From Massilia aquatica (lineage in GTDB: Bacteria; Pseudomonadota; Gammaproteobacteria; Burkholderiales; Burkholderiaceae_D): 64,000 bases of DNA. Below, in pieces: positions 1 through 64,000 of the stretch. The stretch is from the NCBI RefSeq assembly GCF_011682045.1, contig NZ_VVIW01000029.1:1-64000 (forward strand), in the 5' to 3' direction. The notes below the pieces were generated by a model that saw nothing but the letters and a program-made list of their open reading frames with translations, did not search any database and had not been told where the DNA came from. Within the stretch, counting starts at the first letter, position 1, and every line of letters begins with the position of its first letter. Made by a program: the position numbers and the translations under genes.

Positions 1-1
1 C

Positions 2-118
2 ATCGTCGGCTTCTACAACTGCAAACGCATCAATTCAGCATTGGGCAATCTGTCGCCCGCCGTCTACGAACGGAAAATGGCAGTACGCGAACCTATCGTG
101 GTGTCCGAAATTACTTGA
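2..118 (+). pseudogene. IS3-family transposase, C-terminal end (cut by window edge)
   Basis: The first 38 codons of the window read in frame to a TGA. They contain YNCKRINSALGNLSPAVYER, the hallmark C-terminus of the DDE integrase-core transposase (OrfB) of IS3-family elements, which insert DNA by a copy-out-paste-in route. Only the end is visible, so whether the copy is intact to the left cannot be judged. More transposase debris follows within 2.5 kb, so this is the edge of an insertion-sequence hot spot. Confidence 0.75.
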
Positions 119-292
119 CCACAGCAGTATCCATCAGCGGACTGACTTGCAGGGAATGTGATCGGGTAACTGCGATTGCAACTTGGAGACGATTAGGATG
201 GACTGACTTGACACTGAATGGCCTCCAGTCCTGGGCAGCCAGCGCTGTACTCTCGTGATTTAACTACGGCGCGCAAGCGCGATGGAAACGAC

Positions 293-1201
293 ATGTCAAC
301 AATACATGAAAATGCATTGCAACTTTTTCTGTCCGAATCGACTGCCTTGGCCCTGACCGGCTCAGTCACTGGGGACGTCAACATGGCGAGCGCACTCGAT
401 AAGCGTCATAAGATCAGAAAAACCGATTTAGAGAAAGTTTATAACGCCGCCTGCAGACAGGATCCAAATACACCTCAACGGGCGATAACAGTTTCCTATC
501 TGATGCTTATGGCAGGCTGCGCTTACGACAATCCGTTTGGATTAATCAATGCACCCGATTTAAGCAACTACTCCGTTACGCCCCATTGGGATAAAAACAA
601 ACCCCATAGACTGAGTGCTGTGTACTTATGGGAACCAATGAACCTATGGGCGGGATGGGCATGGGAAAACCGTCACAACGCAAGTGAAACCATTGATTCC
701 CATTACCACGACGTGTTCGAAAAAATAACGGGGGGAGCGCAGCGCAGCACATCGATGAATTGTACCGCCACCACCCTCACTACAAATGTCAGGATTTCGC
801 AATGTATTGCGCCAAATACTCAAACGACTTTCGCTCCGAGGCCAGCCAACACTAAACTGGAGCGCCAGATGTCGGCCTATAGCGCAAATCTGGAGCTCAA
901 CAAAGAGATATGGAAACATGCGCCGGACAAATTTGAAAATGCAACGGTTGACAATACCAGACGCTGGAAAGAAAAGCATATGAGATGTCTGATCTCTGAA
1001 GTGAACGCATCCTCGGTCGCGGGAGACATGCACTATTCGGCATTATTAAATTCACTGATAGCGCGGGGAAAGAAGGCAAGCGACGACTACAAGCGCCTTG
1101 AAAATGCACGAGAAAACTGGACTAAGTTCCGACTGAAATTGGTTACATACCTTGATTTCATCAGTTTAAATTGGGCCTTTGACGATTCGCCCTTCAAATA
1201 A
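293..1201 (+). CDS. hypothetical protein, 302 aa
   Basis: This is an open frame of 302 residues from an ATG at 293. An in-frame ATG at 218 would add 25 residues, but those look like translated intergenic DNA and have no better ribosome site. No family is recognised. The protein is soluble-looking, has no signal peptide or membrane segment, is rich in Asn, Thr and Trp in its first half, and has a charged helical C-terminal third. Composition is clearly less GC-rich than the housekeeping genes to the right, and the gene is bracketed by transposase remnants, so acquisition by transfer is likely. Function unknown. Confidence 0.55.
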   Translation: MSTIHENALQLFLSESTALALTGSVTGDVNMASALDKRHKIRKTDLEKVYNAACRQDPNTPQRAITVSYLMLMAGCAYDNPFGLINAPDLSNYSVTPHWDKNKPHRLSAVYLWEPMNLWAGWAWENRHNASETIDSHYHDVFEKITGGAQRSTSMNCTATTLTTNVRISQCIAPNTQTTFAPRPANTKLERQMSAYSANLELNKEIWKHAPDKFENATVDNTRRWKEKHMRCLISEVNASSVAGDMHYSALLNSLIARGKKASDDYKRLENARENWTKFRLKLVTYLDFISLNWAFDDSPFK

Positions 1202-1570
1202 TACGATCTACCGGCGATCAGTGTCCGAAAAATGGCCCATTGCCGTTTGGAGTGGAACTTGACTTCAACTTCGACTACCATGGCGACTTCCGCCGTGAAC
1301 GCCTGATGCCATCATCGCCCTGCATTGCCCCGTATTCTGATGTGCAGAGGTCCGGAGCGGGGTCAAGGGCGGGGTGCGCGGAGCGCGGCCTGGCGTAGCG
1401 AACCCTTTACGCTGTGTAGAACCAACACACTTGGGCGCGGCCATCGACATGGCATTCCGTGACGATGGCCGCGCTGACACCCGGCGATGATGGTGCCATC
1501 CACATCAATGAGCGTTATCTGAATTGAGAAAGCCCCGATGAGTATTGCTGTCGAAGCCCTGTCTACGTCT
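1202..1570. other. intergenic stretch between the unknown gene and the ISL3 remnant
   Basis: No convincing gene is seen here. The stretch returns to high GC content, unlike the gene before it, and probably includes the left part of the decayed ISL3-type element that follows. I could not define a terminal inverted repeat. Confidence 0.35.
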
Positions 1571-2390
1571 GCGCTGGGAGTGAAATCGCCGTTGGACGTG
1601 GCCAAGGTCGCGCTCGACACTGCCAAACGGAGGATTGATGTCGAAGTTGCGTGCAACGCCAAGCAAACGCCTTGTCCTGCCTGCGGCGTGAACGGCCAAG
1701 ACATCCCCGACAGGGCCGGCGCGACTGGCGCCACCTCGACTTCTACCAACATAAGGCGTGGCTGCACGCCGACATGCCGCACATCGATTGCGGCGCTTGC
1801 GGCAAGAGCACGTCCTTGGAGGCGCCTAAGCGCGGCCGGGCAGCGGCTTCCTGCTGCTGGTCGAGGCGATTGCCTTGGCGCTGTGCCAGGCGATGCCGGA
1901 CCCGCATGCCGCGGGCCTGCTACGTGTCAATGCAAAGCAGTTGTGGCGCCGGATCGATCACTACGTCGGTGTGGCGCGCGCGCAGGAGGACATGAGAGGC
2001 GTCGCCATAGTCGGCACGACGACTTGAGTTTCCGGCATGCCAAGACTACGTGACGCTGGTCCATGACCTGGACGCAAAGTGGCTGCTGTTCAAGGCCGAG
2101 GGTCGTAAGCGCGGCACTGTGTTCGCCTTCAAGGCCGACATGGTCGCGCATGGCGGCGATCCAAACGACATCAAGCATGTGTGCATGGATATGAGCGCCG
2201 CCTATACGAAGGGCTGGCCAAGATGCTGCCCCAGGCCCGGATTAGCTTCGACCGATTCCATGTGGTCGTCCTGGCTGTCGAGGCGATGGACGCCGCACGG
2301 CGCAAAGAGACGCGAGCAGCCGCGCGTTGCGCGCGCGGTGATTGGACGGATCGCAAAGCGCTCAAAAGAGCCTGTCGTGCTCGTTGGCCG
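1571..2390 (+). pseudogene. ISL3-family transposase, multiply frameshifted
   Basis: Pieces of one protein appear in succession in different frames. They are an N-terminal zinc-finger part with CPACGV (near 1675), then RRDWRHLDFYQHKAWLHADM (near 1720) with a second CGACGK pair, then DYVTLVHDLDAKWLLFKAEG (2047 on), HGGDPNDIKHVCMDMSAA and ISFDRFHVVVLAVEAMDAAR (2240 on). This order matches ISL3-family transposases, including the DDE-region Asp in CMDMS. At least three frameshifts interrupt it, so it cannot make an active enzyme. The 3' end is cut by an IS5-like remnant on the other strand. Confidence 0.8.
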
Positions 2391-2535
2391 TGTTGACCTT
2401 GATTGTGCATACCAGCTTGTAGCGCTTATCGGCGTTGGCCGACATCTTGTAGCCAAATTAGGACTTGCCATGCTTCTTGGTCCGGCGCGTCCATGTCCTT
2501 CTGCCGGCGCTTGGCGCGTCGCCCAGTTTGTTCAG
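2362..2535 (-). pseudogene. IS5-family transposase fragment
   Basis: Read on the minus strand, this segment gives RQKDMDA, then after a frame change RTKKHGKS, a stop codon, and FGYKMSANADKRYKLV followed by NTANEHDRLF and another stop. The string KHGKSxFGYK-NADKRYKLV is typical of the central part of IS5-family transposases. Both ends of the protein are missing. It abuts the ISL3 remnant, so one element probably inserted into or beside the other and both then decayed. Confidence 0.7.
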
Positions 2536-2689
2536 CTTGGCTACGCGCCTGGTCGGAAAATAGGCTGGTTCTGATCATCAGGAACCTCACAATCGGTGGT
2601 TCGCGACAATGCCATGCACGGCGTAGTTTTTCGAGGTGCCCAATAGTTTAGAAAATAATCGTCATTAAATACGACTTCCAGGCTTTTCG

Positions 2690-2953
2690 CTAGGCGGGAC
2701 TGCGGTGGCCATTCTTAGCGCTCGCATTCGCGCTTGCCCCTTTCGAGACCGCAGGCAGAAATTTCCCAATAAGATTGTCTTTTATGTCGGCGGGAATGAC
2801 TTGCGCTTCGGCCAGCGCCGTTTTCGCTAGAAATTTAAAGAATTCTTCGCGGCCTGAACCGTTTAACACTATAAGCTTCAGAAACGGATATTTAGCAGCG
2901 GAGTCAGGTTTATATTTAACCTCATTTTCCAGACCTTCAATTCTCCGCCTCAC
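2690..2953 (-). CDS. hypothetical protein, 87 aa, coupled to the upstream gene
   Basis: This short frame starts with a GTG whose last two bases form part of the TGA stop of the preceding gene (GTGA overlap), so translation is probably coupled. GGAG lies just upstream as a possible ribosome site. The protein is charged in its N-terminal half (EVKYKPD) and ends in an Ala/Ser/Lys-rich tail. No family is recognised. An alternative is that the pair is one ancestral gene split by a frameshift. Confidence 0.4.
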   Translation of the reverse strand: MRRRIEGLENEVKYKPDSAAKYPFLKLIVLNGSGREEFFKFLAKTALAEAQVIPADIKDNLIGKFLPAVSKGASANASAKNGHRSPA

Positions 2954-3699
2954 TCCTTCGATAACGTCAAGAATCCTAAATTTCGTAATATTGAGGGCGA
3001 GAGAGTTTCAGCGTATTGCTTGCCAACCAGCTTTCCCGCCAATTCTTCGTTTATCGGGCCTTGCTTACGGTACTCGGCCATGAGCTCAACTCGTTGTAAA
3101 AGGCTAAGAGAACCTTGAGAATGTTCGCATTCTTTGCAAGTACTCCGCACCCCTTGGGTAGCAGCACCAATGTTTGAAGTAGGCGCCGAAGTAATTGCGC
3201 ATTTTTCCAGCATCTTCCTGAAATCGCCAACGGCATTCTCAGCCGCTTGATTATCGACCGGGCCATTCTCATTCGAAATTTCATCTAAAAATTTTTGCCT
3301 AAAGTGTTGGATAACTTTTTCGAATACCTTTTTCCAAATAGATGAACTAATAACGTCATGCGCTCTGGTCCCCTCCGACTTGGTTTTCCACTGATCCCGT
3401 GCTACGCCGCACGCAGGGCATGACGCCGGATACTCGTTAATTCCTGATTCGGTAATCTTACCTATTTTTACGCCGCCGACATAGACAAACCAAATAAAGC
3501 TATCATTATGATCCCTTTCCTTCGCCCGTGACATATGCGAAATTCTACAGGTTTGCCCGTGTGCTGTAGCTGACAACATAATTTTAGCCCGCAAGTTATC
3601 AGTATGCCCGTTTTGGAGATGGCTTAACTCTCTTAATGTAACTACAATGGGCATGGGCAAGGAAAACGGCAGGTCGAATATTTTGAAAGTGGATGGCAT
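2950..3699 (-). CDS. hypothetical protein, 249 aa, with Cys pairs
   Basis: This is a soluble-looking protein of unknown function. It has a CPACG pair near residue 93 and a CKEC pair near residue 188, which together could hold one zinc ion. Its C-terminal third is helical and charged. No clear ribosome site precedes the ATG at 3699, so the true start may lie further inside, for example at the Met in SLPMPIVVTL. It lies downstream of hcp in the same orientation, where T6SS effector or accessory genes are often found, but nothing in the sequence proves such a role. Base composition is less GC-rich than tssBC. Confidence 0.45.
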   Translation of the reverse strand: MPSTFKIFDLPFSLPMPIVVTLRELSHLQNGHTDNLRAKIMLSATAHGQTCRISHMSRAKERDHNDSFIWFVYVGGVKIGKITESGINEYPASCPACGVARDQWKTKSEGTRAHDVISSSIWKKVFEKVIQHFRQKFLDEISNENGPVDNQAAENAVGDFRKMLEKCAITSAPTSNIGAATQGVRSTCKECEHSQGSLSLLQRVELMAEYRKQGPINEELAGKLVGKQYAETLSPSILRNLGFLTLSKE

Positions 3700-3990
3700 A
3701 TGATATCAAAGTTATTAGATTGTCGATCTCGATTAGACGAGGGAGAACGCGCGAAGCTGAGAAGCGAAGCGCAACCTCATCCCCTTGTGACTCAAAAGCT
3801 GCGCCGATTGCAGCATACAGTTTCGGGATATTGCATGTTGCCGTACGACGCGCCATCGCAGTAGAGCCATTTACTGGGAAGGCTACCGGTATTTTGGCCA
3901 ATATAGCTGATGATACATCCGGGCTGCAGATTGCTCGACATTCCCGAATGCAATTTTCAGTGAGTCTGCGGGCACTGGGAGCGACGCGCG

Positions 3991-4476
3991 CTAATCCGAC
4001 TTCATGGTCCCCAAATTCCAATTCCAGGTCCCGGTTCCTTTTTTGGTCGAATCGGCATTCTGCTGCGCGAACACCGCTTCGATTTTGGTGAAATTGAGCG
4101 AAAAGGAATCACTAGGAATTCCGCCGCCCCCGCCGCAACTCATCTGTGAAACCATCGCGTTTTGCATCGTGTAGGTCATGAAGTTCATGTACACGCCATT
4201 CTCGACACGGCCGATGCTCAGTGTCGCCGGGCCGATCTTGCTGCCCTGCGTGCACGCTTTGAACAATTCGGTAGTGGACAAATCTGACGATTTTGAGAAC
4301 GACATCTCGGAGAGCACGGGCCGGCCCAAGGTGCGTTCGGTATTGGCCGAATCGCTGCCCATCGGCAGGTAAGCATTATGCGAAAACGAATTGACGATGA
4401 TCTTGTCGGCATAGCCGTCGATCGTGCAATTGCCTTTGTATTTGTCACCCAGGTCCAGAATAAGAACGTCTGACAT
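3991..4476 (-). CDS. hcp: Hcp, type VI secretion tube protein, 161 aa
   Basis: Hcp forms the hexameric rings that stack into the inner tube of the type VI secretion system and is expelled with the VgrG spike. The protein begins MSDVLILDLGDKYKGN and has the family's compact beta-barrel pattern and usual length of about 160 residues (VENGVYMNFMTYTMQNAMVS, SFSLNFTKIE). An upstream in-frame ATG at 4488 is possible, but the bases GGAG within those extra codons sit six bases before the ATG at 4476 and make a good ribosome site, so I chose 4476. It is the last gene after tssB and tssC on the minus strand, behind a hairpin that may let it be expressed at a different level from the sheath genes. Confidence 0.93.
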   Translation of the reverse strand: MSDVLILDLGDKYKGNCTIDGYADKIIVNSFSHNAYLPMGSDSANTERTLGRPVLSEMSFSKSSDLSTTELFKACTQGSKIGPATLSIGRVENGVYMNFMTYTMQNAMVSQMSCGGGGGIPSDSFSLNFTKIEAVFAQQNADSTKKGTGTWNWNLGTMKSD

Positions 4477-4539
4477 TTTGTGCTCCATATAAAAATGCGG
4501 GTGCTGTTACGGACAGCGCCGCGCTAATGAAAACGAGAT

Positions 4540-4560
4540 GTGCGGGAAAGATGCCCGCAC
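4540..4560 (-). terminator. hairpin between tssC and hcp
   Basis: A perfect 7-bp inverted repeat GTGCGGG/CCCGCAC with a 7-base loop lies directly after the tssC stop. On the minus strand it is followed by a weak T-containing stretch (CGTTTTCATTA). It could be a leaky terminator or an RNA-stabilising stem that sets the ratio of sheath to tube transcripts. Confidence 0.45.
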
Positions 4561-4565
4561 GCCGA

Positions 4566-6059
4566 TTACGCAGCTACCGCCGCAGGCAACTCCGCCACCA
4601 GGCGAATCGAAGTGGTGAGCTCTTCCATCTGAAAATGCGGCTTCAGGAAAACCACGGCCGAATAGGCGCCCGGTTTGCCTGCCACGTCGGTGACATCCAC
4701 CCGCCCTTCCGACAAAGGAAAGCGGGCCTTTTCCCCCTGCGACGCATTCGCGCTCAGCAGGACGTAGTCGGCCAGCCAGTTGTTCAGATAGTTCTCCACG
4801 CTCTGGCGGCTCTGGAAGCTGCCAATCTTGTCGCGCATGATCACCTTGATGTAATGCGCAAAGCGCGACGCGGCCAGCACATACGGCAGGCGCGAAGACA
4901 AGGCCGCGTTGGCGTTGGCCGAGTCCAGGTTGTACAACTTCGGCTTGTTGACCGACTGCCCGCCAAAGAACGCCGCCATGTCCGATCCTTTGGAATTGAC
5001 CACCGCGATAAAGCCCAGGTCATTCAACTCCTTCTCGCGCCGGTCGGTAATGAACACTTCGGTCGGGCACTTGAGCACAATGTCGCCCTCATCGGTCTTG
5101 AAGGTATGCGCCGTCATGCCGGTGATCTTGCCGCCGCCCTCGACGCCGCGAATCGCCGTGGTCCAGCTATGCTTGGCAAACGAATCGGTAATGCGCAGCC
5201 CCAGCTGATAGGCCGAATTGGCCCACAGGTATTTGCTGTGGTCTTTGCCGTTGACGTCTTCCTCAAACGCGAACGATTCCACGGGAATGGTCTTGGCGCC
5301 ATACGGCAAACGCGCGGCATAGCGCGGCAGTACCAGCGCCACGTAGCGCGAATCTTCCGATTCGCGGAAACCGCGCCACGAGGTGAGTTCTGCGCTGTCG
5401 AAGATCTTCGACATATCGCGCGGCACGCCCAATTCGGTAAACGAGCTCATGTCGAACAGCGACGGCGCGGCGGCGGAGATGAATGGTGCATGCGCGGCTG
5501 CCGCCACTTTCGACAAGCGCTCGATCAGCGCCATGTCCTGCGGATGGCGGCCGAAGTAATAGTCGCCAATGAACAGCGAATACGGGTGCCCGCCGAAGGT
5601 GCCGTACTCTTCCTCGTAGATCTTCTTGAACAGCGCGCTCATGTCGTGATCGACCGCGCCTTCGAGGTCTTTCAGCAGCTCTTTCTTGGACACGTTCAGC
5701 AGGCGCAGTTTTAGCTTGCTGCTCGTTTCCGTGCCGAACACCATATCCCGCAGGCCGCGCCACGACGCTTCCAGGGTCTGGAATCCTTCATGGTGCATGA
5801 TGGCGTTGATCTGGTCGCTGAGGATCTTGTCGATCTGCGCTACGCGCTCGTTGATCATCGCCACGATGCCCTTGTCCGGCGCCGCCCTCATGCCCTCGTC
5901 CAGCACCTGGGTGGCAAACTGTCCCAGGAGCTTGCGCGCATACATGTTCTGCGAAGGGTCGACCGCCATTTTTCCTTCCTGGACGATGCGATCCAACAGG
6001 CTCATTTCCACTACCGCGGCATTGCTGCCGCCGCTTTCTGCTGTTTGTGTGCTGGCCAT
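4566..6059 (-). CDS. tssC: TssC (VipB/EvpB), T6SS contractile sheath large subunit, 497 aa
   Basis: TssC pairs with TssB to form the contractile sheath around the Hcp tube in the cytoplasm. The length of about 500 residues is normal. Family hallmarks are visible: LLDRIVQEGKM near the N-terminus, LEASWRGLRDMV, LRLLNVSKKELLKDLE, YGTFGGHPYSLFIGDYYF, and FLKPHFQMEELTTSIRLVAE at the C-terminus. The ATG at 6059 was chosen over an in-frame GTG at 6071 because AAAGTGAG lies about seven bases before it. It is 41 bases downstream of tssB. Confidence 0.95.
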   Translation of the reverse strand: MASTQTAESGGSNAAVVEMSLLDRIVQEGKMAVDPSQNMYARKLLGQFATQVLDEGMRAAPDKGIVAMINERVAQIDKILSDQINAIMHHEGFQTLEASWRGLRDMVFGTETSSKLKLRLLNVSKKELLKDLEGAVDHDMSALFKKIYEEEYGTFGGHPYSLFIGDYYFGRHPQDMALIERLSKVAAAAHAPFISAAAPSLFDMSSFTELGVPRDMSKIFDSAELTSWRGFRESEDSRYVALVLPRYAARLPYGAKTIPVESFAFEEDVNGKDHSKYLWANSAYQLGLRITDSFAKHSWTTAIRGVEGGGKITGMTAHTFKTDEGDIVLKCPTEVFITDRREKELNDLGFIAVVNSKGSDMAAFFGGQSVNKPKLYNLDSANANAALSSRLPYVLAASRFAHYIKVIMRDKIGSFQSRQSVENYLNNWLADYVLLSANASQGEKARFPLSEGRVDVTDVAGKPGAYSAVVFLKPHFQMEELTTSIRLVAELPAAVAA

Positions 6060-6100
6060 AATTGAACTCACTTTCGATGTTGGTATGAATCGGCGCCCGG

Positions 6101-6640
6101 TCAGGATGCAACCGGTTCGGCGCTGTCGGCCGTTGCCTGGGCGTGCGCCGCAGCGGGATCGTCGGTGCGCAGGGTTTTCAGCTCTTCGGTGTTCTGCACG
6201 ATGTTTTCGAGCAGCGAATCGAGTTCGTCGTTGCCATCGAGCTTGCCGAGCAGGTCGCGCAATTGCTGGCGCACTTCCAGCAGTTTCGCCAGCCGTGGCA
6301 CTTGACTGACGATCGCCTCGGGATGGAAGTGATCGAACTCGGTGAAGTTCAATTCAATCTTCAGGTTGCCTTCGCCCTTGTAGGTGTCGGGCACCGACAG
6401 ATCCAGGCGCGGTGCGATCTTGGCCATCACTTCATTGAAGTTGTCGCGGTCGATGTCCACCAGGCGGCGCGCCTTCAGCTTGGGCGGCGCCTCCAGCGGC
6501 TGGCCGGACAGGTCGGCCAGCAGGCCAACCACCAGCGGCAATTCCTTCTTCTCGACCGCGCCGCCGATTTCCACATCGTAGGTAATCTGAACGCGCGGGG
6601 GACGATTGCGTCCCACCCATTTTTGCAAGCTCTCTGACAT
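6101..6640 (-). CDS. tssB: TssB (VipA), T6SS contractile sheath small subunit, 179 aa
   Basis: This is the small sheath subunit, which forms heterodimers with TssC. The N-terminal pattern (SLQKWVGRNRPPRVQITYDV), ELPLVVGLLADLSGQ, and the LEVRQQLRDLLGKL region are family signatures, and the length is normal. The ATG at 6640 follows GAGGATGTG, a good ribosome site; the preceding GTG codon is not needed. It is the first gene of tssB-tssC-hcp. The rest of a T6SS (baseplate, membrane complex, ClpV, VgrG) is not in this window and must lie elsewhere or to the left. Confidence 0.95.
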   Translation of the reverse strand: MSESLQKWVGRNRPPRVQITYDVEIGGAVEKKELPLVVGLLADLSGQPLEAPPKLKARRLVDIDRDNFNEVMAKIAPRLDLSVPDTYKGEGNLKIELNFTEFDHFHPEAIVSQVPRLAKLLEVRQQLRDLLGKLDGNDELDSLLENIVQNTEELKTLRTDDPAAAHAQATADSAEPVAS

Positions 6641-6888
6641 CACATCCTCACTGGTTGTTGGACTTGTGGATCAGACGTTCAAGCAGGTCCGCCAAAGCAT
6701 TTCAACTGACCTGAAAGCACCGTCAACTCGTTTCGTCATGCGGGTAGTTCGGAGTTGATGGTAGAAGTCCGTTTGCACGTAACACAAGTAACAACACAAG
6801 GTGTCTCATCCACAACAATGCGTTCGACAGGGCCGGATCGCCGTGATACGATAAATGATTGTAGTTTGGCTAAGATTTCAAAGGCTCT
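6641..6888. promoter_or_regulatory. divergent intergenic region between tssB and the wHTH-STAND gene
   Basis: These 248 bases separate two divergently transcribed units and must hold promoters for both. The half near the plus-strand gene is AT-richer and contains two close copies of GTAACA (near 6779 and 6788). I could not assign -10/-35 boxes with confidence. A shared regulator site here would connect the regulator-like protein to T6SS expression. Confidence 0.4.
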
Positions 6889-9800
6889 ATGTCTGGTCGG
6901 CCCTCCCCAGTTGCAAATCCGCACCCAACAAGGGCGCGCTTTCGCTTAGGAGCCTGGCTGGTCGCCCCTGCTTCCAACACCATCGACAACGCGGGCGAAA
7001 CGCGCCAGATGGAGCCGCGCACGATGGATGTGCTGGTAGCGCTGTGCCGCGCCAACGGTGCCATCGTCAGCACCGAGGAACTGCTGCAACAATGCTGGGG
7101 CAGCACGATCCACGGCGACAGTCCGGTCCACAAGAACATTGCCCAGTTGCGCCGCCTGTTGGGCGACAACGCCAATGCGCCGCTCTTCATCGAAACCATT
7201 CGCAAACGCGGCTACCGCACCGTGGCGGCGGTCGACTGGACGGTGGACGATGTCCAGGCGCCGCATTGGGAAAACGGTTCGCCCTTCCGTGGCCTGCTGC
7301 CGTTCGACGAAACCCATGCCGGTGTCTTCTACGGCCGCGACGAGGCAACGCGCAAGCTGGCGCAAGCGGCCCAGGCGCAGATCGACCATGGGCTCGCGCT
7401 GCTGCTGCTGCTCGGCCCGAGCGGCTCGGGCAAAACTTCGCTGGTGCAGGCCGGCCTGTTCCCGTCCATGTCGCGCGCACAGGACGGCACCGGTCCTGCA
7501 CTGCTGGCCAGCACCACCTTCGACATCGCCGATCAAGGCGAACAGACGCTATTTACCGCGCTGGCCGGCGCCATGCTCGACCTGCACTGGGACGACAGCT
7601 ACGGATTTCCTGATGAAAGCGCGATTGCGCTGGGCCAGCGGCTGGAACGCGATTGCAACAGCGTCATCAATCAGCTCGACGCCGCACTGGCGCCGCATCG
7701 CTCGGGCGTCCGCTTGGCCCTCTTTATCGACCGTTTCGAAGCGCTGTTCAACGCCAACCGCGTCACCGAAGCGGAACGCAGCGCGTTTCTGGCCGCGCTG
7801 GAACAGTTGGCGCGCAGCGGCACTTGCCTGATCGTGATCGCTTGCCGCAACGATTTTTACCCGAACATTGCCACGCTGCCGCTGCTGATCGAAGTCAAGC
7901 CTTACGGCGGCCACGTCGATCTGGCGCCGCCCGGTTTCAGCGATATCGCCCAGATGATCCGCAAGCCGGCCGCTGCAGCCCAGCTGGTCTTCGGCGTCGA
8001 TCCGGTTACCCACGCCAGCCTTGACGACATCCTGTGCGAGAGCGCCACCGCCAGTCCGGACGCCCTGCCCTTGCTGCAATACTGCTTGCACGAGCTGTAC
8101 CAGCAGCGCACCGCCGAAGGTGAACTGAGCTTCGCCGCCTTCCATGAACTGGGCGGGCTTGAAGGCGCAATTGGGCGGCGCGCCGAGCAGGTTGTCGTTG
8201 GGCTCAGCGACGATCACCGCGCCGAACTGCCGCACATCATGTCGCTGGTCACGGTGCTGGCGATCGATGAGGAGCTCGTCACCAGCCAGCGCGCGCCATG
8301 GTCGGCGCTGCGCAGCGAGCAGGCGCGCGAAACGGTGACGGCGTTGGTTGAAGCACGCCTGTTCGTCAGCGACCTGGCCAGCGGGACACGGGTGTTCGGG
8401 ATTGCGCACGAAGCGATCCTGCGTCGCTGGCCGCGCATGAGCGACTGGATCGGTGCGCACCGCGATGCCTTGCGGGCGCGCGGCCGACTGGCGCAGCAGG
8501 TGGCCCGCTGGAGCGCCGATGGACGCCGCGCCGATCTGCTCATCCCGCGCGGCAAGCTGCTCGACGAGGCCAAGCAACTGCGCGATGCCGGAGGATGGTC
8601 GCTGGAGCCCGACGAATGCGAGCTCATCCGCCTGTCCAACCGGCGCGCGCGCCAGTTCGAATGGGCGCGCCTGTCCGCTTTGGGGCTGATCATTGTGCTT
8701 GCCGTGCTCAATTCGGCGTTCGCCCTGAGCTCACTGGCGGCCAAGCGCACTGCTGAAGCACGCCGCACCAAGGTCGAGGGCCTGGTCGATTACATGCTGG
8801 GCGACTTTGCCGACAAGCTGCGCCCGCTGGGCAAACTCGAACTGCTCGAAGGCGTCAGCGGCAAGTCGCTCGAGTACTTGCGCAGTTCGCAGCAAGATGA
8901 ACTGAGTCCTGCAGCCTTGACCTTGCGTGCCAAGGCCTTGCAAGTGATCGGCGAGGTCGGCAGGGAGCAAGGCAACGCTGCGCAAACGATTGATGCTTTA
9001 ACCGAGGCCAACGCCATACTGCGGCGCCAGCATGAAGCCGATCCGAAGAACATCCAGGTGCTCAACAATCTCGGCAACAACAATTACTATATCGGCCAGA
9101 TGCACAAGGATCACAATGACATGCCGGCAGCTGCGGCCGCATGGCAACAGTATCGGCTGCTTGCCGAACAGTTGCACATGCTCGAACCCGACAAAGCGCA
9201 ATGGTGGATAGAACAGTCTTACGCGCACAATAACCTTGGCTCCCTGGCCTTCGCGCTTGGCAAACCGGAGTCCGCTGTAACGGAGTTTGCCGCATCGCTC
9301 GCATTGAAACAGCGCGCTTTGCAACACACGCCCGGCGACAAAATGCTGATCGCCGCGCTGGCGGAAACCTATTCCTGGTTGGCATTGGCCAAGCAATCCT
9401 TGGGTCAGCTGGGGGCCGCGGAACAGCTATACGAACAGGAAATGGAACTGGTACAGCAATTGCGCCAGCGATTTCCCAGCGAGCCCATGTGGATCAATCG
9501 CTATGCCCGCGCTCTGCAGCATCGCGCGGTCCTCGCGCTCGCCCTGGGCAAGGATGATCGTGCGCTGGACGATCTGGCAGCTGCTGCCGCGTTACTTGTC
9601 GACCTCGCACAAAACGACAAGAAAAACCGGGCGTGGCAGGTTGAACTGGCGAATGCCCAACAAGAGTATCTGATGGTGAAATTGCGCACTGAACCCGCGC
9701 AGCTCATCCTGCCGCAGCTGCAGCGCATTCACGCCAACCTGGCGGCAGAGAGCGCAATGAACCCGAAAAACGTCCGATGGATCAGCAACGAAACCGTCGC

Positions 9801-10188
9801 CCGCTTCCGTATTGCGACGGCGCTGCTCGAGATGGGCGATCTGGAACGGGCGAAAGGCGAGATTGACATTGTCATTGCACAGTTCCGTCTCTTACACAAG
9901 CGTACGCCTGCCGATTTGCAAATCCGCCTGTCGCTGGCGGAGTCGCTGTTGCTGTACGCAAAGATACAAAAGAAACGAAGAGACGACACCAATTCGATCA
10001 TTGCGTGCAAGGAAGCCTTCGCTGTCATTGAACCCAGCACCACCTCAACCAGGGACTTTTTCATTCTCGATCCCTGGAGCCGCTCGACGCTTTGTCTGCA
10101 ACAATCCGTGATCGATAACACTCCATGGCAACGGCTTGCACAGATCGGGTATCGGGACTCTCTCTACCGTAAGTTAATCCCAAGATAG
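6889..10188 (+). CDS. winged-helix / nSTAND ATPase / transmembrane / TPR protein, 1099 aa
   Basis: The N-terminal ~100 residues form an OmpR-type winged-helix domain (PRTMDVLVALCRANGAIVST; SPVHKNIAQLRRLLGD; IETIRKRGYRTV). A STAND-type P-loop ATPase follows, with Walker A GPSGSGKTS near residue 176 and a Walker B-like region (LALFIDRFEALF) of the nSTAND1 type. A hydrophobic helix near residues 594-618 (LSALGLIIVLAVLNSAFAL) may anchor it in the membrane. The remainder is TPR-like helical repeats (LNNLGNNNYYIGQ; AHNNLGSLAFALG). This plan suggests a CadC-like one-component sensor that binds DNA from the membrane, or a signal-transduction STAND protein. It is divergent from tssB-tssC-hcp and may control it (inference). 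The ATG follows AAAGG. Confidence 0.75.
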   Translation: MSGRPSPVANPHPTRARFRLGAWLVAPASNTIDNAGETRQMEPRTMDVLVALCRANGAIVSTEELLQQCWGSTIHGDSPVHKNIAQLRRLLGDNANAPLFIETIRKRGYRTVAAVDWTVDDVQAPHWENGSPFRGLLPFDETHAGVFYGRDEATRKLAQAAQAQIDHGLALLLLLGPSGSGKTSLVQAGLFPSMSRAQDGTGPALLASTTFDIADQGEQTLFTALAGAMLDLHWDDSYGFPDESAIALGQRLERDCNSVINQLDAALAPHRSGVRLALFIDRFEALFNANRVTEAERSAFLAALEQLARSGTCLIVIACRNDFYPNIATLPLLIEVKPYGGHVDLAPPGFSDIAQMIRKPAAAAQLVFGVDPVTHASLDDILCESATASPDALPLLQYCLHELYQQRTAEGELSFAAFHELGGLEGAIGRRAEQVVVGLSDDHRAELPHIMSLVTVLAIDEELVTSQRAPWSALRSEQARETVTALVEARLFVSDLASGTRVFGIAHEAILRRWPRMSDWIGAHRDALRARGRLAQQVARWSADGRRADLLIPRGKLLDEAKQLRDAGGWSLEPDECELIRLSNRRARQFEWARLSALGLIIVLAVLNSAFALSSLAAKRTAEARRTKVEGLVDYMLGDFADKLRPLGKLELLEGVSGKSLEYLRSSQQDELSPAALTLRAKALQVIGEVGREQGNAAQTIDALTEANAILRRQHEADPKNIQVLNNLGNNNYYIGQMHKDHNDMPAAAAAWQQYRLLAEQLHMLEPDKAQWWIEQSYAHNNLGSLAFALGKPESAVTEFAASLALKQRALQHTPGDKMLIAALAETYSWLALAKQSLGQLGAAEQLYEQEMELVQQLRQRFPSEPMWINRYARALQHRAVLALALGKDDRALDDLAAAAALLVDLAQNDKKNRAWQVELANAQQEYLMVKLRTEPAQLILPQLQRIHANLAAESAMNPKNVRWISNETVARFRIATALLEMGDLERAKGEIDIVIAQFRLLHKRTPADLQIRLSLAESLLLYAKIQKKRRDDTNSIIACKEAFAVIEPSTTSTRDFFILDPWSRSTLCLQQSVIDNTPWQRLAQIGYRDSLYRKLIPR

Positions 10189-10197
10189 GAAGATTCT

Positions 10198-10686
10198 ATG
10201 CGTCATACAGTTCCAGTACTTTCCCAAGTCCCGGTGGTGGTTACCATCGTGGGCATCGATGCGTCTTCCGAGGTCTACTACACCTATGACGATCCACTAT
10301 CAGGCATCCACTATAACAAGTCGCCCACGTGCACTATTAATGCTGTTTCTCCGTATCAAACGTTGTTCGCCTTGGACTACGCGAGCTCGCGTAACGGTTG
10401 GATCGTCACCACGCCTGCAATACTGGCCCCATCGACATCAAAGTCGGGTCAACACTTAATCCCATCGTCCCCAGACTTCCAAGCCTCTTGCCTTGCATTG
10501 ATTACTACTTATAATCAGACTGAACTGGACTATACATTCGACGTCGTCTTCTTCAATCAACTCACGAGGACGAAAATATGGGATGACCCTCAGGAGGGCA
10601 ATCCTCTCAATCCCATCAAGGTGTGCGACCCGGAGACCCATCATGCTCCGCAGCCGCGCAGGGTGACATCGTCGCCCAATATGTAA
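10198..10686 (+). CDS. hypothetical protein, 162 aa
   Basis: This gene starts nine bases after the STAND-ATPase gene with a clear AGGAAG ribosome site, so the two form an operon. The protein is rich in beta-prone segments, Tyr, Thr and Asp (VYYTYDDPLSGIHY; ELDYTFDVVFFN) with no membrane segment or signal peptide. No family is recognised. Its 3' end overlaps the convergent gene to the right by 46 bases, so the last 15 residues share DNA with that gene. A partner or product under control of its large neighbour is possible but unproven. Confidence 0.6.
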   Translation: MRHTVPVLSQVPVVVTIVGIDASSEVYYTYDDPLSGIHYNKSPTCTINAVSPYQTLFALDYASSRNGWIVTTPAILAPSTSKSGQHLIPSSPDFQASCLALITTYNQTELDYTFDVVFFNQLTRTKIWDDPQEGNPLNPIKVCDPETHHAPQPRRVTSSPNM

Positions 10687-11393
10687 TTCTGCAAGTCGGT
10701 ACAGATCGCCAGTGCCAACTTCTCCTGCAGCGCGATGCCCAAATCACCGTGGCGGTCGCACTGCCGGATGCAGGCGATCTGCCCGGTATTGGCGTCCAAC
10801 AGACGGATCGTCGCGCGCACGTACCTGGGCTCGGTCCTGACCCGCACTTCGATGCGATATTGCTCTGCCGACGCACCCGATTCGCTGCCAAAGCGCTGGA
10901 ACAGGTGCAAGGCAAGTTCTTCCTCCAGTCCGGAAATAAAGTTTTGCGTGCCGCTTTCCGGCGATGGACGGTCTAGCGGCAAAAGCGCCACCGACTTGAT
11001 ACAGATGGGACGCGCGCTCGCTACCGATGTCAGCACGGGCACATAGGTTCCCATAGGAATCACAATCTGCAAGTCGTTCACGTTGGCTGCCGTCGCGTAA
11101 TACTGCGCGAGACGGCAGCGCAGCCTGCCCATCTGCACCCGCACCACGGGATCGAAGCTCGTATCGTAATCGCGCGCATCACGGTGAAACACCTCAATGC
11201 CGATTGCGTATTCGCTGATCGACGCTTCCATGCCGCTCAATTTTCTCGTCATCAGGAACGACAGCATGGCGCGCATGCGCGGCGCTTTCACGAAGATCGG
11301 ACTGGACAGCACATGTTGTACAGCCTGCCAAGTGGCGTCGCTTTGCACGGCGGCGGCTGTCAATGTCGATGCGTTGCTGGTGTGCGTATTCAT
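10641..11393 (-). CDS. putative DNA-binding regulator-like protein, 250 aa
   Basis: The N-terminal half contains a pattern seen in many winged-helix proteins linked to adenylate-cyclase- or TolB-type sensors: SEYAIGIEVFHRDARDYD followed by VVRVQMGRLRCRLAQYY (near residues 60-100). The C-terminal half (ALLPLDRPSPESGTQNFISG; LLDANTGQIACIRQC) resembles the nucleotide-cyclase-associated 'FADLS'-type domain found after such regulators, but no catalytic domain is present. It may be a DNA-binding regulator acting on neighbouring genes. It is divergent from the metalloprotease gene, with an 11-bp tandem repeat between them. The exact family is uncertain. Confidence 0.55.
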   Translation of the reverse strand: MNTHTSNASTLTAAAVQSDATWQAVQHVLSSPIFVKAPRMRAMLSFLMTRKLSGMEASISEYAIGIEVFHRDARDYDTSFDPVVRVQMGRLRCRLAQYYATAANVNDLQIVIPMGTYVPVLTSVASARPICIKSVALLPLDRPSPESGTQNFISGLEEELALHLFQRFGSESGASAEQYRIEVRVRTEPRYVRATIRLLDANTGQIACIRQCDRHGDLGIALQEKLALAICTDLQNYILGDDVTLRGCGA

Positions 11394-11817
11394 GGTCGAT
11401 CCAGTCGGAAAAGGGATTCAGGAAGTGCACTGAGGTGTGCCTGAATTGACTCTAACGAGATGGATCAATCTTGACCTTACGATTACCTTACGATTTCAAG
11501 CCATTGATTTAAAAGGCAATTTTTTCTATTTCGCAAGCAGCCCAGACCACACGCGCTGGCCCGCAAGCCCTGCACGGGACCGTCGGTCACGCTGCGCCGC
11601 GTTACGGGATGTTACTTCACACGTCGGCCAGGCCCCTTCACCATCCCTGCATGGGCTGTCATCGACCGCCACTGCTGGCCGATGGCGCTATGGCGCAAGC
11701 CGCAACACCCGGGGTAGCAAGCGACGCAAGCACCAATCCCGGCGCGCCGCGGTCTAGCGTCGGCTAGGCTGGCGACAACCCATCCTTGTAGCAATCAACG
11801 TCCATTAGGAGAACAAG
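11394..11817. other. intergenic region upstream of the metalloprotease gene
   Basis: No gene is supported in these 424 bases; an open frame at 11437-11757 has Arg/Ser-rich random-looking translation. The left part is AT-rich and holds a tandem repeat at 11474-11495. The right part is GC-rich. The promoter for the metalloprotease (start at 11818) should be here. Confidence 0.5.
11474..11495. promoter_or_regulatory. two perfect tandem copies of ACCTTACGATT
   Basis: The 11-bp unit ACCTTACGATT is repeated twice without a spacer, close to one turn of the DNA helix per unit. It lies 81 bases upstream of the regulator-like gene start (11393) and about 320 bases upstream of the metalloprotease start. 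Direct repeats at helical spacing are typical of OmpR-type winged-helix binding sites, so this is a candidate operator. Confidence 0.4.
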
Positions 11818-13161
11818 ATGAAAACTGTTTCGGTTTGGTTCAACATACTGATTGTCGCGTTGGGCTTGCTATGGGGAAGCACGGCATTGGCCGTTGACTA
11901 CCTCTCGGGGATTTGGAAGATCCCGGCCACAGGAGAACTCGGCGCCAGGCGCTACAACACCACGCCGCAGGCTTGCAAGGATGCGTGTTCCGCTAACCAG
12001 TCGTGTAGCGGCTTCTATGCTTTCACCGACTGGGATACATGTCAGCTCTATGGACCCGATGCCGACGTCGCCGCGCGCGTAGGGCCTTGGTCGAACGTCC
12101 AGATGAACTGGAAGAAAGCCAGCCCGGACCCGCTTGCAGCCTATACATCTGGCTTTTTGCCCATCCCCAATAATGGTGCGCTGACGGATACTTTGTACGG
12201 TTATCAGCCGCAGCAATGTGCCAAGATGTGTAATGGCAAGGCCGATTGCGTCGGTTTCCACACGATCACGACGTCCGACGTCTGCAGGCTATACGGCCTC
12301 GAGTCGACCTGGTCGAGCACCAATGGCCCGTGGTCGAACGCAAAGTTGTTCATGAAGGCAACCCAGCCAGCCATTCTGATGGTGGATGTCCATGTGATCG
12401 ACAGTACCAGCGGCGGCAACGCCAGGTGGACCAGGGAGTACGCGCAGCAAGTGCTCGCCAAGGCGACCCGGGAAATGAACAATGGCGAAGTGGTGTTCAG
12501 CCTCGGCAGCTTCGATCGCATTGTCGACGACCAACTCTTCAATGGCCGTGCGATGGACCCGATCTTTGTCAAGTACGACAACAGCGGCCGTCCAGGCCGG
12601 ATCAACATCTATGTCGCGGCGCCCATGAGCAATTACGGAGGGGGCGTGGCGTGGGTAACGGTCACCTTGTCGCCCTACGCGGTCATTTCTTCGCGTTACG
12701 ATTCCTTTAACGACTATGACGTGGAGGATACCGCCAGAATTTTCCTCCACGAGATCGGGCACAACCAGGCCTTTGCGCACAACGGCAGCTTTTACAGCTA
12801 TCCCTACGCCACCGACTGGTACTGGAGCAGCAGCCCGCTTGCCAGGCAGGTGTTCGCACGCCTCGCCACCTGGTCCAAGCTGCGCCAAAAGGGCTTCGAC
12901 CCTAACCTCAAAAACAACAACTACAGCTGCGCCGTCAATTCCCCGCTCCCCGATCGGGGCACTTTCCCGGCACCAAACGTTCCAGCTGCAACGTCGCAGG
13001 AATGTGCGGCGCGCTGTAGCCAATCGAGCAGTTGCGTGGCCTTCCATTCGTCCACCATGTACCCATCGTGCGTGCTCTTCGACGCGGCGAGCATTGGCAA
13101 CGCGACCCAGCCCGGCAACCCGGCCACGGAGATGTGCTGGAAAACGGCCGGCAGGAAATAG
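11818..13161 (+). CDS. secreted PAN/apple-domain metzincin-like metalloprotease, 447 aa
   Basis: The protein begins with a Sec signal peptide (basic KT, hydrophobic core, cleavage expected after STALA). Two Cys-rich PAN/apple-like modules follow (CKDACSANQSCSGFYAF with CQLYG; CAKMCNGKADCVGFHTI with CRLYG). A protease-like domain comes next, and a third PAN-like module (CAARCSQSSSCVAFHSS, CVLF) ends the chain. The zinc site is H311-E312-x-x-H315-x5-H321 (HEIGHNQAFAH), the metzincin pattern, with Ala where many family members have Gly. PAN modules bind sugars or proteins, so the enzyme may be directed to a surface or matrix. It is probably exported by Sec and acts outside the cytoplasm. The ribosome site is AGGAGAACAAG before the ATG. 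Confidence 0.8.
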   Translation: MKTVSVWFNILIVALGLLWGSTALAVDYLSGIWKIPATGELGARRYNTTPQACKDACSANQSCSGFYAFTDWDTCQLYGPDADVAARVGPWSNVQMNWKKASPDPLAAYTSGFLPIPNNGALTDTLYGYQPQQCAKMCNGKADCVGFHTITTSDVCRLYGLESTWSSTNGPWSNAKLFMKATQPAILMVDVHVIDSTSGGNARWTREYAQQVLAKATREMNNGEVVFSLGSFDRIVDDQLFNGRAMDPIFVKYDNSGRPGRINIYVAAPMSNYGGGVAWVTVTLSPYAVISSRYDSFNDYDVEDTARIFLHEIGHNQAFAHNGSFYSYPYATDWYWSSSPLARQVFARLATWSKLRQKGFDPNLKNNNYSCAVNSPLPDRGTFPAPNVPAATSQECAARCSQSSSCVAFHSSTMYPSCVLFDAASIGNATQPGNPATEMCWKTAGRK

Positions 13162-13200
13162 CGTATCCGCGCTGGCGTGAACAGGTCTGCAGGATATGCG

Positions 13201-14352
13201 TCAGACTGTCTCGCCGTGGGTTTCAATGATGGCGGCAAGCGGCCTGCGCAGGCACTCGCCGTGCCGCTGCCTGATCGCACCGAAACGCGCGAAAAAAACG
13301 ATGCGCCGGTCGCCCCCGGCAAGGTGCTGCAATTGGCCGCGCGCCCGGTCGTGCTGCAGCATCACGCTGAGCGGGTGCAGCGCCAGTCCGAGCCGCTGCG
13401 CGTTCAGCCACACTTCCATCAGGCGCGCGCCGGCCTGGACCATCACCGTCGATGCAAGGTTGTCCGACGGCAGGCTGCACAACAGCAGTTGCGCCGAGTC
13501 TTCCACCAGCGCCGCCAGTTGCGCCGCCATGTGATGCGGCACGCGCACGATACGCAGCACTTGCATGACCTCCGGTGCCAGCACACATTGCATGATGCGC
13601 GTACGCAGCGGCGACATCGGTCCCATCAGGCTATGCAGATAAAAACCGTCTTCGGCCGGCTTGCGCGGATCGAAATGCAGGTAGCGGTAGGTTTCCTTCC
13701 ACGCGCGGTAGCTGGAGAAGTCCAGCGCCGCGAACTGCCGCACCAACCCGGCGGCACGGGCAATAAAGGCCGGGCTGCGTTCCACCCGGAGATGCAGTTG
13801 GTCCCCGGTCAGCTGTTGCGGCCAGTGCCGTTCCAGCAATTGCGCGAGCACCATGTCACTGCAACTGCCCTCGGCAAACGGCGCGCGATGCGTACGGCGC
13901 TGGCGGACGCTGTCTTGCAATCCGGCTAATGCCGTGGCATCTGGAACGCGCTGCGGCTGCAGAGCAAGCAACACCAGGCCCCGGCAGCCATGCCCTTGTT
14001 CCAGCGATTGCAAGAACGGCATGGCTGCCGGGGCCTGCGTATCGAGCCTCTCGAGCCAGTGCCAGTTGCAGTGAAAGCCCAGCGCATCGAAGGCCGCGCT
14101 CAGCAAGCCGAGGAACATGCCGCAACTGAGCTGCATTTCCAGCGTCAGACTGGGTAATGCTCTCAAGGTACGCTTGCGATCGATGCCCAGCAGCAGCAAC
14201 TGCGCGTGCTCCGGCCAGGCATGTGCCGGCAACAGTTGCGCCCGCATGCGCCTGTCTTCGATGTGCACCAGTTTCCATGGCTGGCAGTTGTGCGACGACG
14301 GCGCCTGGCGCGCAATGTCGACCGCTTGTCGCAGGTTTTCTTGAAATTCCAT
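13201..14352 (-). CDS. pigM: PigM-like nitroreductase-family oxidoreductase, 383 aa
   Basis: In prodigiosin synthesis PigM oxidises the alcohol 4-hydroxy-2,2'-bipyrrole-5-methanol to the aldehyde before O-methylation. The N-terminus has the nitroreductase-type FMN-binding start (ARQAPSSHNCQPWKL) and the rest matches the long, diverged RedV/PigM class, with QAGARLMEVWLNAQRLGLAL at the second FMN half-site. Translation probably starts at the ATG at 14352 after AGGGGCGTTG, only nine bases after the pigL stop. It is the last gene of the cluster; the next gene is convergent 40 bases away, so no pigN follows. Confidence 0.85.
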   Translation of the reverse strand: MEFQENLRQAVDIARQAPSSHNCQPWKLVHIEDRRMRAQLLPAHAWPEHAQLLLLGIDRKRTLRALPSLTLEMQLSCGMFLGLLSAAFDALGFHCNWHWLERLDTQAPAAMPFLQSLEQGHGCRGLVLLALQPQRVPDATALAGLQDSVRQRRTHRAPFAEGSCSDMVLAQLLERHWPQQLTGDQLHLRVERSPAFIARAAGLVRQFAALDFSSYRAWKETYRYLHFDPRKPAEDGFYLHSLMGPMSPLRTRIMQCVLAPEVMQVLRIVRVPHHMAAQLAALVEDSAQLLLCSLPSDNLASTVMVQAGARLMEVWLNAQRLGLALHPLSVMLQHDRARGQLQHLAGGDRRIVFFARFGAIRQRHGECLRRPLAAIIETHGETV

Positions 14353-14361
14353 CAACGCCCC

Positions 14362-15108
14362 TTAGCCGTCCCCGTGTGACACGCACTGCCCTACCAGCGC
14401 CAGCGCGTAATCGCCGATCAGCGCGCCGTAGCCGCTCAGCTGCGTTCCCTGGCTGCCCGGCAACTGTGCCAGCAGGCGCGGCGACAGGCGCCATGACAAG
14501 CGGCCGTCGCCGCCGATGGCTTCGAGCTCGATGTCGGCAAACCAGCCGAATATGCTTTTCCCGTGTGCCTTCATGAAGGCTTCCTTGAAGGCCCAGACCG
14601 CGGTAAGGACGGCATCGCCGCCGGCGGCGCTGAGGCGCGATTCGTGCGCGGTAAATGCCATCTCGCGTGCCGCATCCGGAAACGGCCTGACACGCTCGAT
14701 ATCGATGCCGACCGGATACGCACTGGCCGCAGCGACCGCATAGCCTTGCGAATGGCTGATGCTGACATGGCCACCGGCTGCCTGCGGCTGGCCGCGATTG
14801 TGTTCGGCGCTGCTGTTGCCGATGACCAGCGCATGCAAGGGCGATTCAGCACCAGACTGCGCATGCAGATGCTGTAATGCGGCCTTGGCGGAGACGCGCC
14901 CGGCCATCCATTCGCGGCGCCGCTTGGCCAGCCGCAATCCGTGCAGCCGCTCGCGCTCGGCATTGCCAAACATGCGTGCGAGGTAAACAGGATCATGTTC
15001 GCGCCGCGCTACCGCGTCGACCGACACTGCGCTGACAACGCAGTCACCGATGCCCACTATCCACGCCGTTTCCGTCTGCGGCAACAGGATTGCGGCAATC
15101 CCGCTCAT
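14362..15108 (-). CDS. pigL: PigL-like 4'-phosphopantetheinyl transferase, 248 aa
   Basis: This enzyme moves phosphopantetheine from CoA onto carrier-protein serines, here presumably PigG and the two carrier domains of PigH. The Sfp-type signature is present: GHVSISHSQGYAVAAAS, the magnesium-binding GIDIERVRPF, and the WAFKEAFMKAHGKSIFG block. The length is normal for the Sfp/Gsp group. The ATG overlaps the TGA of pigK (ATGA), so the two are translationally coupled. Confidence 0.92.
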   Translation of the reverse strand: MSGIAAILLPQTETAWIVGIGDCVVSAVSVDAVARREHDPVYLARMFGNAERERLHGLRLAKRRREWMAGRVSAKAALQHLHAQSGAESPLHALVIGNSSAEHNRGQPQAAGGHVSISHSQGYAVAAASAYPVGIDIERVRPFPDAAREMAFTAHESRLSAAGGDAVLTAVWAFKEAFMKAHGKSIFGWFADIELEAIGGDGRLSWRLSPRLLAQLPGSQGTQLSGYGALIGDYALALVGQCVSHGDG

Positions 15109-15425
15109 GCAGGCGCCTGGTAACCGGCGCCGAGCTGCGTGCCGGCGACTTCCTCCACCACTTCGGCCATCGTGGAAAAGCCTTCCACCAGCCGCGCGAA
15201 GCTCGCGCTGGCCATGTCGCGCTGGAATGCCGCGTCGCTGCTCACCTTGATGAGCTCGATATAGTGGAACGGCGCATCATGCGCACTACTGACCCGGTGC
15301 ACGTCGAAACTGCGCACACTCGGCAATTCCGGACAGGTCGCATAGTCGGTCTCCAGTACCCAGTTTTCGAAAGCCTGCGCATGGCCGATGTCAAGCAGGC
15401 GGATTTTATGGACGATCGATTGCAT
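15105..15425 (-). CDS. pigK: PigK, RedY/HapK-like small protein, 106 aa
   Basis: This small soluble protein occupies the pigK position and has the length and fold pattern of the RedY/HapK family, a ferredoxin-like alpha-beta domain (FHYIELIKVSSDAAFQRDM). The biochemical role in prodigiosin clusters is not settled; a helper role in bipyrrole formation has been suggested for relatives. It starts 15 bases after the pigJ stop and its stop overlaps the pigL start. Confidence 0.85.
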   Translation of the reverse strand: MQSIVHKIRLLDIGHAQAFENWVLETDYATCPELPSVRSFDVHRVSSAHDAPFHYIELIKVSSDAAFQRDMASASFARLVEGFSTMAEVVEEVAGTQLGAGYQAPA

Positions 15426-15440
15426 GTGAGACTCCCGTGG

Positions 15441-18170
15441 TTAGTGAACGCCGCTATCTGCTTGCAGCAGCAGGTGGTAATTGATGCCGCCGGTGCCGAA
15501 GGAACTGACCGCCGCGCGCCGGCAGCCGTCGACCGCATCCCAGCGCGTGTTGACGGTCACCAGTTCAGCCGGGATGCCCGCCAGCGGCAACTGCGGATCG
15601 ATCCGGCGGCGCAGCAAGGTGGCCGGCAGCGCATGCCGCTGCAAGGCGAGCACCGTTTTCAACAAGCCGGCGGCGCCAGCGGCGGCGAAGGTATGACCGA
15701 TGTTCGATTTGACCGAACCGATGCGCAGCGGCACTGCGCGCGCGCCGCCGTACACGCTGCCGATCGACGTCAGTTCCGCCAGATCGCCCAGGCGCGTGCC
15801 GGTACCGTGCGCTTCGACGTACTGCACGCTCGCTGGCGCATAGCCGGCCTGCGCGAAGGCGCGGCGCATCGCCAGCGCCTGCCCGTCCGGATCGGGCGCG
15901 GTCATCGACACGGCATCGGCGGAGCCGCCAACGCCGGTGATCGTCGCATGAATCCGGTCGCCGTCGCGCAGCGCATCGCTCTGCCGCTTGAGCACGAACA
16001 GCGCCGCGCCATCGCCCGGCGAGAAGCCGTCGGCATGCTCGGCGAACGGCGCTATCCTTTGTTGCGACAGCATCATTTGCGAGGAACAGAGCACCAGATC
16101 GCGCAGGTTGGCCGGCAATTCGACGCCGCCGGCCAGCACCAGGTCGTAGCGATGCCGACGCAAGGCCAGCACCGCATTGTTGAACGCTGCCAGCGACGAC
16201 GCGCAGGCCGCTTCCAGCGCGACCGGCATCGCGGCCAGGCCGAAGCAGGCCGACACCAGTGCCGCACTGCCGCTGGCAAGGTAGCCGTCCAGCGTGAAAT
16301 GATCGATGCCCTTGTCCGCCGTCGCGCCATCGGGCACGCTTCCCAGGGTGCGCGCCAGTTCGGGCGCGTGCAGCCGGCACGCGAGTTCGCGCTCGCGGCC
16401 CAGGCTGAGATTGGAGGCGAGCATCACCGCGGTGCGGCCGAGCTTGCCGCGCTTGTGCGCCAGGCCGAAATCGGCCAGTGCTTCGGCGGCAACGTGCAGG
16501 GTCAGCTTTTGCGCGATATCCAGCCCGGCAGCGCGCTTCGGGAATATTTTATATGCGGCAAGACCGGCATCGTACAGGGCGCGCTGCTTGAGGTCGGCGC
16601 CGTATTGCGCATAGCTCGACAGCACAGCGGCCTCGCCTTCGCCAAAATAGGCGGCGCGCGGCAGCACGCTTTCCGGCAGCGGCTGCACTGCATCAAGGCC
16701 GTCGAACAGGCGCTGCGCGAAGTCGGTGCTATTGCTGCAGGGACCGAAGGCGCCGCCGATGCCGACGATCGCAATCGCTTCCTGCCGTTCTTGCGCAGGC
16801 ACCCTGTCGGACGGCAATGCATGACTGGCACTGTCGGGCGCCGACAGCAGCAGATGCCATTGCACGCCGGTCAGGCTGCTGCCAAAGACGCCGGCAAGCT
16901 GCGGCGCGTCGCCAGGCCAGGCCATCGCGGCATCGGGATACGCCATACCGGCACGCGCATGCAGCGCTGCCGCACTGCGCATGCGCGGCAAGGTTTTTTC
17001 GTGCAAGGCCAGGCTGCTGCCTGCTACCGCGGCCAGTGCCGCATTGGCAAAGGTATGACCGAATGTGGCGACACTGGCGCCAAGGTGCAGCGGCCGCTGC
17101 TTGCCTTGCGCACAGGCATCGCTCAAGACGCTCAACAACTGCGGCGCCTGGCTGCCGATGCCGGGCAGCACGCAGTCGATATACTGTTGCTGCGCCGCCG
17201 TCACGTCCGCCTGTGCACAAGCTTCATTGATCACATGGAACGCCGCCGTGCCATCCACCGCATAAGCGAATGCCCCCGGCGCGTCCTGCCTTGCCGCACC
17301 CATGCCGCGCAGCACGCTGTAGATGCGGTCCTTGTCGCGGCGCGCATCGGACCAGCGTTTGAGCAGCAGCGCGGTGGCGCCTTCGCCCATGGGCGTGCCC
17401 GCGCCGTCCTGCGCAAAAGGGTGGCCGCCCAAAGCGCCGGTAAAACCCTTTCTTGCCAGTGCCAAGGGCGTCAGAAGGCTCTCGATGCGTTGTCCGCTGG
17501 CGACGATGACTGCCCTGCTCTGGCCGCTGTGAAGCGACAGGCTGGCTGCCTCCAGCAGCGCGTAGCCGGTCGCATCTGCGCATTCGATTGCCTGCACCGG
17601 ACCACGCAGCGACAGGAAGGAGGCAATGCGCGCCGGAATGCTGCTTGCCATTTCGCCGACCCGGTCATGCGAGGAGGAACCGAAGCGCGCGCGCAATGCC
17701 TCCTTCAGGCGCGAAAATTGATCGGCGCCGCCAGCAAGTTCATGCGCCAGCCGCACGCCGTCCACCTTCAAGGCGTTGGCGATGGTGCTGTCGAAGCCGA
17801 AGCAGGTGCCGCACATGACGGCCACGTCGTCGCGCGGCAGAGCGCGCTTGTCATAGCCGGCATCGCGCACGCACTCGTCCGCCACCTGCAACAGCATCAA
17901 CATCATGTGCGAAACCGATTTGCGGTAGACCGGCGGAATCCGGAAGCGCTTGAAATCGCATTCCATCTCGTCGAAAAAGGCGCCGTGCCATCCTCGCAAC
18001 TGTTCGCGCACGGCGCCGTCAGTGTCCCAGTAACGTGCCAGCGGCAGCGGCGCAAAGTGCGACGTCCCCGCCTGCAGCTGGCGCAAGAACGCCTCCTTGC
18101 CGCGCGCCTGTGGATACAGGCAACCGATGCCGACGATCGCGATCGGCTCGAAATCGGGCGGCTTATGCAT
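15441..18170 (-). CDS. pigJ: PigJ-like double ketosynthase-type protein, 909 aa
   Basis: PigJ extends pyrrolyl-2-carboxyl from the PigG carrier using malonyl on PigH. Two ketosynthase-like modules are visible. The first (from IAIVGIGCLYPQ) has ECADATGYALL where an active ketosynthase has TACSSS, so its nucleophilic Cys is replaced by Asp and it is probably a non-catalytic partner like a chain-length factor. The second (from about residue 460, IAIVGIGGAFGP) has the active Cys at about residue 656 (EAACASSL), His in VEAHGTGTRLGD and His in KSNIGHTFAAAG. The gene overlaps the pigI stop by eight bases. Confidence 0.93.
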   Translation of the reverse strand: MHKPPDFEPIAIVGIGCLYPQARGKEAFLRQLQAGTSHFAPLPLARYWDTDGAVREQLRGWHGAFFDEMECDFKRFRIPPVYRKSVSHMMLMLLQVADECVRDAGYDKRALPRDDVAVMCGTCFGFDSTIANALKVDGVRLAHELAGGADQFSRLKEALRARFGSSSHDRVGEMASSIPARIASFLSLRGPVQAIECADATGYALLEAASLSLHSGQSRAVIVASGQRIESLLTPLALARKGFTGALGGHPFAQDGAGTPMGEGATALLLKRWSDARRDKDRIYSVLRGMGAARQDAPGAFAYAVDGTAAFHVINEACAQADVTAAQQQYIDCVLPGIGSQAPQLLSVLSDACAQGKQRPLHLGASVATFGHTFANAALAAVAGSSLALHEKTLPRMRSAAALHARAGMAYPDAAMAWPGDAPQLAGVFGSSLTGVQWHLLLSAPDSASHALPSDRVPAQERQEAIAIVGIGGAFGPCSNSTDFAQRLFDGLDAVQPLPESVLPRAAYFGEGEAAVLSSYAQYGADLKQRALYDAGLAAYKIFPKRAAGLDIAQKLTLHVAAEALADFGLAHKRGKLGRTAVMLASNLSLGRERELACRLHAPELARTLGSVPDGATADKGIDHFTLDGYLASGSAALVSACFGLAAMPVALEAACASSLAAFNNAVLALRRHRYDLVLAGGVELPANLRDLVLCSSQMMLSQQRIAPFAEHADGFSPGDGAALFVLKRQSDALRDGDRIHATITGVGGSADAVSMTAPDPDGQALAMRRAFAQAGYAPASVQYVEAHGTGTRLGDLAELTSIGSVYGGARAVPLRIGSVKSNIGHTFAAAGAAGLLKTVLALQRHALPATLLRRRIDPQLPLAGIPAELVTVNTRWDAVDGCRRAAVSSFGTGGINYHLLLQADSGVH

Positions 18171-19791
18171 CGGCGGTCACGATGTCGTTGCGCTCGTGCG
18201 CATGCGGCATGGCGGCGCTGTCGCTGGTGCCGCGCGTGAGCTGCTCCAGCGCGCGGTAGTCGATCTTGCCATTCGCATTCTTCGGCAATGCTTCCAGTTG
18301 CCGGGCAAGCCGGGGGATCATGTAGCGCGGAAGCCGGGCGCCGCAGTAGCGCTTGATATCGAGCACGCCAAGTCGTTCGCCGGCATGCCGCAGCGTGTAA
18401 CAGGCAACGAGGTGTTGCGTATCCCCCGCGCACGCCGCCACGACCGCGACTTCCGCGATACCCGGCATCGCCCCCAGCACCGCTTCGATTTCGCCCAGCT
18501 CGATACGGTTGCCGTTGAGCTTGAGCATGCGGTCCTTGCGGCCGTGGTAGTACAGCAAGCCGTTCTCGATGCCGACCAGGTCGCCTGTGGCATGGCGCCC
18601 GTGCAGGTGGTTGATGTGATTTTCCGGTTCCTGGCGGCGCCAGTAGCCGGGCGTCACGCACGCGCCGGAAACGAGCAGTTCGCCGATCGCACCTTCGCCG
18701 CTGACCGGCTGCCCGTCGGCGTCGACAATTTTCGCCATCACGCCGGGCAGCGTACTGCCGATACAGACTGGCTTGTCGCGCGCCATGTCCTCGTCGCGCA
18801 CCTGGTAGTACAGGCAGACGTTGGTCTCGGTGGGGCCGTACAGGTTATACAGCGCGCATGCCGCGGGCAGGCAGGATTTCAATGCCCGCAGTTGCCGTAT
18901 CGGGAATACCTCGCCAGCGAACAGCACATGGCGCAACGATGCAGTCACCTCGGATGTCAGCTCGCCGCTGCCAGCGAGCAGCGCGAGTGCCGACGGCACG
19001 CTGTACCAGATGCTGACCTGGTGGCGCCGGATGCCGGCGATCAGCGCCGCCAGATCGCGCTGCTCGTCCTCGCGCACGATCCATACCGCAGCGCCGACCG
19101 CGGCGGCGGCGAAGTAATCGAAGGTGCTCAGGTCGAAGTGAAACCCGGCATGGTTGGCGACGACATCGTGCGGCGTCAGCTTCAATTCCGCCAGTGCCCA
19201 GGCGATGAAACTGTGCAGGTTAGCGTAGCTGATCCGCACGCCTTTCGGCACGCCTGTGGAGCCGGAGGTAAACAGGATGGCGGCGAGATCGTCCACACCG
19301 GCGGCGCATGGTGGCGGCAGTTCGACCGGCGGCGCCATTGCGGCAAGCTGCATCACCGCCGTGTCGCCAAGCGGCGCATCATCGCAAGGCGCATCATCAA
19401 CGATCAACACCAGTTTCAGCGTATCGCGCCGCCAGCCGTCCAGCGCACGGAAATGCGCGGCATCCGTGACCAGCACCGCCGGTTCGGCGCTGTCCAGGAT
19501 TTTCCTTGCGCGTTGCGCCGGCTGGGTGCCGTCCAGCGGCACATAGACGGCGCCGATTTCCATCGCCGCATACAGCGACAAGGCATACTCCCGGCATTTC
19601 GGCAGCCAGATGGCGACGCGGTCGCCAGGCTGTGTTCCATGGCGCGCAAAATGGGCGGCGCGCTGGCGCACGGCCTGGTAGAACTGCCTGTAACTGATGG
19701 CGTCAGGATCAACGAATGCAAGACGATCGGGATGTTCCTGCGCCGAGGTGCGCAGGTAATCAATGACGGGGGTGAAGGTTGGAGTGCTCAT
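18163..19791 (-). CDS. pigI: PigI-like L-prolyl-AMP ligase, 542 aa
   Basis: This is an adenylation-domain enzyme that activates L-proline with ATP and loads it on the PigG carrier. The core motifs are present in order: LFTSGSTGVPKGVR (near residue 174), NLYGPTETNVCLYY, ATGDLV, LNGNRIELGEIE, and LPKNANGKIDYRAL with the catalytic Lys. Length is normal for a stand-alone prolyl-AMP ligase. It starts 152 bases after the pigH stop, the longest internal gap in the cluster, and overlaps pigJ. Confidence 0.92.
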   Translation of the reverse strand: MSTPTFTPVIDYLRTSAQEHPDRLAFVDPDAISYRQFYQAVRQRAAHFARHGTQPGDRVAIWLPKCREYALSLYAAMEIGAVYVPLDGTQPAQRARKILDSAEPAVLVTDAAHFRALDGWRRDTLKLVLIVDDAPCDDAPLGDTAVMQLAAMAPPVELPPPCAAGVDDLAAILFTSGSTGVPKGVRISYANLHSFIAWALAELKLTPHDVVANHAGFHFDLSTFDYFAAAAVGAAVWIVREDEQRDLAALIAGIRRHQVSIWYSVPSALALLAGSGELTSEVTASLRHVLFAGEVFPIRQLRALKSCLPAACALYNLYGPTETNVCLYYQVRDEDMARDKPVCIGSTLPGVMAKIVDADGQPVSGEGAIGELLVSGACVTPGYWRRQEPENHINHLHGRHATGDLVGIENGLLYYHGRKDRMLKLNGNRIELGEIEAVLGAMPGIAEVAVVAACAGDTQHLVACYTLRHAGERLGVLDIKRYCGARLPRYMIPRLARQLEALPKNANGKIDYRALEQLTRGTSDSAAMPHAHERNDIVTADA

Positions 19792-19943
19792 ATTCTTCTG
19801 TCAATTAGATTGAGGTGCTTCACTTCTTTGTAAAAAAAGAGGGTCAGCGGTCCTGTGCCGTTCCCGTGCACGCACATTGCCATCCGGGATAGGGCACCTC
19901 CCCCTGCAGAGGGGGAGGAACCGTCAGTCCTTCACCTGAACAC
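19792..19943 (-). promoter_or_regulatory. pigH-pigI gap with a perfect hairpin
   Basis: This 152-base gap contains a perfect 9-bp stem CCTCCCCCT/AGGGGGAGG with a GCAG loop at 19897-19918, 25 bases after the pigH stop. On the minus strand a run of seven T follows some 55 bases later, before the pigI start. It could reduce transcription into pigI-M, stabilise the upstream mRNA, or mark an internal promoter. Confidence 0.5.
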
Positions 19944-21887
19944 CTATCCCCGCACCGCCACCCCCACCTCCTTGGCCGCATCGACCAGTATCTGCGCCGC
20001 CTCGTCGAGATCATCGGCCGTGTGCTCGCTGCTCACGCTGATGCGCAAACGCGCATCGCCGACAGCGGCGCCCGGGAACACCACGGTCTGGCAATACATG
20101 CCGCGGGCACGCGCCGCGCGTCCGAATTCCAGCGTCTGGCGGTCATCGCCGACCACCACCGGGAGGATCGCGCTGGCGGAATGCCCGAGGTCGAACCCGG
20201 CTTCCAGCAAATGGCCGCGCAAGTGATGGACGTTGCGCCACAGCTTGCTGATGCGCTGCGGCTCGCGCTCCATCACGTCGATCGCGGCGATCAGGCCGGC
20301 CGCGACCGCCGCCGGGATGGTGGCTGCAAACACATAGGAATGCGAATAGAAACGCAGGTAATCGACCACCTCCTCGTCGCCGCACACGAAGCCGCCGACG
20401 CCAGCCAAGGTCTTGCTCATGGTGCCGACTTCCAGGTCCACCGCGCCCTTCATGCCGAAATGCTCGGTGGTGCCCGAACCGGTGCGGCCGAGCACACCGG
20501 TGGAGTGCGCGTCGTCCACCAGCACCCGCGCACCGTATTGCTTCGCCAGCGCGACCAGGCGCGGCAAGTCGACCACATCGCCGTGCATGCTGAACACGCC
20601 GTCGGTGGCGATCAGCTTGCCGCCGTCGTGGTCGGCATATTTCTGCAGGATTCTTTCCAGTCCGTCCAGGTCGTGCGGATAAATCTTGCGCGCTGCGCCG
20701 GCCAGCTTGCAGCCGTCCTGGATGCTCATGTGGTTCAGCGCATCGGTAAAGATCAGATCGTTCTGCCCGGCCAGCGCGGAAATGCAACCCAGGTTGGCGG
20801 AATAGCCGGACGGGTAGACGATACATGCCTGCCTGCCCTTGAGCTTCGCCAGCCGCCGCTCCAGTTCCATGTGCAGCACATTGGTGCCGCCGATCAGGCG
20901 GCAGCCGGTATTGGTGGCGCCGTATTCGCGCACGCCCTTGACGATCGCCTCGATCACTTCCGGATGATTCGCCAGGCCCAGGTAATTGTTCGACGCAAAC
21001 ATCAGGAATTCCCGGCGCTTGCCGCTGACCTCGTCGTAGATCACCGCACGGTTGCTGCAGCGCGATTCCAGCGGCATGCCGTACCAGTACAACTGTTCTT
21101 GCTGCTTGCGCTGATAGAAGGTATTGAACTCGCGCGCCTTATGGAACAGGTCGCGATGCGGGATGTGGACGAAATCGCGCATCGTCCGGGCGTCGTCCGC
21201 TGCCGGCTCTGGCGCCACGGAAAGCGCGCCGGGGTCGGCATGGCCGAGGTTGTCCATGAACGCCGACCACTTCTTTTCTTCCGTCGCCGGCGGCGCTGCG
21301 ATTACCGGCGCTGCCGGTTCCAGCATGTCCGCTTGCACCAAAGGCCGCAGATGCGCGATGACCTGTGCAATGCTGGTCAACCCTGCCGGAAAGGTGACGG
21401 CGGCAATCCCAAGCAACCTGGGAAGCTCGGACAACACGGCTGCCTGGGTAACGGAGTCGATGCCGAGATCACTCTCGAGCCCGGCATCCGGCATGAGCTC
21501 GCCCGGCTTGTAACCGGTGTGCCGGCTGTAGGCGGCGATGACCGCCGTCGTCAACGCATCGGCTGCGTGCTCCGGCACCCAGGCTCGCTGAGGCAAGGCA
21601 AGCGTCTTTCCATCCTGTTCCAGGCACTCCCCGATATGCGCCAGCACCAGCGCAATCGTGCTTGTGTGTTGCGGATTTTGCCGGCTGGGCAGGCCGAGCG
21701 CCTTGTACAGCTCCGCAAGGGTGGTGGCCAGCGTCACCGAGTCGATCCCGAGATCGCCCTCGAAATCGGCATCCGGCACGAGGTCGGCGCGTGCGTAGCC
21801 GGTGTGGGTCTGGAACATGTCCAGCACATACGCCCGCAGTCCCGCGTCGGGCGTTGCGATATGGTCGATGACCTGGTCGTTCATCAT
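19944..21887 (-). CDS. pigH: PigH-like carrier-carrier-aminotransferase, 647 aa
   Basis: PigH carries malonyl on its carrier domains and its PLP domain joins serine to the pyrrolyl-beta-ketothioester to make 4-hydroxy-2,2'-bipyrrole-5-methanol. Two acyl-carrier motifs are in tandem: DLGIDSVTLATTL (near residue 50) and DLGIDSVTQAAVL (near residue 140), each with a phosphopantetheine Ser. The C-terminal 400 residues form an alpha-oxoamine-synthase domain (FASNNYLGLANHPEV; VDDAHSTGVLGRTG) with PLP Lys near residue 492 in TMSKTLAGVGG. The start overlaps the pigG stop (ATGA). Confidence 0.94.
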   Translation of the reverse strand: MMNDQVIDHIATPDAGLRAYVLDMFQTHTGYARADLVPDADFEGDLGIDSVTLATTLAELYKALGLPSRQNPQHTSTIALVLAHIGECLEQDGKTLALPQRAWVPEHAADALTTAVIAAYSRHTGYKPGELMPDAGLESDLGIDSVTQAAVLSELPRLLGIAAVTFPAGLTSIAQVIAHLRPLVQADMLEPAAPVIAAPPATEEKKWSAFMDNLGHADPGALSVAPEPAADDARTMRDFVHIPHRDLFHKAREFNTFYQRKQQEQLYWYGMPLESRCSNRAVIYDEVSGKRREFLMFASNNYLGLANHPEVIEAIVKGVREYGATNTGCRLIGGTNVLHMELERRLAKLKGRQACIVYPSGYSANLGCISALAGQNDLIFTDALNHMSIQDGCKLAGAARKIYPHDLDGLERILQKYADHDGGKLIATDGVFSMHGDVVDLPRLVALAKQYGARVLVDDAHSTGVLGRTGSGTTEHFGMKGAVDLEVGTMSKTLAGVGGFVCGDEEVVDYLRFYSHSYVFAATIPAAVAAGLIAAIDVMEREPQRISKLWRNVHHLRGHLLEAGFDLGHSASAILPVVVGDDRQTLEFGRAARARGMYCQTVVFPGAAVGDARLRISVSSEHTADDLDEAAQILVDAAKEVGVAVRG

Positions 21888-22162
21888 GCTACCCCCGCTA
21901 CTTGTGCCAGTGCCGGCCGGCTTTCGCTTTGCAGGCGCTCGACCAGATCGAGCATGTGCTGCACCGATTTGAAATTGTTCGGGACGACCGCCTTCAGCGG
22001 CACCGTCACGCCGGCTTCCCGCCGCAGCAGGTCGACCAGATCGAACAAGGCACTGGAATCGATGATGTTCAATTCCAGCAAGGGCGTGTCCAGCGCAAAC
22101 TGCTGGGACTCGCCGCCGAGGTAGTTCTCCGCGATATACGCAAGAAGCTTGTTTCCTAACAT
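21884..22162 (-). CDS. pigG: PigG-like peptidyl carrier protein, 92 aa
   Basis: This stand-alone carrier protein holds proline, then pyrrole-2-carboxylate, as a thioester. The phosphopantetheine attachment site reads LNIIDSSALFDLVDLL, with the first Ser after Asp as the likely site (about residue 36). Length is normal. It is loaded by PigI, oxidised on by PigA and primed by PigL, all in the same cluster. Its stop overlaps the pigH start. Confidence 0.9.
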   Translation of the reverse strand: MLGNKLLAYIAENYLGGESQQFALDTPLLELNIIDSSALFDLVDLLRREAGVTVPLKAVVPNNFKSVQHMLDLVERLQSESRPALAQVAGVA

Positions 22163-22209
22163 GGTGTTCTCTCGCTAGATGAGGGTTTCAGGGTTCTGAC
22201 AGACGCTTA

Positions 22210-23229
22210 TTACCGCTTTTCGCCGATGAACAAGGTGCGCGGCCCCGGTATCGCCTGCGCCCTGGCATTGACGAAGCCCGCTTCGGTGAAACGTTGCAGG
22301 TATTGCGCGCAGGTCGATTCGATGCCGCCGTCAGTGGACACCAGCATGTTGATCGACAGCAGCGACGTGAACAGTGGGCCGCTTTCGTCATCGGCCAGCG
22401 GGGTCTCGCTGGCGATGAAGGTGCCGCCCGCCGGCAGCGCCTCGTGGATGTGACGCAGGATCTGCATCTGGATATCCGGCGCATAGTCGTGCAGCATCCA
22501 GCCGAGATGAATCAGGTCGTGTTCCCCCTTGGGGATGGTGCCGCTGATGACGTCGCCCGCCACGATCTTGATGCGCTCGGCGTATCCGTTGCCGGCGATC
22601 TTGTCGCGCACGAAGCTGGTCGCCTGCGGCAGTTCGCAGATGCTCAGGCCAAGCTGTGGATAGCGCGCAGCGACCGCCATCGGCAAGGTGCCGATGCCGC
22701 TGCCGATATCCATGAATTTCCTGTAGCCGGAAAAATCGAATCCTTCCAGCATGCCTTCGATAAAGGGTTGCGCGAAAATACCGAGGAATTCCTGGAAATC
22801 AACGACATCCTGCGGGTTCTGGTACAGGATGCTGAACCAGCTGCGGTCATCGCCGAACGCCGCCCGACGCTGATCCTTGTCCTCACGCACCCCTTGCGCC
22901 GTATGCGACCACAGCGGATACAGGAAGGTATCGATATGCCGGCCGAGCCAGCCCAGCCATTGCGCTGAACCACTCACCATGTAGTCGCGCGCCGCCTGGG
23001 TGAGGCGGAAATGATCCTCCTCCTTCGCCAGCAGGCCGATGGCAGTCAAGGCGATCAGCAGGCGCTTGCCCGATTGCAGCGGAATGTTGCGGTGCCCGCA
23101 AATGGCTTGCGCCGTCGCCGGGCCTTGCTCCAGCGCGTCGAAGATTTTCAGTTCCAGGGCGGACGTGATCGTTTTGGTCTTGAAAAATCCCATCATCAAG
23201 TCAACGATCTGTTCTTTATTCATTTCCAT
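22210..23229 (-). CDS. pigF: PigF-like S-adenosylmethionine O-methyltransferase, 339 aa
   Basis: PigF methylates the 4-hydroxyl of 4-hydroxy-2,2'-bipyrrole-5-carbaldehyde to give MBC. The protein has the plant-type O-methyltransferase layout: an N-terminal winged-helix dimerisation part (ALELKIFDALEQGPATAQAI) and a C-terminal SAM-binding domain with FMDIGSGIGTLPMAVA near residue 170, then HDLIHLGWMLHDYAPD containing the expected catalytic His region. It starts 13 bases after the pigE stop; an internal ATG two codons later is also possible. In Serratia PigN assists this step, and no pigN is seen here. Confidence 0.93.
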   Translation of the reverse strand: MEMNKEQIVDLMMGFFKTKTITSALELKIFDALEQGPATAQAICGHRNIPLQSGKRLLIALTAIGLLAKEEDHFRLTQAARDYMVSGSAQWLGWLGRHIDTFLYPLWSHTAQGVREDKDQRRAAFGDDRSWFSILYQNPQDVVDFQEFLGIFAQPFIEGMLEGFDFSGYRKFMDIGSGIGTLPMAVAARYPQLGLSICELPQATSFVRDKIAGNGYAERIKIVAGDVISGTIPKGEHDLIHLGWMLHDYAPDIQMQILRHIHEALPAGGTFIASETPLADDESGPLFTSLLSINMLVSTDGGIESTCAQYLQRFTEAGFVNARAQAIPGPRTLFIGEKR

Positions 23230-23242
23230 GTTGCGGTTCCCA

Positions 23243-28247
<5,005 letters not shown>

Positions 28248-28299
28248 ATTTTCGTCCCTTAGTGGAAAATTGAAATCTGCGGAGATCACTACCGAATGT

Positions 28300-31200
28300 T
28301 CATGCGATTGCTCTTTGCCCGACCAGCGCTTCGCCGGCTTCGGCAAGCCGTTCCTCGATGCGCACCACGCCGCCGTCGCCGTCGAGGTAGATCAGGTCGC
28401 CCGTGCGGATGGTCTGGGTCGCCTGCTTCGCATTGACGACCGCCGGAATACCGAACTCGCGCGACACGATGGAGCTGTGCGACAAGGCCGAGCCGATGTC
28501 TGCGACCACCCCGGCCGCCAGCACGAACAGCGGCGTCCACGATGCATCGGTAAAGCGGGCCACCAGAATTTCGCCCTGGCGGAATTCGCCCGCCTGCCGG
28601 TTGAGGTCGGTGATCACGCGGGCGCGCCCCAGCGCCACGCCGGGGCTCGCGCCCAGGCCCTGCAGCAGGTCGCCCTGCGCCGCATCCAGCAACACCTGAT
28701 CGTCGCGCTGCGGCACGTGGCCGCCGATCAGCGCCATTGGCGGCTCCTTCAGACGCTCGTTGCGCAGATGCTGCTGACGGTTGCGCGCAATCAGCTGCGG
28801 AGAAAATGCCTGCTGCGCCGTTTTGCGCCCGGCCACGTAATCGCGCAATTCGTTGAAATCGATGTACGGCAAGTCCTGTATGCCGCACACACCTTCCGCC
28901 TCGAGGCGGCGCAGCACCTCGACGATGATCTTGCGGTAGAACCAGGTCTCGGCGATGAAGGTCGGACGCGTCGCTTCGCGCCGTTCCGCCATCGTCGCGT
29001 AGGCGGCGATCACGAAGCGGAATGTCATCCTTGCCTTGAGCGGCAGTTTGTCCAGCAACTGCCGCGTGTCTTCTTCGCGCGCCTTGCCGATCGCCGCCAG
29101 ACGCGCTTCAAGCTGCACGTCGCTGCTCAGGTACAGACGGATGATTTGCAGCAGATAGGTCGGATCGTCGTTCCAGCGCGGAATGCTCAGTTCGAATTCC
29201 TGGCGGCCACGCGAACCGAAGTCCGCGAGGAAGGCGCCAAAATCCTCGTCCCAGAAACGGCGCCCCTCCGGATGCTGCTGCAAGCTATCCGCCAACTGCG
29301 CCAGCGGCGTCTCCAGGAACAATGCGCGCAGCGCCGGCAAGCGCTCGACGCGCGCCGCCAGTTCGCACACGCCACGCGTCACTTCGATGGTACGCAGGTT
29401 GTTCATCGATGCCTTGATGCGGTTCTGCAGCCCTTGTCCTTCGTTCCCCAGCCACTTCTCGCACAGCTCCGCCAGCGCATCGTAGAGCGCGAACGATTGC
29501 AGGAAGAACGGCATGTAGGCGGCGCAGGATGCGAGGAAGTAGCGGTCGATGCGCTGCAGTTCGGCATCGAGCTGCGCCAGGCTCATCTTCTCGAGCTCCA
29601 GCTTGCGGAAGCGTTCGCTTTCGCGCTGGCGCAAGGCGATCATCTTCTTCACCGTGCCGCCGGCGGTGGCCATATTCTGCACCTGGCATACCAGCCAGTA
29701 CAGGCTGCTCTTGAAGAACTGGAACCCGGACACCGGTTCGCCGTAGGGATTTTTGTAGTGCGTGAAGTCGACGTCGGCTGTCGCGTAGCGCCGCGTGAAC
29801 TTCATCGGCTCGTGCGTGGGAGGGCATTGCGTCAGCAGCCGCGCCGATGCGGAGATGTTCAGGTACACATGACCCTGCAGGTAACCGACGTAATACTGCG
29901 AACTGCCGATGTCGAGCAAGCCCATGGTCTTGACTGCCGGGCCGTGCACGTGGTGCTGGTAGAAGCGGGTGAAGGACAGTCCGAGCGGCGTCATCAGCCC
30001 GGTCAGGATTTCGCCGGTGTCCATGCGCGAAAACATCGTGTTGTCGCGCACCTGCTGATCGCTTTCCTGCGCGTCGCCGTACTGCTTGCCGGCGACGGAA
30101 GCGGTCACCGTGATCGGGCGCGCCTGCAGGATCCAGATACTGCCATCCTTTACTGCCCATTCGATATCGAGTTCGCAGCCGTAATGGCGGCGAATCCGTG
30201 CGGCACAGGCCGCCAGTTCGGATGCCTGCCTGTCGCTCAGGCTCGGCTGATCGACGAATTGCGGCGGCACCTCCTGCATCGCGACGCCATCGGCCGTGCG
30301 CGCGCACATCACCGGCTTGGCCCGGACAAACCGTTCTATCAGCGCATGACTGTCGCTGTCCACCACATAGGTATCGGTGCTCGCCTGGCCCGACACCACG
30401 CCCTCGCCCAAGCCCCAGCACGATTCGATCACCGTGCGTGCGGCATCGCCGCTGATCGGGTCGGCGGTGAACAACACGCCGGCGGCATCGGCAGCGATCA
30501 TTTGCTGGATCACCACCGCGATGCCGCTGTCGGCCCGCTGGCTCCCCTGGTAGGCCTGCGCGCGCTCGTTCCACAGCGACGCCCAGCAACGCTTGACGCA
30601 ATCGAGCAGCGCGCTTTCGCCCTCCACGTGCAGGAAGGTGTCGTACTGGCCTGCGAATGATTGTGCATCGCCGTCTTCATTGACGGCGGAGGAGCGCACC
30701 GCGACCCGGCCGCTACCGAGTTCGCGATAGGCAGCGACGATCGCATCGTGCAGCGCGGGCGGCAACGGCGCTTGCGCAATGCGTGCGCGGATCTCGGCGC
30801 AGGTGTCGCGCTCGACCTTGTCCATGCCGTCGATCCAGGCCGCCAATCCGGATGCCTGCATAAAAGCATGAAAGGCATCGACCGTCACGCAACAGGCGCG
30901 CGGCACCGGGAAGCCGGCGCCGATCAAGGTATTGAGCGAGTTCGCCTTGCCGCCGATACGCTGCACGCCGGTCGCAGGGTTGCCGGCTATTTCCATCACA
31001 TGCAGGCCGGAACCCAGTCCTTGCAGCGCCATCGTATCGGCCGCCGCGCGCTCCAGGTAGGCCTGCGCCTGTTGTGCCGCGGCGCACCCTGCGCCCACTG
31101 CGCTCTCCAGGTTGCCGATGCCGACGCTGTCCTGGTTGGCAAAGGAAACCCCAGCCACCGGCTGCGACGCCCGCACAAACAAGTCGGCTTTCATTTGCCC

Positions 31201-32676
31201 GAGCGTGGCGACCACCAGGGCACGCGGCCAACGCCAGATCCGGATGTCTTCCACCTCATCCGTGGAGAGTCCCTTCGCCTGCAGCATTTCCGACACTTCT
31301 TGCAAGGTCGCCTGCTGCAGCTGCGCAAAATCTGTCTTGCCGAGTTTGCCCTGGTTGAGCAGTTCCGCCACCGGCTTGAGCAAGGTCAGCACACCGGCTT
31401 TCTTGCCGTCGTCGCGGTCCAGCCAGTTGGCGACCACGCACACGCGGCTGCGGCACCAGGCCAGCGGCGCAGCGGCGGCGGTATCGCCTTCGATCACATA
31501 GCCGCCGAAGTAGTCGGTCCAGGCAGCGTTGCGCAGGTAGACGTTCGCGATGCAATAGTCGCGGTGCTGGATCTGACGTATCGCATGCTGCTGCTGCGCC
31601 GGCAAACCGGCAACCGCATCGAGTGCCGCATGCTTGGGTGCGGCCCACACCACCGCGCCGGCGCTGACCTCGCTCTGCACGCCGCCACGTTCAAAGGTGA
31701 TGCGGTAACGTTCGCCATCACGCGCAACCGTGCGCACGCGCGCCCCGCTGACAATACGGCAGTTGCCACGCTCGCGCAACGCCGCCTGCAGACGTTCGCT
31801 GAGATAACCGTTCCCGCCGGGGAAGGTCACCAGCGTGCCATACAAGTAGCCGACCAGGAAGTGCAGCCCGACATAGGCGGACACATCCGCCGCCGACAGA
31901 CATTCCACTTTCAGGGTCGTCTCGACCGCATCGCGCACCAGCGGGCCGAACTTCGCATCCGGCGCCAGCGCCGTCGGCAGCCGCGAACGCGCTTTCTCAT
32001 CGAACAGCAGTTCGGCCAGCGACATCGAATCGAACTGTTCCATTTCCTCGCGCGTCCAGCCGCATCCGGCTTGCCACGGCAGCGCCGGATACTTGCCGTC
32101 CTCCTTGCGGAAGCGCTGCAGATAGGCATACAGTTCCGCAAACACCGGGTCGCCCAGCTTCTTCGGCGCAGCGATGAATTTCTTGCCGCGCAATGCGGCG
32201 CCGAGCAGGTTAAAGGTCAGTCCATACATCGCCGGGTCCAGCAAGGCCTTCGGCTGCTTCAGCAGCCCCAGCGTGACCTCCCCCAGACCGCGCAGCAGAT
32301 GGCGCGTGTTGAACAGCACGAACTGACTGTCGCCGGTGGAGCGCCATGCATTCGACAAGCCGAGCCCGCTCAGCAATTGCGCCGTGTCCGAACCGGGCAC
32401 CGGCTCCTGGAAGCAGCTGCCTGCCGTGGCGAAGCGCAGTTCACCGCGCTGCCCGCTGCGCGCCGCGCCGCCCACCGTGGTCTCGCGCTCCAGCACCAGC
32501 ACGCGATGGCCGGCAAGCTTCCAGGCTGCCACCAGGCCGGACAGTCCGCCGCCGACCACCACCACGTCGCAAGCGCCGGCCGCGTCGCCGTCCCGTACAC
32601 CGCGATCGTCCGCAGCGGGCATGGCCGCTGCGCCTTCTTCATAATCCTTGCTGGGGAACTTTTTCTGCGTTGCCAT
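28300..32676 (-). CDS. PigB-PigC fusion: FAD oxidase joined to prodigiosin ligase, 1458 aa
   Basis: One uninterrupted frame carries both activities that are separate PigB and PigC proteins in Serratia. Residues ~36-550 are an FAD-dependent amine-oxidase-like domain (VVVVGGGLSGLVAAW, glycine motif at 42-47; VLERETTVGGAARSG), expected to oxidise dihydro-MAP to MAP. Residues ~564-1458 match PigC, the PEP-synthase-like ATP-dependent enzyme that condenses MBC with MAP: GGKANSLNTLIGAGFPVP, RVAVRSSAVNEDGDAQSFAG, LDIEWAVKDGSIWILQARP, and the phosphohistidine-type SALSHSSIVSREFGIPAVV with His near residue 1400. The linker (~545-563) is short. It sits between pigA and pigD, exactly where pigB and pigC are expected. 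A sequencing-made fusion cannot be fully excluded, but the frame is clean across the join. Confidence 0.92.
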   Translation of the reverse strand: MATQKKFPSKDYEEGAAAMPAADDRGVRDGDAAGACDVVVVGGGLSGLVAAWKLAGHRVLVLERETTVGGAARSGQRGELRFATAGSCFQEPVPGSDTAQLLSGLGLSNAWRSTGDSQFVLFNTRHLLRGLGEVTLGLLKQPKALLDPAMYGLTFNLLGAALRGKKFIAAPKKLGDPVFAELYAYLQRFRKEDGKYPALPWQAGCGWTREEMEQFDSMSLAELLFDEKARSRLPTALAPDAKFGPLVRDAVETTLKVECLSAADVSAYVGLHFLVGYLYGTLVTFPGGNGYLSERLQAALRERGNCRIVSGARVRTVARDGERYRITFERGGVQSEVSAGAVVWAAPKHAALDAVAGLPAQQQHAIRQIQHRDYCIANVYLRNAAWTDYFGGYVIEGDTAAAAPLAWCRSRVCVVANWLDRDDGKKAGVLTLLKPVAELLNQGKLGKTDFAQLQQATLQEVSEMLQAKGLSTDEVEDIRIWRWPRALVVATLGQMKADLFVRASQPVAGVSFANQDSVGIGNLESAVGAGCAAAQQAQAYLERAAADTMALQGLGSGLHVMEIAGNPATGVQRIGGKANSLNTLIGAGFPVPRACCVTVDAFHAFMQASGLAAWIDGMDKVERDTCAEIRARIAQAPLPPALHDAIVAAYRELGSGRVAVRSSAVNEDGDAQSFAGQYDTFLHVEGESALLDCVKRCWASLWNERAQAYQGSQRADSGIAVVIQQMIAADAAGVLFTADPISGDAARTVIESCWGLGEGVVSGQASTDTYVVDSDSHALIERFVRAKPVMCARTADGVAMQEVPPQFVDQPSLSDRQASELAACAARIRRHYGCELDIEWAVKDGSIWILQARPITVTASVAGKQYGDAQESDQQVRDNTMFSRMDTGEILTGLMTPLGLSFTRFYQHHVHGPAVKTMGLLDIGSSQYYVGYLQGHVYLNISASARLLTQCPPTHEPMKFTRRYATADVDFTHYKNPYGEPVSGFQFFKSSLYWLVCQVQNMATAGGTVKKMIALRQRESERFRKLELEKMSLAQLDAELQRIDRYFLASCAAYMPFFLQSFALYDALAELCEKWLGNEGQGLQNRIKASMNNLRTIEVTRGVCELAARVERLPALRALFLETPLAQLADSLQQHPEGRRFWDEDFGAFLADFGSRGRQEFELSIPRWNDDPTYLLQIIRLYLSSDVQLEARLAAIGKAREEDTRQLLDKLPLKARMTFRFVIAAYATMAERREATRPTFIAETWFYRKIIVEVLRRLEAEGVCGIQDLPYIDFNELRDYVAGRKTAQQAFSPQLIARNRQQHLRNERLKEPPMALIGGHVPQRDDQVLLDAAQGDLLQGLGASPGVALGRARVITDLNRQAGEFRQGEILVARFTDASWTPLFVLAAGVVADIGSALSHSSIVSREFGIPAVVNAKQATQTIRTGDLIYLDGDGGVVRIEERLAEAGEALVGQRAIA

Positions 32677-32803
32677 TTTCTGTCTCTACCTTTTCCTGGG
32701 TTGAACAGCTGCCTTCAAAAAGCCCGCTTTGCCGGACGTTGGCTTGCAACCAGCCACGGACAAGCGATGTGTCCGGCGCGTAGGCGAAACCGAATGAGTC
32801 GGG

Positions 32804-33952
32804 CTAACGCAGCCCCATGTGCCGTGCGATGAACTCGCGCTGTATTTCATTGGTGCCGGAGAAGATGCGCGCCGGCAGTGCATCGAGCAGCAAGCGATCG
32901 ATGCCGGTCTCGCTGCAGACACCGGCGCCGCCAAAGATCTGTATCGCGTCCAGCCCGCATTGCACCGCGCACTCGGACACCCACAGCTTGCTTTGTGCGA
33001 TCGCCTCTTCATGCGGCAGGTCCTGATCGTAGAGCCAGCCGGCGCGGTACAGCAGCAGGCGCGATGTTTCCAGGCGCAGCTTGAAGTCGACCAGCCGGTC
33101 CGACACCGCCTGGTTGTGTCCTATCGGACGGCCGAACTGCTGACGTTCGCGCGCATGCGTGACGCATTGCGCAAGCACGCGCTCCATCGCGCCGACATAG
33201 GCGGCAAACAGGCAGCCGCGCTCCCAGATCATGGAGTCCTGGAAGATGCTCGCGCCCGCGCCTTCCTCGCCCACGCGCGCCCATGCGGGTACTCTGCAGT
33301 CGTCCAGATGGACGCTGCCCCAGGGCGAGGTGCACAGGCCCGACTTGTGCTCACCGGTCGTCACAGTGAGGCCAGGCGTTGCGCGCGGGATCAAAAAGGC
33401 GCTGATGCCGAAATAGGATTGGTGCGCATCGGTCTTCGCATACAGCAGGAAGACATCGGCCACAGGCGCATTGGTGACGAAACATTTTTCGCCGTTGAGG
33501 ATGTAGTGCTCGCCGTCGCGCCGCGCGCTGCTGCGCATGGCGAATGCGTCGGAACCGGAGCCGGGCTCGGTGATCCCATTGGCGGCAATCAGGCTGCCTT
33601 TCGCCATACCGGACAGGTAGCGCTCGTGCAGTTCGCGCGAACCATGGCGCCACAGCGGCACGGCGCAAGCGAACATGTGCGCACACAAGGAGAACACCAG
33701 CCCCATGTCGACGCAACCCCGGCCGAGCGCCTCCACCGCGAGCATGGTATCGAGCGCGCCAAAGCCGGAACCGCCCCACTCTTCAGGCAAGGGCAAACCG
33801 GCCAGGCCGATCTCTGACGCCTGCGTCCACTTGTTGCGGTCGAAATGGGAAGACGCGATGCGTTCGCTGGCCGAGGCCGACAACACGTCGCGGGCAAAAC
33901 GATGGATGTGTGAAACGGCTTCATGCTGCTCGCTGCTGAGTCGAAAATCCAT
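32804..33952 (-). CDS. pigA: PigA-like L-prolyl-carrier dehydrogenase, 382 aa
   Basis: PigA is an acyl-CoA-dehydrogenase-type flavoenzyme that oxidises prolyl-S-PigG to pyrrolyl-2-carboxyl-S-PigG. Family landmarks are visible: AIAQSKLWVSECAVQCGLDA, IFGGAGVCSETGIDRLLLDA, and the C-terminal ARIFSGTNEIQREFIARHMG. Length is normal for the family. The ATG follows AGGGCAAGTGC. It is the first gene of the cluster, with a 500-base non-coding stretch before it, and pigBC starts 127 bases after its stop. Confidence 0.93.
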   Translation of the reverse strand: MDFRLSSEQHEAVSHIHRFARDVLSASASERIASSHFDRNKWTQASEIGLAGLPLPEEWGGSGFGALDTMLAVEALGRGCVDMGLVFSLCAHMFACAVPLWRHGSRELHERYLSGMAKGSLIAANGITEPGSGSDAFAMRSSARRDGEHYILNGEKCFVTNAPVADVFLLYAKTDAHQSYFGISAFLIPRATPGLTVTTGEHKSGLCTSPWGSVHLDDCRVPAWARVGEEGAGASIFQDSMIWERGCLFAAYVGAMERVLAQCVTHARERQQFGRPIGHNQAVSDRLVDFKLRLETSRLLLYRAGWLYDQDLPHEEAIAQSKLWVSECAVQCGLDAIQIFGGAGVCSETGIDRLLLDALPARIFSGTNEIQREFIARHMGLR

Positions 33953-34462
33953 GCACTTGCCCTATATTTGGTGCAGCGGAAATAGCGCCTGCACATGTTT
34001 TATTGGAAGCTTCCCTGGAAATGCATCATCACGCCTGCCCGATGAACGAGGTGCAACGCCGTAGCGCGCCCATCAGGTTAAATTTCCTCTCCTTACCGTG
34101 ATTCCGGCGCCGTACTTCAGCTAAATTAAACAAAAATTACGTCCGTTGCACAATGTCCAACATTAATCATGTTGAATTCACATGTCTAATTACGCTGCAT
34201 ATTCCAGTGCAATTCCGAAATTTTTTGCCTGCCTGGGGGCTAAGCGGGCTCAGCGCGCTAAGCGTTCAAAGCCCGGCGGGCGGGGAAATTTGGTCGCGAT
34301 TTGACCGGTTGAACATGCAAAGGAATTGATCGAGGAAGCCGCCGCCAGCGGTTAGCGCCAGGCGCAAAGGAGGGCCGCGGGTGGCGCCGGCCAACAAACG
34401 CAGCGTGCAGGAACAGGCGGGAAGACCGTCATATTGCGCTGCCAAGCTGAGCAGTACCGGCG
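33953..34462 (-). promoter_or_regulatory. leader and promoter region of the pig cluster
   Basis: This 510-base region between pigA and the guaA terminator has no supported gene. The part nearest pigA (34085-34225) is strongly AT-rich in contrast to its surroundings and holds an inverted repeat at 34156-34176. It is the only long non-coding stretch upstream of pigA, so it should contain the main pig promoter. No regulator gene lies next to it. The left-to-right part beyond 34230 is GC-rich and featureless to me. Confidence 0.55.
34156..34176. promoter_or_regulatory. inverted repeat upstream of pigA
   Basis: TCCAACAT-TAATC-ATGTTGAA is a dyad with 7 of 8 paired positions and a 5-base centre, lying about 204 bases upstream of the pigA start. 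It has the shape of a dimeric regulator site. Which protein family binds it cannot be told from the sequence. Confidence 0.45.
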
Positions 34463-34490
34463 AAAAAAAAGCCACTGAAATCAGAGGCTT
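34463..34490 (-). terminator. Rho-independent terminator of guaBA
   Basis: On the minus strand, AAGCC and GGCTT pair across an inner CTG/CAG stem, followed directly by a run of eight T. It lies 47 bases after the guaA stop and fits an intrinsic terminator for guaB-guaA. Confidence 0.75.
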
Positions 34491-34537
34491 CTTTATTTCG
34501 AAATGCATGAGCCTGCCAACTCATGCCAGTGCCAGCA

Positions 34538-36148
34538 TCATTCCCACTCGATGGTCGCTGGTGGCTTCCCGGAAATATCGTACACGACACGGTTGATCCC
34601 GCGCACTTCATTGATGATCCTGTTGGAAACTTTGCCCAGTAAGCTGTGCGGCAAGTGCGCCCATTGCGCGGTCATGAAGTCGAGCGTTTGCACCGCGCGC
34701 AGCGCCACCACGTACTCGTAGGTGCGGCCATCGCCCATCACGCCCACCGATTTGACCGGCAGGAACACGGCAAACGCCTGGCTGGTCGCTTCGTACCAGT
34801 TGGTCGGCGCGGCGCCGGCATCGATGCTTTCCAGTGCTGGCAGCTCGCACGGGGTATTGCGCAGTTCTTCGATGAAGATGGCGTCGGCCCGGCGCAACAG
34901 GTCGGCAAACTCTTTCTTCACTTCGCCCAGGATGCGTACGCCCAGGCCCGGACCAGGGAACGGATGGCGGTACACCATATCGTGCGGCAAGCCGAGCGCC
35001 ACGCCGAGTTTGCGGACTTCATCCTTGAACAGTTCGCGCAGTGGTTCGAGCAGTTTCAGGTTCAGGGTTTCCGGCAGGCCGCCCACATTGTGGTGGCTCT
35101 TGATGGTCTGCCCTTTCTTGCCCTTGCCGGCGCTTTCGATCACGTCCGGATAAATCGTGCCCTGGGCCAGCCACTTGGCGTTCTTCAGCTTGCCCGCTTC
35201 GACCTGGAACACTTCGACGAACTCGCGTCCGATGATCTTGCGCTTGGCTTCCGGATCGGCAACGCCAGCCAGATGGCCGAGGAACTGCTCTTCGGCATCG
35301 ATGCGCAGCACTTTGACGCCCAGGTTCTTGGCGAACATGTCCATCACCATCTTGCCTTCGTCCAGGCGCAACAGGCCGTGGTCGACGAACACGCAGGTGA
35401 GCTGGTCGCCGATGGCGCGGTGGATCAGGGCCGCCGCCACGCTCGAATCGACCCCGCCCGACAGGCCGAGGATGACGTCGTCGGTGCCGACCTGTTCGCG
35501 GATCCTGGCGACCGCTTCACTGATGTAGTCGGGCATGTTCCACTCCGACTTGCAGCCGCAGATGTCGTGCACGAAGCGCCCCAGCATGGCCTTGCCCTGC
35601 GCCGTGTGGGTTACTTCCGGATGGAACTGCACGCCGTAGAAGCGGCGTTCCTCGTCGGCCATGGCGGCCACCGGGCAGCTCGGGGTGTCGCCCATCAGCT
35701 TGAAGCCGGGCGGCATGTCGAGCACTTTGTCGCCGTGACTCATCCAGACCTTGAGCATGCCGTGGCCTTCGTCGGTGACGAAGTCGTTGATGCCGTTCAG
35801 CAGCGCGGTATGGCTGCGCGCGCGCACTTCGGCGTAGCCGAATTCGCGCACCAGGCCGTTTTCGACCTTGCCGCCGAGCTGGGCGGCCATGGTTTGCATG
35901 CCGTAGCAGATGCCGAGCACGGGCACGCCGAGTTCGAACACGGCCTGCGGCGCGCGCGGGGCGTCGCCTTCCAGGGTGGAACTGTGGCTGCCCGACAGGA
36001 TCACGCCGGCGGCGCCGTAGTTGCGCACGAATTCGTCGCTGACGTCATACGGGAATACTTCGGAGAACACGCCGGCGTCGCGCACGCGGCGGGCGATCAG
36101 CTGGGTGACTTGGGAACCGAAATCGAGGATGAGGATTTTAGAGTGCAT
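34538..36148 (-). CDS. guaA: GMP synthase (glutamine-hydrolysing), 536 aa
   Basis: GuaA converts XMP to GMP with ATP and glutamine. The N-terminal class-I amidotransferase domain begins [20 protein letters not shown] and has the Cys nucleophile in [10 protein letters not shown] and His/Glu in [11 protein letters not shown]. The ATP-pyrophosphatase domain has the P-loop [15 protein letters not shown]. The C-terminal dimerisation domain ends [17 protein letters not shown]. The ATG at 36148 (MHSKIL) was preferred to an upstream frame extension whose 25 residues do not resemble the family. It follows guaB, 119 bases away, in the same direction. Confidence 0.97.
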
Positions 36149-36267
36149 GAAGGGCCAGGAGAAATTGCAAAATTGGTGACGATGGGTGTCACTACGCGGC
36201 GTTCGCGGGCAAGCGCTGCCCACGCTGAAAACAACGCGGCGACCCGGTCGCCGCGTTGTGCGTGCCT

Positions 36268-37740
<1,473 letters not shown>

Positions 37741-37884
37741 CTATTGGCGCAAAAGTGAATTATACAGAAGTTCGCGCCTGCCGTCTCATCAAGCCCTCAA
37801 AATGCCCCAAAACCCGCCAAGCTCGTTGACAAGCCGGACAAATCACGGTGAAATCGGGGATTGATTACTAACGGAAAGATTCAC

Positions 37885-38406
37885 ATGGCCAACCTTAACG
37901 TAAAACGAACATTGCAGCTGTTGGCCGGAGGCGCGCTGATGCTGTTCGCCTCTGTGTCCTACGCGCAATACGTGTGGGTCGACGCCAATGGCACCAAGCA
38001 ATTCTCGGACCGTCCACCGCCGCCGGGCATCCCGGCCAAGAATATCATCAAGCAGCCGGGCGGCAGCGCGGCCAGGGCCGGCGAGGCGCCCGCCATTCCC
38101 GCGCCGGCCGCGGCGCCGGCGGCAGCCGATGACAAGGTTCCGCCAAGCCTGGCCGACCGCGAAGCGGACTACCGCAAACGCACCAAGGCCAAGGAAGAGG
38201 CCGAGAAAAAGACCAGCACCGCCGCCGCCGCCAAGACCAGGAACAAGGTTGCCTGCGAAGATGCGCGCACCTACAAGCGCACCCTCGAGCAGGGCACGCG
38301 CGTGACCACCACCAACAAAAAAGGCGAAGACTCGGTCATGGACGACGCCCAGCGCGCGTCCGAACTGGCGCGTGCCAACAAGGCCATCGCCGAAGTCTGC
38401 AAATAA
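37885..38406 (+). CDS. DUF4124-type secreted protein, 173 aa
   Basis: A signal peptide (LLAGGALMLFASVSYAQ) is followed by a DUF4124-like start (YVWVDANGTKQFSDRPPPPG), a Pro/Ala-rich linker, a Lys/Glu-rich helix, and a conserved tail (CEDARTYKRTLEQGTRVTT...KAIAEVCK) with two Cys. It is likely periplasmic or envelope-located; function unknown. The ATG at 37885 follows GGAAAG, so an upstream TTG was rejected. A paralogue with the same tail design lies at 41919-42524. It is divergent from guaB. Confidence 0.8.
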   Translation: MANLNVKRTLQLLAGGALMLFASVSYAQYVWVDANGTKQFSDRPPPPGIPAKNIIKQPGGSAARAGEAPAIPAPAAAPAAADDKVPPSLADREADYRKRTKAKEEAEKKTSTAAAAKTRNKVACEDARTYKRTLEQGTRVTTTNKKGEDSVMDDAQRASELARANKAIAEVCK

Positions 38407-38434
38407 GCCGGCGCGGCGCGGCCGTCCCGGGCAA

Positions 38435-38764
38435 TCAGAGCGGCTGCGCCTTCTTGTCCGCCCGCTTGCGGCGCGACTCTTTCGGGTCGGCCACCAGCGG
38501 GCGGTAGATTTCGATGCGGTCGCGCGCCCGCAACACCGTGTCCAGCGGCTTTTTCTTGCCATACAGGCCGACCGGCTGCAGCGCCAGGTCGATGCCGGGA
38601 ATGGCCTCGAGCACGCCACTCTGGCGGATCGCCTGTTCGATCGTGCAGCCCTGCTCCACCGTCAGCTCCTGCAAGTACTCGCGCAGGGGCGTGGCGTAGC
38701 AGACCTGGACGGCAATCATGCCCGCCACCGTGGCAGCGAGGGAATCAGTCATGGGTTCAACCAT
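38435..38764 (-). CDS. rnfH: RnfH-family ubiquitin-like protein (RatB), 109 aa
   Basis: This small protein of the RnfH/RatB family has a beta-grasp fold; its cellular role is not established. The core reads IAVQVCYATPLREYLQELTV and DLALQPVGLYGKKKPLDTVL followed by RDRIEIYRPLVADPKESRRK, which are family hallmarks. Its ATG overlaps the ratA stop (ATGGTTGA), the usual ratA-rnfH arrangement. A second in-frame ATG four codons later (38752) is an alternative start. Confidence 0.88.
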   Translation of the reverse strand: MVEPMTDSLAATVAGMIAVQVCYATPLREYLQELTVEQGCTIEQAIRQSGVLEAIPGIDLALQPVGLYGKKKPLDTVLRARDRIEIYRPLVADPKESRRKRADKKAQPL

Positions 38765-39188
38765 AGACCGTCTCGGCGCGCTTGCAGAACGAGTCGACCA
38801 TGCTGTTGGCGATGACGCCGAACACCGGTCCGATCAATTGTTCGAGTATCATGCTTGAAAATTCGTAGTGCAGGTCGAATTCGACCTTGCAGGCATCGGC
38901 ACGCAGCGCCTTGAAAGTCCAGGTGCCGTCCATGCACTTGAACGGGCCGTCGACCAGTTTCATTTTCATCTGCGTCGGCCGCGTGTTGATATTGCGGGTC
39001 GTGAAGCTTTGCTTCACACCGTGGAAGTGAATCGCCAGGCTGGCCGTCAATGAGTCGTCGGTCCGCTCGATGAGCTTCACGCCGCCGCACCAGGGCAGGA
39101 ATTTGGGATAATCTTCCACTTTGGCGACCAGGTCGAACATCTGTTCGGCGCTGTAAGCCAAAAATACTGTTTTGTGTACTACTGCCAT
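38757..39188 (-). CDS. ratA: RatA-family START-like protein, 143 aa
   Basis: This belongs to the Coq10/RatA lipid-binding START-like family. Escherichia coli RatA has been described as a ribosome-association toxin; relatives bind ubiquinone, so the role here is open. Hallmarks are YSAEQMFDLVAKVEDYPKFL near the N-terminus, PWCGGVKLIER and FDLHYEFSSMILEQLIGPVF. It is divergent from smpB, as is common in proteobacteria, and overlaps rnfH. Confidence 0.9.
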   Translation of the reverse strand: MAVVHKTVFLAYSAEQMFDLVAKVEDYPKFLPWCGGVKLIERTDDSLTASLAIHFHGVKQSFTTRNINTRPTQMKMKLVDGPFKCMDGTWTFKALRADACKVEFDLHYEFSSMILEQLIGPVFGVIANSMVDSFCKRAETVYG

Positions 39189-39200
39189 TAATCAACCGTT

Positions 39201-39209
39201 TGCTATGAT
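39201..39209 (+). promoter_or_regulatory. probable extended -10 promoter for smpB
   Basis: TGCTATGAT matches the extended -10 form TGnTATAAT with one mismatch and lies about 50 bases before the smpB start. No good -35 is seen, which extended -10 promoters do not require. Confidence 0.4.
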
Positions 39210-39261
39210 GTTGGGTATGTTGCATCAGTAGTTTAACCGAACCGCGCATTTTAGCCATTTC

Positions 39262-39711
39262 ATGAGTATTGTTGACAATAAAAAAGCATTCCACGACTAC
39301 TTCATCGAGGACCGGTACGAAGCCGGTATCGTGCTCGAAGGATGGGAAGTCAAGGCGATTCGCGATTCGCGCGTCCAGATCAAGGAGGCGTACGTGGTCG
39401 TGCGCGGGGACGAACTGTTCCTGTTCGGCGCGCATATCAGCGCGCTGTCGACCGCGTCGTCATTTACCCACCCCGAAGCGGTCCGCACGCGCAAGCTGCT
39501 GCTGCACCGCGCCGAAGTCGACAAGCTGATCGGCAAGGTCGAGCGCTCCGGCTACACCCTGGTGCCGATCAACCTGCACTTCAAGGGTGGCCGGGTCAAG
39601 TGCGAGATTGGCCTTGCCAAGGGCAAGAAGCAGCACGACAAGCGCGCCACCGAGAAAGAACGCGACGGCAAGCGCGAGGTTGCCGCTGCGATGAAAACGC
39701 ACAGCCGCTAA
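39262..39711 (+). CDS. smpB: SmpB, tmRNA-binding protein, 149 aa
   Basis: SmpB binds tmRNA and brings it to stalled ribosomes for trans-translation. The beta-barrel core begins [20 protein letters not shown] and has [19 protein letters not shown] and [20 protein letters not shown], and the C-terminal tail is basic ([13 protein letters not shown]) as required for ribosome decoding-site contact. Length is normal. No tmRNA gene was recognised in the window. Confidence 0.96.
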
Positions 39712-39725
39712 ACACGGCTGGCAAT

Positions 39726-39758
39726 GCCGCCGCTGCCGCGCCCTGCGGCAACGGCGGC
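39726..39758. terminator. long hairpin between smpB and the MFS gene
   Basis: A 14-bp stem (one G-T pair) with loop GCCCT lies between the convergent stops of smpB and the exporter gene. It has no T-run but is the only strong structure in the 49-base gap and probably ends transcription from both sides. Confidence 0.5.
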
Positions 39759-39760
39759 CC

Positions 39761-40957
39761 TCAGGCCACCTGCAGCGCAGGGCGCGCCATCAGCAGACTC
39801 AAACGCCAGCACAGGAAGCTCAGCACCAGCGAGCCGCCGACCCCGCACGCCAGTTTCAGCGCGCTGTCGAACAGCAGCGGCGCCAGCATGCCCGACACCA
39901 GCGCGAACGCCATCATCTGGATGAAGGCCATCATCGACGACGCCAGGCCCCGGTTATGCGGAAACAGCGACAAGGCCCCGACCTGGATCGCCGGCATGGC
40001 CACCGCCAGGCCGAAGGTGTACACCGCCAGCGGCAGCACCGCCCACGGAATGGCGGCCACGAACATCAGGTTGTAGCCGATGCTGATCACGCTGCCCGCC
40101 GCCATGATGCCGAAACCGATCCACATCATCTTGGCTGGCGCAATCCGCGCGGCCGCCTTGCCGCCCCAGGCCGACCCGACCACCATGCCGCCGATCATGG
40201 GAATGAACAGCCACGCAAATGCCGTCTCAGGCAGGTGCAGGATATCCATGACGAAATTGGCCGCCGAGCCGATGTACAGCGACAAGCCGCTGAAGGCCAG
40301 CCCGACCGCGAGCGAGAGCAGCAAGAATTGCGGATGGCGCAGCACTTTCAGGTAATTTTTGGCGATCGCGATGCCGTGGAAGGCATGCCGCTGCGCCTTG
40401 GGCAAGCTTTCCGGCAAGCCGCGATAGACCAGCAGCATCATCAGGGCGCCGAACACGGCCAGGAACACGAAGGTCGAGCGCCAGCCGAAGTGCACGTGCA
40501 GGTAGCCGCCCAGCACCGGCGCGATGGCCGGGGCCAGCCCGAACACCATCATGATGTGCGACATGATGCGCTGCGCATGCGCCTGGTCGTGCGAAAAACG
40601 GTCCTGCACGATGGCTTGCCCGATCACCGAGCCGGCGCCCGCCGCCAGGCCCTGCAGCGCGCGGCAGGCCAGCAGTACGCCGAAGCTGGGCGCGAACACG
40701 GCGCCCAGCGAGGCCAGGGTGTACACCGCCAGCGCGACCAGGATCACCGGGCGGCGCCCGAACGAGTCCGACAGGGTGCCGTAAAACAGCATCATGAAGG
40801 CAAAGGTGAACAGGAACACGCTCAGGGTTTGCTGCACCGCCAGCGGGCCGACCGCAAATTCGCGCCCGATCGCCGGGATGGACGGCAGGTAGGTATCGAT
40901 GGCGAGAGCGCCGACCATCCCCAGGCAAGCCAGGATCACTGTTAACATTCGCTGCAT
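39761..40957 (-). CDS. Bcr/CflA-type MFS drug exporter, 398 aa
   Basis: This is an inner-membrane major-facilitator protein of the 12-helix drug:proton antiporter group. Helix 1 has MVGALAIDTYLPSIPAIGRE, the Bcr/CflA signature, and the loop 2-3 motif reads GTLSDSFGRRPVILV. The helix 4-5 segment ALQGLAAGAGSVIGQAIVQD fits motif B/C. The ATG at 40957 follows AAGGCG; 12 extra upstream residues are not needed. Substrate unknown; export of the red pigment is possible but nothing links them beyond being in the same genome. Confidence 0.88.
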   Translation of the reverse strand: MQRMLTVILACLGMVGALAIDTYLPSIPAIGREFAVGPLAVQQTLSVFLFTFAFMMLFYGTLSDSFGRRPVILVALAVYTLASLGAVFAPSFGVLLACRALQGLAAGAGSVIGQAIVQDRFSHDQAHAQRIMSHIMMVFGLAPAIAPVLGGYLHVHFGWRSTFVFLAVFGALMMLLVYRGLPESLPKAQRHAFHGIAIAKNYLKVLRHPQFLLLSLAVGLAFSGLSLYIGSAANFVMDILHLPETAFAWLFIPMIGGMVVGSAWGGKAAARIAPAKMMWIGFGIMAAGSVISIGYNLMFVAAIPWAVLPLAVYTFGLAVAMPAIQVGALSLFPHNRGLASSMMAFIQMMAFALVSGMLAPLLFDSALKLACGVGGSLVLSFLCWRLSLLMARPALQVA

Positions 40958-41064
40958 GCGGTAACGCCTTATGTAAAAACGGCAGCGCACCATGCGGCCA
41001 ACCGAGGCCGCAATTTTACCGGCATTTGGGAAACGTTACCGGAGAGCCAGAGATTGCCGGGGCG

Positions 41065-41733
41065 TTACGGCATCCTCATCCCGAAGCGTTCAAGGCGCGG
41101 CATCCAGTTGCCGTCGATCGCGGCCGAGGCCAGGATGCGCTCGGCGCGCCCGATCAGCAGATGGCGCGGCACCATGCCCACCATGCGCGAATCGGCGCTG
41201 CGGTCCCGATTGTCGCCGAGCATCATGAACTGGTCTTTCGGCACCGTCACCGGCCCGAAGCTGCGCGGCGCCATCAGTTCGGGAATAACCTGGATGCGGC
41301 GGCGGTGACCGGCGAAGGTTTCGTCGACGTTCTGGGCGCTAACGCGGGTGCCGTCGCCAAGCGGCTCGAGCGCCGCGCCGGCGGCGGCGTAGCTGGCCGG
41401 CTGGCCGTTGATGATCAGCTGCTCGTCGCGCATTTCGACAATGTCGCCAGGCAGCGCGACCAGGCGCTTGATCAGGCGCGTGCCGTCAAGCGGCGAGGAA
41501 AACGTCACCACGTCGCCGCGCTGCGGCTCGCCCAGGCGCGCCAGCACCACGTCGGTCAGCGGAATCTTGACGTTGTACGCGAGGCGGTTGACGAAGACAA
41601 CGTCGCCTTCGAGCAGGTTCGGGCGCATCGAGCCCGACGGAATCGGATTCCAGTCCGCCACGGCGGTTCGGAACAGTCCGAATAACAACAGAAACGCCAA
41701 CCAGCCCTTGTTCTCGCGCAGCAGTTTTTTCAT
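41065..41733 (-). CDS. lepB: signal peptidase I, 222 aa
   Basis: LepB removes signal peptides at the outer face of the inner membrane. One N-terminal membrane helix (GWLAFLLLFGLFRTAVA) is followed by the catalytic Ser in IPSGSMRPNL, the catalytic Lys in RLIKRLVALPGD and the C-terminal box MMLGDNRDRSADSR. It is shorter than the main LepB of E. coli and lacks the second helix, so it may be a second, accessory signal peptidase. Confidence 0.9.
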   Translation of the reverse strand: MKKLLRENKGWLAFLLLFGLFRTAVADWNPIPSGSMRPNLLEGDVVFVNRLAYNVKIPLTDVVLARLGEPQRGDVVTFSSPLDGTRLIKRLVALPGDIVEMRDEQLIINGQPASYAAAGAALEPLGDGTRVSAQNVDETFAGHRRRIQVIPELMAPRSFGPVTVPKDQFMMLGDNRDRSADSRMVGMVPRHLLIGRAERILASAAIDGNWMPRLERFGMRMP

Positions 41734-41918
41734 TCCAGCCTCCCCTGTAAGTAATGGGCAAGTTATACGCGGCAGGTCTTTAACGATGCTTAACGCCGGC
41801 GGCGGCCTGACTATTTGAATAAGATTGCTTGCGTAAAATATCCATTACTGCCAGAATCCTGCGACGCCACGTGCGTCCTGCCCTCTTCCCTATCTTCAGT
41901 TCTTCTATTCCGACCAGC

Positions 41919-42524
41919 ATGCAACCACGTTCGCTTTACCTCGCGCTTCTCCTCGCCAGCCTGTGCACCGGCGCCCACGCGGGCCTGAACAAATGCAAGG
42001 GGGCCAACGGGCACCCCGTCTACCAGAGTGCGCCGTGCCCGCCGCCGGCCAGTGCCTACGCGAAAAAGATGCCGGCCCTGGCCGAGCGCAATGCACAGGT
42101 CAAGCAGCAAAAGGTAGAAGAAAAACAGCGCTACGCCGACGACCGCCCGGGCGCCAACTGGGACCCGTCGCGCAAGCCGTCCGCCTCGCTGCCGCCGCAG
42201 GTGCCCACTCCCGTGCCAGGCCAGGCCAGCGTGCAGGCACAGGCAACGCCGGCAGCGCCTGCGAAATCGGCGTCACGCGGCGCCCCGCCAGGCGACTATC
42301 AGGAAAAACTGGCTGCCCAGAAACTCGAAGCCGAAAATGCCAAAATCCGCGCCGGCAACAAGGCCATCGAATGCAACAACGAACGCCAGCAACTGGCAGT
42401 GGCGAGGGATGGGCGCGGCGTGCATACCGTCAACAACAAGGGCGAGCGCAACTTTCTTTCGGATCCGCAGCGCGATGCCGCGATCGCCGAAGCCGAACGG
42501 CGCGTCGCGCGCGCCTGCCGGTAA
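41919..42524 (+). CDS. DUF4124-type secreted protein, 201 aa
   Basis: The chain starts with a signal peptide (YLALLLASLCTGAHAG) followed by CKGANGHPVYQSAPCPPP, a DUF4124-like module with a Cys pair, then a long Pro/Gln/Ala linker, and a tail (IECNNERQQLAVARDGRG...RRVARACR) that is clearly related to the tail of the protein at 37885-38406. It is probably periplasmic; function unknown. The ATG at 41919 gives a clean signal peptide; an earlier in-frame start would add 30 residues that look non-coding. Confidence 0.75.
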   Translation: MQPRSLYLALLLASLCTGAHAGLNKCKGANGHPVYQSAPCPPPASAYAKKMPALAERNAQVKQQKVEEKQRYADDRPGANWDPSRKPSASLPPQVPTPVPGQASVQAQATPAAPAKSASRGAPPGDYQEKLAAQKLEAENAKIRAGNKAIECNNERQQLAVARDGRGVHTVNNKGERNFLSDPQRDAAIAEAERRVARACR

Positions 42525-42582
42525 GTCCGGCAGGCTGCCAGCGCAACATGCCAGTGGCAGCGACCGTCATTGCGTCAGGTAG

Positions 42583-43377
42583 CTACGGCTCCTTGACCGC
42601 CGCCAGCGCCATGTTTTCAACCAGGCCCGGCGCGACCAGCTTGAGAAAGCGCCCCGCCTTGCCCCTGGCGGTCATGACCACCTCGCGTCGGCGCCCCTCC
42701 ATGCCGTCGATAATCAGGCGCGCGCATTCTTCCACCCCCATCGCGCCCTCTTCCTTGAGCAGGCTTTTGCCGAGTTGCCCTCCGGCCGCGTTGTAGCCGT
42801 GATGGCGGATCTGCGTGGCCACCACGCCCGGGTACGCAGTCGTCACGCTCACGCCAGCGCCCTTCAATTCGGCGCGCAGGGCTTCGAAAAATCCCGCCAT
42901 GGCGAACTTGGTCGCCGCGTACGCGGTGCGCCCCGGCACACCGACCAGTCCCGCCAGCGACGACACCGCCACGATGCTCCCGCGCGAAGCCTTCAGGTGC
43001 GCCAGCGCCGCGTGGGTGCACCACACGCTGCCCCACAGGTTCACGCGCATCAGGTCTTCGTACCAGCCCAGGTCCTGCACGTCTTCAAACAGGGCGTGCG
43101 CCGAGCGCCCGGCGTTGTTGACCAGGGCGTCGATGCGGCCGAAGCGCGCCACGGCGGCGGCAATGAGCGCAATGCACTCGGCCTGCACCGACACATCGGT
43201 CGGCACGGCCAGGGTGTGCGCGCCGAGCGAGCCGCACTGCCCCGCCACCTCGTCGAGCATGGCGCCGTTGCGGGCGGCCAGCACCAGCGCCACCTGGGCG
43301 CCGCCACGCGCGGCCAGCTGGCGCGCCATCTCGGCGCCAATGCCGTCCGAACTGCCGGTAATGACAATCACGCGCAT
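42583..43377 (-). CDS. short-chain dehydrogenase/reductase, 264 aa
   Basis: This is a classical SDR with the NAD(P)-binding ITGSSDGIGAEMARQLA near the N-terminus, NNAG (LVNNAGRSAH), catalytic Ser in IVAVSSLAGLVG and the YAATK pair (Tyr and Lys). The C-terminal part defines substrate and gives no clear clue. It starts nine bases after the SPFH gene and is the last gene of an nfeD-SPFH-SDR unit. Confidence 0.9.
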   Translation of the reverse strand: MRVIVITGSSDGIGAEMARQLAARGGAQVALVLAARNGAMLDEVAGQCGSLGAHTLAVPTDVSVQAECIALIAAAVARFGRIDALVNNAGRSAHALFEDVQDLGWYEDLMRVNLWGSVWCTHAALAHLKASRGSIVAVSSLAGLVGVPGRTAYAATKFAMAGFFEALRAELKGAGVSVTTAYPGVVATQIRHHGYNAAGGQLGKSLLKEEGAMGVEECARLIIDGMEGRRREVVMTARGKAGRFLKLVAPGLVENMALAAVKEP

Positions 43378-43386
43378 GCCCGCTCC

Positions 43387-44304
43387 CTATTTCTGTGTTT
43401 TGACGATCTGCATGGCGCTGGCGATCAAGCCGCTCATCTCGCCCAGGTTGGCCGGCACGATGATCGAATTGTTGGTCTTGGCCAGCTCCGAGAACGCGTG
43501 CACGTACTGCTCGGCCACCTTGAGGTTGACCGCATCCTGCCCCCCCGGCTCGCGGATGGCGGCGCCGATCTGGCGCAGCGCGTCGGCGTTCGCTTCGGCC
43601 AGCGCCACGATGGCCTTGGCCTGGCCTTCGGCGCGGTTGATCGAGGCTTGCTTCTCGCCTTCGGAACGGGCAATCGCCGCTTCGCGCTCGCCGGTGGCGA
43701 TGTTGATCTGCTCCTGCTTGCGTCCTTCCGAGGCGGCGATCAGGGCGCGTTTTTCGCGTTCGGCGGTAATCTGGGCCTGCATTGCGTGCAGGATTTCCTG
43801 CGGCGGCGTCAGGTCCTTGATTTCGTAGCGCAGCACCTTCACGCCCCAGTTGGCGGCCGATTCATCGATCGCGTTGACGATGGTGATGTTGATGTGATCG
43901 CGCTCTTCAAACGTTTTATCGAGCTCCATCTTGCCGATCACCGAGCGCAGGGTAGTCTGGGCCAGCTGGGTGATGGCCGCCAGGTAGTTCGACGAGCCGT
44001 ACGAGGCGCGCATCGGATCGGTGATCTGGAAGTACAGGATGCCGTCCACCTGCAGCTGGGTGTTATCTCTCGTGATGCAGACCTGCGGCGGCACGTCGAG
44101 CGGAATCTCCTTGAGAATGTGCTTGTAGGCGATGCGGTCGATGAACGGCAACACGATGGACAGGCCCGGCACCAGGGTCTTGTGGTATTTGCCGAGGCGT
44201 TCGACCACCCAGGCGTGCTGCTGCGGCACGACGTTGATCGCCATGAAGGCAAACACCACCACCACGGCCAGAACGATGAGTGAGAATATTCCGAAACCTT
44301 CCAT
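43387..44304 (-). CDS. SPFH/band-7 membrane protein (stomatin/QmcA-like), 305 aa
   Basis: An N-terminal membrane helix (FSLIVLAVVVVFAFMAINVV) is followed by the band-7 domain (QQHAWVVERLGKYHKTLVPG, DVPPQVCITRDNTQLQVDGI) and a long coiled-coil rich in Ala, Glu and Arg (ASEGRKQEQINIATGEREAA). Such proteins form large ring or cage assemblies on the inner membrane and often partner with an NfeD protein, which is encoded immediately upstream here. Role probably in membrane organisation or protein quality control. Confidence 0.92.
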   Translation of the reverse strand: MEGFGIFSLIVLAVVVVFAFMAINVVPQQHAWVVERLGKYHKTLVPGLSIVLPFIDRIAYKHILKEIPLDVPPQVCITRDNTQLQVDGILYFQITDPMRASYGSSNYLAAITQLAQTTLRSVIGKMELDKTFEERDHINITIVNAIDESAANWGVKVLRYEIKDLTPPQEILHAMQAQITAEREKRALIAASEGRKQEQINIATGEREAAIARSEGEKQASINRAEGQAKAIVALAEANADALRQIGAAIREPGGQDAVNLKVAEQYVHAFSELAKTNNSIIVPANLGEMSGLIASAMQIVKTQK

Positions 44305-44329
44305 AGCCTGCTCCTTTGGGTTGTTGTCG

Positions 44330-44752
44330 TTAGCTGTTGGCGACGATCAGGCGACTGCCCTGTACTTCAACGATCCTGAAACTGCCTGCTTCGGCCAGCG
44401 CGCCGGGACCGAGTTCCACGTCCCACGGTGCGCCGCGGTACATGACGCGCGCCTTGCCGTCGGTCCAGGTGGTTACGTGCACGCTCTGGCCGATGTCCAT
44501 GTTCACGTTGGGGTCGCGCGCGGTGTCCTGGCGCTTCGGCGCGCCGAAGCGGCTGCGATGCAGCACGCCGGTGGCAATCGCCCCGACCACGGCGGCGGTA
44601 AGGATCTGGAGCGGCATCCCGAAGCCTGTCAGCGCCGCGATGGCGCCGCATGCCAGGCCGATGGCAATCATCAGCAGGTAAAACGTGCCCGTGAAGAGTT
44701 CGAAAATGACCAATGCGCCAGCTGCCGCCAGCCACCACGTCCAATCAGCCAT
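44330..44752 (-). CDS. NfeD-family membrane protein, 140 aa
   Basis: This is the short NfeD form: two to three membrane helices (WLAAAGALVIFELFTGTFY; LLMIAIGLACGAIAALTGF; LTAAVVGAIATGVL) followed by a small OB-fold domain (VHVTTWTDGKARVMYRGAPW). It usually works with an SPFH protein, encoded 25 bases downstream. The ATG at 44752 follows GGAGGAATATC, a strong ribosome site; 13 upstream residues were rejected. Confidence 0.88.
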   Translation of the reverse strand: MADWTWWLAAAGALVIFELFTGTFYLLMIAIGLACGAIAALTGFGMPLQILTAAVVGAIATGVLHRSRFGAPKRQDTARDPNVNMDIGQSVHVTTWTDGKARVMYRGAPWDVELGPGALAEAGSFRIVEVQGSRLIVANS

Positions 44753-45051
44753 GATATTCCTCCAAAGGCGGACCCAGATTATGAAAAACAAAAACCCCCG
44801 TGGCCCGGCATGGACGACGAGGGTGCAAATTTGTTGAAAAGCCGGTTTTTATGATGGTCTTGTTGGATTGACTTTGATGCGCTTAGTCTAGCGCGTTTTG
44901 CGGAAGTGTCAATCCTATTTGCCGTCGCTCGGCGGCGAACAGACAAAACGTGGACCCCACAACGAAAAACCGCCGTTTCCGCCAATGGCGGGAACGACGG
45001 CTTGACGTGTAACGCCGTTGAGCGGCGTTACATGGCGCAGGGCACCAGCTA
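44753..45051. other. gap between nfeD and ppsA with two hairpins
   Basis: The gap lies between the divergent nfeD start and the ppsA stop. It contains an imperfect stem of about 14 bp at 44969-44999 and a perfect 9-bp stem at 45009-45031. The part near 44853-44895 is AT-richer and may hold the nfeD promoter. Confidence 0.45.
45009..45031 (-). terminator. hairpin after ppsA
   Basis: GTAACGCCG-TTGAG-CGGCGTTAC is a perfect 9-bp stem 20 bases after the ppsA stop. There is no T-run, but a second imperfect stem follows, so it probably protects or ends the ppsA transcript. Confidence 0.55.
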
Positions 45052-47484
45052 TTACAGCGCGGCCAGCTTCTGCCAGGTATCGATCACCGAGTCAGGATTG
45101 AGCGACATCGACTCGATGCCCTCGCCCATCAGCCATGCCGCAAAATCTGGATGGTCGGACGGCCCCTGGCCGCAGATGCCGATGTACTTGCCCTGGTCGC
45201 GGCACGCCTTGATCGCCATCGACAGCAGCGCCTTGACCGCCGGATCACGCTCGTCGAAGTCGGCCGCCAGCAGCGCCATGCCCGAATCGCGGTCCAGGCC
45301 GAGCGTGAGCTGGGTCAGGTCGTTGGAACCGATCGAAAAGCCATCGAAGTGCTGCAGGAACTCGTTGGCCAGGATCGCATTCGACGGCACTTCGCACATC
45401 ATGATCAGGCGCAGGCCGTTTTCGCCGCGCTTGAGGCCATTCTTGGCCAGCAGATTGACCACTTTCTCAGCCTGGCCCAGGGTACGCACGAACGGCACCA
45501 TGATCTCGACGTTGGTCAGGCCCATGTCGTTGCGCACGCGCTTCATGGCCGCGCATTCCATCTCGAACGACTCGGCAAAGTCCGGCGACAGGTAGCGCGC
45601 GGCGCCACGGAAACCGAGCATCGGGTTTTCTTCATCCGGCTCGTAACGCGAACCGCCGATCAGCTTCTTGTACTCGTTCGACTTGAAGTCGGACAGGCGC
45701 ACGATGACCGGCTTCGGCCAGAACGCGGCCGCAATCGTCGCGATCCCTTCGGCCAACTTGTCGACGTAGAAGGCCTTTGGCGAGGCATGGCCGCGCGCCA
45801 CCGATTCCACCGCTTTTTTCAGGTCGGCATCGATGTTCGGATACTCGAGAATCGCTTTTGGGTGCACGCCAATATTGTTATTGATGATGAACTCGAGGCG
45901 CGCCAGGCCCACGCCGCCGTTCGGAATCGACTGGAAGTCGAAGGCCAGCTGCGGGTTCCCGACGTTCATCATGATCTTGGTGGCGATCGGCGGCAGTTCG
46001 CCGCGCGCCACTTCCGACACTTCCGTTTCCAGCAAGCCGTCGTAGATCATGCCCTCGTCGCCTTCGGCGCAGGACACGGTGACCAGCATGCCGTCTTTCA
46101 GCGTTTCGGTGGCGTCGCCGCAGCCGACAACGGCCGGCACGCCCAGTTCGCGCGCGATGATGGCCGCGTGGCAGGTACGCCCGCCGCGGTTGGTGACGAT
46201 GGCCGAAGCGCGCTTCATCACCGGTTCCCAGTTAGGGTCGGTCATGTCGGCCACCAGCACGTCGCCCGGCTGCACACGTTCCATTTCGGACGGATCGTGA
46301 ATCACGCGCACGCGGCCCGCGCCGATCTTCTGGCCGATGGCGCGGCCCTGCGCCAGCACCGTGCCGCTGCCTTTGAGCTTGAAGCGCTGCTGGGCGTCGG
46401 TGGGTTTTTGCTGCGACTTGACGGTCTCGGGACGCGCCTGCAGGATGTACAGCTTGCCGTCGCGGCCATCCTTGCCCCACTCGATGTCCATCGGACGGCC
46501 GTAGTGGTTTTCGATGATGACGGCGTACTTGGCCAGTTCCACCACTTCGGCGTCGTTGAGCGAATAGCGGTTGCGCATTTCGATCGGCACATCGACGGTC
46601 TTGACCGAGCGGCCGGCTTTGGCTTCGGCGGTAAATTCCATCTTCACCAATTTGGAGCCAATATTGCGGCGGATCACGGGCGACTTGCCCTGTTCCAGCA
46701 TCGGTTTATGCACATAGAATTCGTCGGGATTGACCGCGCCCTGCACCACCGTCTCACCCAGACCGTAGCTGGAGGTGACGAACACCACGTCCTTAAAACC
46801 CGATTCGGTATCGATCGTAAACATCACGCCGGCCGCGCCCAGGTCGGAGCGCACCATGCGCTGCACGCCAGCCGACAACGCCACTTCGGCGTGGGTAAAG
46901 CCCTTGTGCACGCGGTAGGAAATGGCGCGGTCGTTGTACAGCGACGCGAACACGTGCTTCATCGCTTCCAGCACGTTGTCGATGCCGACCACGTTCAGGA
47001 AACTCTCCTGCTGGCCCGCGAACGACGCATCCGGCAGATCTTCGGCGGTGGCCGAGGAACGCACGGCGAACGACATTTCGACTTCGGAATCGGCCACCAG
47101 CCGCGCATAAAAGGTGCGGATTTCTTCTTCCAGGCGGGCCTGGAACGGCGTTTCGACGATCCATTTGCGGATCTCGGCGCCGGCGGCGGCGAGCGAGCGC
47201 ACGTCGTCGATGTTCAGGCCTTCGAGGCGGGTGGCAATGCGGTCGCCCAGCGACGGGCCGCCGTCGATGCCGTGCGCCAAAAAGTCGCGGAAGGCGTCGG
47301 CCGTGGTGGCAAAGCCGCCCGGCACGCGCACGCCGGCGCCGGCCAGCTGGCTGATCATTTCGCCGAGCGAAGCGTTCTTGCCGCCGACGGATTCCACATC
47401 CGTCATGCGCAATTTCTCGAACGATGCCACGTACACCCCGGTGCGATCCGGTTCCTTCAATGCTGCGGTAGACAACTTGGTCAT
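45052..47484 (-). CDS. ppsA: phosphoenolpyruvate synthase, 810 aa
   Basis: PpsA makes phosphoenolpyruvate from pyruvate and ATP for gluconeogenesis. The ATP-grasp part shows [20 protein letters not shown] and [20 protein letters not shown], and the swivelling domain has [20 protein letters not shown] with the phosphohistidine. The PEP-binding barrel ends [17 protein letters not shown] and [16 protein letters not shown]. The ATG at 47484 fits the family start; a longer frame would add 67 unrelated residues. It is divergent from its regulator gene ppsR. Confidence 0.96.
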
Positions 47485-47663
47485 AACAAACACCCTTACT
47501 GATAGTAGAAATCTGTTCGCAGAGCGGGACTGACTATGTTTTCTTGTTATTCTTGGGGCCGTGCCGCACAATTGATGCGTTGCAGAGCATTTTACAGCCT
47601 GCGCCGCGAATTTACAGCGCACAACTTGAAACATTGGCAGCACAGGAAGCCGACACGACAAAT

Positions 47664-48512
47664 ATGACCACAGAACCACGCCCACCCCTGCCCACCTCCG
47701 CCCGGACCGTGTTTTTCGTTTCCGATGGCACAGGTATTACCGCAGAGACATTCGGCCACGCCGTCCTCACCCAGTTCGAAATGCGTTTCCGCCAGGTACG
47801 CCTGCCCTTCATCGACACGCTCGACAAGGCCTACGACGCGGCGCGCAAGATCAACGAGGCGCTCACCACCGACGGCCAGCGCCCGATCGTGTTCTCGACC
47901 CTGGTCAAGCCCGACCTGTCGAACGTGATCCGGCAGTCGCGCGGCATGCACATGGACTTGATCCAGACTTTTGTTGCCCCACTGGAACAGGAACTGGGCG
48001 TCAAGTCGACCCACACCATCGGGCGCTCGCACAATATTGTCGACAGCCAGGAGTACAAGAACCGCATCGAAGCGATCAATTTCTCGCTGGCGCATGACGA
48101 TGGGCAGTCGCACAAGAACCTGTCGGCCGCCGATGTGATCCTGGTGGGCGTGTCGCGCTCGGGCAAGACCCCCACCAGCCTGTATTTGGCGATGCAGTAC
48201 GGCATCAAAGCGGCCAACTATCCGCTCATTCCCGACGATTTCGAGCGCGGCCGCCTGCCCTCGTCGCTGCCGCCGTTCCGCGACAAGATTTTTGGCCTGT
48301 CGATCACGCCGGAGCGCCTGTCCGAAATCCGCCATGAGCGGCGCGCCGGCAGCAAGTACGCGTCGATCGAGAATTGCCGCTACGAAGTCAACGAGGCCGA
48401 GCTGATGATGAAGCGCGAAGGCATCCGCTGGCTGTCGTCGACCACCAAGTCCATCGAGGAAATCGCCACCACCATTTTGCAGGAAATCAAACCGGATCGG
48501 CGCGAGTATTAA
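47664..48512 (+). CDS. ppsR: PEP synthase regulatory protein (PSRP), 282 aa
   Basis: This bifunctional kinase/pyrophosphorylase of the DUF299 family switches PpsA off and on by phosphorylating a threonine next to its catalytic histidine. Hallmarks are [19 protein letters not shown] near the start, [20 protein letters not shown], and the P-loop-like [19 protein letters not shown]. The ATG at 47664 gives the family start; an upstream frame extension of 40 residues is not family-like. It is divergent from ppsA, a common arrangement, and its stop is three bases before the helicase gene. Confidence 0.94.
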
Positions 48513-48515
48513 TAC

Positions 48516-51500
48516 ATGAGTGAAGCTGAAAGCAAGAAGATCGATCCCGTGGCCGATGGCCTGTCCGATGGCGCTGCGGAACTTGCGGCCGCTCCTGCGC
48601 CCGAGGCAGCGCAGGAAAAGATCTCGGAGTTCCTTGATCGCAACCTGAGCGCGCACGACAAGCTCGAACGCGCGCGCATGGAGCTGCTCGACCTGTCGGC
48701 GCGCAACCGGCTGCTGAACATTCCGCGTTCGGCCAAATCGACCCGCATCATCGACGTGATCGACGAGCGTTCGAGCGATATTTTCCGCATGCTGGTCACG
48801 GAAAACCGCGCGCTCACCTTCCTGCCCGGGCACAGCGCGGCCTTCGTGGCCACCGCGGCGCAGTTGGCCGAAGACGCCGGCGTGCCCGAGGAACTGGCCC
48901 AGCCCGACGAGGAAGTCGACGAAAACGGCGTTATGCTGCGCCATAACGACACCAAACTGCAAACCAAGCTGACCTCCAAAGGCCTGCAAAAGCGCCTGCT
49001 CGACCTGTACAACGACGCCCGCACGCTGGAAGAAGAACAGGGCGTGAACATTTTGTACCTCACGCTCGGCACCCTCAAATGGATCGACCCGGCCAACGCG
49101 AGGAACATCCGCTACGCGCCGCTGATCCTGATTCCGGTCAGTCTCCAGCGCGGCAACGCGGCCGAACAATTCAAGCTGCGCTGGCGCCAGGAAGAACTGT
49201 CAGCCAATCTCTCGCTCGAAGCGTTTTTGCAGCGCGTGCACGGCATCACCCTGCCCACCTTCGAGGCTGGCGACGACTTCAACCCGACCGCCTACATCAA
49301 CGAGGTCGCGCAAGCGATCGCCTCGAAAGAAAACTGGCAGGTGCTTGTTAACGATGTTGTGATGGGCTTTTTCTCGTTCGCCAAATTCCTGATGTACCGC
49401 GACCTCGATCCGTCGGTGTGGCCGGTGCAGCAAGGCCTGCTCGGCCAGCCGCTGATGCGCGGCCTGCTCTCGGACGGCTTTAGCAGCGACACCCCGATGA
49501 TCCCCGACGACACCCCGATCGACGCCGTCATTTCGCCCGCCGAACTGCTGCACATCGTCGACTGCGACAGCTCGCAGGCGCTGGCCGTGCACGACGTGCG
49601 CAGCGGCCGCAACCTGGTGATCCAGGGCCCGCCCGGCACCGGCAAGTCGCAAACCATCGCCAACATCATCGCCTCGGCGGTCGCCGACGGCAAGAGCGTG
49701 CTGTTCGTGGCCGAAAAGATGGCCGCGCTGGACGTGGTCAAGCGCCGCCTCGACCATGCCGGCGTGGGCGACGCCTGCCTCGAACTGCACAGCAACAAGG
49801 CCAACAAGCGCGTGCTGCTGGAAGAACTGCGCCGCACCGCCGACCTGGGCGCGCCGCGCGGCGAGCTGCCGGCCACCCTCAACGCGCGCCTGCAACTGGC
49901 GCGCGACACCCTCAACGGCCATGCCGACCGCATGCACGCCGAGCACCCGGTGGCGCGCCTGACGCCCTACCAGGTGATCGGCCATATCACCGAACTGCAG
50001 CGCCAGCGCGTGGCGCCCCTGAATAATCCGTTCGACCAGCCCGACACCTGGACGCCGGACGAACGCGCGCAGCGCTACCAGCTGGTGAGCGAACTGGCGC
50101 AGCGCCTGGCCGAGATGGGCCTGCCCTCGCAGCACCCATGGCGCGGGGTGCGCATGACGAATATCTCGCCGACCGAAATGGAGCGCCTGGCCCAGCGCAT
50201 TACGCGCGCCAGCGGCGGCCTGTCGGAACTGGCGGCCAGCCAGACCACCCTGGCCGCGGCGCTCGACATGGGGCCGCCCGACAGCTGCGACGATTTTGCC
50301 CGCATCGCCGACATGGCGCACCGCGTGGCGAATGCGCCGCGCCTGTCGCGCCAGGCCTTGTCGTCGCCGGTCTGGACCACACAGCGCGAAGACATGACCA
50401 ACCTGGTCGAACAGGGCGCGCAGTACGCGCAGCTGGTCACGTTTTTGGAAGGCAAAGCCACACCCGACGCCTGGCACCTCGACCTGAAACCGGTGCGCCA
50501 GGCACTGCGCCCGCTGCCGGCCGGAATGAGCGACGCCGCCTTCGGGCGCCTGGCGCGCCTGGCGGTGCAGCTGCCAACGCTGCTGCAAGACACCGAACGC
50601 CTGCGCGCACACCTGGGCGCCGCGGCGCGCACCGATACCCTGTCCGAGATCGGCAAGGCGCTCATCCTCGGCCAGCGCATCGCCTGCGCGCCCGACGTCA
50701 GCGCCGAGGTATTGTCGGCCAGCGTGTGGGACCACGGCATCGAGCAGGCGGCCGACCTGGCCGAGGCGGTGGCCACCCTGCACGAGGCCCGTACGTACCT
50801 GGCCGACAAGGTGCTCGACGAAGCCTGGGACACCGACCTGACCGGCGTGCGCCAGGCACTCGCCATCCACGGCAGCAGCATGCTGCGCTTCTTGCGCGAC
50901 GACTGGCGCCGCGCCAATGGCCTGATTAAATCGGTGCTGCGCAATCCGGATATTGAGCTGGTCGGCCAGATCGACATCCTCGACCGCCTCTCGGCCGGCC
51001 AGAAAACCATGCGCTTCCTGCGCGAGAACGACCAGCTGGGACGCACCGCCTTTGGCGGCGACTGGCGCGCCGAGCGCTCGTCGCCGGTGCCGCTGCGCGC
51101 CCTGGTGGCGTGGATCCGCACGCTGCGCGGCATGGGCCCGGAACCGCGCCTGATCGCCGCCGGCGTCACCGACCGCCCTGCCCTGGGCGTGCGCGTGGAC
51201 CATGTCCAGCGCTCGCTCGACAACACCTTGACCCTGCTGCGCGACTGCTGGAACGACTGCGGCGCGGCGATCCGCCACATGTTCCCCGACATCCTGACGG
51301 TGGAACATGCCAACCTGGCCGAAGTGGGCACTTTTGTCGCCGCGCTCGACGCGGCCCTCGGCACGGTGCGCAGCGCGCTGGCGTTCCGGCCGGCGCATTT
51401 GTCCGACCTGCTGCCGGTGCTCGACGCCCTGATCACGGCCCAGCGCATCGCGGCCAGCATCGACGAGGCGCGCGTACTGGGCGAGCAGGCCTTCGGCTCG

Positions 51501-54182
51501 CACTGGCAGGGCGCGGCCTCGGACTGGAGCTTCCTGATCGGCGCGGCGCAGTGGATCAACGCCAATCCGGCGCTGCCGGCCATGGTGGCGCGCCACGACG
51601 ACCGCAGCCTGCCTTTGCAGCGCGCGCTGGCGCTGGAACAGAGTTTCATCGCCTGGAACAATGAACTCGAAGGCCTGTTCGAAACCCTGTGCGCCGACGC
51701 CCAGTCGCTGTTTGGCACCGACAGCGCAGCGCAGGTGCCGATCGCCGACCTGCTGGTGCGCTTTGCCGACTGGATCACCTACGCCGAGCAGTTGTCGCGC
51801 TGGGTCACCTGGCGCGAACGCAGCGGCATGGCGCGCCTGATGGGCATGGCGCGCTTCGTCGACGAGATGGAAAGCGGCCGCCTGAGTACCGGCGCGGCCC
51901 CGGCCTCGTTCAACATGAGCTACTTCGAAGCGCTGTACGCATCGCAGGTGCGCGCCGAGCCGGCCCTGGCCAGTTTCGACGGCCAGGTGCACGACAGCGA
52001 AGTGCAGCAGTTCGTAGAGCTGGACCGCCAGCGCATCAGCGCCGCCGGCCTGCAGGTGGCGCGCGCGCACTTCCAGCGCATTCCGCAAGGCGGCAGCGCC
52101 ATCGGCCCGCTGGGCGTGCTGCGCGGCGAACTGGCGCGCCGGCGCGGCCACATGCCGATCCGCCAATTGATGCTCAAGGCGGCGCCGGCGATCCAGGCGA
52201 TCAAGCCGGTATTGATGATGAGCCCCTTGTCGGTGGCGCAGTTCCTGCCGCCAGGGCTGCTCACCTTCGACCTCTTGGTGATGGATGAAGCAAGCCAGAT
52301 CCAGCCGGTCGATGCCCTCGGCGCGATTGCGCGCTGCCGCCAGGTGGTGGTGGTGGGCGACGAACGCCAACTGCCGCCGACGCGCTTTTTCGCCAAGCTG
52401 ACCGACGGCAATGCCAGCGACGAGGACACCGACGGCGGCGAAGCGCAGGTTTCCGACATCGAAAGCATTCTGGGGCTGTTCACCGCGCGCGGCCTGCCGC
52501 AGCGCATGCTGCGCTGGCACTACCGCAGCCGCCACCAGTCGCTGATCGCGGTATCGAACAGCCAGTTCTACGAGAACAAACTGTTCATCGTGCCGAGCCC
52601 TTACACGCAGGAAGCCGGCATGGGCCTGTCGTTCACGCACGTGGCGGACGGCGTTTTCGACACCGGCAACAGCGGCACCAATGTGCAGGAAGCGAAAGCG
52701 GTGGCCGAGGCCATCATGCGCCACGCCGTGCAGTCGGCCCAGCATTCGCTGGGCGTGGCCACCTTCTCGGTGGCGCAGCGCAAGGCCATCGAAGACCAGC
52801 TCGAAGTGCTGCGGCGCGCCGACCAGCGCGCCGAGAGCTTTTTCCAGTCGCATCCGAGCGAGCCGTTTTTTATCAAGAACCTCGAAAACGTGCAGGGCGA
52901 CGAGCGCGATGTGATCCTCATTTCGGTCGGCTACGGGCGCAATGCCGACGGCACGGTCAACATGCGCTTCGGCCCCTTGAGCGCGGACGGCGGCGAACGG
53001 CGCCTGAATGTCCTGATCAGCCGCGCCAAGCGCCGCTGCGAGGTATTCGCGTCGATCACCGACGAAGACATCGACCTCGAACGCGGCAAGGGCAAGGGGG
53101 TGCAGGCCTTCAAGCTGTTCCTGCGCTATGCGCGCACCGGGCAGCTGGGCATGGCGCTGCGCAGCGGGCGCGATTACGACAGCCTGTTCGAAGTCGAAGT
53201 GGCCAACGCATTGCAGGAACGCGGCTTCGAGGTCCATCCGCAGGTGGGCATCGCCGGCTTCTTCATCGACCTGGCCATTCCCGACCCGGACCGCCCCGGG
53301 CGCTACCTGCTGGGGATCGAATGCGACGGCGCGGCGTATCACTCGTCGAGTTCCGCGCGCGATCGCGACCGCCTGCGCCAGGCGGTGCTGGAAGACCATG
53401 GCTGGATCATCCATCGTATCTGGAGCACCGACTGGTTCCAGCGCCCGCAGGAACAACTGCAGCGCACCATCGCCGCCATCAACCAGGCGCGCAAGACGCT
53501 CGACCTGCGCGCCGAAGAAAGCAAGAAGCTGCACCAGCCGCCACCGCCGCCAGGGGTGCGCATCGAGCGCGAGATCCTGACCGAAGTGGCGATCACGCCG
53601 GCCGAGGAAGCGCCGCAGCGCAGGAACCGCTACGTGGAAGCGGTGCTGGTGAAACCTGCCGGCGACTACGAGCTGCACGACGCGCCGGTCGACGTGCTGG
53701 TCGACCTGGTCGAGCAGATCGTCTACATCGAAGGTCCGGTGCACCTGGATGAAATCGTGGTCCGGCTGCGCAATACCTGGGGCTTGCAGCGGGTCGGTCC
53801 GCGCATGGCGGCAGCAACCGAGCGCGCGGTGGATGCCGCCGTGGCGCAAGGGCTGGTGGCGCGCCTGAACGGCTTTGTGTGGAAGCCGGGCAGCCCGGTG
53901 ACGCCGCGCGACCGCACCTTTGTCGATTCGGAAGGACTGCGCCGCGCCGACATGCTGCCGCCGAAAGAGATCGAGGTGGCCATTATCCAGGTGGTGGAAC
54001 GCCACTTCGGCGCCAGCCAGGAAGAAATCGTGAAGGGTGTGTTGAAGATGTTCGGGTTTAAACCGATCCAGGGGCCGCTGCGCGACGCGGTGCAGATGCG
54101 TTTGAACCTGATGGTGCGCGAGATGGTGCTGGTGGCGAGCGGGCCGGTGCTGGTGCTGTCGGATCATGCGCGCTCGCTGTAG
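48516..54182 (+). CDS. DUF4011 / SF1 helicase / nuclease / DUF3320 protein, 1888 aa
   Basis: An N-terminal DUF4011-type region (ERARMELLDLSARNRLLNIP) leads to a split superfamily-1 helicase: Walker A GPPGTGKSQTIAN near residue 371, and after a ~850-residue insert LVMDEASQIQP near 1254, VVVVGDERQLPPTRFF, and VQGDERDVILISVGYG near 1460. Next comes a Vsr/DUF559-like nuclease domain near 1555-1650 (FEVEVANALQERGFEVH; LLGIECDGAAYHSSSSARDR; LEDHGWIIHRIWSTDWF). A DUF3320-like domain (near 1700-1800) and a Lys-poor tail end the protein. Single-gene proteins with this layout have been reported as anti-phage defence (Hhe-type), so this is a defence candidate. It starts three bases after ppsR, so translation may be coupled. 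Confidence 0.85.
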   Translation: MSEAESKKIDPVADGLSDGAAELAAAPAPEAAQEKISEFLDRNLSAHDKLERARMELLDLSARNRLLNIPRSAKSTRIIDVIDERSSDIFRMLVTENRALTFLPGHSAAFVATAAQLAEDAGVPEELAQPDEEVDENGVMLRHNDTKLQTKLTSKGLQKRLLDLYNDARTLEEEQGVNILYLTLGTLKWIDPANARNIRYAPLILIPVSLQRGNAAEQFKLRWRQEELSANLSLEAFLQRVHGITLPTFEAGDDFNPTAYINEVAQAIASKENWQVLVNDVVMGFFSFAKFLMYRDLDPSVWPVQQGLLGQPLMRGLLSDGFSSDTPMIPDDTPIDAVISPAELLHIVDCDSSQALAVHDVRSGRNLVIQGPPGTGKSQTIANIIASAVADGKSVLFVAEKMAALDVVKRRLDHAGVGDACLELHSNKANKRVLLEELRRTADLGAPRGELPATLNARLQLARDTLNGHADRMHAEHPVARLTPYQVIGHITELQRQRVAPLNNPFDQPDTWTPDERAQRYQLVSELAQRLAEMGLPSQHPWRGVRMTNISPTEMERLAQRITRASGGLSELAASQTTLAAALDMGPPDSCDDFARIADMAHRVANAPRLSRQALSSPVWTTQREDMTNLVEQGAQYAQLVTFLEGKATPDAWHLDLKPVRQALRPLPAGMSDAAFGRLARLAVQLPTLLQDTERLRAHLGAAARTDTLSEIGKALILGQRIACAPDVSAEVLSASVWDHGIEQAADLAEAVATLHEARTYLADKVLDEAWDTDLTGVRQALAIHGSSMLRFLRDDWRRANGLIKSVLRNPDIELVGQIDILDRLSAGQKTMRFLRENDQLGRTAFGGDWRAERSSPVPLRALVAWIRTLRGMGPEPRLIAAGVTDRPALGVRVDHVQRSLDNTLTLLRDCWNDCGAAIRHMFPDILTVEHANLAEVGTFVAALDAALGTVRSALAFRPAHLSDLLPVLDALITAQRIAASIDEARVLGEQAFGSHWQGAASDWSFLIGAAQWINANPALPAMVARHDDRSLPLQRALALEQSFIAWNNELEGLFETLCADAQSLFGTDSAAQVPIADLLVRFADWITYAEQLSRWVTWRERSGMARLMGMARFVDEMESGRLSTGAAPASFNMSYFEALYASQVRAEPALASFDGQVHDSEVQQFVELDRQRISAAGLQVARAHFQRIPQGGSAIGPLGVLRGELARRRGHMPIRQLMLKAAPAIQAIKPVLMMSPLSVAQFLPPGLLTFDLLVMDEASQIQPVDALGAIARCRQVVVVGDERQLPPTRFFAKLTDGNASDEDTDGGEAQVSDIESILGLFTARGLPQRMLRWHYRSRHQSLIAVSNSQFYENKLFIVPSPYTQEAGMGLSFTHVADGVFDTGNSGTNVQEAKAVAEAIMRHAVQSAQHSLGVATFSVAQRKAIEDQLEVLRRADQRAESFFQSHPSEPFFIKNLENVQGDERDVILISVGYGRNADGTVNMRFGPLSADGGERRLNVLISRAKRRCEVFASITDEDIDLERGKGKGVQAFKLFLRYARTGQLGMALRSGRDYDSLFEVEVANALQERGFEVHPQVGIAGFFIDLAIPDPDRPGRYLLGIECDGAAYHSSSSARDRDRLRQAVLEDHGWIIHRIWSTDWFQRPQEQLQRTIAAINQARKTLDLRAEESKKLHQPPPPPGVRIEREILTEVAITPAEEAPQRRNRYVEAVLVKPAGDYELHDAPVDVLVDLVEQIVYIEGPVHLDEIVVRLRNTWGLQRVGPRMAAATERAVDAAVAQGLVARLNGFVWKPGSPVTPRDRTFVDSEGLRRADMLPPKEIEVAIIQVVERHFGASQEEIVKGVLKMFGFKPIQGPLRDAVQMRLNLMVREMVLVASGPVLVLSDHARSL

Positions 54183-54357
54183 GCGTGATCGACAAGCCGG
54201 GCCGACTGGCCCGGCATTGATCCGATACGCACATTCCGTGGCCTGGGCGACCTTCCATGGCTGTTCGTGCTGATGATGTTGATCCTGAACGTTCGCTAAT
54301 TCGACAGAACCTGTGACGATACTGTTGACTGTACCGCGAGTCCGCTATCTGCCCCGA

Positions 54358-54558
54358 CTATGAAAACGTCGAAATATCGTCAAGCGCATCCTCAACCACT
54401 CCAGCAATTTCACTTCTATCAAGCTTCATTCGCAATGCAGCTATTACTTTTTCTTTCTCAAGCTTCCGATGGATTCTTGCTATATGGCCCAAACAAGTCG
54501 CCGATACCCCGGCAATATTCATGTCGCCACTCTGTAAAAATTCAAGGCAGCGATGCTG
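54358..54558 (-). pseudogene. C-terminal fragment of a HEAT-like immunity protein
   Basis: The minus strand reads HRCLEFLQSGDMNIAGVSA then TCLGHIARIHRKLEKEKVIA and DRSEIAGVVEDALDDISTFS, then a stop at 54358. TCLGHIARIH and VEDALDDI are hallmarks of a widespread helical-repeat protein found as an immunity-type gene beside polymorphic toxins. The N-terminal half is missing and has been replaced by a fragment of a different gene family, so this is a recombination remnant. Confidence 0.65.
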
Positions 54559-54804
54559 AGTCCATTAATTCATTGTTCAATATACCGTGATCAACGTAAT
54601 CATTTGCGAACTCATGCGAAGGAATCAGCTGGCCGACAGTAACATACGAAAATGTCTTTGTTTTTTCATCAATCGTATTAACCTGAAGATCGATAACACC
54701 ATTGATGCATTCTATTTCCCCAACCCGCCAGTGTTTAGAGACAAAATTCTCAATGTCAGAATTTTTCAGACTTCAATGGAAATTAACACAATATCTTGCG
54801 ACAT
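54559..54804 (-). pseudogene. N-terminal fragment of a paralogue of the 56725-57159 protein, frameshifted
   Basis: An ATG at 54804 begins MSQDIVLIS, identical to the start of the protein at 56725-57159. A stop follows after 12 codons, but in the next frame the match resumes (TFSYVTVGQLIPSHEFANDY against QFSYVRISELIPSHEVADDY) and then breaks off at about 54559, where a HEAT-like fragment joins. At least one frameshift and a fusion make it a dead copy. Confidence 0.7.
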
Positions 54805-55012
54805 ATTAAACCTTGTCCAATCATCGCTGCAAACCAACAAATATCGTTTTAGATCGATATCCTCCCTTTTGCCTGACTAACCTTCTGCCGGCCAGCCTCT
54901 CAGTATCAACTACTTGCGCATACCATGTACATGAATCCAGTGCGGCAGCGTTGCGTCGTGTCTCAGAATACCTGCACGGCGAGACAGGAATCACACCCTG
55001 CGAACGACGCTT

Positions 55013-55387
55013 TCAGGGCTTCTCCTCTTGCAAGATATCAAGACTACGCTGAAATTCAAGTGAAGCGATCCGTCCCTCAGCGATGCAACGCAATGCGTTC
55101 AAGCTTGGCTGGAAATACGTTGCAGTAGGGGCAAATGTTTGGTGATCCAACAATTCGTAGATGGAAAAATCGACATTTTCGCGAAGCAGCAACTCGACCA
55201 GGCCGATCAGTTTGGTCTCGGACCCCGGATCGTCGCGGTCTGCGAATTTTTTCTCGATAACAGGAGTGCCGCCCGCGACGGCCTGGATGATATCAGCAAT
55301 GCTGGTGTCAATCGTCCTGCGCACGGCCTGTATCACCGCCTTCTTGTCCGCTCCAAAACTGCGCACAACCACTACAATTTTTGACAT
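55013..55387 (-). CDS. hypothetical protein, 124 aa (immunity-like)
   Basis: This small soluble protein starts MSKIVVVVRSFGADKKAVIQ and has no membrane segment or signal peptide. AAAGG precedes the ATG. No family is recognised with confidence. The helical layout with a C-terminal ALRCIAEGRIASLEFQRSLD segment and its place among other orphan genes of similar size suggest an immunity protein for a toxin that is not encoded here. Function is inference only. Confidence 0.55.
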   Translation of the reverse strand: MSKIVVVVRSFGADKKAVIQAVRRTIDTSIADIIQAVAGGTPVIEKKFADRDDPGSETKLIGLVELLLRENVDFSIYELLDHQTFAPTATYFQPSLNALRCIAEGRIASLEFQRSLDILQEEKP

Positions 55388-55606
55388 GCAAGCCTTTCCA
55401 GATCCAGCAGCGCGTCGGGCCAGGGGAAGAAATCGGAATCAAAAATCAGTGCACACAAAACATTGTCTTCTTCCTCCTGGTCCAGCTTCAAGGGTATCAT
55501 TCTAATCAGATCACTTTAAGCGAGGAGTCTGGCGATTAGCTTCGCAAAATCCGGATCATCAAAACTCGTTCACTCTCAAAAAAAAAACCGCTAAAACCAA
55601 TTTTTA

Positions 55607-56080
55607 TCAATCTTCAATCACTTCAAGAATTGATGCCAACGGCATCGTTGAAACTGCCATTTCAATCACCATTTCAGAAAAATCCCGTTCCAGCCCCGGC
55701 GCCCTACTATTTTTCACAGGAACAAAAACACTAAAAATGTCAACCCGACAACCCAAGCGAAACAATTCGGCGTCGCAACGATTATTGCAATATATTGAAC
55801 GGTATCTGGTTGACCCATCGTTCAACAAAATAATAAATGAGTTTATGTCGTCATCTTCATCTTGGCCGGCATGGCTTAGATGTTCGATCACACCGGAGAC
55901 ATAGTTACCACGCAGGTTCCCATTTTTTACATTTCCCCACCACTCGTCCGAGTCGAACAATCCGAATCCCTCTTTCAATCCCATATTCGGCCGCGACGTA
56001 TCAGCACTTATCTCTCGAACGCTGGCAACTCTAGACGGGTCCTTTCGCAATTCAGTGGTCAACCGATATACTAAATTCAT
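55607..56080 (-). CDS. orphan protein, 157 aa, tandem paralogue of the next gene
   Basis: Starting from the ATG at 56080 the product is 157 residues, the same length as its neighbour at 56147-56620, which supports both starts. Shared landmarks are EWWGNVKNG / EWWDNIKKG, YVSGVIEHLSHAGQ / YVSGVIQVLGHAGQ, SIYCNNRCD / SIYCNNRRD, FRLGCRVDIFSVF / FRVGCRVDVFSVF and VIEMAVSTMPLASI / LIEMAVSTMPVASI. The proteins are soluble-looking with no known domain. Lower GC content than the housekeeping genes suggests transfer. A role as immunity proteins is plausible from the setting but unproven. Confidence 0.65.
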   Translation of the reverse strand: MNLVYRLTTELRKDPSRVASVREISADTSRPNMGLKEGFGLFDSDEWWGNVKNGNLRGNYVSGVIEHLSHAGQDEDDDINSFIILLNDGSTRYRSIYCNNRCDAELFRLGCRVDIFSVFVPVKNSRAPGLERDFSEMVIEMAVSTMPLASILEVIED

Positions 56081-56146
56081 TGAAACTTCCGCTTGTTCAG
56101 TTTTAAGAACATACCAATCTCCGATGACAAATGGCCACATATGAAT

Positions 56147-56620
56147 TTAAGAATCATTACTCCCGTCAATTATTGATGCGACCGGCATAGTTGAAACCGC
56201 CATTTCAATCAAGATTTTAGATCGCTCGAGCCCAGGGACAACAGGTCTGGTAATTTTTGGAGGATCAAAAACAGAAAAAACATCAACCCGGCAACCTACG
56301 CGAAAAAATTCGATATCACGGCGATTATTGCAATAAATACTGTCGAATCTTGTCGATCCGTCATCCAATAAAAGAACAAACGAATTTGTGTCGCGGCTTT
56401 CTTGACCCGCGTGGCCCAGAACTTGAATTACACCTGAGACATATTGACTTGGCATACTTCCTTTTTTGATATTATCCCACCACTCTTCGGAATTGTATAA
56501 TCCGTATGTTCCTTTATGTCCCATGCTCGGCCTGGAACAATCTTTGGTCAGCGCCTGAATTCTCGCTACTCGCTCAGGGTCCCCGCTCAATTCAGTGGAT
56601 AATTGGAAAACCAGTTTCAT
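56147..56620 (-). CDS. orphan protein, 157 aa, tandem paralogue of the previous gene
   Basis: This is the upstream copy of the tandem pair (ATG at 56620). Beyond the coding sequence, the DNA just before both ATGs is also similar (TGAACAAGCGGAA), so the duplication included the leader. The two proteins are roughly half identical, so the duplication is old enough for divergence under selection, as expected of immunity genes that track different toxins. No catalytic motif is visible. Confidence 0.65.
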   Translation of the reverse strand: MKLVFQLSTELSGDPERVARIQALTKDCSRPSMGHKGTYGLYNSEEWWDNIKKGSMPSQYVSGVIQVLGHAGQESRDTNSFVLLLDDGSTRFDSIYCNNRRDIEFFRVGCRVDVFSVFDPPKITRPVVPGLERSKILIEMAVSTMPVASIIDGSNDS

Positions 56621-56724
56621 CGGAATTTCCGCTTGTTCAGCATTTAAAAACATTCAGCTCCGACCATAATTCCACATTCCAACCTCAGATAATAAAAAGG
56701 AAATATTGTCGGCATTTTCCCCTT

Positions 56725-57159
56725 TCATTGCGCATCCACCCTGCCGTTTAGTTTCGCCAAAACATCCTTACCGGGAACAAGTCTCCCGTAGCTATCATCA
56801 ATCCAGCAAGAATCAATGTCGTCGCCCATTCCTGTCAAAATCGTTGCCATGATCTTTTCGTAAAACTCATAATTATTAAACGTTACATGATAGTAGCGGC
56901 ATGTCTCAAGCCTCATCTTGAGTTTAACGTCAAGAATGTCGTGATCTTTGTAATCATCAGCGACCTCGTGGGAAGGGATCAATTCGCTGATGCGAACATA
57001 GCTGAACTGCCTGTCTTCCTCATCATGATCGTGGACATAAAGAACAGCAACGCGATTGATCAGCACCCCATGGCCCAACCGATAGCGCGGTAACAGCCAC
57101 GCTTCAATATCGGGATTACTTAGATTTTCCATAGAAATCAAGACGATATCCTGCGACAT
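56725..57159 (-). CDS. orphan protein, 144 aa
   Basis: This intact member of a family of which a broken copy lies at 54559-54804. It starts MSQDIVLISMENLSNPDIEA with the ribosome site AGGGAAATA. The central segment FSYVRISELIPSHEVADDY is conserved between the copies. It is acidic (many Asp and Glu), soluble-looking and without a known domain. Acidic small proteins in such islands often block basic nuclease toxins, but this is inference. Confidence 0.6.
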   Translation of the reverse strand: MSQDIVLISMENLSNPDIEAWLLPRYRLGHGVLINRVAVLYVHDHDEEDRQFSYVRISELIPSHEVADDYKDHDILDVKLKMRLETCRYYHVTFNNYEFYEKIMATILTGMGDDIDSCWIDDSYGRLVPGKDVLAKLNGRVDAQ

Positions 57160-57240
57160 TATTTCCCTTGCACTTCAATTTGACTTGCTCGCGATCCGCG
57201 CGCATCTGCCGATGCCTCATCGAGTGAATATTCGCAAGCA

Positions 57241-57305
57241 TAATGTTATCATCTGTATCTCTAGCCCGAGTGTTCGATATTGGTTCTTTCGATGATGCGT
57301 ACAGC
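57241..57305. repeat. dispersed repeat, copy 1
   Basis: TAATGTTATCAT at 57241-57252 and, after about 29 bases, GGTTCTTTCGATGATGCGT followed by ACAGC (57282-57305). The same two blocks recur at 60262-60317 (12 of 12 and 21 of 24 identical, spacing 20). The two copies flank the IS66 remnant and the beta-propeller genes. Confidence 0.5.
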
Positions 57306-57352
57306 GCCCTCCTGCGAAGACGGTGAGCCGCGCTGCCACGCGAGTCGTTCCC

Positions 57353-58344
57353 TCACGTCGCGCCCCACGACCATTCTGGGACAAGGTGGCGCTCGGACAA
57401 TGGCGCCTGATCGGGCCGCGCCTGGCCGGCGCCATCGTGTTCCTGGCGCTGCGGATGCGTTTGCCGCGGGCACGCATCCGTGAATTCATTATCGAGCTGT
57501 TCGATCTGCAACTGAGCACGGGCGTGCTCGACGAAACCATCCGTGAAGCGGGTCGTGCCGTCGCGCCGCTGGAAGACGAGATGGTCCTCGACATCGAGCA
57601 AGCCGTCCTGCTCCACGCCGACGAGACCCATGGAACGAGTGCGGCCAGCCGTTCTGGCTGTGGGTGTTCGTGGCCAGCCATACCACCTTGTTCTTCATCT
57701 GCTCGCGCGGCCTGGAAATCCTGTCGAATGTACTGACGGCCAAGTTCGCGGGCAATCTGATGACCGATGGCTATCAAGCCTACCGCCACCTTGGCCGGCG
57801 CCTGCGTTGCTGGGCGCATTTGATCAGGAAGTGCCAAGGTTTGATCGATTCCACCGACGCCAGGGTGGCGCGCGCCGGCAAGGACATGCATGAGGTGCTA
57901 TGTACGCTGATGGAGGCCATCTATGCCGCCCGTTGCGCACAGAGCCAGCCTGTGGGCGCGCTGGCGAGCATGCACGCTACCGATATCGCATGCTTGCGCA
58001 CACTCTGCGAGCGACACCGGGACCATGGCAATGACAAGCTGCGTGCCCTTGCGCGTGAATTCCTGCTCGACTGGGACGTCATCTTGCGCCAGGTCTCCGA
58101 GCCGCAGCTACCCTTGACAAACAAGGCTGCCGAGCAAGCCCTGCACCATTGGGTGATCGCGCGCCGTAGCAGCATGGGCACTCGCAGTGAAGCCGGCACG
58201 CGGGCCTTTGCGCTCTTGGCCAGCGTTATCGAGACGTGCAGAAAACGCACGGCATCGTCGTGGACCTACATTGCTGGCGTCATTGCCGCAGCCCGACGGG
58301 GTCTGGCGCTGCCTGCACTACCGGCAATTCCGGTAGGGGTGTGA
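57353..58344 (+). pseudogene. IS66-family transposase, 5'-truncated with one frameshift
   Basis: The first frame carries FWDKVALGQWRLIGPRLAGA and LLHADET, then the reading shifts by one base near 57631 (the frame should continue NECGQPFWLWVFVASHTTLF). The second frame carries NLMTDGYQAYRHLGRRLRCW, NKAAEQALHHWVIARRSSMG and SVIETCRKRTASSWTYIAGV, all IS66 TnpC landmarks including the DDE residues in DET, TDGY and NKAAE. A missing base and a missing N-terminus make it inactive. Confidence 0.85.
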
Positions 58345-58349
58345 ACGGC

Positions 58350-58485
58350 TACCCTGCATCAGTACGCCCGAGCGAAAGGGCAAGATGGCATGGGCGGTGA
58401 TCGCCTCCATGCCACGGTTGGCGTGTACGCCGTAACAAGTGAGCTTGTCGTTGGCCGCGATATGAAGCCGGGGCAGTTGGCCAGC
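58350..58485 (-). pseudogene. second IS66-type transposase fragment, opposite strand
   Basis: The minus strand reads PRLHIAANDKLTCYGVHANR followed by GMEAITAHAILPF and RSGVLMQG. This matches the IS66 transposase segment between the DDE Asp and the 'ILP-F-G-VHD' block. Only about 45 residues remain. It points the other way from the transposase before it, so at least two different IS66-type elements have been here. Confidence 0.5.
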
Positions 58486-58628
58486 CCCCCTCAGGCCTGG
58501 CAAGAGGAACAGGACCGGGAAAGGCAATAAAGAAAGCGAAGCGAGCGCAGATAAATGCAGAAAAAGCCGCGCGAAGATAAAATTTATGCTGCCTTAATAG
58601 ATCACATTAACCAAACGCAGGAGATGAA

Positions 58629-58898
58629 ATGGACATTTCGAAAGAGCAGTACGTAAAAACCTTTTCCGGCTATATAATTGTAGACTGCGCCATTCGGTCG
58701 AAGGACATTTTCTATTTTTCACTTTGCACCAACACCTCCAGATTTCCAGATCCGGACGAAAAGCTTATAGTTGCGGACGTTGACAGTGAAATTAAAGTTT
58801 GCTCGGGACATCTCCCCCCTTGTGGCAATGTAATTCTATTAGCGGGAAACAGCGGCGCCGCTTATAAACAACACGGTGTCTGGCACAAATTCTTTTAA
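58629..58898 (+). CDS. short orphan protein, 89 aa, internally deleted paralogue
   Basis: The N-terminal 34 residues (MDISKEQYVKTFSGYIIVDC) match the N-terminus of the 324-residue protein at 59073-60047, and the C-terminal ~40 residues (IKVCSGHLPPCGNVILLAGN, SGAAYKQHGVWHKFF) match its C-terminus. The ~235 residues between are missing. It begins with a strong AGGAG ribosome site. It may be a deletion remnant or a functional shortened form. Confidence 0.6.
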   Translation: MDISKEQYVKTFSGYIIVDCAIRSKDIFYFSLCTNTSRFPDPDEKLIVADVDSEIKVCSGHLPPCGNVILLAGNSGAAYKQHGVWHKFF

Positions 58899-59072
58899 CC
58901 CACTGGGATCTCTACCAGGCAATGAAATTATTTTTCTGGTTCACCAAAACGCATCCAGTGCGACGACGCTGATCTTATACCTCATCCGGGAATGGAAGGG
59001 GGAGCAAGATGGAGATCACAACCCGTCAGCCATGCGTCCAACCGGAAATATTTAATTTTAACAGGGAACAGA

Positions 59073-60047
59073 ATGGAAATTTCAAAAAAACAATATGAAG
59101 AAAGCTTTGGGAATTTTTTCATTATTGATTGCGCAGTCCGATCAAAAGACATTTTTTACTTTTCTCTTTGTGAAAAAGAGTCAATATTTGCCGAGTTAGA
59201 CGACGAACAACAGAATCAAGCATGGCTCAAAAAACGTATTGTATATTACATAAAATCGGCTCCCGAAAATGATAGGTGGGGGCATGGTGAATTTAAGAAT
59301 TCCGACAATTACAAAATCAGCGTTTCTCAAAGCCCAAAAGTCCAGCTAATTAGTGTTGATAAAGACGGGCAAGTTTTTGCATTAGGAGGAGGCCCAAGTG
59401 AAATGCAGCTACGGGTAAAAAAATGGCTGGATGGCGGCCCGCTTCGAGGAAGTGTTTCTCGATGCCGCACCATTGATGGGCATATATATGTGACTGGCGG
59501 CGGGCGCTCAGTAGGATTTCGCAAAGACAAAAATAACTGGATTTCGCTAACACACGGCTTACCCTTTACTTATACACTCGACTGGGAGAATGCAGGCTTT
59601 AGAGATATAGACGGGTTTAACAGCGGGGACATTTACTGCGTTGGTGGAAACGGGGACGTCTGGCATTTCGATGGTGCCCGATGGAAGCAGATATCATTCC
59701 CTAGCAACATGCATCTCTATTCCGTTTGCTGCGCAGGTGACGGTTTTGTTTACATTAGTGGTTACCAAGGTACAACATTCAGAGGCCGCGACCAGAAATG
59801 GACAAAGATTCATCAAGGGGAATTGACTATACCATTCCGCGATATGGTATGGCATGACAACCAGATATGGTGCACCAGCGATTATGGTTTATGGCAGATC
59901 ACGAACGGGAAAGCTCACATCGCCAAGGTGAGCGATGACATTAAAGTGTGCTCAGGCCATCTCTCCAGTTGCGGCGACGTATTGCTTCTGGCAGGTCATA
60001 GTGGTGCAGCGTATATGGAGGACAGTGTCTGGCACAAGATTTTCTAA
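59073..60047 (+). CDS. beta-propeller-like orphan protein, 324 aa
   Basis: I chose the ATG at 59073 (MEISKKQY), which follows GGGAACAGA and matches the start of the short paralogue; a longer frame from 58992 would add 27 unrelated residues. After an N-terminal domain (residues 1-75) come repeated blade-like units: GQVFALGGGP, GHIYVTGGGRSVGFRK, GDIYCVGGNGDVWHFDGARW, GFVYISGYQGTTFRGRDQKW, NQIWCTSDYGLWQITNGK and DVLLLAGHSGAAYMEDSVW. About six units suggest a beta-propeller. It is probably a cytoplasmic binding protein, and in this island an immunity protein is plausible. Confidence 0.65.
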   Translation: MEISKKQYEESFGNFFIIDCAVRSKDIFYFSLCEKESIFAELDDEQQNQAWLKKRIVYYIKSAPENDRWGHGEFKNSDNYKISVSQSPKVQLISVDKDGQVFALGGGPSEMQLRVKKWLDGGPLRGSVSRCRTIDGHIYVTGGGRSVGFRKDKNNWISLTHGLPFTYTLDWENAGFRDIDGFNSGDIYCVGGNGDVWHFDGARWKQISFPSNMHLYSVCCAGDGFVYISGYQGTTFRGRDQKWTKIHQGELTIPFRDMVWHDNQIWCTSDYGLWQITNGKAHIAKVSDDIKVCSGHLSSCGDVLLLAGHSGAAYMEDSVWHKIF

Positions 60048-60406
60048 TGCCGATATCAGCCATCTGCACGCTATAACAGCGAGTGAAGGCGAGCCGGGCG
60101 TGAAGACAATGTGGCGTGGACTCGACAAGGTCCTGACTGCACTCAAACATTACGCGCCCTCAGAGGAGAGTTTGACTGAGTTGCGCATATAAAAATCACG
60201 ATGATTGAACGTCACATGAGTTGGATGCATCGTACTCAGCAATTGAAGATTTTCCAAACATTAATGTTATCATTTTCCTCGGCGCGCCATGTCGGTTCTT
60301 CCGATGATACGTCCAGCCGTGTCCTGTGCTCACCCGGTGCCGCGCCGCCCGGTGTGCTGATTCCAGACTGCGTAGCTGACAATTAATAATAAGAAAGTAC
60401 CACGAT
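60048..60406. other. intergenic region with the second repeat copy
   Basis: No gene is supported here. It contains the second copy of the dispersed repeat at 60262-60317 and marks the right end of the orphan-gene island. GC content rises after it. Confidence 0.45.
60262..60317. repeat. dispersed repeat, copy 2
   Basis: TAATGTTATCAT (60262-60273) followed by GGTTCTTCCGATGATACGT and CCAGC (60294-60317). It is similar to copy 1 at 57241-57305. The pair could be remnants of a mobile element end or of a duplicated leader. Confidence 0.5.
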
Positions 60407-60796
60407 ATGCATCCTGACTTCGAATCGTCGCCACCGGCGTCGCCACCACGGCCCGCCTACCTGCCGTGGTACACGCACGTCGGATTGATGGTGTTCACGC
60501 TAAATACCTTCTTCTTTGCGCATGTTTTTTTCGGAACCGATTTCTATTTTTGGGTGTGGTCAACCATCATTCCCGGGGCGCTACTTGCCGTTGCCGGAAA
60601 GGGGCACCGGCTGTTTTTCACGGCGCTCCTGGTGCTGGTCAATGCGATCGCGTTTGCCGCGATCGCATTGTTGGAGATCGATAGGAATGCCATCGGAGTG
60701 TTCTCAGGCCTGCTCATCTGCGTCCTGGTGGTACTGTGGCCCGCCCTGCTCTTCTGGCTCGCGCACACGCTCAATACCCGCAGGCGCACAGCATAA
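60407..60796 (+). CDS. small membrane protein, 129 aa
   Basis: After a short Pro-rich N-terminus the protein has about four hydrophobic helices (VGLMVFTLNTFFFAHVFF; FWVWSTIIPGALLAVAG; LFFTALLVLVNAIAFAAIAL; LLICVLVVLWPALLFWLA). It is therefore an inner-membrane protein of unknown function. It is 12 bases before the exonuclease gene and probably in one operon with it. Confidence 0.65.
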   Translation: MHPDFESSPPASPPRPAYLPWYTHVGLMVFTLNTFFFAHVFFGTDFYFWVWSTIIPGALLAVAGKGHRLFFTALLVLVNAIAFAAIALLEIDRNAIGVFSGLLICVLVVLWPALLFWLAHTLNTRRRTA

Positions 60797-60808
60797 CGTG
60801 GAACCATC

Positions 60809-61342
60809 ATGACTTACATCATTATCGATTTCGAGGCGACCTGCTGTAACAGCGGGCAGATCGCGCGCGATGAAATGGAAATCATCGAGATCGGTGCCGT
60901 TGCCTTGCATGGCAACGGGCCGTTCACGCTTGGCGAGTTCCAGGCATTCGTCAAACCCGTCCGGAACACGCAACTGACTGCTTTTTGCAAGCAGCTGACA
61001 AATATCCCGCAACAGAAAGTCGACAGCGCGGAGACCTTTGGCGCCGTCCTGGCACGCTTCTCCGCGTGGATAGCCTCCTTTAACCAAGCGGTTTTTTGCA
61101 GTTGGGGCGACTATGACAAACATCAGCTGCGGCAAGACTGTGCATACCATGACGTTGCCTATCCGTTTGGCGATGAACACATCAACATCAAGAAGCGGTT
61201 CGCCGACAACATGAGCATGCGAAAGCCATGCGGACTCGAACAGGCTCTTGCCAAAGTCGGCCTGGAGTTCGAGGGGCAACCGCACCGCGGCATCGACGAC
61301 GCCCGTAACATGGCCAATCTGGCCCCGTACCTGTTCTTTTGA
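60809..61342 (+). CDS. DEDDh 3'-5' exonuclease, 177 aa
   Basis: The exonuclease motifs are present: IIIDFEATC (Exo I, Asp and Glu), FCSWGDYDKHQL (Exo II, Asp), and HRGIDDARNMANL (Exo III, His and Asp). The spacing and the short length fit the stand-alone ERI1/KapD-like group of RNase T-type enzymes. It probably trims RNA or DNA 3' ends in the cytoplasm. It follows the small membrane protein gene by 12 bases. Confidence 0.88.
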   Translation: MTYIIIDFEATCCNSGQIARDEMEIIEIGAVALHGNGPFTLGEFQAFVKPVRNTQLTAFCKQLTNIPQQKVDSAETFGAVLARFSAWIASFNQAVFCSWGDYDKHQLRQDCAYHDVAYPFGDEHINIKKRFADNMSMRKPCGLEQALAKVGLEFEGQPHRGIDDARNMANLAPYLFF

Positions 61343-61574
61343 TGCGCCGACGGTGCCCGCCTTCGCGGCGCAAGCAAATGGAAAAGGGCTGATCGACGCG
61401 TTCTATCTTCTGTGAGCGACAACCACCTGCCGGGCCGCCGCGACGCGGGCAACGTGCAGTCCTGTCGAATTGTCCGCCAACGCGTATATTGCGACTGTAG
61501 CCGGCCTGCGGGCCGGCGCGCAATATCGCCTGAGGCATCGGCCTTCTCATCTCATCTACACAGGATTATTACCC

Positions 61575-62624
61575 ATGACACTCGCACGAGGTTACGCGGC
61601 ATTGGCCGCCAAGGAAAAACTGGTCCCCTTCTCATTCGAGCGCCGCGCCCCGCGCGCCGATGACGTGGCGATCGACATCAAATTCTGCGGCGTATGCCAC
61701 TCCGATATTCACCAGGCGCGCGATGAATGGGGTGGCGCGACCTTCCCCATGGTGCCGGGCCACGAGATTGCCGGCGTGGTCACCGCCGTCGGCGCCGACG
61801 TCACCAAATTCAAAGTAGGCGACCATGTCGGCGTCGGCTGCTTCGTCGATTCGTGCACCACTTGCGGCACCCGCCACGCCGATCTGGAGCAGTACATGCC
61901 CGGTCTGGTCCAGACCTACAACAGCGTCGAGGCCGACGGCGTCACGCCGACCTTCGGCGGCTATTCCGACCACATCGTCGTCAAGGAAGGCTATGTGCTG
62001 TCGATTCCCGCCAACCTGCCGCTGGACAAGGCCGCGCCGCTGCTGTGCGCCGGCATCACACTGTATTCGCCGCTGAATCATTGGAAAGCCGGTCCGGGCA
62101 AGAAAGTCGCCATCATCGGCCTCGGCGGCCTTGGCCACATGGGGGTGAAGATCGCACACGCCATGGGCGCCGAGGTGACGGTATTGAGCCAGTCGCTGTC
62201 GAAGCAGGACGACGGCTTGCGCTTCGGCGCGGCCAGCTATTACGCCACCAGCGACAAGGAAACCTTTAAGAAGCTGGCCGGCCAATTCGACCTGATCATC
62301 AACACGGTCGGCGCCGCGATCGACTGGAACGATTACATCCGTTTGCTGAAAATCGACGGCACCATGACCCTGGTGGGCGTGCCCGACGCGGCAACGCCGC
62401 CGATCAACGCCTTCAACCTGATCGGCGCGCGCCGCACCCTGGCCGGCTCGATGATCGGCTCGATCAAGGAAACCCAGGAAATGCTCGATTTCTGCGGCAA
62501 ACACAACATCACTTCCGATATCGAACTGATCGACATCAAGATGATCAACGAAGCGTATGAACGGGTGGTCAAGAGCGATGTGCGCTACCGTTTCGTCATC
62601 GATATGAAATCGGTCGCGCCGTAA
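61575..62624 (+). CDS. zinc-dependent alcohol dehydrogenase (CAD/YahK type), 349 aa
   Basis: This is a medium-chain NADP-dependent alcohol/aldehyde dehydrogenase of the cinnamyl-alcohol type. The catalytic-zinc Cys and His are in [16 protein letters not shown] and PGHEIAGVV, and the nucleotide-binding motif is [20 protein letters not shown]. The structural-zinc lobe is unusual: where relatives have four Cys, this has [17 protein letters not shown], so the third and fourth Cys are Arg and Met and that zinc is probably absent. The ATG at 61575 was chosen; an earlier frame extension of 35 residues looks non-coding. Confidence 0.9.
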
Positions 62625-62780
62625 GCGAACTGGCGATCGGAGACCAACTGAAAGCATTCGCCGCACAGGGCATCGCTTTGTTGAGATATCCGATTATTTT
62701 GCTTGCTTCAGGGTAGCCGCTCCTGCACGTAGCGGGAGTGGCGTATCGCCAGCAGGAATTACGTTGATTTTAGAAACGAA

Positions 62781-62990
62781 CTAAGCCCGCCATTCGGATC
62801 TTAGTGCTCTTTGATAGTCCAAACCATCAGCCGGAATATCCTCCCGCTCGGCCCAGATTCCTGCAACTTTCTTCAGCGCAGCCATACGGCGGGCACGTCG
62901 AACTTCGATCGACTCTTCCGCTACAGCTGGCGCAGGCACGGCCACAGCTTTAGTAGGCGGATCGTCGCTTGAATCCTTCATTGTTGCCAT
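62781..62990 (-). CDS. small antitoxin-like protein, 69 aa
   Basis: An intact small gene with a strong GGAGG ribosome site. The C-terminal half (RRARRMAALKKVAGIWAERE, DYQRALRSEWR) resembles the C-terminal, toxin-binding part of some short VapB/Phd-like antitoxins; the N-terminal half is Pro/Ala-rich linker. No toxin gene is next to it. The resemblance is weak, so the role is a guess. Confidence 0.45.
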   Translation of the reverse strand: MATMKDSSDDPPTKAVAVPAPAVAEESIEVRRARRMAALKKVAGIWAEREDIPADGLDYQRALRSEWRA

Positions 62991-63100
62991 GGCAGACCTC
63001 CTATCACAAGAACGTCGGTGCGAAATAGTTTAACGCAAACCGGGCAGCGTCGGCAAAACCTCACGCTTAAGCCACGCCGCCCCCTACGCAATTGACGGCG

Positions 63101-64000
63101 TCAGAAAAACTGCCGCCAGTCCGCCAGCCACTCCGGAAAGCGCTCCGCTTCCATCGGCCGGGCGATGTGGTGGCCCTGCGCATACGTGCAGCCCAGCCCC
63201 TGCAAAAAGTCCCAGTCCTGGCGCGTCTCCACGCCCACCGCGCAGGACTTGCGGTCAAGGCTGCGCGCCAGTCCCAGGCAGGAACTGAGCACGGTCGCCA
63301 GCGAGCGTTTGCGCGAGGCGCCGTCGACGAAACTGCGATCGATCTTCAACTCCGAAAACGGCACACGCGCCAGTTGCTGCACGTTCGAGCGCCCGGTGCC
63401 GTAGTCGTCCACCGCCAGTCCGTAACCCATCATGCGAAGCCGCAGCAGGCGTTCCAGAAAGCTCGGGTCGTTGGTCAGCACCGCCGATTCGGGCAGTTCG
63501 AACGTGAGCAGCGCCGGCGCCACGCCGTGGCGGCCTGCGCACACGCCAATCTGGCGCAAAAAATCAGGGTGGCCGATTGTTTCGGCCGACAGGTTGAGCG
63601 AGATCGCGGCGGGCAGTCCCTTGTCCTGAAAGGCGCGGCAATGTTCGGCCGCGCTTTCGATCATGGTCCAGTCGAGAAAATCGATGCAGTGGTTCTGTTC
63701 CAGCGCGTCGATAAAGGCGGCCGGCCCCAGCACCCCGTACTCGGGGTGGATCCAGCGCGCGAACACTTCCAGCCCTTTCACCTCGCCGCTGGCCAGTTCG
63801 ATCTTGGGCTGGAAAAATGGTTCGAACTGGCGCGCCTGCAGCCCCACGCCCACTTGCGCAAAGCTGAAACGCGGTAGCGCGCGCCGCTCCTGCGCCGGGG
63901 CAGCCGGCGGCGTGTAGTGCGACAGTACTGCTTCCAGATGGCCACTGGTGAGCGGTTTGGGAATGGTGCCGAGCAGGTCGAGTCCATACGCAAGCGCCAG
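63101..64000 (-). CDS. EAL-domain protein with probable REC N-terminus, partial
   Basis: The frame is open to the right edge, so the N-terminus is missing. The first visible 20 residues (LLGTIPKPLTSGHLEAVLSH) look like the end of a receiver domain, and an EAL domain (cyclic-di-GMP phosphodiesterase family) follows. Several active-site motifs are altered: EAL is EVF (EVFARW), NLS is kept (LNLSAET), FELPES is kept, DDYGTG is kept, KIDRSF is kept, but the usual AEGVET reads AVGVET. QGHH is present at the end. The protein may have weak or no phosphodiesterase activity and act as a c-di-GMP sensor. Confidence 0.8.
   Translation of the reverse strand: MALAYGLDLLGTIPKPLTSGHLEAVLSHYTPPAAPAQERRALPRFSFAQVGVGLQARQFEPFFQPKIELASGEVKGLEVFARWIHPEYGVLGPAAFIDALEQNHCIDFLDWTMIESAAEHCRAFQDKGLPAAISLNLSAETIGHPDFLRQIGVCAGRHGVAPALLTFELPESAVLTNDPSFLERLLRLRMMGYGLAVDDYGTGRSNVQQLARVPFSELKIDRSFVDGASRKRSLATVLSSCLGLARSLDRKSCAVGVETRQDWDFLQGLGCTYAQGHHIARPMEAERFPEWLADWRQFF

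Follow-up and report, generated by a model that had tools for sequence, protein, structure and literature searches.

The closest described systems to the locus analyzed here are PigB and PigC of Serratia and their Hahella counterparts HapB and HapC. Serratia sp. ATCC 39006 lost its pigment when the PigB membrane domain was removed, and Hahella HapB, which has no membrane domain, is reported to be active in solution, oxygen-dependent and H2O2-yielding (PMC7065143). The same article describes the undecylprodigiosin pathway, which uses RedH, as different. According to PMC10187637, PigC needs no further protein in vitro, uses externally supplied MAP both in vitro and in fed cells, and is inhibited by MAP; in new P. 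putida strains, co-expression of PigB was required for PigC to use fed MAP, and a PigB-PigC complex with membrane co-location has been proposed for Serratia. That article also mentions, citing Schloss et al. 2010, a PigB-PigC fusion (pigCB) in Janthinobacterium lividum. The fusion itself is already in print for J. lividum, and what is new here is its history; in the literature we found no description of a DUF6041 loss matching the fusion.

Gene organization and reading frame

Within the window (the whole 64,000-nucleotide stretch of DNA analyzed), a single frame at 28300..32676 (-) with an ATG start encodes 1458 residues and sits between pigA and pigD. An earlier note, made from the sequence, had described a single continuous chain of this length with the oxidase ahead of the ligase, and both points are borne out: the oxidase domain spans residues 35-540, the PigC match spans residues 559-1442, and the same frame recurs in five other genomes. 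The frame is open in all six PigC-bearing genomes (6/6), with 1461 codons from stop to stop and zero internal stops, and, taken as 4377-base stretches, the genes each run from ATG to one terminal stop only. Because the frame is common to the five other genomes, the join is not a sequencing error, the origin against which the earlier note had cautioned. Six assemblies of identical length and frame carry no frameshift, an error at 30950-31050 is very unlikely, and the prospect that a sequencing or assembly fault created the join is negligible.

The locus is a MAP-pathway prodigiosin cluster, in which PigA, PigD and PigE adjoin the fused gene and all score above their NCBIfam cut-offs. These are pigA, of the acyl-CoA-dehydrogenase type (32804..33952 (-); NF053553, 676.7 bits, cut-off 500), pigD (25806..28247 (-); NF053552, 1360 bits, cut-off 950) and the aminotransferase gene pigE (23243..25795 (-); NF053554, 1420.8 bits, cut-off 850). 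The ORF listing starts pigD at a TTG at 28346, but the ATG at 28247 is a better fit, with residue 38 of the longer version being the first to match NF053552. Further along lie a pigF-like O-methyltransferase gene (22210..23229 (-)), assigned from Pfam Methyltransf_2 and cluster place, and an ORF for a small carrier protein of 92 aa (21884..22162 (-)), called pigG-like from its place. The product of pigH (19944..21887 (-)) combines a carrier domain and an aminotransferase (Pfam PP-binding and Aminotran_1_2) and matches the Hahella and Serratia genes at the same place at 62% and 64%, respectively. For the adenylating enzyme gene pigI (18163..19791 (-); Pfam AMP-binding) the corresponding values are 60% and 40%. 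The ketosynthase gene pigJ (15441..18170 (-)) scores 488 bits with NCBIfam PigJ, below the 900 cut-off, and 55% to the Hahella gene. The cluster continues with a pigK-like ORF of 106 aa (15105..15425 (-)), again named from its cluster place, the phosphopantetheinyl transferase gene pigL (14362..15108 (-); Pfam ACPS) and pigM (13201..14355 (-)), encoding a nitroreductase-type protein (Pfam Nitroreductase; 36% to the Serratia gene and 48% to the Hahella gene).

Domain architecture of the fused chain

The chain begins with an N-terminal extension (residues 1-34; 32575..32676 (-)) that is predicted to be disordered, with AlphaFold2 pLDDT <50 at residues 1-32 and a dN/dS of 0.91 among the six fusions. 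An FAD-dependent dihydropyrrole oxidase domain of the PigB/HapB type follows (residues 35-540; 31057..32574 (-); NCBIfam NF053556, Pfam Amino_oxidase), for which fold matches include spermidine dehydrogenase, monoamine oxidases and protoporphyrinogen oxidases. Against NF053556 (PigB), residues 3-539 cover profile positions 127-657 of 659 with 612.9 bits, below the 850 cut-off; positions 1-126 are unmatched, so the fused chain is not a full-length Serratia-type PigB. The FAD motif region aligns in 29/30 rows, the other row (G237) being cut at the locus end. By our reading of the alignment, the acidic residue after the second strand of this motif is Glu in the window and Asp in Hahella sp. HN01, and Asp69 is the acidic residue reported for the HapB FAD-binding motif (PMC7065143).

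Judged by its sequence, the ligase half is a member of the PigC family: residues 559-1442 match NCBIfam NF052631 (PigC) over its full length (profile 1-883 of 883) with 1494.8 bits, above the cut-off of 1300. The predicted ligase (28351..31002 (-)) is complete, with an ATP-grasp at 572-870, a middle part and a PEP-utilizers mobile domain at 1366-1436 (Pfam PPDK_N and PEP-utilizers). Its LSHS motif retains the His in 30/30 rows, which we take, from the PEP-synthase family, to be the phosphorylated residue. A C-terminal tail and the stop codon (28300..28350 (-); dN/dS 0.74 among the six fusions) complete the gene.

Between the two halves lies a junction (residues 541-558; 31003..31056 (-)) of equal length in 6/6 fusions. 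AlphaFold2 predicts residues 547-557 to be disordered (pLDDT <50), and among the six fusions the junction has a dN/dS of 1.63 versus 0.36 for the oxidase domain and 0.25 for the ligase domain. Disordered as predicted and free to vary, the junction suits loose tethering better than it suits a fixed tunnel; the model covers residues 1-905 only (pTM 0.61) and does not define how the domains are placed relative to each other. A crude hydropathy scan of the fused chain gave two marginal stretches only, one at 32-50, which is the FAD strand, and one at 718-736, within the ATP-grasp.

Distribution of the fusion and of DUF6041

Among the 392 genomes searched in the family of the window's host, to which J. 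lividum presumably also belongs, the fused chain is found in 6/6 of those bearing PigC, the window's own included. The earlier note had left open how many relatives share the fusion; the answer is five other genomes, with three genera in total. By genus, PigC genomes number 4/17, 1/40 and 1/74 (the same six), and in a class sample PigC occurs in 1/369 genomes, the window's own. The contig scan for clusters used two peptide patterns and gave 166 stretches, of which 26 were confirmed, and its counts are a lower bound. M. frigida CCM 8695 (L026) carries the fusion, and a different strain of M. frigida makes prodigiosin by LC-MS, as reported in PMC10213415.

PigB of the Serratia type is a fusion in its own right, combining the small membrane domain DUF6041 with the oxidase. 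DUF6041 is present in 26/26 unfused loci, as counted with a model built from three of these 26 (L013, L015 and L016) that Pfam independently confirms. It was found in 0/6 fused genomes with Pfam PF19507 and our own 17-row alignment (A2), the best scores being 12.8 and 12.3 bits, and Pfam gave no DUF6041 match within the window's fused chain. Four DUF6041 control records scored 86-186 bits with Pfam and 152-188 bits with our own alignment, which contains them as rows. An undetected or divergent copy of DUF6041 in any of the six was rejected, as nothing exceeded 12.8 bits. The earlier reading stands as to one chain, its order and a real join, but it overlooked both the missing N-terminal DUF6041 and the printed J. 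lividum fusion.

A role for DUF6041 as a DoxX/MauE-type electron carrier was considered and rejected on weak matches only (MauE, best E 0.0005, 10/17 members; DoxX, 0.0013, 4/17). The best match of its helical model, NACHO/TMEM35A with a TM of 0.62 and E of 0.43, is not significant. PigN was likewise considered as a gene whose loss might accompany the fusion. A search at E 1e-5 returned nothing for it in 6/6 fused genomes, and its match was strong (at least 242 bits) in 16/21 unfused genomes/records searched, two of which are the source of the query; this search covered the plasmid only for W03 and, of the 26 unfused loci, all but five (L014, L036, L040, L047 and L048). PigN is also weak (27-78 bits) in five unfused Pseudoalteromonas genomes/records, so its absence is not specific to the fusion and the candidate was rejected.

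Phylogenetic history

Trees were built from 30 rows, omitting L014, whose species is already represented by L013, and L047, a Serratia rubidaea locus with broken frames; both were still classified. In the joint oxidase and ligase tree, the six fusions form one group (100/100) and the DUF6041-oxidase fusions another (100/100), with the three-gene clusters placed between them, and a constraint uniting both fused groups was weakly rejected (p-AU 0.037). Hahella and Thiosymbion are the nearest rows to the fused group in this tree (85/84); an oxidase-only tree, obtained by a quick method, sets the fused group apart from both (starred branch, 95), and the ligase and joint trees differ from it. The oxidase appears to have been joined once to DUF6041 and, separately, once to the ligase, with other clusters keeping three genes. 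In Hahella, oxidase and ligase share a frame and are separated by one stop only, an arrangement in which loss of that stop would fuse the two. The ligase frame directly follows the oxidase stop in the same frame in 3/24 unfused clusters measured (Hahella, one Methylocystis and Pseudovibrio).

Synonymous divergence of the fused gene between genera is 2.7-11.5 times lower than that of guaB, and there are signs that the fused gene then spread sideways among genera. In the flank comparison only the upstream side counts, the relatives' loci being too short downstream or not included. The six fused genomes are, for this gene, recent relatives and not six independent tests. Loss of DUF6041 and fusion form one shared history and not repeated events, so the link between them may be chance.

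Discussion

Bringing together the continuous frame, the intact family signatures, the lack of detectable DUF6041, the single tree group and the signs of sideways spread, we infer that the chain is probably a bifunctional enzyme, likely soluble and with a loose tether, that arose once from a three-gene arrangement with loss of DUF6041. The N-terminal half would oxidize H2MAP to MAP with FAD and oxygen, the C-terminal PEP-synthase-like ligase would join MAP and MBC with ATP to give prodigiosin, and the short disordered tether would keep both active sites near each other. A three-gene ancestor (DUF6041 protein, oxidase, ligase), as in Hahella, would have had its oxidase and ligase frames joined and its DUF6041 gene lost, and the tether probably does the work proposed for membrane co-location of PigB and PigC in Serratia. 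Since PigC works without an additional protein in vitro, catalysis does not depend on the tether, and since MAP inhibits PigC, a high local MAP concentration could also harm. We hold only tentatively, as a possible reading, that a membrane scaffold gave way to a covalent link: the oxidase would have entered two mutually exclusive fusions, one with DUF6041 and one with the ligase, and the latter lineage would then have dispensed with DUF6041. If so, the role of the membrane domain would be to bring oxidase and ligase together, not to pass electrons or extrude product.

The fusion could instead be a neutral accident, in which the oxidase stop was lost and a long chain about as good as two proteins was carried along by sideways spread of the cluster. 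The same-frame ligases right behind the oxidase stop in three of the 24 unfused clusters, the single tree group and the recent spread are in keeping with this account, but the fact that the same lineage lost DUF6041, together with the complex proposed for PigB and PigC (PMC10187637), suggests more than chance, and none of the six genomes has broken the frame, although the time elapsed is short; we regard an accident as rather unlikely. True substrate channelling, a possibility raised in the earlier note, with the oxidase and ligase sites facing each other and MAP passing via an enclosed path, seems more improbable still: the steps are consecutive, in pathway order and on one chain, and PigB was needed beside the MAP supply in P. 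putida, yet a disordered junction that is free to vary argues against a rigid tunnel, and, according to PMC10187637, MAP added in vitro or fed to cells is accepted by PigC. There is a slim chance that internal initiation at Met549 lets the locus make the long chain plus a separate ligase. Codon 549 is an ATG in 5/6 fused genomes, but it is ACG in M. rubra (L027), and no conserved ribosome-binding site was seen 5 to 10 bases upstream when the codons were read by eye.

The bifunctional, tethered enzyme that we favor is a natural chain holding both enzymes without the membrane domain, which lets the PigB-PigC complex and the role of that domain be tested directly, and it can serve directly as a component in making prodiginines by one-pot or whole-cell routes. 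Its likeness to J. lividum pigCB, which likewise joins PigB and PigC within a pig cluster, is known from one sentence of PMC10187637, which gives neither order, length nor membrane domain. Resemblance to RedH, the undecylprodigiosin ligase of Streptomyces, lies in the match of the window ligase to NF052632, whose 1001.8 bits nevertheless fall below the cut-off of 1350. Serratia PigB and PigC are alike in catalyzing the two reactions predicted for the fused chain and in their neighbouring genes, and the window oxidase and ligase are 46% and 56% identical to those of S. marcescens (L041), whereas the Serratia enzymes are two chains and PigB carries the DUF6041 membrane domain. This two-protein arrangement, which the earlier note had taken as its reference, is present in 3/4 Serratia loci, the fourth (L047) having broken frames. 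Hahella HapB/HCH_06023/HapC shares with the window an oxidase without a membrane domain, and identities to Hahella sp. HN01 reach 55% for the oxidase and 67% for the ligase; in contrast to the fused chain, Hahella has three separate genes and retains the DUF6041 protein (Hahella sp. HN01).

A single-chain PigB-PigC protein in the pig cluster

The frame at 28300-32676 (-) begins with ATG and encodes a 1458-residue product, and the earlier reading of one continuous PigB-PigC chain was borne out by this single frame and by NCBIfam PigB and PigC halves. The second half matched PigC above the cut-off and over its full length, and the first half matched PigB below the cut-off, with profile positions 1-126 absent. 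Pfam placed an amine-oxidase-type flavoprotein domain at residues 45-536, PPDK_N at residues 572-870 and a PEP-utilizers domain at residues 1366-1436. The fused gene is flanked by those for PigA, PigD and PigE, all three above their NCBIfam cut-offs, beyond which more genes of the window follow in pig order. The pigD start given by the ORF tool (28346) overlaps the fused gene; an ATG at 28247 is a better fit to the start of the PigD profile. PigJ (15441-18170) scored 488 bits against an NCBIfam cut-off of 900, and that model would therefore not name it. The membrane protein PigN (Pfam DUF1295), which closes the pig clusters of Serratia and Hahella, had no match in any of the six fused genomes, the downstream side of 13201-14355 in the window included; among unfused Pseudoalteromonas, five genomes or records gave weak matches only.

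At 45052-47685, some 11 kb away from the pig cluster, is an ordinary PEP synthase that is distantly related to the ligase half (39% across the ATP-grasp part). Elsewhere, 6889-10188 encodes a regulator-like protein of 1099 aa that combines a DNA-binding domain, an nSTAND1 NTPase and TPR repeats, and 48516-54182 a large DUF4011/helicase/MTES_1575/DUF3320 protein that matched the PADLOC candidate defence model PDC-S37 (1874.5 bits). Pfam matched nothing in the 1655-aa frame opposite the latter (49200-54167), which is unlikely to be a gene.

Occurrence of the fusion

The earlier note had left open how many relatives share the fusion, and mapping chains with both oxidase and PigC gave six fused genomes in a family sample of 392. 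PigC was present in 6/392 genomes, the window's own counted, and in all six the oxidase and ligase occupy one frame of 1461 codons from stop to stop. Searches in three genera recovered the same six genomes (4/17, 1/40 and 1/74), and of 369 genomes sampled from the class, the window's own was the sole match. A PigC scan of named species genomes yielded 26 loci, 22 unfused and four fused, the latter among the six genomes above (Massilia mucilaginosa, M. frigida, M. rubra and Rugamonas rubra). Four plasmid records, a set that leaves out two further Thioclava matches, were also unfused: Methylocystis (two strains), Pseudoalteromonas xiamenensis and Thioclava.

DUF6041 and the gene arrangements

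Three ARRANGEMENTS were recognized among the loci classified, of which 30 rows were kept. DUF6041 and oxidase are joined, with the ligase apart, in 14/30; three separate genes occur in 10/30 (six alphaproteobacteria, two Zooshikella, Hahella and Thiosymbion); and the remaining 6/30 join oxidase and ligase and have no DUF6041. In P. xiamenensis PigB, Pfam DUF6041 comes first (181.8 bits) with the oxidase after it, and in Methylocystis and Thioclava Pfam finds DUF6041 as its own gene. The domain was present in 26/26 unfused loci, counting two dropped from the trees, as classified with a model derived from three of those 26. Searches of the six fused genomes with the Pfam model and with our own 17-row alignment A2 found it in none (0/6), and both found it in four control records; at E up to 1, the Pfam search gave chance matches in 3/14 control genomes, none above the cut-off.

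Lys23, Glu29, Asn42, Gln89 and Asp111 of DUF6041 are invariant in 17/17 rows of A2 (first row L049:7777-8166), and three of the five sit in helices of a predicted model, which suggests that the domain is more than a passive anchor.

Structure and proposed working

The FAD motif aligned in 29/30 rows, the exception being that of the fused genome G237, cut at the locus end, whose full-length oxidase start does show the motif; the ligase histidine motif was found in 30/30. A predicted model of residues 1-905 (mean pLDDT 80.6, pTM 0.61) was confident for most of both enzyme domains, with pLDDT below 50 at the junction (547-557), at 1-32, 711-714 and 759-764, and across most of 859-905. The dN/dS ratio was 1.63 at the junction, a rough value from 18 codons, versus 0.36 and 0.25 for the domains. 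A crude hydropathy scan found no membrane helix in the fused chain beyond two marginal stretches within domains. Because the junction is poorly ordered in the model and varies freely, and no clear membrane helix is present, the chain is probably soluble, its two folded enzymes linked by a loose tether.

Passages of PMC7065143 describe Hahella HapB as lacking the membrane part, a homologue of which is encoded by the separate gene HCH_06023; PigB stripped of this part gave no pigment, and HapB alone restored some. HapB uses oxygen as acceptor in vitro (PMC7065143, same passages), so that a membrane electron acceptor seems unnecessary for the oxidase step. In new P. putida strains, PigC used fed MAP only with PigB co-expressed, and a membrane-associated PigB-PigC complex has been offered as speculation, in which context the J. 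lividum fusion is mentioned (PMC10187637, in part). We propose that the membrane part would mainly bring oxidase and ligase together and that the tether would take over in the fused lineage; fusion with loss of the membrane part would then be the expected outcome. Against a strong benefit of tethering, passages of PMC10187637 state that PigC needs no partner in vitro and that it is inhibited by MAP.

Origin and probable spread of the fusions

In each of the ligase, oxidase and joint trees, the six fusions formed one group and the DUF6041-oxidase fusions another, with two arrangement changes per tree, the minimum possible. The fused group joined Hahella and Thiosymbion in the joint tree (85/84) and the ligase tree (96, starred). 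These are only likely its nearest relatives, since the oxidase-only tree disagrees: there a starred branch (95, quick method) groups both with Zooshikella and the rows in which DUF6041 and oxidase are joined. A tree forcing both fused groups together was weakly rejected at a p-AU of 0.037, a generous value as the groups were chosen after the first trees had been viewed. The trees and this weak rejection point to two separate fusions and, by parsimony, a three-gene ancestor. In 3/24 unfused clusters measured (Hahella sp. HN01, Methylocystis sp. Sn-Cys and Pseudovibrio), the ligase frame starts directly after the oxidase stop and in the same frame, which shows that the oxidase-ligase join should need little change.

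Synonymous differences between genera were 0.038-0.124 for the fused gene versus 0.326-0.478 for guaB (36268-37731), the sole comparison gene, both taken over one set of nine pairs. In 9/9 of these the value for the fused gene was the smaller, 2.7- to 11.5-fold lower than that for guaB, and it was smaller in 6/6 pairs inside the window's genus as well. For the window, the 8 kb upstream of pigA gave a single default blastn match, a 278-base piece in 1/5 loci; guaA and guaB, which adjoin the window's cluster, were not found in ~7 kb upstream of the other loci. Given this low divergence relative to guaB and the non-matching upstream flanks, the fused gene has very probably been passed on laterally inside this family, apparently in recent times, which makes the six copies weak evidence of long selection. 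Beyond the G237 pig cluster, L052:9384-10133 encodes a protein whose start, by eye, we take to resemble an IS21-type transposase.

Relation to known systems

M. frigida strain DJPM01 makes prodigiosin by LC-MS (PMC10213415, in part), and its species includes a different strain, CCM 8695, with the fused locus, so the fused enzyme is very probably functional in the cell. Within the literature searched, with most subscription papers outside its scope, DUF6041 does not appear by name, and we found no description of the membrane-subunit loss, the two exclusive fusions or the sideways spread. By word search and in the passages seen, neither PMC10213415 nor PMC7065143 mentions the fusion. The fusion as such is already in print for J. 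lividum in PMC10187637 (seen in part), the one source in that literature to place pigBC, pigCB or pigB-pigC beside prodigiosin.
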